DNA from: a virus
Length of the DNA: 20,683 nt
Reading direction: 5' to 3' (one strand)
IMG/VR virus record: IMGVR_UViG_3300024359_000049
Span: 1-20,683 of that record
Below the pieces are notes generated by a model. That model saw only the letters and a list, made by a program, of their open reading frames with translations. It was not told where the DNA came from and ran no database searches. Positions 1 through 20,683 of this stretch are shown piece by piece (within the stretch, counting starts at the first letter, position 1; each line of letters opens with the position of its first letter). A program made the position numbers and the translations under genes.

Positions 1-209
1 TCTGTAATGCCTGCATCACTAAAATCTAGTACTGCTTCAAATGGAACCTGTCTAAACTGTTCTAGCTTGTGTACTATATCATGCAAAGGCGAATGTAATA
101 TGTCCCAATCCACGTAACTAGACGCAAGAAAACCACCCAATTTTTGGTGATTCTTTAGCCAGTGGTCAAACATATATTCTCCTACGTATTGTTTCATATA
201 TGTGGACAT
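1..209 (-). CDS. Unknown protein, C-terminus cut by window edge
   Basis: Open frame of 69 codons starting at ATG 209 and running off the left edge without a stop. It begins MSTYMKQYVGEYMF and is rich in aromatic residues and histidine (FDHWLKNHQ, near residues 14-22). The start lies 1 nt after the stop of the SGNH hydrolase gene, so the two are probably cotranscribed. A weak GAGG sits 8-10 nt upstream. I recognise no family from the visible part. Judged real from its unbroken frame and tight spacing in a one-strand gene array. Confidence 0.6.
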   Translation of the reverse strand, partial: MSTYMKQYVGEYMFDHWLKNHQKLGGFLASSYVDWDILHSPLHDIVHKLEQFRQVPFEAVLDFSDAGIT

Positions 210-210
210 C

Positions 211-915
211 TTATGCCTCGCATATGATACCCGCTATATTAGTATGCCAGTCTTCGCCAGGATGATCGTTATCCCTTGCTGGCGGAAATTCTGATTTTGG
301 TAAATCAAATATAGTTAATTGATTTATCTTTATATCATTAACAACACAATATGAAGTTAACAACATCTTATTCTTTTTAAAGTTATATTCATCTGCACTG
401 CTATTTGATAGCATTGCATAATTGCTATTCCAAGTTGGGTTTTTAATTTCTTCTTTAATAGCACTTTCAGATAGACTTCTAAACTTATCTAGTCCACCAT
501 CAGCATTAATATGTTCTCTGCGTTCTTTGAAAGTCCATAACACATATATTTGCTCAGGCTTAAATGTTTTACAATATGTAATTGCCAGTCTTGCTATTTG
601 ATCGTTACTTGCACCATTTTGTCCAATATTTACAATACCTAGCATACTTGGCCAAGTAAAGTTAACACCATAACCAAATGTGTAACTACAACCAAATGCC
701 GCGGTTGCTCCCATTTCAGGAACTCGTTTGCCTCTGTATCTCCAATCATTAATAAAGTATTCTACACTGTCTTTGTTATATCCGCCAGCACAACCTAGTT
801 TTTCTTCACCCTCGTCTATCCAATTTGTTTTACCAGGATCATCATGTCCCAATGTGAAGGTACTGAACCAATCTGATTCAGTATACCTTGCTTCTTTGAA
901 ATCCCCTGAGTTCAT
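211..915 (-). CDS. SGNH/GDSL-like hydrolase family protein
   Basis: 234 aa, ATG start 1 nt after the lysin stop. The SGNH block I nucleophile motif is GCSYTFG at residues 75-81, with S77 as predicted nucleophile. The segment NIGQNGASND (96-105) fits the next conserved Gly/Asn blocks, and the end holds DNDHPG (215-220), a DxxH block V in which D215 and H218 would complete the triad. Family members are esterases, lipases or acetylhydrolases acting on acyl or acetyl groups of lipids or polysaccharides; the substrate here cannot be read. No signal peptide is visible. Position just after a cell-wall hydrolase gene suggests envelope or surface-polysaccharide processing, which is inference. Family confident, function not. 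Confidence 0.72.
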   Translation of the reverse strand: MNSGDFKEARYTESDWFSTFTLGHDDPGKTNWIDEGEEKLGCAGGYNKDSVEYFINDWRYRGKRVPEMGATAAFGCSYTFGYGVNFTWPSMLGIVNIGQNGASNDQIARLAITYCKTFKPEQIYVLWTFKERREHINADGGLDKFRSLSESAIKEEIKNPTWNSNYAMLSNSSADEYNFKKNKMLLTSYCVVNDIKINQLTIFDLPKSEFPPARDNDHPGEDWHTNIAGIICEA

Positions 916-916
916 A

Positions 917-1585
917 TTAATTCCATTTGTAAAAAACGTGTGTTCCTACTGTTGTTATTTTCATCATCCCACGACTATTAGCCCAATAAGGATTAATTGC
1001 AATAGTATGATAATGAGTTGATCCTTCTGTGATATCAACTGTGCCTTTGTTAGCATAATCTGTTAATACAATTGTTGCAATTGCTTTAGCAGTATTTAGC
1101 GACTGTTCGTTATACATATCGTCTGCTTTTCCATCACAATACCAGCTAAACTGACACTTGTTTCGTACAGGATAAAAAATACGATCTTCTGTAGCAACAT
1201 TTGGATTGTCTCGTGTTTTCCAACTTTCACGAACTGGTCCTTGTTTAACAACTTCACAAACTGTATTTGGATAACGAGAATCCATAACACGATTCATAAC
1301 TACTAGGCTTGTAGCATACATACCTGCATATCCATCACTTCGTGCTTCAAAATACATATTAGTAGTTAAGCAATCAAAATCTGCTTGTGAAAAAAGTTCA
1401 AGATCAATTTGTTTGTCTTCCAAAAACAATTGCGAGTTAACTACTTCTGTATGTGGAAACTCTCCAGTAGTATCTGCCGCTATTGGCGTTGATGGCCAAA
1501 TTGTTGACGCAAATACAACAAGTGTAATGCCTAGTATTGTTAAGCCGTTCATTGTAAAGTTTAGAATTGATTTAATCGAGTTCAT
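917..1585 (-). CDS. SleB-type cell-wall hydrolase with N-terminal membrane anchor (probable endolysin)
   Basis: 222 aa. Residues about 13-30 form one hydrophobic helix (GLTILGITLVVFAST) after a short basic start, suggesting a signal anchor or uncleaved signal. Residues about 70-222 match the Hydrolase_2/SleB fold: DCLTTNMYFEAR with predicted catalytic E80, then VVMNRV, CQFSWYCDG (144-152), HYH (191-193) and PYWA (199-202). SleB enzymes cleave the glycan backbone of peptidoglycan (lytic transglycosylase type) and are a common lysin class in marine T4-like phages. With the N-terminal helix it could be exported by the host Sec system like a SAR or signal-anchored endolysin, needing membrane depolarisation for activity; that is inference. 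Start supported by GGAG upstream; the gene lies 1 nt past the 70-aa gene. Confidence 0.83.
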   Translation of the reverse strand: MNSIKSILNFTMNGLTILGITLVVFASTIWPSTPIAADTTGEFPHTEVVNSQLFLEDKQIDLELFSQADFDCLTTNMYFEARSDGYAGMYATSLVVMNRVMDSRYPNTVCEVVKQGPVRESWKTRDNPNVATEDRIFYPVRNKCQFSWYCDGKADDMYNEQSLNTAKAIATIVLTDYANKGTVDITEGSTHYHTIAINPYWANSRGMMKITTVGTHVFYKWN

Positions 1586-1586
1586 A

Positions 1587-1799
1587 TTAAGCTCCTGTTG
1601 TTTCTACTTTTACTTCATCAACCATATAGTCGATAACATCTGTGATAGTTTCAAAGCCCATTAACTCCCAGGCCTCATGTGCATCTTCAAGTTCTTTTAC
1701 TGCTTGACTTTGAGTTAACTGTCCAAGTCTTACTCTGTCGATTGTGGTTTCTAATTTTTCTTCTGCTTTATCCCACGCCCACTGCATTGTTTTTGACAT
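1587..1799 (-). CDS. Small acidic helical protein, unknown function
   Basis: 70 aa, ATG at 1799 with GAAAGG about 8 nt upstream. First gene after the promoter at 1834-1862, and 1 nt from the lysin gene, so it probably leads a lysin-SGNH transcript. The sequence is almost wholly predicted helix with many Glu/Asp (KAEEKLETT, KELEDAHEAWELMGFE, YMVDEVKVE); no Cys, no membrane segment. I recognise no family. Small acidic proteins behind strong host-type promoters are often host-takeover proteins in phages, but nothing in the sequence proves that role here. Confidence 0.72.
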   Translation of the reverse strand: MSKTMQWAWDKAEEKLETTIDRVRLGQLTQSQAVKELEDAHEAWELMGFETITDVIDYMVDEVKVETTGA

Positions 1800-1833
1800 T
1801 TAGTACCTTTCGTTTTATTGTTAATATAGTTAT

Positions 1834-1862
1834 ATTATAGCAAGAACTCTTGCTTTTGTCAA
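1834..1862 (-). promoter_or_regulatory. Consensus sigma70-type promoter with palindrome in the spacer
   Basis: On the minus strand, -35 TTGACA (1857-1862) and -10 TATAAT (1834-1839) are both perfect and separated by exactly 17 bp. The spacer holds an inverted repeat CAAGA-GT-TCTTG (1841-1852). It sits just downstream of the terminator at 1876-1912 and about 35 nt before the ATG of the 70-aa gene. The upstream block AAAAGGTTGACA and the leader closely resemble the promoter at 3168-3196. The palindrome is well placed for a repressor or activator to act between -35 and -10. Confidence 0.88.
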
Positions 1863-1875
1863 CCTTTTTATTAAG

Positions 1876-1912
1876 AAAAAACCCTTGTAAAACTGTTGTA
1901 ATACAAGGGTTT
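1876..1912 (-). terminator. Rho-independent terminator
   Basis: Perfect 11-bp stem AAACCCTTGTA/TACAAGGGTTT (arms 1902-1912 and 1879-1889, 12-nt loop), continuing into a T run on the minus strand (TTTTTTC at 1875-1881). It lies 28 nt beyond the stop of the small membrane protein gene and just before the next promoter, so it insulates that gene from the lysin unit. Confidence 0.88.
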
Positions 1913-1939
1913 AGTTAGTAAATTGAAAAAACTTTACAT

Positions 1940-2161
1940 TTAGTCACGATCAAATAACTTCCACAACACTGCTGCAGCGATTAGACCAGTAAGACCAGCT
2001 GCACCTAGTTGACCAACTATTCCGATTACAGTACCGATTACATCGCCACCTAAGAAAGGAACAGAACCACCGAATACGATTTGTAGAACGATAGCAAGGC
2101 CAATTAGCATTACGCCAATATCCATAGCGCCTGAAACGGCACCTTTGATTTTATCTAACAT
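1940..2161 (-). CDS. Small two-helix membrane protein (holin candidate)
   Basis: 73 aa, ATG with TAGGAGA well placed upstream. Two long hydrophobic Gly/Ala/Ile/Val/Leu-rich segments, about residues 14-34 and 41-66, are joined by a short GGSVPFLGGD turn. The N-terminus is MLDKIKGAV and the C-terminus is charged (KLFDRD). It has no Cys and no lipobox. The gene stands alone: a long structured leader upstream and a strong terminator downstream, so it may be transcribed as a short abundant RNA. Size, topology and closeness to the SleB lysin make a holin plausible, but a small virion or membrane-remodelling protein is equally possible. Its codons look richer in G/C than those of neighbouring small genes. 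Confidence 0.72.
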   Translation of the reverse strand: MLDKIKGAVSGAMDIGVMLIGLAIVLQIVFGGSVPFLGGDVIGTVIGIVGQLGAAGLTGLIAAAVLWKLFDRD

Positions 2162-2209
2162 AGTTTTCTCCTATATTTTATTTTTACGTGACCGACCTAA
2201 TTCTTCGTC

Positions 2210-2237
2210 ATTGCTTCTGCGATCACATCAGAGCAAT
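2210..2237 (-). promoter_or_regulatory. Bulged stem-loop in the leader of the small membrane protein gene
   Basis: Minus-strand RNA can pair ATTGCTCTG with CAG-A-AGCAAT (nine pairs, one bulged A, 9-nt loop), ending 48 nt before the start at 2161 and upstream of its ribosome-binding site. Together with the hairpin at 2282-2304 it makes the 154-nt gap 2162-2315 the most structured non-coding stretch here. It could be a 5' leader control element, a processing site or part of a small RNA. Evidence is base pairing only. Confidence 0.4.
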
Positions 2238-2251
2238 TAATTTCTTAACCA

Positions 2252-2267
2252 CTAGTGTATTTAAGTG
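2252..2267 (-). promoter_or_regulatory. Possible T4-late-like promoter element
   Basis: The minus strand reads CACTTAAATACACTAG. Its TTAAATAC core matches the T4 late promoter TATAAATA and the two GATAAATACTT elements elsewhere in this window only in part. It lies about 90 nt before the start of the small membrane protein gene, which otherwise has no visible sigma70 promoter. A late promoter would fit a lysis or structural role. Confidence 0.3.
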
Positions 2268-2281
2268 ATTTTTTCCCCTTT

Positions 2282-2304
2282 TTAACAGTTAAGTTTACTG
2301 TTAA
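2282..2304 (-). repeat. Perfect 8-bp inverted repeat, hairpin after the 63-aa gene
   Basis: TTAACAGT/ACTGTTAA arms (2297-2304 and 2282-2289) with a 7-nt loop lie 12 nt past the stop at 2316. On the minus strand an A/G run, not a T run, follows, so it is not a standard intrinsic terminator. It may stabilise the RNA 3' end or bind a protein. Confidence 0.45.
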
Positions 2305-2315
2305 TAAAATTCTAT

Positions 2316-2507
2316 TTAAAAGTCTCCCGACTGTGCATCTAGGTATTCACCTAGTTGATCCGGAGTAGTAATTCCATATCCTGCCCAATGTTCAGGATCA
2401 GTAACTAATTTACCAACCCACAAATCTGGATCTGCATCCATCATTGCTTGCCCTTTAGCATTGAGCCAGTTAATATATGCAACTAATTTTGTTGTATCTG
2501 TTACCAT
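2316..2507 (-). CDS. Small protein of unknown function
   Basis: 63 aa starting MVTDTTKLVAYINW. I place the start at ATG 2507, behind GGAGAG (2512-2517). An in-frame ATG at 2537 overlaps the -10 box of the promoter at 2529-2556 and so cannot be in its transcript. The body has a DPDLWVGKLVTDPEHW stretch (residues 28-43), then an amphipathic segment TTPDQLGEYLDAQ; overall acidic, with no Cys or membrane segment. I recognise no family. It is a monocistronic unit with a very short leader. Confidence 0.7.
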   Translation of the reverse strand: MVTDTTKLVAYINWLNAKGQAMMDADPDLWVGKLVTDPEHWAGYGITTPDQLGEYLDAQSGDF

Positions 2508-2528
2508 TCTACTCTCCGTATATTTAAT

Positions 2529-2556
2529 ATTATACATAAGTCAACACTATTGTCAA
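2529..2556 (-). promoter_or_regulatory. Sigma70-type promoter
   Basis: Minus strand TTGACA (2551-2556), 16-bp spacer, TATAAT (2529-2534). A TG two bases upstream of the -10 fits an extended -10. It shares AAAAGGTTGACA with the promoters at 1834 and 3168 but lacks their spacer palindrome, and has a second TTGACT inside the spacer. It drives the 63-aa gene through a leader of about 15 nt. Confidence 0.8.
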
Positions 2557-2561
2557 CCTTT

Positions 2562-2663
2562 TTACCTGGCTATTTCTGAAATAACCCACAAAATAAACCA
2601 AATTATGAAATACCATTTAATAAATCTAAAAATTGCAGTCCATATTAAGTCGCTTGTATTCAT
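2562..2663 (-). CDS. 33-aa single-pass membrane peptide, translationally coupled
   Basis: A short frame starts with an ATG overlapping the stop of the preceding gene in an ATGA junction (ATG 2661-2663, TGA 2660-2662) and ends at TAA 2562-2564. It encodes 33 residues beginning MNTSDLIWTAIF, then a Trp/Phe/Ile-rich hydrophobic helix (WYFIIWFILWVI), and ends SEIAR. The coupling junction and clear membrane-helix composition argue for a real gene in an otherwise empty 120-nt gap. It is very short and A/T-rich, so chance cannot be excluded. No lipobox Cys, so it is not a typical outer-membrane spanin partner. Confidence 0.42.
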   Translation of the reverse strand: MNTSDLIWTAIFRFIKWYFIIWFILWVISEIAR

Positions 2664-2842
2664 TTACTTGCTACTTCCACTTGATTATAAAATGTGTGTA
2701 TTGCATCGTTGGCAAATGTCATTGCTAGTTTATGTGCTTCAATTTGTTCTTCCAACTTGTGTACTCGCTTTGCTTCAACACTGCTAACAAATGCAAATAT
2801 AATTGCAAATGTTATTGCTACTGCTATGATTATATTTTTCAT
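2660..2842 (-). CDS. Small exported or membrane-anchored coiled-coil protein
   Basis: 60 aa. N-terminal MKN, then a hydrophobic stretch (about residues 4-20) ending in SSVEA, which could be a signal peptide cut near residue 24 or an anchor. Residues 25-60 are charged and helical with heptad-like Leu/Ile/Ala spacing (VHKLEEQIEAHKLAM). Topology resembles a miniature inner-membrane spanin (N-terminal anchor, periplasmic coiled coil), but it is much shorter than known ones and no lipoprotein partner is seen. Follows the 95-aa gene by 8 nt and shares its promoter at 3168-3196. Function unknown. Confidence 0.65.
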   Translation of the reverse strand: MKNIIIAVAITFAIIFAFVSSVEAKRVHKLEEQIEAHKLAMTFANDAIHTFYNQVEVASK

Positions 2843-2850
2843 ACTATTTC

Positions 2851-3138
2851 CTAGTTAAATGTGATACCAAAAAACTCATTAGCAATACCAATATCTTTTA
2901 CTGATACTCTATCACAACATTTTTCTTCAATACCAAACAAATCATCGCCTGCTGGTATAATATCTTTTACTGCATATTCTAAATGATCAACTGCTGCATC
3001 TACTCTGTTCATAGCATCTTGTAATCCAAATGCTTTTACATAAACATTATCAACATGTGAACATTCTGCATTAATAGGGCGTATTCCAACCATATATGTT
3101 GTTTTAAAACTGTTTAAAAATACTTTAGAGTTTTTCAT
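2851..3138 (-). CDS. Unknown 95-aa protein
   Basis: 95 aa, ATG at 3138 with GGAAGGA close upstream, first gene after the promoter at 3168-3196. Mixed alpha/beta composition: TTYMVGIRPINAE (14-26) looks like a beta strand pair, and LQDAMNRVDAAVDHLEYAV is an amphipathic helix. A CC pair occurs near residues 74-75. No membrane segment. I recognise no family. Strong promoter and ribosome-binding site suggest early, abundant expression. Confidence 0.7.
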   Translation of the reverse strand: MKNSKVFLNSFKTTYMVGIRPINAECSHVDNVYVKAFGLQDAMNRVDAAVDHLEYAVKDIIPAGDDLFGIEEKCCDRVSVKDIGIANEFFGITFN

Positions 3139-3167
3139 ATCCTTCCTTTATTGTTTAATATGTATAT

Positions 3168-3196
3168 ATTATAACAAGAGTTCTTGGTTCTGTCAA
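3168..3196 (-). promoter_or_regulatory. Consensus sigma70-type promoter with palindrome in the spacer
   Basis: Minus strand TTGACA (3191-3196), 17-bp spacer, TATAAT (3168-3173). The spacer has CAAGA-AC-TCTTG (3175-3186), the same palindrome at the same register as in the promoter at 1834-1862, with its two central bases complementary to that copy. The downstream leader (ATATTAAACAATAAA then GGAAGG) is also alike. It drives the 95-aa gene and its two small followers. Confidence 0.88.
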
Positions 3197-3210
3197 CCTT
3201 TTGGCCAGCA

Positions 3211-3234
3211 CGAAAACCCTTATGTAGCAAGGGT
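3211..3234 (-). terminator. Probable intrinsic terminator of the polymerase operon
   Basis: Minus strand stem ACCCTT/AAGGGT (arms 3229-3234 and 3216-3221, 7-nt loop) followed by TTTTCG. Shorter stem and T run than the terminator at 1876-1912, but placed the same way: about 40 nt past a stop codon and 15 nt before the next -35 box. Confidence 0.6.
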
Positions 3235-3275
3235 CTTAAATTTATTTTAATTTATTTTGGTTTTTTTAGGCTATT

Positions 3276-3530
3276 TTAGCCCCAATCTTTGAAATCACCG
3301 TCGTTTTCGTTGTCAAGATAACCGGCTTCGTATGCTCTAATCTCTGCATCTGTCATATCACATTCTTCAATTCTGTTACTATTATGTGTATCAGCAGTAT
3401 AATAATGTGGTCTACAACCTCGTCTATAGTAACTGTCGGCACCACCTCTGTCATAAGGACCGCCGTGTCTCTTATCCCATTCAGATAGTTTATCTAACTT
3501 TGTTTGTATATCGTGTCCTAGTGTTACCAT
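3276..3530 (-). CDS. Unknown 84-aa acidic protein downstream of DNA polymerase
   Basis: 84 aa beginning MVTLGHDIQTKLDKL. ATG 3530 lies 1 nt past the polymerase stop; a longer reading from TTG 3542 would overlap the polymerase and is less likely. Hydrophilic, with YDRGGADSYYRRG and PHYY in the middle (near residues 26-45), and DAEIRAYEAGYLDNE followed by a GDFKDWG end. It looks like a compact conserved domain, and similar small proteins occur in marine T4-like phages as far as I recall, but I cannot name a function. Last gene of the polymerase operon, ahead of the terminator at 3211-3234. Confidence 0.7.
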   Translation of the reverse strand: MVTLGHDIQTKLDKLSEWDKRHGGPYDRGGADSYYRRGCRPHYYTADTHNSNRIEECDMTDAEIRAYEAGYLDNENDGDFKDWG

Positions 3531-3531
3531 A

Positions 3532-6225
3532 TTAAAACTCAAACAAACTGTTAAAATTACTCTTAGCCGCTGCTTTATCTAAATCCCACTTTAACACACT
3601 AAGTAAGTTTTCTAATTTTTTACTAACCACTACGTTTTCCATATGATCATCATCAAATGGCAAGTCTAAAAACCACTGCGGAAGCCTTGTTTCATCTGTA
3701 GGATAACCTACACTTGTCATTCCAAGTGGATTGTCTTTTAGTCTGCAAACAACAGTTTTCATACCATCAACAATTTCATTAGCATAGTTATCACTGTTAA
3801 TCTCTCTTAACTTGTTCCAGTTAAGTGCAGCAGTAACATGCCCTGGCATTGCTGGTTTCTTAATGTCACCTGTTGTTTTGTTATTGTTGTGTGCTATTTT
3901 ACGATCTCTTTCAAACTTCTTCATTTTGCCTTTATACGAAGTTAGGTTGTTAACACGCTTTGGAGAACCTTTTTCCCAACTAGGTTTTTCTCTGTATTCT
4001 TTACGGAATTCAACAATTTTATCAAGTATCTCTTGTTCTTCAGCACCCGTAAGTACTTCAAGCAATACATCTTTTAAAAAGTCTTGCATCCAAGGTGGTG
4101 TATCACTACGCTTTAGATCTAAGCCCATTGCTTTAATATAACCTGCTTTGCCGTCTACATCTTCTCGTTTACCTTCGTTGTCAACTACTAACATTGCATA
4201 ACGCTTCTTTGTAATAAACAAACCTGCACTACCTACCATTTCTCTACCAGCGGCAATAATTGTACCCAAGTCTAGTGTAGTATGAAATGTTCTACTCATA
4301 AAGCCAGGAAACGTTTTGTTTACTTCTTCGCATATTGCATCATAATAACTAATGATAGTATCAACATCCCAATTAATTTCTTTGTTTTTAATTTGATCTT
4401 TTAGCATAGGATACGAACTAAAATATGTAGAATCTGTATCACCATATACAATTGCTTTACCCTGATGATCATATTCGCCTGCAATAATCTTATTAAGCTC
4501 TGCGGCCATATGTTTAGCAATACAACGACCAGTAAGTGTTGTACTTTGTCCTAGTCTACTGTCAAAGAATCTACTGCCAGGATTAAGTAACGCACCATAC
4601 AAACTGTTCAAGTTAATCTTTTTAACCAACTGTCGTTTATCCCAAAACGCAAACTTATCTCCACCTTCTGCTCTAGCATCACGAGCCTTTGCTTGCAGTT
4701 CTTTACGCTCTGCATACCAACGCTCTAGTAATCCAGGAATAATACCTTTTTTCTCATATGTAAAGATTGTACCATTAGCACTAATAATCCAAGGTTGTCC
4801 ACTGTTAAACACAATTTCATATATCTCTGCGCCAGTGGCTTCAAAACTAGTTCCATCTTCAAAGTCTAAGTGTAGCAATTCGTCAATGTTCTTATCCATT
4901 ACAAGTTCATACTCATGACAAGCAAACTTTCCTTCCCATGCTTCAGCAACTGTACGAGCCTTTTGAATCATTTCTTTTGTGTAAGAATGTCGCACCTGCC
5001 CAATGATAGTTTCAGTACTCATATTACAACTACGAATAATACTAGGATACAGTGAGTTCAAGTCAATACTTCCAACCCATTTATGCATACCTTTTTTAGG
5101 TGTTGCAACATAGGCACCTGCGGCTTGTGTTGAATCTCTGTCGTAACGCTTGTCAGGAACAATTAAGCCTTTAGTATGTGCTTCGTTAATAATAGCTTGG
5201 TCTGTTTGTGCAACCGCACCCATTGTTGTTTGTAGCAACACTGTGTTAGAATGTGCTAACACATTTGCTAAGTCAATAAACTGTAGCTTCTTGTCTAAGT
5301 TTACAAGCAAGTCAACATCTTGTCTTGAATAAGCAATAAACTTTTCAAAGTCATTGTTGTATAGTTGATCTAGTGTACCTTCGTAATCTACTTTGCGATC
5401 ACCTAACTCATATTCACCAATTGCATCTAGAGAATAACTGTGCATTTCGTGATATGTATACTTTCTATACAATTGCATATAGTCCATGTGTACACGACCA
5501 TGTAAATCATATGTTTGTTGCTCTGCTCCAAAACGCTCAAACTTTCGTTCTTTGGGAAGCATGTCCCATAAACAGAACTTGCGTGTGTGACTTTTACTCA
5601 TTACCCTAGATACTCTGTTTACAAGATACGGAATATCAAAGCCTTCACTGTTCCAACCTGTTAAAATATCTGCATCATCTATTAAGTCTAAAAACGCTTC
5701 AAGCATTTCTCGTTCTGTATTAAACAGAATAGTATTCTCAAACTTATTAGTAACAGTTTCTGCTTCTTCAAATGTCATAGTTTTAGGACCAATAGCAAGA
5801 CAAATTGTTGCATTCATCCAACTGTTGTGCAAACTAATTGCCGTTACAGCATTGAAAGGATCTTCGGGTGGAGCAAACCCTACTTCTTTGTTAAAGTCTG
5901 TCTCAATATCAAAGAAACAAACATTTAGTTCTGGAACTGATTGTGGATCATAATTCTCTGCGAATGTTTTAAAAATAACATTTACATCACTTTCATACAA
6001 GCCTTTGTGTCCATGTATCTTTTTCTCAGTGTTAAACTTTTTGCTTGTGTTACACACAATGCGTTCTAGCTTCTCACCAAAGATACTTGTAAATTTACCT
6101 TTAGGGTCTTTGTAATAAAATGTGTACTTGGCAGGAATTTCTCTGAATTCTCTTTTGCCGTTGATTCGTTCTACAACTTGTACAATGTCTTTGTTTTTAT
6201 CGTGGTGTGCGTCTACGTAGCTCAT
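3532..6225 (-). CDS. 43: Family B DNA polymerase, T4 gp43 type
   Basis: 897 aa, essentially the length of T4 gp43. The 3'-5' exonuclease domain shows FDIETD (D106, E108), GFDIPYL (D197) and YSRQDVDLL (D303). Polymerase motifs are complete: motif A DLNSLYPSI (388-396), motif B KKINLNSLYG (535-544), and motif C YGDTDS (594-599) with metal ligands D596 and D598. The protein ends FNSLFEF, like the C-terminal sliding-clamp (gp45) binding peptide of T4 polymerase. It replicates the phage genome with proofreading, in complex with clamp, loader, helicase-primase and single-strand binding protein, none of which are in this window. Start ATG 6225 overlaps the preceding radical SAM stop (ATGA), so translation is likely coupled. 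No intron or frameshift. Confidence 0.98.
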   Translation of the reverse strand: MSYVDAHHDKNKDIVQVVERINGKREFREIPAKYTFYYKDPKGKFTSIFGEKLERIVCNTSKKFNTEKKIHGHKGLYESDVNVIFKTFAENYDPQSVPELNVCFFDIETDFNKEVGFAPPEDPFNAVTAISLHNSWMNATICLAIGPKTMTFEEAETVTNKFENTILFNTEREMLEAFLDLIDDADILTGWNSEGFDIPYLVNRVSRVMSKSHTRKFCLWDMLPKERKFERFGAEQQTYDLHGRVHMDYMQLYRKYTYHEMHSYSLDAIGEYELGDRKVDYEGTLDQLYNNDFEKFIAYSRQDVDLLVNLDKKLQFIDLANVLAHSNTVLLQTTMGAVAQTDQAIINEAHTKGLIVPDKRYDRDSTQAAGAYVATPKKGMHKWVGSIDLNSLYPSIIRSCNMSTETIIGQVRHSYTKEMIQKARTVAEAWEGKFACHEYELVMDKNIDELLHLDFEDGTSFEATGAEIYEIVFNSGQPWIISANGTIFTYEKKGIIPGLLERWYAERKELQAKARDARAEGGDKFAFWDKRQLVKKINLNSLYGALLNPGSRFFDSRLGQSTTLTGRCIAKHMAAELNKIIAGEYDHQGKAIVYGDTDSTYFSSYPMLKDQIKNKEINWDVDTIISYYDAICEEVNKTFPGFMSRTFHTTLDLGTIIAAGREMVGSAGLFITKKRYAMLVVDNEGKREDVDGKAGYIKAMGLDLKRSDTPPWMQDFLKDVLLEVLTGAEEQEILDKIVEFRKEYREKPSWEKGSPKRVNNLTSYKGKMKKFERDRKIAHNNNKTTGDIKKPAMPGHVTAALNWNKLREINSDNYANEIVDGMKTVVCRLKDNPLGMTSVGYPTDETRLPQWFLDLPFDDDHMENVVVSKKLENLLSVLKWDLDKAAAKSNFNSLFEF

Positions 6226-7424
6226 TCTTTAATCCAATATTTCTCTAGTTCGGGTATATACTTAATTATACTTGTTTTTCTGTGTTTGTCAAGAATATCT
6301 ATAGTTTTACAAAACAATTTCCAGTCATCTTCGTCTTGTTTTGTACGTGGTGTTCTCAAGTGATCTACTATCATATTAAGTCTTGATTCTTTGCCAAACT
6401 TTTGTTCTATTTCGTCTGCTAACTTATTTTTATATTCAATATCTGGATGTACAGATATACTTAAATATTTTGGCCCTGTTAGTGGGCTATTAAAATTAAA
6501 TCCAATATCTTGCTTGGGTACAAATGTTTCTAACCAAGTTATATAATCACTTATGTTATATACATTCATTAATTGTGGTGTATATGCAATTGACACTGTT
6601 AAGTGTTGATTATAATCTTTAATTCTATCTTGTATATCAGTTCCTTTGTACTTGCCAAACGGTATGCTTGGTCTTATATATTCGTATAAATTATTTACAC
6701 CATCCATGCTTACAACCAATGTAGAATTTAATGTTTTTATCTTTTCAAAGTATGCTTTGTCAACTAATGTAAGATTTGTTATTATTTTTAGTTTGCCTTT
6801 GTAGTTATGTTCTATTAACTTATCAACTAGGTATTTGAATTGTGGCATATAAAAAGGTTCGCCGCCACTTACATCTATTAATTCTGTTTTAAGTATAACA
6901 TCTAAGTTGTCATCTATAAAACTTATAGGTAACCCATACTCTCTATTTTTTGGATTGAAAACTACTTGGCTTACTTCTTCTTGAGTTAAATTATCTTCAA
7001 TTACTTTTATATCTTTGTACCAACCTGTACTTCTGTGTGGGCTACACATTGTACATCGTAAATTACATGCATTACTAAAATCTACTTTAAACTTTTTAAT
7101 TTGTTGTTCTAGATTAGTAAAATCTACATTATTGTTTAGGTCTGATTTGTATTGAATCCAGTTATTGTAACGCATACTTGAATTTGCATACTGTTCTGAT
7201 TTCTCGCATAGTTGGCACCCTGATGGCCAAATGTTATTGAGTGTTTGTTGTCTTGCTAATTTATAGTCCGGTCCATTAAATGTATCGCTAAATTTTACAT
7301 CTTTTATATGTCCAACGAACCCTTTGTGTACACAACAAAATCCTATTCTGCCTTCCTGGTCAACATGGACTTCTGTCCAAGGACTTATACAAAAGGTATT
7401 TGTAGGAGACGTTTTATTTTGCAA
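6222..7424 (-). CDS. Radical SAM protein with N-terminal Cys-rich (twitch-like) region
   Basis: 400 aa from TTG 7424. A strong GGAAGGAG lies 9 nt upstream (7434-7441); the only longer start, TTG 7475, has no such site and overlaps the methyltransferase by 62 nt. The radical SAM cluster motif is C120-x3-C124-x2-C127 (ACNLRCTMC), followed by SGGEPFYMP, the GGE SAM-binding motif. Before it lie C12, C30-C31 and C70-x2-C73, a spacing seen in twitch-domain radical SAM proteins where extra cysteines bind an auxiliary Fe-S cluster. Such enzymes make a 5'-deoxyadenosyl radical from SAM; the substrate is unknown. It is paralogous to the two proteins at 17704 and 18920. Sitting between DNA methyltransferase and DNA polymerase with overlaps on both sides, it is probably made with the replication genes. 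Confidence 0.87.
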   Translation of the reverse strand: MQNKTSPTNTFCISPWTEVHVDQEGRIGFCCVHKGFVGHIKDVKFSDTFNGPDYKLARQQTLNNIWPSGCQLCEKSEQYANSSMRYNNWIQYKSDLNNNVDFTNLEQQIKKFKVDFSNACNLRCTMCSPHRSTGWYKDIKVIEDNLTQEEVSQVVFNPKNREYGLPISFIDDNLDVILKTELIDVSGGEPFYMPQFKYLVDKLIEHNYKGKLKIITNLTLVDKAYFEKIKTLNSTLVVSMDGVNNLYEYIRPSIPFGKYKGTDIQDRIKDYNQHLTVSIAYTPQLMNVYNISDYITWLETFVPKQDIGFNFNSPLTGPKYLSISVHPDIEYKNKLADEIEQKFGKESRLNMIVDHLRTPRTKQDEDDWKLFCKTIDILDKHRKTSIIKYIPELEKYWIKE

Positions 7425-8535
7425 AAACGTATACTCCTTCCCACTTTTGTCTGCCTTCTTTACGATCGTTACCAACTCCAGGTCGTGTACTTAGTAACAT
7501 TTTTATTGTGTTGGTATGCTTGAATCCAATCTTTTCAGCAGTTTCAATCCAACGGTCTACAACTAAGATAGGTTCTTTTTGTCCATATGTTTTATAGTCT
7601 GCAATGTTTGTTGCAAATATTCCATCACTGTTTAATCCATTGTATATGTTTTGCATTGTTGGTACTGCATAACCTTCAAACCATTGATCAAGGTTGTCAA
7701 ACTCTACCATGCATTGCGTAGGTTCATCACTGTACTTTTCTAAGTTAAAATAAGGCGGGCTACTAAATGCCAAGTCAATATCTTCGCATTGATAATCTTG
7801 ACTTGTGCTACAATATAATTCATTGTCTTTTCCAGGCCCGCCTAGTAATTCATTTAAGTATTCTAAATAAGCAAATGTTTCTGTATTAGGATCTGTTCCA
7901 ATATAAGTGTAGTTCATATTACTTGCACTTACTCCTAGTAGTCTGCCACCGAATCCCATACTGTAATCATATACTCTGCCCCACATAACAGGACACAAAT
8001 GTTCTACAATACTTCTGGCATGTTGAGCTTTGAAGTTAGTAACATTTTCACCAGTAACTAATTCTAATGCAGTTCTCAATGACATTGGGTACACAAGTTT
8101 GTTACTGTCTCTGAATTCAAAACAAATACGTATTGCTCTTTTAAGTTTTTTCTCATCTAGGAATCTATCACGTAAACTATTTGAACCTCTGCCTTTTGGT
8201 TCGGCAGTCATCATATTAGGAAACAAAAATCTTCCAATAGAAGAACCTGCGTTATTACCTAGTCCTTGCACATTGTCTGTTACATGATTATAGCCTCTGC
8301 TTTTAAAGTGCTTGAGCTCATCAATCATTCCTTGTTCTGTAAAGTATGTGATTGGAACAAGATTTACACTACGATATAAATCATAGACTTCTTGTATTGT
8401 TCGTTCTGGATTTGCGTAGTATACTTCTTTGGTATAAGTATCAAACTTATCGTACAAGTGTTCATAGCCTGTAAACTTATCTAAGTCACTTGTATTGTTG
8501 TTTATGCCCCAAATTGCATTTATCTTATCAATCAA
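7414..8535 (-). CDS. SAM-dependent DNA methyltransferase (amino-methyltransferase, SPPY type)
   Basis: 373 aa. Catalytic motif IV is SSPPYF (258-263), typical of N4-cytosine and some N6-adenine methyltransferases. A SAM-binding motif I candidate is YDYSMGFGGRLLG (189-201), followed by acidic D215 on the next strand. Motif I precedes motif IV and there is no long target-recognition insert after it. The first about 180 residues are helical and could hold DNA-recognition functions. Start is TTG 8535, 2 nt past the stop of the membrane protein; no ATG is available upstream. No restriction endonuclease neighbours it, so it is probably an orphan enzyme protecting or marking phage DNA. Modified base and site cannot be read. 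Confidence 0.8.
   Translation of the reverse strand: MIDKINAIWGINNNTSDLDKFTGYEHLYDKFDTYTKEVYYANPERTIQEVYDLYRSVNLVPITYFTEQGMIDELKHFKSRGYNHVTDNVQGLGNNAGSSIGRFLFPNMMTAEPKGRGSNSLRDRFLDEKKLKRAIRICFEFRDSNKLVYPMSLRTALELVTGENVTNFKAQHARSIVEHLCPVMWGRVYDYSMGFGGRLLGVSASNMNYTYIGTDPNTETFAYLEYLNELLGGPGKDNELYCSTSQDYQCEDIDLAFSSPPYFNLEKYSDEPTQCMVEFDNLDQWFEGYAVPTMQNIYNGLNSDGIFATNIADYKTYGQKEPILVVDRWIETAEKIGFKHTNTIKMLLSTRPGVGNDRKEGRQKWEGVYVFAK
7434..7441 (-). promoter_or_regulatory. Strong ribosome-binding site selecting a TTG start
   Basis: Minus strand GGAAGGAG, 9 nt before TTG 7424, inside the last codons of the methyltransferase gene. It is the deciding evidence for the start of the radical SAM gene, whose frame has no ATG before its conserved first cysteine. 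Confidence 0.7.
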
Positions 8536-8537
8536 AA

Positions 8538-8846
8538 CTATGCCCCAAAGTAATAGTTTAATAATCCAGTAAAGATTAATGTAACTAGCACACCATTTAG
8601 AAATACCAATGCCCTATCGTGCCATAACATACCAACCCAAAACCAACCTATAGTTCCAAATAATCCAAACCATAAATCTACTTGTGGTATTGTTCCTGTT
8701 GCTCTGGCCGTTGTTGCTATTAGTATTAATAGTACTGAAATCCACTTGACATACCAGGATAAATCACCCTTGGGTGTTATCTTTTTAAATACCCTGGTGC
8801 TGTCAAGTTCTTTTATCTTGTCATTGAGTTTCTTGCGTTGTTCCAT
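8538..8846 (-). CDS. Small integral membrane protein, unknown function
   Basis: 102 aa. A charged, basic N-terminus (about 1-28) precedes three hydrophobic segments: WYVKWISVLLILIATTA (31-47), LWFGLFGTIGWFWVGML (about 58-74) and ALVFLNGVLVTLIFTGLL (about 79-96). The HD between the last two segments could face the cytoplasm. The stop is followed after 2 nt by the methyltransferase TTG, and its ATG overlaps the preceding stop by one base (TAATG), so it is cotranscribed with the dsbA-like and replication genes. Resembles small membrane proteins often seen in marine viruses, but I cannot give a role. Confidence 0.72.
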   Translation of the reverse strand: MEQRKKLNDKIKELDSTRVFKKITPKGDLSWYVKWISVLLILIATTARATGTIPQVDLWFGLFGTIGWFWVGMLWHDRALVFLNGVLVTLIFTGLLNYYFGA

Positions 8847-9103
8847 TAATCAGGTCGTCCAATGCTTTCAAGTATAGTTTCAAGTGTATCAAAGTCATCT
8901 CTATGCTTGTGTAGTTCGCCCTTGTATGCTACCTTAATAGCTTTGTTAATGATTGCAGGCTTAATGCCCATTTCTTCTGCGATATGCTTTACAGTATCTC
9001 GTAGTCCTTCATTAAGTGTTTCCACTTCCTGACTTACTTGGATACCTTCTTGTATCAAAGTCTTAAGTTTTGCAATATCGTCTTGGTTAAATGTAATGCT
9101 CAT
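8846..9103 (-). CDS. dsbA: DsbA-like double-stranded DNA-binding protein (T4 type)
   Basis: 85 aa, all-helical and charged, very near T4 DsbA (89 aa) in size and arrangement. The N-terminal half is a Glu-rich helix pair, then a conserved-looking core AEEMGIKPAIINKAIKVAYK (42-61), then an acidic helix with DTLETILESI. In T4, DsbA binds double-stranded DNA and modulates late-gene transcription; note this is unrelated to the bacterial thiol oxidase of the same name. ATG 9103 follows AGGAGA and the promoter at 9133-9161, making it first in the replication operon. Identification rests on recognition of the fold pattern, not an alignment. Confidence 0.58.
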   Translation of the reverse strand: MSITFNQDDIAKLKTLIQEGIQVSQEVETLNEGLRDTVKHIAEEMGIKPAIINKAIKVAYKGELHKHRDDFDTLETILESIGRPD

Positions 9104-9132
9104 AGATATTCTCCTAGGTTTAATTAGTTACA

Positions 9133-9161
9133 ATTATAGACTATAATTACACTAAAGTCAA
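9133..9161 (-). promoter_or_regulatory. Sigma70-type promoter of the replication operon
   Basis: Minus strand TTGACT (9156-9161), 17-bp spacer, TATAAT (9133-9138). The -35 overlaps the last codons of the gene ending at 9147. It is the only promoter seen upstream of the six-gene dsbA-to-polymerase operon. It lacks both the shared AAAAGG upstream block and the spacer palindrome. Confidence 0.8.
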
Positions 9162-10019
9162 TTGTTTTCTGATAGTTTTTTGTGTTTTGTCTACGATTTG
9201 TTGCAAGTCTATTATATCATCTTCGGATCTAAAAGTCATAACAGAATCGTGTATTGCTATAGCAAATAGCTTTTTTGATTGATTTGTATGGAATAGTTTG
9301 TGATATGTTCCATATATGTAGCATATAGTTTTAAGTCTATTAGAAGTGTTTGTTACTCTCACATCCCATTCATTATAACTATTTGCTTGCTTGTATTCAG
9401 TTGTCCATACCTTCATATTTGCGTTAGGTTCAATTCCTAACTTAGAATATACGACAGCAGGATCATTTAACCAGTTATCCATTTCAAGTACGTAATCAGC
9501 ATAAGTAGACCATTTAATATCATTTGCAAGAAATTGATTATATAAATATTTCCAAGTATCAAATATATTAACAAATTTATTCATCTCATCACTGTATTCA
9601 CGTTTTAAAAATAAGTCCATATATGAATAACATTTATTTCCCATTATAGTAGTTACTACAGTTATTGGAAGATCAAACAGATTACTCCAGTTTATTATAT
9701 CTTCCGTGTTAGTTGCATGTGTGAACAATGCAATATGTTTTCCTGTTTCTAATTGTTGCCATTCGCTACATAGTGTTTGCAGTGTTTCAAGTTTTATATT
9801 CTCATTATTTCTTACATCATGATTATAAAAATTTGCAAATGTTTTTGGTATGTTCCACCAATCTTCTATTACTGTAGCATCTTTAAACTTTGACCCTGCT
9901 TCATCTAGCCATAAGTTTTTGTGTACAACATTATAAAATTGTGGACTTGAATTGATTATGTAAGTTAATGCACTGGCGCTGATGGCACTACGAGTACATA
10001 CCAGATATATTTGATTCAT
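9147..10019 (-). CDS. Unknown 290-aa protein (weak sulfotransferase-like resemblance)
   Basis: 290 aa, ATG 10019 1 nt past the previous stop. It begins with a beta strand MNQIYLVCTRSAIS and a helix reaching INSSPQFYN, recalling the N-terminus of phage sulfotransferase-like proteins (strand, loop with small and basic residues, helix), but no clear P-loop-type PAPS site is present. A second strand pair occurs near HIALFTHATN and DLPITVVTTIMG. Many aromatic residues (WNIPKTFANFYNH, TWKYLYNQF). No membrane segment. The fold guess is weak; function unknown. Last gene of the long block read from the late-like promoters. Confidence 0.65.
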   Translation of the reverse strand: MNQIYLVCTRSAISASALTYIINSSPQFYNVVHKNLWLDEAGSKFKDATVIEDWWNIPKTFANFYNHDVRNNENIKLETLQTLCSEWQQLETGKHIALFTHATNTEDIINWSNLFDLPITVVTTIMGNKCYSYMDLFLKREYSDEMNKFVNIFDTWKYLYNQFLANDIKWSTYADYVLEMDNWLNDPAVVYSKLGIEPNANMKVWTTEYKQANSYNEWDVRVTNTSNRLKTICYIYGTYHKLFHTNQSKKLFAIAIHDSVMTFRSEDDIIDLQQIVDKTQKTIRKQLTLV

Positions 10020-10020
10020 G

Positions 10021-10317
10021 TTATTTTACTTTTCGTGTGGTGGTTTTTTCTATCCATGCTAAACGCTTTTCTAAATCTTCTATGCGTTTAGTAAGTTCTG
10101 GGTGTAATTTTTTCCAAGCATTTGGATCTTGTTGGAACCATGTCCAACCATAGCGTGTAACAAAGAAGTTTAGTAATGCTGACCATTTGCTGAAAGCCCA
10201 TGCACTAATTCTAGTTCCACGTAAATATGCTACAAACAATGCACCGAATATACTTCCTACTAGAGCAGTGTATACCCATAAACGGTCTGTTGCCATTCTT
10301 TCAATTATTTCCCACAT
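10021..10317 (-). CDS. Small membrane-anchored protein with C-terminal coiled coil
   Basis: 98 aa beginning MWEIIERMATDRLW. I chose ATG 10317, 4 nt past the preceding stop; an upstream ATG at 10374 would overlap that gene by 53 nt. A single hydrophobic helix (about residues 12-30, YTALVGSIFGALFVAYL) is followed by a Trp-rich stretch (SAWAFSKW, YGWTWF) and a charged helix LTKRIEDLEKRLAWIEK ending in basic residues. Could be a tail or membrane-associated structural protein or a lysis accessory; no family recognised. The weak ribosome-binding site leaves the start less certain. Confidence 0.66.
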   Translation of the reverse strand: MWEIIERMATDRLWVYTALVGSIFGALFVAYLRGTRISAWAFSKWSALLNFFVTRYGWTWFQQDPNAWKKLHPELTKRIEDLEKRLAWIEKTTTRKVK

Positions 10318-10321
10318 ATTT

Positions 10322-11452
10322 TTAAAACTGAACGCCTGGCGCGAAGTCTCTAGGTTCAGCCAATGGTCCACCATTTTTATCTGTTACATAAATTCCAGGT
10401 ACTTGACCGCCTGCTTTTTGAATTTGGTCAAATCCTTGTGAATAAAATACTACGTTGCTAGGTATATCCATTATTAAAATACCGTCTAATTTTTCATTTT
10501 CGTTTTTAGATTTTACTGCATAATACTTATCGTGAATCATTTTAACAACATTATCTTGTAATGCTTGTGAGTTATTGTTTTGTATAGCAGTTGCTATGTT
10601 TCCTTTAAATTCAGGACCTAATCCATTAGTTATTGCACCAGCAAAGTCGTTTGCAAATTGTTGCAATTTTTCTGGTTCTATTTTTGATACAATACTGTTT
10701 TCTCCCTGTCCTGTAATAAAGTGTGTTGCTTTTCTCATACTAGCCTTCCCAACTAATGCTACTCTAGTTGATAATTCTGGATAATATTTTTTAATTACCT
10801 GAGACATTTTTCTTGGATCGAACTCTGCATAAATTTTTGAATCTGCAAATTTACCTGGGCTACCTGCACTCTTACCGTCTTTACTTGGTACTCGTGCTTT
10901 AACTTCAACTCTATAGTCTATGTCACCCTTAACAATTATATCACCTACAGCTGCTTTACCGCCACTTGTTTTAAATATCCTAGGAGAAAGAATTGCAAGA
11001 GCAACTTCTCCTGTGCCTTCACCTTGAGCTTTGTAGTCTGATAGTAGCATTCTTTTAAAAACTCTATTAACAAACATTATTGATTGTTCTTCTTCGTTTG
11101 CAGGATCAATCTTTGCTTGGTTTTGTAACAATGCTTCCAATGAAGTTTTACTACCTTTGAGTAATTCACTTATATTAATAAAACCTTTTGAGTACGAATC
11201 AGCAAAGTGAATCTTTTCTGCTACTGTACCAGGAACATTCATTATATCAGCAACAATTTTGTCAACACCATAACTTTTAGCATCTGGGTCCTGTGCAAGA
11301 GCTTGGACAAGTCTTTCATCTATTCCTGACGCTTCCATGGCATTCAATAGTTTTCTTAATAATGCTTCTTCGTCTGACGAAGTAATTTTGTTGATTAATA
11401 ATTGTTTTATTTTATCAATATCGCCTGCTTCAAATAAATGTCTTAAACGCAT
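10322..11452 (-). CDS. Probable PD-(D/E)XK nuclease-fold protein with capsid-targeting-like N-terminus
   Basis: 376 aa, ATG 11452. The central region fits a PD-(D/E)XK core: GTGEVALAIL (147-156) gives a helix Glu (E149), VGDIIV (169-174) the acidic residue D171, and YRVEVKAR (180-187) the E183-x-K185 pair. Proteins with this core are mostly Mg-dependent DNA nucleases such as restriction enzymes and resolvases. The N-terminal about 130 residues are helical and the C-terminal part is mixed alpha/beta (LDGILIMDIPSN, VPGIYV). It starts MRLRHLFE-AG, resembling T4 capsid-targeting peptides cut by gp21 after L-x-E. It lies among structural-type unknown genes, not with replication genes. Nuclease activity and packaging are inference. 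Confidence 0.68.
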   Translation of the reverse strand: MRLRHLFEAGDIDKIKQLLINKITSSDEEALLRKLLNAMEASGIDERLVQALAQDPDAKSYGVDKIVADIMNVPGTVAEKIHFADSYSKGFINISELLKGSKTSLEALLQNQAKIDPANEEEQSIMFVNRVFKRMLLSDYKAQGEGTGEVALAILSPRIFKTSGGKAAVGDIIVKGDIDYRVEVKARVPSKDGKSAGSPGKFADSKIYAEFDPRKMSQVIKKYYPELSTRVALVGKASMRKATHFITGQGENSIVSKIEPEKLQQFANDFAGAITNGLGPEFKGNIATAIQNNNSQALQDNVVKMIHDKYYAVKSKNENEKLDGILIMDIPSNVVFYSQGFDQIQKAGGQVPGIYVTDKNGGPLAEPRDFAPGVQF

Positions 11453-11464
11453 GTTATTAGTTCC

Positions 11465-11719
11465 TTATTTCTTAATTGCTTTCCAAAGTTCGTTAACTAG
11501 TGCATCTTTCTTTTTTCTTTTATCAAGTTCTACACCGTACGTTCTGCCGATTTCTTCCATCTTGCCTTTGGTTAGTTTTGCTAATTCTTTTTTGTTTTTA
11601 AATGCTGGCTTAATAACAATAGGTTTAGTAACAGTTTTCTTTACTTCCACTTTGGGTTTAGATACCCATACTTGTTCTTTAGCGCCTGCGCCAAACATCT
11701 TTTTTATCCAATTAAACAT
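11465..11719 (-). CDS. Small basic protein with SAP/HeH-like helix-extended-helix
   Basis: 84 aa, ATG 11719 with AAGGAGA ideally placed. It starts MFNWIKKMFGAGAK, an amphipathic membrane-like helix, then a Lys/Val/Pro-rich linker (KPKVEVKKTVTKPIV). The C-terminal about 36 residues, KLTKGKMEEIGRTYGVEL then KKKDALVNEL, match the helix-extended-helix pattern of SAP, HeH and Rho-N domains, which bind DNA or RNA. Strongly basic overall. Likely nucleic-acid binding; the role in the particle or cell is unknown. 10 nt from the 471-aa gene. Confidence 0.7.
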   Translation of the reverse strand: MFNWIKKMFGAGAKEQVWVSKPKVEVKKTVTKPIVIKPAFKNKKELAKLTKGKMEEIGRTYGVELDKRKKKDALVNELWKAIKK

Positions 11720-11729
11720 ATAAATCTCC

Positions 11730-13145
11730 TTATTTGTTTCTTTTTGCTTTCCACACTGCTGATTCCATCATGGAGTCTGCTTTGCTTTTTATTTGTTCGT
11801 TCATTTCTGCGGTATCCATGTAACTAAACAATGAATCCAATCTCATCATATCTTTTGGTGTTAAACGTTCACCTCTGTCTTGTATATGATCAAATACTGC
11901 AATTTCGTTCCATAGCTCATCTGGGGTCATCTTTTCTGGATGCTTGCCTGTAGTTGTCCATGGTGAGCCTGCTTCTCTAACTTTTGGTTCTTTAGATGCG
12001 TTAACAGTCATTCCGCCTGCACTCACTGATCCTTTAAAGTTGTTGCCTGATATACTGTTACTGGCTTTAAACTTTACAGGAGTTCCTGATACATTTACTG
12101 TTCCTCTTGCTGAAACTTTACCTGCTGAACCATCTCTATTAAGATGATTATTAACTGTTGCTGTTTTATCACCACCTAAACTTAAGGTGCTGCTTATACT
12201 ACCTGTTTTTTTATTTGCAATCATTGTATTATTGCCAACCTTCATATAACGTTCATCTGGACCAAACTCATTAATCTTTGTTTCGTCTAATTCATCATTG
12301 TAATAACCATTAGCTTGTCTTATTAAGTCTTCTAAGTTTTCACCTGGGTGTGCATCAATCCAATGCATAATATCAGCAATGATATCGCTTGGAGCATCAG
12401 CACCCATTTTTACTAAAATCTCGTCAATGTTTTTTACACTTTCATCTCTGCCTTTAGTATCTTCTTCTACTTTTTTAGTTTTAGGATTATCATGTGTATA
12501 TCCTTTGTCTTTCATATCTAAATGATCTTTTTCTTTTTTAGCATGTGTACCTTTACCTGTTTTAGGATCGTACATCATGTGTGGCTTAAATTCGTCTTCC
12601 ATTGGGTTGCCATCGTCCATATTCTTTCTAAAATCTGCAACAAACTTTTCAATAGTATCAGCATCTAAGAAACGAACTAAGTTATGAAATATAGGGTTGT
12701 CTGCTAATTCAATTTTACCTGCTCCCAATGAGCCGACTAAATCATAAATTGGTTTAGCGTCACTGTGTGTTCCTTCTGCATGCATCGCCGCCATATGCTT
12801 TTTGTACTTTGCAGTACCTTTTTTGTGTGGGCTTTTGCCTTCATCTAACTCTGCACGGCTTATAAAGTCCTGAATTACATCTGCATGTAAACTTGTTAAT
12901 AGTTCGTGCATTACTTTTTCATAACCATGCTTTTCAATCATATCATATACTGGTTGTGTATAATATCCACCTGCTTCGGTTATTTCTGATTCTGTTTTTG
13001 GATTTTTAAATTCGTATCTTGAGTCGCCTGCTTGGTAACGTTTCCATGCTTCAGTGTTAGCTTTTTTATCAGCAACTGTTACTTGCATTTTCTTTGGCTC
13101 TGGTGTATTATTATAACTACCTTCTTCTAAATTGCTTAATCTCAT
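11730..13145 (-). CDS. Large unknown phage protein with internal repeats, possibly packaged or structural
   Basis: 471 aa. ATG 13145 lies 6 nt after a perfect AGGAGA; the longer frame from 13196 overlaps the upstream gene by 41 nt and lacks such a site. N-terminus MRLSNLEE-GS resembles a T4 capsid-targeting peptide with an L-x-E cut site, and a second ITE-AG occurs at 55-59. Two related helical segments share an L-x-A-D-x-I-x-x-F pattern (about 76-95 and 152-172), with a looser third near 240-280. Residues about 100-235 are Lys/Asp/His-rich and probably disordered. Residues 302-385 are Ser/Gly/Thr/Asn-rich beta repeats (SGSVSAGG-type), like tail or surface proteins. The C-terminal about 60 residues are helical. 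No known family. Confidence 0.78.
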   Translation of the reverse strand: MRLSNLEEGSYNNTPEPKKMQVTVADKKANTEAWKRYQAGDSRYEFKNPKTESEITEAGGYYTQPVYDMIEKHGYEKVMHELLTSLHADVIQDFISRAELDEGKSPHKKGTAKYKKHMAAMHAEGTHSDAKPIYDLVGSLGAGKIELADNPIFHNLVRFLDADTIEKFVADFRKNMDDGNPMEDEFKPHMMYDPKTGKGTHAKKEKDHLDMKDKGYTHDNPKTKKVEEDTKGRDESVKNIDEILVKMGADAPSDIIADIMHWIDAHPGENLEDLIRQANGYYNDELDETKINEFGPDERYMKVGNNTMIANKKTGSISSTLSLGGDKTATVNNHLNRDGSAGKVSARGTVNVSGTPVKFKASNSISGNNFKGSVSAGGMTVNASKEPKVREAGSPWTTTGKHPEKMTPDELWNEIAVFDHIQDRGERLTPKDMMRLDSLFSYMDTAEMNEQIKSKADSMMESAVWKAKRNK

Positions 13146-13151
13146 AATAGT

Positions 13152-13157
13152 TCTCCT
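13152..13157 (-). promoter_or_regulatory. Ribosome-binding site that fixes the start of the 471-aa gene
   Basis: AGGAGA on the minus strand, 6 nt before ATG 13145, overlapping the stop codon of the upstream 156-aa gene. It decides against the longer frame beginning at 13196. Confidence 0.75.
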
Positions 13158-13626
13158 ACGTTCCGTATAACTCTGTTTTCTCGTCCCACTTTTCAATTAA
13201 TTCATTAAGTGTTTCTAACATTTTATACAGTTCGCCTGTACCTGCTCTATCACCAGTTCCCATTAATTCTTTACTAAACTTGTGTCTTTGATTAATTGCT
13301 ACTTCTAACTGACCTGCAGTTTTCATTAACATTGATCTAGTATGATTAAGTTGACCTTTGTCTTGTTCTCTGTAATATTCGGTGCTTCCATGTTCTGCTA
13401 CCTCGTTAGTTGTTTCACTTTCTAACATATGCCAATATTTTTTAACGATACCATTACGTGCTTCAATTTCATCTGGATTAATATGCCCACGAGCATAATG
13501 ATCTTTTTGAATTTGTAACATTAATTTTTGTTCATCTTCAGTACCAAAATGTTTTGCCATTTCAATACCATTTTCTGTATGATAATTATTATCTTCGTTC
13601 TTTTCAAATTGGGCTTTAGTAAACAT
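13156..13626 (-). CDS. Unknown helical 156-aa protein
   Basis: 156 aa, ATG 13626 2 nt past the previous stop, with AAGG about 12 nt upstream. Almost entirely charged helix: DEQKLMLQIQKDHYARG (36-52), QLNHTRSMLMKTAGQLEVAI (92-111) and ELYKMLETLNELIEKWDEK near the end, giving a coiled-coil or helical-bundle look. No Cys, no membrane segment. No family recognised. Position between two large unknown proteins of the late-like block suggests virion assembly or an internal protein; that is context only. Confidence 0.72.
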   Translation of the reverse strand: MFTKAQFEKNEDNNYHTENGIEMAKHFGTEDEQKLMLQIQKDHYARGHINPDEIEARNGIVKKYWHMLESETTNEVAEHGSTEYYREQDKGQLNHTRSMLMKTAGQLEVAINQRHKFSKELMGTGDRAGTGELYKMLETLNELIEKWDEKTELYGT

Positions 13627-13628
13627 AA

Positions 13629-14642
13629 TTATTTCGCCTTCTTCTTAGCGTTTGCTAATGCATTCTTAAACATGTCTTTTGCTATGACTTGTAAATCATC
13701 ATTGCGTTTTTCATCAAATTCCATTCCTTCGACTACTTCTTCTGTTTTCTTACCATATGTTTCACAAGGATCTTTTCCGCATCCACAATTTTTCTTTTCT
13801 TCATAAACGCTTTCACCTAGTTCAAAGTCTGGACCAAAGAAATCTTCTAGCCTGCTCTGAACAATATATCTAACATCAAGTACATCACCGCCATCTTCGG
13901 CTTCGCCTAGGCTATCTAATAACTCATCATCAAATACAAAACCTTGTACCATATCAGTTGTTGCTTCACTTGGTGGACGAGGTTGAGACATAAACTCTTT
14001 ATATCTTGCTACTGCGTCTTCATATTCGCCTTCTGGTTGACCATCATATTTCATTAGTCCGCCAATCATAGTACCTTCATTAACTGATTCGTAGGCACCT
14101 GCCATTAATTCTTCATCTGGCATCTCTTGTGGCATCTCTTGTGGCATCTCTTGTGTATGTGCTTCTGGTTCGATTTCAGCTTTCATGGCATTGTATTCAG
14201 TGTAACGACGAACTGAATCCATGTCTTTACTAGCTTGTGCAATCTTACTTGAAACCCATGGTGCTAAATCATCTTGGTCTTTTACAATACCGTGTAATTT
14301 AATTGCATCTCTGGCTAGGAAGTATAATTGGCTACGAGCCATAAATCCATCTTCGTCTGCGCCGTCTAGTACGCCTTCTGTAATGTTTGATTCTGTTGTT
14401 GTGCTTTCGTTGGGATAGTCTATGTGATCTAATGCATCTTGACTACCTTCTCTTAAGGCGTTATGTGCCTCTGATAATGCAAGTACTATACTTGATAAAG
14501 ATGAAGGGTCACCTTCAATTTCCATTATAGCTTGTTCTAATTTGCCTCCTGGCTGAAATACTTTTTCAAATTTGCTAAGTTCATCCATAACACGATTAAA
14601 TGTGTTATCAATTTTCTTATATGTTGGGTGGTTATTGTCCAT
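13629..14642 (-). CDS. Acidic unknown protein with EMPQ repeat and a three-Cys motif
   Basis: 337 aa. ATG 14642 follows AGAGGT and the stop at 14647; an alternative GTG 14666 would overlap the previous gene. Acidic throughout. The N-terminal about 75 residues are helical (TFNRVMDELSKFEKVF). Residues 163-175 hold a short tandem EMPQ repeat encoded by the 12-bp DNA repeat at 14119-14154. CGCGKDPC (286-293) is a compact cysteine motif that could bind metal. The C-terminal end is basic (NALANAKKKAK). An ITE-G at 87-90 resembles prohead-protease sites. Function unknown; probably a structural or internal protein given its neighbours. Confidence 0.75.
   Translation of the reverse strand: MDNNHPTYKKIDNTFNRVMDELSKFEKVFQPGGKLEQAIMEIEGDPSSLSSIVLALSEAHNALREGSQDALDHIDYPNESTTTESNITEGVLDGADEDGFMARSQLYFLARDAIKLHGIVKDQDDLAPWVSSKIAQASKDMDSVRRYTEYNAMKAEIEPEAHTQEMPQEMPQEMPDEELMAGAYESVNEGTMIGGLMKYDGQPEGEYEDAVARYKEFMSQPRPPSEATTDMVQGFVFDDELLDSLGEAEDGGDVLDVRYIVQSRLEDFFGPDFELGESVYEEKKNCGCGKDPCETYGKKTEEVVEGMEFDEKRNDDLQVIAKDMFKNALANAKKKAK
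14119..14154 (-). repeat. Three perfect tandem copies of a 12-bp unit within a gene
   Basis: The plus-strand unit ggcatctcttgt repeats exactly three times. The frame is kept, adding EMPQ per unit in the 337-aa protein. Perfect identity suggests recent slippage expansion, so copy number may differ between related phages. Confidence 0.9.
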
Positions 14643-14646
14643 GTCG

Positions 14647-14943
14647 TTACCTCTTATTAATGCCACGACTGTTCTTACCGCCGCGTTTTCTAATTTGTTC
14701 TAATTCTTCATAGGTCTCATTGATGGCTTTTATAAATGTTTGTACTAAACCCTTGTTTAGATTGTATTCAACATTTTCCCAATCTCCGTTTTCACCCATT
14801 TGTGCAATCTCTTTAAACATAGATACTACTTTAGCCTCTACTTGTTTAAGATTAAGTCTACCATATCCTTGTATTAATACTTCAGGATTCATAGGCTCGT
14901 CTCTGTTTTTTGCATAAATGCTTTCTAATTGGTCAACTCTCAT
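14647..14943 (-). CDS. Unknown helical 98-aa protein
   Basis: 98 aa, ATG 14943 overlapping the previous stop as ATGA. N-terminus MRVDQLESIYAKNRDEP, helical centre (LKQVEAKVVSMFKEIAQM), then TFIKAINETYEELEQIRKR and a very basic tail GGKNSRGINKR. The start partly matches the short N-terminal pattern seen in several neighbours (M-R-V-D-Q-L), but no L-x-E cut site is clear. No family recognised. Tight coupling with the 68-aa gene suggests joint expression in the late-like unit. Confidence 0.72.
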   Translation of the reverse strand: MRVDQLESIYAKNRDEPMNPEVLIQGYGRLNLKQVEAKVVSMFKEIAQMGENGDWENVEYNLNKGLVQTFIKAINETYEELEQIRKRGGKNSRGINKR

Positions 14944-15146
14944 CGTCTGATAACCTTTACTTGTTCGGTATAACCTACACTTTGCTTTTTACGTTTACCA
15001 TCACCTAAGTATCCTTTTGGATCAACTGCCTTACGAGCGTCTTTTTTCTTAGTTCCGGGCGTCATAGGAAAAGAAACACTAGCAATATTACCTGCCATTG
15101 TACTTCCTGCGTCAGCATCTTCGGTTATTATGTCCGTAATCTTCAT
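14940..15146 (-). CDS. Small basic protein with capsid-targeting-like N-terminus
   Basis: 68 aa. Begins MKITDIITE-DADAG, close in form to the T4 capsid-targeting peptide MKTYQEFIAE (basic second residue, amphipathic, I/L-x-E end). The rest is Gly/Ser/Pro-rich, then strongly basic (GTKKKDARKAV, GKRKKQS) and probably disordered, as in T4 internal proteins. No ribosome-binding site precedes ATG 15146. Instead a late-like GATAAATACTT (15149-15159) sits so close that T4 spacing would start the RNA at the ATG itself. Function unknown; an internal or scaffold-associated protein is my best guess. Confidence 0.7.
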   Translation of the reverse strand: MKITDIITEDADAGSTMAGNIASVSFPMTPGTKKKDARKAVDPKGYLGDGKRKKQSVGYTEQVKVIRR

Positions 15147-15148
15147 AC

Positions 15149-15159
15149 AAGTATTTATC
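15149..15159 (-). promoter_or_regulatory. T4-late-like promoter element
   Basis: Minus strand GATAAATACTT, identical over 11 nt to the element at 17706-17716 and one base from T4 TATAAATA. With T4 spacing (-13 to -6) the RNA would begin at the A of ATG 15146. A small inverted repeat CTAAT-CGA-ATTAG (15159-15171) abuts it. It lies in the 31-nt gap after the dioxygenase gene. Confidence 0.55.
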
Positions 15160-15177
15160 TAATTCGATTAGAAACCT

Positions 15178-15939
15178 TTAGTAATTGAGTGTAGCACTCA
15201 TTAGTTTCATAACATTTTCCCATGTTTTCGGTATATTCATTATTACATGCATGCTATCTGGCTTCCAACTGTGTGTTCTATGTGTTTTACGTGTGTCAAT
15301 ATAGTATACTCCACCTGCTTTAATAGGCCAAATACGCCCATCCATTTGCCATTCATATGCATCATGTGTTGTATTATTTGATACAAATGCCGCTACTCTA
15401 AAACACTCTCTGTTTAATAGTGGTTGGTCTTTGTGTGGTGGAAACCATCCGCCTGCACCACTGTTAACAATTATAGTTCTACCAATAGGACTCCAATAGT
15501 CTAATAATGGTTGTAAACTTTTTAAATCGTGATATAACTGTGTAGGAGTATTAAAATCTAATTCGGATAATTCCCTACCTGCACGTCTTATGGCTTCAGG
15601 CATACTTAAACTATCCCAAGGATCATCGCCCGGTAGTCCTACTAAACATAGGCCTTCTCTGTTGTTTACTACACCTTCTCTACGTAAATATGGAACCCAC
15701 TTATCATCATAGGCTTTGATTTCTTTTTTGAACCAGCCTAAGTCAATTTCCCATTTCAATGGTTCTACTGTACTAAGTGCTTGAAGTTGTAATTCACATT
15801 TAATATCTTCTGCACTTGGTTCTACTAATGCTGGATCAGTTTTCCAATTCTCATACCAACTGGCTTGAAAACTTCTGTTAGCTGCTGGCACTATTGATTC
15901 TAATTTATTGCCGTCTTTGTCTACTTTTGAATAGTCCAT
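15178..15939 (-). CDS. 2-oxoglutarate/Fe(II) dioxygenase, aspartyl/asparaginyl hydroxylase-like
   Basis: 253 aa, ATG 15939 1 nt past the previous stop. The double-stranded beta-helix core is in the C-terminal half: GGWFPPHKDQ (163-172) gives the iron ligands H169-x-D171, and the distal histidine is H220 or H223 in KTHRTHSW (218-225), followed by HVIMNI. Strands such as CFRVAAFVSN (179-188) and GGVYYIDT (209-216) fit the fold. These enzymes hydroxylate amino-acid side chains or other substrates using oxygen and 2-oxoglutarate and occur often in marine T4-like phages, where their targets are mostly unknown. The N-terminal about 90 residues are unassigned. Fold is well supported; substrate is not. 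Confidence 0.77.
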   Translation of the reverse strand: MDYSKVDKDGNKLESIVPAANRSFQASWYENWKTDPALVEPSAEDIKCELQLQALSTVEPLKWEIDLGWFKKEIKAYDDKWVPYLRREGVVNNREGLCLVGLPGDDPWDSLSMPEAIRRAGRELSELDFNTPTQLYHDLKSLQPLLDYWSPIGRTIIVNSGAGGWFPPHKDQPLLNRECFRVAAFVSNNTTHDAYEWQMDGRIWPIKAGGVYYIDTRKTHRTHSWKPDSMHVIMNIPKTWENVMKLMSATLNY

Positions 15940-15940
15940 A

Positions 15941-16168
15941 TTATTCCTCTATATTTTTTAGTATCTGCTTACTTACACTTCTATCGTGTTTTTTGCTACT
16001 AGTTTTTGCTTTCTTTTTTTTAGCTACTGCAATGCGATGTATTTGCTTTTCATCATAATCTTTACCTGCTTTTGCATTAGCCCAGACTTTAGCATCGTCT
16101 TTCGCCACACTGTTCATAGGACCGTGCGTGTCCTTTAATTCTTCTTTATTAAATTTTTTATTTGACAT
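15941..16168 (-). CDS. Small very basic protein
   Basis: 75 aa, ATG 16168. About one third Lys/Arg/His, with clusters KKKKAKTSSKKHDR near residues 50-63. No Cys, no membrane segment; probably unstructured in isolation and able to bind nucleic acid. The ALAKAG-like stretch WANAKAGKDYDEKQIHRIA in the middle may form a helix. 1 nt from the dioxygenase gene and 7 nt after the GNAT gene. No family recognised. Its composition resembles DNA-condensing internal proteins of T4-like heads, but it lacks the targeting-like start of its neighbours. Confidence 0.68.
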   Translation of the reverse strand: MSNKKFNKEELKDTHGPMNSVAKDDAKVWANAKAGKDYDEKQIHRIAVAKKKKAKTSSKKHDRSVSKQILKNIEE

Positions 16169-16175
16169 GTTTCTT

Positions 16176-16556
16176 CTAACTAATAAAATTTATTCTTAAA
16201 TTTGCATTATTGGCTACTTTTAAACTAATAGTATTTTTTGGATTTATAACACACCAAAGTTGCTTTCCTACAAATTCTTGCTTACATAAATTAACGGCTT
16301 CCGTTGCTATTCCTAGATTTCTATACTTTTCGCTAACAAAGTATGCAGTTTCGAAGTCTTCTTTGACTTCTACTGCGCCTGCTAGTATTCCATTATTAAT
16401 CCATATACCCCATGTATTATAACTTGAAATGAACGATTCTGCAACCTCTTTTGTAAATGGCCACTCTAAATTACATTGTTCTGCAGTTTCTTTTGTTAGT
16501 ATACTTCTTAATTGGAAAAGGTGTTTTGACTGAAAACGTCTCAGTTCAACTTTCAT
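16176..16556 (-). CDS. GNAT-family N-acetyltransferase (short)
   Basis: 126 aa. GNAT motif A is visible as AYFVSEKYRNLGIATEAV (71-88), with the pyrophosphate-binding R/Q-x-x-G-x-G/A as RNLGIA (79-84). Motif B follows as INPKNTISLKVANNANLR (104-121), with the usual N-x-x-S. It starts MKVELRRFQSKHL, a typical GNAT first strand and helix. It ends soon after motif B, shorter than most family members, so the last strand may be reduced. GNAT enzymes transfer an acetyl group from acetyl-CoA to amines on proteins, peptides or small molecules; substrate unknown here. 1 nt past the 63-aa gene. Confidence 0.8.
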   Translation of the reverse strand: MKVELRRFQSKHLFQLRSILTKETAEQCNLEWPFTKEVAESFISSYNTWGIWINNGILAGAVEVKEDFETAYFVSEKYRNLGIATEAVNLCKQEFVGKQLWCVINPKNTISLKVANNANLRINFIS

Positions 16557-16557
16557 T

Positions 16558-16749
16558 TTACTTATCCATTAGTTTAACTATTCTAGGTTTGAATAGCTTT
16601 TGATCGCCTTTAGTTGTTTTTAACACAGGTTGATTGTTGTCATCTACTGCAAAACCAGTTACAGTTGCTTTACGGTTTTTAAATTTACCTACTAATATCT
16701 CATCTCCAATTTCAATATTAGGTAATTTTAATATATCTTTTATTTTCAT
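16558..16749 (-). CDS. Small beta-barrel (SH3/KOW-like) protein
   Basis: 63 aa, ATG 16749 overlapping the previous stop as ATGA. Residues 13-60 show alternating strands EIGDEILVGKFKNRKATV, TGFAVDDN, PVLKTTKG, LFKPRIVKL, the look of an SH3-like or KOW barrel, which often binds nucleic acid or protein. The start MKIKDILKLPNIE recalls the short amphipathic N-terminal pattern of other genes in this block. Such small proteins are common in marine T4-like phages to my recollection; function unassigned. Confidence 0.7.
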   Translation of the reverse strand: MKIKDILKLPNIEIGDEILVGKFKNRKATVTGFAVDDNNQPVLKTTKGDQKLFKPRIVKLMDK

Positions 16750-17051
16750 TTATTTAATTTATTTCTTACATCTATAATTTTGTATGCTGGTGCAAGTTCT
16801 CCATAAGCATTTTCTTCACATATTTCATATTTTATTTTACTTTTATTAATATGATCTAGTACACAATCATGAATATGATAATTATATCTTCCATGTCGCC
16901 ATTTAACTTCTGTTTCACCTGCCTTGTGTGCTTGTTTATAATCAGTAAATACTCCTGCTACATATCTATGTGGCTCGTTTATATCTCGATAGTCAATAGG
17001 AGTGTTACTACATGCATCTGACTTTTCCATTTGTACAATATAAACTATCAT
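16746..17051 (-). CDS. Unknown 101-aa protein
   Basis: 101 aa, ATG 17051 3 nt past the previous stop. Alpha/beta composition: MIVYIVQ strand, YVAGVFTDYKQAHKAGE strand-helix, then YNYHIHDCVLDHIN and a final YKIIDVRNKLNK. Three Cys (near residues 14, 63 and 79) are not arranged as a metal motif. The layout of strand, DYKQAHKA helix and strand suggests a small cytoplasmic domain that could bind a ligand or partner. No family recognised. Confidence 0.68.
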   Translation of the reverse strand: MIVYIVQMEKSDACSNTPIDYRDINEPHRYVAGVFTDYKQAHKAGETEVKWRHGRYNYHIHDCVLDHINKSKIKYEICEENAYGELAPAYKIIDVRNKLNK

Positions 17052-17054
17052 AAC

Positions 17055-17687
17055 TTATTTTTGTTTTCCCTCTTTAAGGTTGTTCTTTTTAATTAAATTA
17101 AATAATCTCATTTCCATGTCAAGAAACTTTCTTGAATGTTCTTTATCTAATTCGTCTTGCTTCTTATCTTGCTCGTCTCTACGTTGATCACCTTTGTATT
17201 GGTTCTGTAAGGTTTGATTTGTTTGTGCCATTAGTGCTGACATTATGTTATCAGCGTGTGGGTATTTTGCTCTTAGTTGTTTAACTGCCATTGCAGTTTG
17301 AGGATCAAATCCTGAAATGTCATTTGGTTTATCATCTTTAGGTATATCTTCATTGTCTTTTTTCTTATCTTCTGTTAAACCTAAATTATATAAATTATGT
17401 GCATTGCTGTTCTTTCGTGCTTTTTTATGAAGCTCTGCTGGCTTGCCTTTTCCAAAAAACTTGGCTGCTTCTTTTTCAGTTTGTCCTGGTTTAACATCTA
17501 CTGTAGTATTGACACCTGGAACTATAACACCATCTTCTTTAACAGGAGTTGGTTCATCTCTGCGTTGATTAACTTTGGATGGATCTATTCCTAGCTCTGC
17601 AGCTTTACGGTATTTTGCCATTGTTTTAAGTGCATATGCTTTCTTCCTAGCACGCCTATCATTTGATGTTATTTCATTTATTTGCAT
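17055..17687 (-). CDS. Lysine-rich hydrophilic protein, first gene after a late-like promoter
   Basis: 210 aa, ATG 17687 with AAAGG about 9 nt upstream. Start MQINEITSNDRRARKKAY is an amphipathic peptide like those of nearby proteins, with I-N-E at residues 3-5. Residues about 60-105 hold NTTVDVKPGQTEKEAAKFFG then ARKNSNAHNLYNLGL, followed by a Lys/Asp linker (DKKKDNEDIPKDDKPND) and a C-terminal charged helix (DEQDKKQDELDKEHSRKF) likely to form a coiled coil. Probably scaffold, internal or virion-associated; no family assigned. The promoter at 17706-17716 would give a 16-nt leader. Confidence 0.72.
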   Translation of the reverse strand: MQINEITSNDRRARKKAYALKTMAKYRKAAELGIDPSKVNQRRDEPTPVKEDGVIVPGVNTTVDVKPGQTEKEAAKFFGKGKPAELHKKARKNSNAHNLYNLGLTEDKKKDNEDIPKDDKPNDISGFDPQTAMAVKQLRAKYPHADNIMSALMAQTNQTLQNQYKGDQRRDEQDKKQDELDKEHSRKFLDMEMRLFNLIKKNNLKEGKQK

Positions 17688-17703
17688 AATATATACCTTT
17701 GTT

Positions 17704-18933
17704 TTAAGTATTTATCGATTTATGTAATTCAATAAACGTTTTCTTCCAGTCTGTGTTTCGTATTTCATCTAGTTTTTCTAAGAAATCTACACACAAATAA
17801 CAATTATCCTCATAATCTAACGTATTGTTCAAGTAGCTTATTAAATGAGATAGTTTATCCTTATGTATTGAGTTAGTATACATGTCTATGATATCTAGTT
17901 TTGCTTGCTTTGGTAAATGTTTTGCATCCATGTGTACTGGATGTGAAAGTATTCTTATATTAATATAATACTCGTTAAAATGGTCTAATAACTTTAAAAA
18001 TGTAAATGCATTAAGCATTTGCCAAGTAATGCTTATTTCTATCTGTGTATTTGGCACAAGATCTTTAATGCGTTGGATATTTTCATTTAGTTTATACCAT
18101 TTGCTAGGAAAACGTATATAGTCATTTTGTTCTCCAAAATCATCTATACTTACTCTAAGCATTAGTTTTTTAAAATGCTTCCACTGATCAATTGCCCGTT
18201 GATGCACATTAGTAATATTTGTATCGTACTCTAGCACTACATTTTTACTTATACCACTGTCTATTAGCTTTTGCAAAAATTTGTAATGAGGTTCTACTAG
18301 CATAGGTTCGCCACCTACTAAGTAAACATGTTGTAGTTGTTCCTTGTGTGTATCTAACTGTTCCCAAAAGTGTTCACTTTCCCACCAATCATAATCCGAT
18401 GCACGATCTTTCCTATTTTGTTTGGATACGTCCGACATGTCGATTTTTGTACCGCTGTCGTAAAAATGATCAGTGGAGTGAACTTTTGCCCAGTCTTTAT
18501 ACCACATACTGCTACTTTGAGGTCCGCACATTACACATTTTAAATTGCATAAGTTACCAAACCTTAAATCCCAATATATAGGCATCTGTGTTGTACTGCC
18601 ATCAGCACTTGTTAATTGTGATGCTTTGTTGTAGTCGAATGTATCCTTGTACATTTTGTTAGTAAACATACGTCTACTTTGACCACCATTATCTTCTTTT
18701 ACCCAACATGTATTACACTCTGCTGGCTTTTCGCCTGCTAAGAATTGTTTACGAATATTGCGTGTAAATTCACTGTTGTGTATTTCTTCTATTGTATGAG
18801 TTTTAAAACTATGTCCAGTAAGTCCGCCATTTCCACTATCGTGGTTACTCATTAAGCAACAAACTCTACTGGTTCCATTTGTTTTAGTTGCAGCGTGTAT
18901 CCAAGGAATTGAACAAAAACTATTCTTCTGCAT
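17704..18933 (-). CDS. Radical SAM protein with N-terminal Cys-rich (twitch-like) region, copy 2
   Basis: 409 aa. Cluster motif CNLKCVMC gives C129-x3-C133-x2-C136, followed by GPQSSSMWYKDW, much like copy 1 at 6222. The SAM motif GGEP occurs in YLVGGEPMLVEPH. N-terminal FCSIPW (C7), VCC (C25-C26) and CNTCW (C73, C76) match the spacing of the other two copies and probably bind an auxiliary Fe-S cluster. Near the C-terminus, NCYLCVDF could supply further ligands. It overlaps the upstream radical SAM gene by 14 nt, so the two are coupled and may work as a pair. Substrate unknown; possible targets are a peptide, tRNA or DNA base. Its last codons contain a late-like promoter for the next gene. 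Confidence 0.86.
   Translation of the reverse strand: MQKNSFCSIPWIHAATKTNGTSRVCCLMSNHDSGNGGLTGHSFKTHTIEEIHNSEFTRNIRKQFLAGEKPAECNTCWVKEDNGGQSRRMFTNKMYKDTFDYNKASQLTSADGSTTQMPIYWDLRFGNLCNLKCVMCGPQSSSMWYKDWAKVHSTDHFYDSGTKIDMSDVSKQNRKDRASDYDWWESEHFWEQLDTHKEQLQHVYLVGGEPMLVEPHYKFLQKLIDSGISKNVVLEYDTNITNVHQRAIDQWKHFKKLMLRVSIDDFGEQNDYIRFPSKWYKLNENIQRIKDLVPNTQIEISITWQMLNAFTFLKLLDHFNEYYINIRILSHPVHMDAKHLPKQAKLDIIDMYTNSIHKDKLSHLISYLNNTLDYEDNCYLCVDFLEKLDEIRNTDWKKTFIELHKSINT
17706..17716 (-). promoter_or_regulatory. T4-late-like promoter element
   Basis: Minus strand GATAAATACTT, spanning the stop codon of the radical SAM gene. Using T4 late spacing the RNA would start at 17703 and carry a 16-nt leader with AAAGG before ATG 17687. 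It has the same 11 bases as 15149-15159. Confidence 0.6.
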
Positions 18934-20098
18934 CGCTGTTGATCCATTCTGCTAGCTCAGGATCAAAACTATCTAATGTAACTACGCCATGTGTATCGTA
19001 ATAGTTTACAAAATGTCTTACTGTGTGTTTGCGTTTCATGTCATTGTTAAAAGGCTTACGCATTTCATTTATAACATGATCAACTCCCTCTAGCCTATCT
19101 TTATGTTGTTCAAAAAATGCCAGACTATCTGCTTTTAGTCTATCTGGAATATTTTCCATTAGTACTTCTGTCTTGTTAATAACTGGACGAATTTGTACTT
19201 TTGCTCTTGGATATTTTTCCCATAAGTGTGTAATAAGTTTAGGTATGTGTCTAACACTTAAACTGTTAGCAGTAATGTCCCATACTTTTAATTTAAAGTG
19301 ATTATAATACTGATCCATTACTTGTAGTTTTTCTTCCCATACTGTATCTTGTCTAGTCCACTCATCAGCAGCGCCCCATCCATCTACACTAAATCTCAAG
19401 AATACATTTTCTACTGTTTTTAATTGTTTTAAGTCTTTTTCTCTTAATAGTCTAGTACCATTTGTATTAATAACAAACCGAGCACCTGGAGCCAGACTAC
19501 CTAATCGTTGTACTGTTGTTGGAAAGTTTTTAAGATAAAAAGGTTCACCGCCTGCTAGATAAACATGCTTTAGGTTTTTGTCTACACTGCTAATAATGTT
19601 ATCCCATGCTCGCGGATCATCACTCCAGTCGTAATTGCTTTTGTGATATTTTTCTGCTTCTTTTTCTAGTCTGCCTTCTTTCCAATCAAAATGTTCAGCC
19701 ATTGATTTGTGTTGATGTAATATTTTATTACTATTACCAGCAAAACACATAACACATGACAGGTTACATACATTACCTAATCTTAAATCAAGTGCATGTA
19801 TTTTTTCATCTTGAAATGGAACTCCTTTATTAATCATACCTAATGCTTTTTGTCTAAAACTACGTATGCCGTCTCTTTCAGGATCGTAGCATTTAAAACA
19901 ACCATTAGGTTCACCACCTGATGCAATTTCTGTTCTCACAGAATGCATTTCTGGACTATTCCATATTTCACTTAACTTATAGTCTTTAATATGATATTGT
20001 GAAAGTTTGTTCTTTAGGTTTTTACAACACAATGCTACGTACCCATCGTTATCGACGAATGTAAAATTATTTGTGTATATGCAATATTTGTCTGTCAT
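18920..20098 (-). CDS. Radical SAM protein with N-terminal Cys-rich (twitch-like) region, copy 3
   Basis: 392 aa, ATG 20098 behind GAGAG and the promoter at 20118-20147. Cluster motif CNLSCVMC gives C111-x3-C115-x2-C118; the SAM motif is in YLAGGEPFYLKN. N-terminal C6, C24-C25 and C67-x2-C70 repeat the spacing of the other two copies, but C111 comes 40 residues after C70 rather than about 50, and the S-x-W-Y-K-D seen in copies 1 and 2 is replaced by SNKILHQH. So it is the most divergent copy. The C-terminal part has no obvious SPASM cysteines. Overlap with copy 2 suggests a two-enzyme unit expressed from a host-type promoter. Confidence 0.86.
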   Translation of the reverse strand: MTDKYCIYTNNFTFVDNDGYVALCCKNLKNKLSQYHIKDYKLSEIWNSPEMHSVRTEIASGGEPNGCFKCYDPERDGIRSFRQKALGMINKGVPFQDEKIHALDLRLGNVCNLSCVMCFAGNSNKILHQHKSMAEHFDWKEGRLEKEAEKYHKSNYDWSDDPRAWDNIISSVDKNLKHVYLAGGEPFYLKNFPTTVQRLGSLAPGARFVINTNGTRLLREKDLKQLKTVENVFLRFSVDGWGAADEWTRQDTVWEEKLQVMDQYYNHFKLKVWDITANSLSVRHIPKLITHLWEKYPRAKVQIRPVINKTEVLMENIPDRLKADSLAFFEQHKDRLEGVDHVINEMRKPFNNDMKRKHTVRHFVNYYDTHGVVTLDSFDPELAEWINSDAEE

Positions 20099-20117
20099 AG
20101 ATTCTCTCTTTAGATAT

Positions 20118-20147
20118 ATTATACATTATAAAGGGGGTGATTGTCAA
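20118..20147 (-). promoter_or_regulatory. Sigma70-type promoter for the paired radical SAM genes
   Basis: Minus strand TTGACA (20142-20147), 18-bp spacer, TATAAT (20118-20123), with TG just before the -10 (extended -10). It lies in the 54-nt gap before copy 3, giving a short leader with a GAGAG ribosome-binding site. It lacks the AAAAGG block and palindrome of the promoters near 2-3 kb. Confidence 0.82.
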
Positions 20148-20152
20148 GTGTA

Positions 20153-20419
20153 TTAATCAACAACTGCATCAAAATTATCTAAGTAATATTGATGAAGAAC
20201 TTTATGATCAATGCCTATGTATGAAGTACCAATGTTATATGTATACCAACCTAATGCATGTCTAAATACGCCACCATTTTCTTTTTGTTTGCGTAATAAC
20301 ATTGCATGTAGCTTCTCTGCAACACGCTGATACTTGTTTTTTTGTACTACTGGTGTTACTTTTCTTTTAAGTAATTCCCAAGGACTAGCTTCGTTTGTTG
20401 TTACTTCATTAACTAACAT
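20153..20419 (-). CDS. Unknown basic 88-aa protein
   Basis: 88 aa, ATG 20419 inside the end of the upstream gene (11-nt overlap). Starts MLVNEVTTNEASPWELLKRK, an amphipathic short peptide then a helix. A basic helix follows (QRVAEKLHAMLLRKQKE), then an aromatic beta-like part (ALGWYTYNIGTSYIG). No Cys, no membrane segment, no family recognised. The start loosely fits the N-terminal pattern shared in the late-like block, but with V/T before E it lacks a clean L-x-E. Confidence 0.68.
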   Translation of the reverse strand: MLVNEVTTNEASPWELLKRKVTPVVQKNKYQRVAEKLHAMLLRKQKENGGVFRHALGWYTYNIGTSYIGIDHKVLHQYYLDNFDAVVD

Positions 20420-20683
20420 CGTCTAATTCCTCAGGTACGCCAATGTCTTGTACAACATTGTTTTGCTTGAATCCATCTATAACATATTGTAATTTTTCTT
20501 TGGTCCAATTCTTTTTAACTGCGGTTAGCAATGATTCAAAACTGTTCAAATCTTTTCCACTGTCTAATCCTAATTGTGCTGCAATCTCATCTGGTTGTTT
20601 CCAAGGACCGTCTATTGTTTCATTTTTATTCTTTTTAGTATATCCATCGCCGTTTTTCTTAGGAACTGGTGTGCGTTGTACAC
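20409..20683 (-). CDS. Unknown protein, N-terminus cut by window edge
   Basis: Open frame from 20681 to TAA 20409-20411, about 90 visible residues and no start inside the window. Visible part: a basic stretch (RTPVPKKNGDGYTKKNKNE), then TIDGPWKQPDEIAAQLGL and a helical end (LQYVIDGFKQNN, VPEELDDVS). No motif recognised. The overlap with the next gene's ATG supports it as real and coupled. Confidence 0.6.
   Translation of the reverse strand, partial: VQRTPVPKKNGDGYTKKNKNETIDGPWKQPDEIAAQLGLDSGKDLNSFESLLTAVKKNWTKEKLQYVIDGFKQNNVVQDIGVPEELDDVS

Follow-up and report, generated by a model that had tools for sequence, protein, structure and literature searches.

The window (the whole stretch of viral DNA analysed, 20,683 nucleotides) carries the genes and features listed in Table 1. 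The first-pass annotation had pointed to six N-termini as T4-like capsid-targeting peptides, and all six sit where it placed them. The cut motif L/I-x-E is found in three of the six, which were its best cases and hold, each being conserved in near orthologues: MRLRHLFE↓A (376 aa), MRLSNLEE↓G (471 aa) and MKITDIITE↓D (68 aa), where arrows mark candidate cuts. Two others, MKIKDIL and MQINEIT, lack the motif, the latter aligning within the interior of a longer relative, and MRVDQLE↓S is off-motif because of a Gln at P3.

Table 1. Genes, leaders, candidate cuts and module joints in the window (G and L numbers are our handles for relatives).
Feature	Position	Strand	Remark
376-aa protein	10322..11452	-	Leader MRLRHLFE, then A; body with putative PD-(D/E)XK-like signature
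Leader of 376-aa protein	11429..11452	-	MRLRHLFE; candidate cut 11428/11429
84-aa basic protein	11465..11719	-	Within block; without leader motif; residues 43-80 weakly match PHROG 8608
471-aa mosaic protein	11730..13145	-	Leader MRLSNLEE, then G; five internal [LIV]xE joints
471-aa joint	11973..11981	-	VRE then AGSPWTTTGKHP; 3/4 contexts, those 3 related upstream
471-aa joint	12267..12275	-	INE then FGPDERY; 7/7 contexts, mostly related upstream
471-aa joint	12462..12470	-	VEE then DTKGRDES
471-aa joint	12840..12848	-	LDE then GKSPHKKG; [LIVFM]xE in 13/17 distinct contexts
471-aa joint	12975..12983	-	ITE then AGGYYTQPVYD; 14 distinct contexts, E in all, hydrophobic P3 in 11
Leader of 471-aa protein	13122..13145	-	MRLSNLEE; candidate cut 13121/13122
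156-aa protein	13156..13626	-	No leader in window
337-aa mosaic protein	13629..14642	-	No leader motif; seven motif matches, including ITE↓GVLDG, VNE↓GTMIGG and VVE↓GMEFDEKR; a GTG start at 14666 would give 345 aa
337-aa joint	13728..13736	-	VVE then GMEFDEKRNDD; GMEFDEKR follows ITE in L027, L029 and G011
337-aa joint	14076..14084	-	VNE then GTMIGGLMKYDG
337-aa joint	14376..14384	-	ITE then GVLDG; VAE↓GVLD in G003 and G011
98-aa protein	14647..14943	-	MRVDQLE then SIYAKN; off-motif in window
68-aa basic protein	14940..15146	-	Leader MKITDIITE, then DADAG; candidate cut 15119/15120
Late-promoter-like GATAAATACTT	15149..15159	-	Before 68-aa gene; exact copy
63-aa protein	16558..16749	-	MKIKDILKLP; leader-like start, targeting half present, no Glu
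210-aa basic protein	17055..17687	-	MQINEIT; joints VKE↓DGVIVPGVNTTVDV and LTE↓DKKK
210-aa joint	17535..17543	-	VKE then DGVIVPGVNTT; 8/8 contexts, two being one upstream cut short
Late-promoter-like GATAAATACTT	17706..17716	-	Before 210-aa gene; exact copy
88-aa protein	20153..20419	-	Leader MLVNEVTTNE, then ASPW

A leader shared by otherwise unrelated proteins

The N-terminal alignment across relatives that the annotation had called for showed conservation of the peptide: MRLxxLFE was retained while overall identity dropped to 21-26%. In this family M1, R2, L3, L6, F7 and E8 are invariant in nine sequences, of which four share 21-23% and one 26% identity with the window's 376-aa protein; one further homologue reads LLE in its leader. 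All ten loci (from eight contigs) whose alignment starts at residue 1 have MRLSNLEE unchanged, and the other listed matches of the 471-aa protein are pieces only, without this leader. For the 68-aa protein, the 14 closest loci that align from the first residue read MKI(T/Y)DIITE followed by D, and a relative in G013 reads MKINELLGE then N. Our script placed the start of this gene later; relatives without that internal Met begin MKIWEITS or MKINELLGE.

Proteins that are off-motif or leaderless in the window have relatives of other layouts. A relative of the 98-aa protein reads MKINEINE then S, and in G005 a relative is fused behind IVE↓SLYTLD. In a 751-aa protein of G005 the 63-aa module is flanked by IGE↓A and VEE↓A, and the 156-aa homologue begins MKADQLNE then F in G003 and is an internal module in G005. 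The 88-aa leader is off-motif because its P3 is Thr; relatives read MLINEVTE↓ASPW and MNYNGADALENFGLNE↓ASPW, the leader varying and the Glu-Ala being retained. Some family members carry no such leader: the nucleotidyltransferase of G005 begins MNHLVV, and that of HTVC008M begins MKTLKELLRKK, without L-x-E.

The leader common to these otherwise unrelated proteins is real and outlasts the divergence of the protein bodies. Its strict form, M[KR][ILV]x[DEN][ILVF], begins 75 of 2141 proteins of at least 60 aa in the window and 12 related records (some near-identical to one another), against 11 of 10953 internal-Met windows. In a non-redundant set it begins 62/1892 proteins, against 0/218 from three control phages (p=0.002). 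In 150 non-redundant starts of the form M[KR][ILV], [DEN][ILVF] stands at positions 5-6 in 39%; elsewhere between positions 4 and 30 the figure is 1-15% (about 5%). The window by itself, with 2/29 proteins against 1/150 internal-Met windows and the 68-aa gene mis-started, is too small for proof. Genes were called by a simple script of our own, so some start codons are wrong, and the motif letters were fixed after a first inspection of the sequences.

The Glu motif accompanies the leader in part. [LIVF]xE with E at 8-11 was found in 26/62 motif N-termini against 70/569 others with a hydrophobic residue at position 6 (p=6e-8); the other 36/62 leaders are without it. The residue P1' after the leader Glu is mixed in relatives (N4, E4, R3, V2, Y2, D2, G2 and seven single residues). 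At positions 6-12, [LI]xE[AGS] reached only 1.4- to 1.9-fold the mid-protein rate, and the wider [LIVF]xE[AGSD] showed no rise in G005 or G013. Leader genes did not cluster significantly in G005 (p 0.17) and did so weakly in G013 (p 0.03); these per-record tests are not independent because several records are near-identical.

The annotation had also described late-like promoters and basic products. GATAAATACTT is present twice as exact copies, suitably positioned, and recurs in relatives, as counted without a shuffle control; however, a scan allowing one mismatch expects 1.33 by chance and two were reached in 36/100 shuffles, so the promoter case comes down to position and recurrence in relatives. 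The 84, 68, 75, 63, 210 and 88-aa proteins are indeed basic (pI 9.2-10.2), but the 471-aa (pI 6.0) and 337-aa (pI 4.3) proteins are not. PHROG and Pfam searches with the proteins of the block gave marginal matches only, and a near-identity DNA search of window positions 8000-18000 against named phages gave no match.

The body of the 376-aa protein carries GExALAxLS...GD...VE(V/L)K, with E149, D171, E183 and K185 invariant in the family. In the model of L020, a 23%-identical homologue (pLDDT 79.7, its leader below 50, a possible sign of disorder there), a helix and strands lie around those residues; the model of the window protein was poor (pLDDT 47.7). The 376-aa protein had no Pfam match over the cut-off and no PDB match by sequence profile. 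A fold search with L020 at E below 0.001 returned no PDB match and three viral matches only, all uncharacterised. Judged by this signature, the protein may be a PD-(D/E)XK-like nuclease.

A Glu motif at the joints between modules

A stronger signal was overlooked in the earlier reading: a near-identical motif lies at the joints between shuffled modules within proteins. Small modules recur in differing orders and genes, joined at L/I/V-x-E, which on its letters is close to the motif of the T4 prohead protease (gp21). Glu stands directly before the GKSPHKKG module in all 14 contexts listed, of 17, and in one locus MKIHSIIKE directly precedes the DGVIVPGVNTT module. Five modules gave 33 dissimilar upstream contexts, in which P1 was Glu in 33/33 and P3 hydrophobic in 29/33, against at most 9/33 at other positions. 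The commonest P3 was valine (14/33), where the T4 motif has L/I. For this count 14 module patterns were tried and the five with their start at the joint kept, the start of M4 being shifted to AGG and the pattern of M3 tightened. In the left-out patterns, [LIVFM]xE stood close before the module in 7/12 (M5), 4/6 (M6), 5/8 (M7), 3/4 (M9), 3/8 (M10), 3/4 (M11), 1/10 (M12), 0/3 (M13) and 2/19 contexts (M14, a loose pattern with unrelated matches).

Alignment edges lay near the joint motif in 162/1657 cases against 97.5 expected (z 6.9), and four control motifs gave z from -1.9 to 2.1, the reversed motif reaching 2.1. Sorted by P3 residue, Thr (z 3.1) and Glu (z 3.0) ranked above Leu (2.6) and Ile (1.2). 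Candidate sites also avoid Pfam domains: in six proteins, none fell in the 1575 residues inside Pfam stretches and 31 in the 2584 outside (p=3.7e-7), and the four control motifs showed no significant depletion inside. Ten proteins had been scanned, with no peptidase among their Pfam matches; three were dropped as matchless and one for having a sub-threshold OCRE alone. Two OAR matches were omitted, and the residues taken as inside include four sub-threshold stretches (three tRNA_NucTran2_2, one KOW).

A recombination word in the DNA was rejected as the basis of the joints: the 99 candidate sites in 16 proteins comprise 90 distinct 12-mers, so the signal lies in the protein. These 16 proteins, like the 16 of the site-excess set, were hand-picked, and the reversed control motif was somewhat enriched in the hand-picked set (z 2.9). 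The genome-wide ranking by cut-site excess was not hand-picked and covers proteins with at least three sites. Putative gp22 came first in both gp21/gp23-carrying relatives (z 4.2, 6.0). A mosaic protein ranked first in G012, second in G003 and third in G005; the top scorer of G003 is not mosaic, and G013 had no mosaic protein among the best 16 scorers listed. In G005 and G013 the remaining 631 proteins had a slight site excess (890 vs 766.6, z 4.7), with z 4.1 for [LIV]xE[LIVKR].

Proposed head cargo and rival explanations

Of 26 related records, the two largest encode gp21 and gp23; a gp21-type protease is absent from the 20.7-kb window record and from the 24 shorter related records. The gp23 of the relatives reads HLSE↓A and ALNE↓S. 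Several Pfam domains share one polypeptide in relatives: HD_4, PolyA_pol and NT5C in G013, and PolyA_pol with NT5C in G012 and G004.

The proposal of T4-like capsid targeting of packaged proteins is thus partly supported. It is backed by the shared leader, the enrichment of the Glu motif, gp21 together with gp23 in two relatives and T4-GC190 in S-SM1 virions, but the cut motif is missing or off in three of the six N-termini, P1' is mixed and not all products are basic. Leader, motif, joints, module exchange and avoidance of Pfam domains can be read from the sequences; from them we infer cleavage, packaging of proteins beyond T4-GC190, injection and function. We put at roughly three in four the probability that these proteins are capsid-targeted, gp21-processed head cargo, partly made as shuffled polyproteins. 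The non-detection of T4-GC190 in S-PM2 virions and the ranking in G013 lower it slightly. The M-(K/R)-(I/L)-x-(D/E/N)-(I/L/V) peptide would act like a T4 capsid targeting sequence, drawing unrelated proteins into the prohead core. A gp21-type prohead protease would cut after (L/I/V)-x-Glu, behind the leader in many proteins and additionally at the module joints of mosaic proteins, so that single genes would act as polyproteins. Modules are swapped between genes and phages at the joints, and some that stand as separate genes in the window occur fused in relatives, with the motif at the seams. Once released, the products would be ejected together with the DNA, including the relatives' putative cargo enzymes (CCA-type nucleotidyltransferase, HD-domain hydrolase, 5'-deoxyribonucleotidase and a cytidylyltransferase-like enzyme).

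M-K-I/L starts are frequent in AT-rich genes, the six short matches are weak by themselves and [LI]xE[AGS] rises so little near the N-terminus that start-codon bias plus chance might seem to account for the similarity. The position profile, the internal-Met windows and the three control phages rule out chance or codon bias as the origin of the leader, which is moreover retained as the bodies diverge, and this explanation is extremely improbable. The proteins might instead stay whole, with Glu-rich joints as flexible linkers or recombination seams and leaders that bind another partner, such as tail or replication proteins. In cultured relatives the block does adjoin genes of replication (helicase, primase, ribonucleotide reductase), a cut motif is missing from many leaders, and the polyvalent proteins of other phages likewise have several domains (PMC5512222). 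A hydrophobic P3 with Glu at P1 and other positions unconstrained is no signature of a linker or, given the diversity of 12-mers, of a DNA seam, and the leader is laid out like the T4 targeting peptide; we regard whole proteins as improbable.

Slightly less improbable, though still unlikely, is that the modules are parts of the prohead core or scaffold, chopped and expelled like T4 gp22, gp67 and gp68 rather than bound for the host. Their site excess resembles that of putative gp22, the 337-aa protein has an acidic pI, between portal and gp21 lies a small gene that begins MDLNDLFE (G005) or MKYSDITE (G013), and T4 core fragments are described as mostly exiting the head (PMC9026906). Against core parts, enzyme domains lie between the sites and, in the six proteins tested, are free of them, and T4-GC190, a cytidylyltransferase, was detected by mass spectrometry in purified S-SM1 virions, as PMC3037559 reports. 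The same paper did not detect it in S-PM2 virions.

Under the head-cargo reading, a single head-directing leader appears to mark many unrelated proteins of a marine giant phage, much like a modular cargo kit. We also lean towards a broader view, in which marine T4-like and jumbo phages would have exchangeable cargo: modules in any order, with prohead-protease sites and a targeting leader, packaged, cut and co-injected as plug-in host-takeover functions. If true, packaged proteins could be predicted from sequence in marine phages with poorly annotated head contents, and a first function class would be gained for many hypothetical genes that adjoin those for helicase and ribonucleotide reductase. 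Supposed metabolic or late enzymes (CCA-type nucleotidyltransferase, deoxyribonucleotidase, HD hydrolase, cytidylyltransferase) would then be suggested to be active in the first minutes of infection.

Comparison with known systems

One of the nearest parallels is cyanophage T4-GC190, whose block is comparably placed and whose family was seen in S-SM1 virions. Its leader, MK(K/S)F(S/N)AFLxE↓A in 80/80 loci, shares the LxE↓A ending but is T4-style, unlike the window's; the accessible text of the virion study (PMC3037559) does not mention a targeting peptide or processing. T4 IPI-III and Alt similarly carry an N-terminal peptide of about 10 residues across unrelated proteins, with L/I-x-E, a motif that part of the leaders here have, and two of the relatives encode gp21 and gp23. 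The window leader is M(K/R)(I/L)x(D/E/N)(I/L/V), whereas cyanophages have MKxFxxFLxE-like peptides and T4 has those that the annotation quoted (MKTYQEFIAE, MELITELFDE); the window block has more proteins, and its sites continue internally at module joints. T4 gp22, gp67 and gp68 are described with several L/I-x-E sites per protein; here, in contrast, the sites separate mobile modules and Pfam domains.

We found no earlier description of prohead-protease-joined cargo polyproteins in open-access titles and abstracts, which does not imply absence from print. In the giant phages phiKZ and SPN3US, several head and inner-body proteins are reported to be cut after Glu by gp175/gp245, with multi-site propeptides. 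There the phiKZ motif is S/A-x-E, the propeptides are mostly long, and the accessible accounts make no mention of module exchange at the sites. The polyvalent proteins of Iyer et al. 2017 (PMC5512222) are shuffled and multidomain and include nucleotide-signal and nucleic-acid enzymes; their entry into the host alongside the DNA has been proposed. Theirs are described as processed by zincin-like metallopeptidase domains, an embedded peptidase being a common though not universal theme that is absent by Pfam from the ten proteins scanned here, whereas our seams carry a head-protease-like motif. T4 targeting peptides with gp21 processing, and injected multidomain proteins in other phages, are known already; shuffled cargo polyproteins with prohead-protease sites for seams would, if true, join both themes.

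Related records, gp21 and gp23

The 20,683-base IMG/VR virus fragment encodes a family-B DNA polymerase whose best named-phage matches, among the 30 listed, are T4-like jumbo phages (43-48% identity); Atu_ph07, Phosso and RaK2-type phages are among these 30. A near-identity DNA search of positions 8000-18000 against named phages gave no match. A gp21-type protease (PF03420) and gp23 (PF07068) were found close together in G005 (306,714 bases) and G013 (342,607 bases), the two largest of 26 related virus records, and neither was found in the other 24, all of which are shorter. The first-pass annotation had proposed a comparison with the phage's own gp21 substrates. This could be made in the two relatives, rather than in the window itself: their gp23 carries HLSE↓AATSG and ALNE↓SATAG (the arrow marks the candidate cut), that is, the L-x-E form, and would be cut as predicted by the T4 processing motif, given as L/I-X-E in the accessible part of PMC9026906. 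The relatives' own substrate class is thus open to comparison. In both, a small gene whose own N-terminus is leader-like lies between the portal gene and gp21 (see table).

Leader peptides and the genes that carry them

The six N-termini of the first-pass annotation had been read correctly. The T4 capsid-targeting peptides quoted with them are MKTYQEFIAE and MELITELFDE. MRL(R/T)(H/R/K)LFE↓A persists in orthologues as local identity falls to 38% and then to 24-30%. M1, R2, L3, L6, F7 and E8 are invariant in a nine-sequence alignment of this protein, and one homologue from a later set has LLE instead of LFE. Orthologues of the 88-aa protein keep E↓A(S/T)PW behind differing leaders, and those of the 68-aa protein keep a leader with Glu ahead of the body.

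In 13 records, M[KR][ILV]x[DEN][ILVF] begins 75 of 2141 proteins, compared with 11 of 10953 internal-Met windows. The [DEN][ILVF] pair occupies positions 5-6 in 59 of 150 starts, against 2 to 23 per 150 at other positions from 4 to 30. None of 218 control proteins (50 kb each of Staphylococcus phage K and SPO1, plus Pelagibacter phage HTVC010P) has the motif. Leader genes are clustered (permutation p < 0.05) in 8/9 records tested, several of which are near relatives of one another; clustering in G005 was not significant (p 0.17). Some leaders have the targeting half only, consistent with the separability of targeting and processing residues in T4 (PMC9026906, in the part available). T4-style leaders also occur in G005 and G013, so that both leader dialects are present within one genome. 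Leader-like starts were seen on a P-loop kinase-like protein (GGPGSGK) of three phages.

The late-promoter-like element GATAAATACTT occurs twice in the window, ahead of two genes of the putative cargo block. One copy stops two bases short of the 68-aa gene ATG, so the transcript's untranslated leader would be very short or absent. In G005, 15/16 sites of [TGA]ATAAATACT, including those of a portal-like gene and the 68-aa homologue, lie at most 120 bases before a gene start, as do 7/9 in G013, 8/9 in G012, 4/4 in G003, 6/7 in G001 and 5/7 in G004, all counted without a shuffle control. Three radical-SAM-like proteins, named from CxxxCxxC, which we take to be the radical-SAM signature, flank the block on both sides, and the 84-aa gene lies between two leader genes.

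Features in the window and in related virus records
Feature	Record	Positions	Strand	Remarks
Radical-SAM-like protein	window	6222-7475	-	CxxxCxxC; no leader motif
Radical-SAM-like protein	window	17704-18933	-	CxxxCxxC; no leader motif
Radical-SAM-like protein	window	18920-20098	-	CxxxCxxC; no leader motif
84-aa basic protein	window	11465-11719	-	weak match, E 3e-4, PHROG 8608 'prohead protease inhibitor', residues 43-80
Late-promoter-like element through ATG	window	15144-15159		before 68-aa gene
Portal-gp21 small gene	G005	236318-236533		MDLNDLFE; PHROG 13986, unknown
Portal-gp21 small gene	G013	191352-191570		MKYSDITE; PHROG 13986, unknown
T4-style leader protein	G005	197861-198406		MKTFKQYLME↓N
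T4-style leader protein	G013	216793-217359		MKQFKEFLTE↓S
P-loop kinase-like protein	G012	116664-117353		MKIHDILE
P-loop kinase-like protein	G013	270170-270859		MRVEEII
P-loop kinase-like protein	L179	8563-9225		MIPFILKE↓G
1216-aa fused protein	G013	52415-56065		HD_4, PolyA_pol, NT5C
1085-aa protein	G012	69710-72967		long Pro/Glu/Asp-rich repeat stretch

Candidate cut sites at module joints

Many loci match the 471-aa protein only in pieces. An all-against-all comparison revealed module exchange, with GKSPHKKGxxKYKKH, AGGYYTQPVYDMIEKHG, DGVIVPGVNTTVDV and GTMIGGLMKYDG in differing proteins and orders, each preceded by residues that fit L/I/V-x-E. Retaining only contexts with differences at 5 or more positions among the 9 upstream residues left 33, from five modules. 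Glu precedes the candidate cut (P1) in all 33, and P3 is hydrophobic in 29 (Val in 14, Ile and Leu in 7 each, Met in 1; binomial p 6e-13 against a 27% background, the contexts not being fully independent), compared with 1 to 9 at P2 and P4-P9. The P1 Glu could simply belong to each module as its opening residue, an account that does not cover the P3 preference. In one locus, MKIHSIIKE↓DGVIV places a leader immediately ahead of a module that is internal elsewhere.

Further tests used less hand selection. Across 174 mosaic proteins, 162 of 1657 alignment edges lie near [LIV]xE↓[AGSDNF] (97.5 expected, z 6.9), while the controls gave -1.9 ([LIV]xK), -0.3 ([LIV]xD), 0.2 ([LIV]Ex) and 2.1 (reversed motif). 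With [LI] at P3, Glu scored highest of 14 residues at P1 (z 2.6, the rest at most 0.8), and P1' favours A, D, S, E, N and F. Ahead of x-E, the P3 scan put V first (z 4.7), followed by T (3.1), E (3.0), L (2.6) and M (2.3), with I reaching only 1.2, so at edges the P3 rule is looser than that of T4. In six proteins, candidate sites number 0 in 1575 residues inside Pfam domains and 31 in 2584 outside (Fisher p 3.7e-7), compared with 9/25, 7/13, 4/11 and 5/12 (inside/outside) for control motifs.

Sixteen hand-picked mosaic proteins have 93 sites (45.1 expected, z 7.4), and 631 other G005 and G013 proteins have 890 (766.6 expected, z 4.7), a 1.16-fold excess that other motifs share. When proteins of 100 aa or more with at least three sites were ranked by excess, the protein between gp21 and gp23 (by position scaffold gp22; PHROG 10922, unnamed) came first in both G005 (302 proteins) and G013 (334). 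A mosaic protein ranks first in G012 (216), second in G003 (138), behind a non-mosaic one, and third in G005; none is among the 16 top-ranked listed for G013.

In the window, the 63, 88, 98 and 210-aa proteins each have a gene of their own. A single 751-aa protein of G005 includes relatives of both the 63-aa and the 88-aa protein, together with the 210-aa protein's NTTVDV module, flanked by IGE↓A, VEE↓A, LKE↓N, VTE↓A and LNE↓N. Also in G005, a relative of the 98-aa protein, preceded by IVE↓S, is joined to a cytidylyltransferase-like protein. The G013 1216-aa protein has candidate cut sites between its domains, PolyA_pol being a CCA-type nucleotidyltransferase, and PolyA_pol is joined with NT5C in G012 and G004. 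The 751-aa protein matches Sinorhizobium and Flavobacterium phages, and its N-terminal domain is similar to that of the G012 1085-aa protein.

Comparison with cultured phages

We regard the sequence evidence for gp21-type candidate sites at leaders and joints as strong. By analogy with T4 capsid targeting sequence (CTS) fusions (PMC9026906 and PMC3012670, in the parts available) and with T4-GC190, a cytidylyltransferase, the block products are likely packaged in the head. Cleavage at V-x-E is presumed, the products would be cargo rather than core and would be injected, and the functions assigned to them are putative.

S-SSM5, S-SM1, Methylophilales phage Melnitz and HTVC008M have a similar block, with the replicative helicase gene on one side and the primase gene, then ribonucleotide reductase, on the other. 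In these phages the leaders follow a T4-like dialect, as in MKKFSAFLTE↓A, MQGFKTFLSE↓A and MKKFSEIIE↓A. T4-GC190 begins MK(K/S)F(S/N)AFLxE↓A (x = T, N, I, S or V) in 80/80 loci, the best 80 of 438 relatives and hence mostly near ones. The T4-like leader is absent from the K64-1, PBECO4 and PA5oct homologues, and HTVC008M has MKTLKELLRKK, without L-x-E. According to the accessible part of Sullivan et al. (2010; PMC3037559), T4-GC190 was detected in purified S-SM1 virions and undetected in those of S-PM2. In PA5oct (EST35_0302 to 0310), eight other genes bear an ESI-MS/MS note and the T4-GC190 homologue none.

The CTS or polyvalent idea combined with prohead-protease seams was not found in the literature searched (open-access, titles and abstracts). 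The nearest prior ideas are the T4 CTS proteins and, from the accessible part of PMC5512222, polyvalent proteins.
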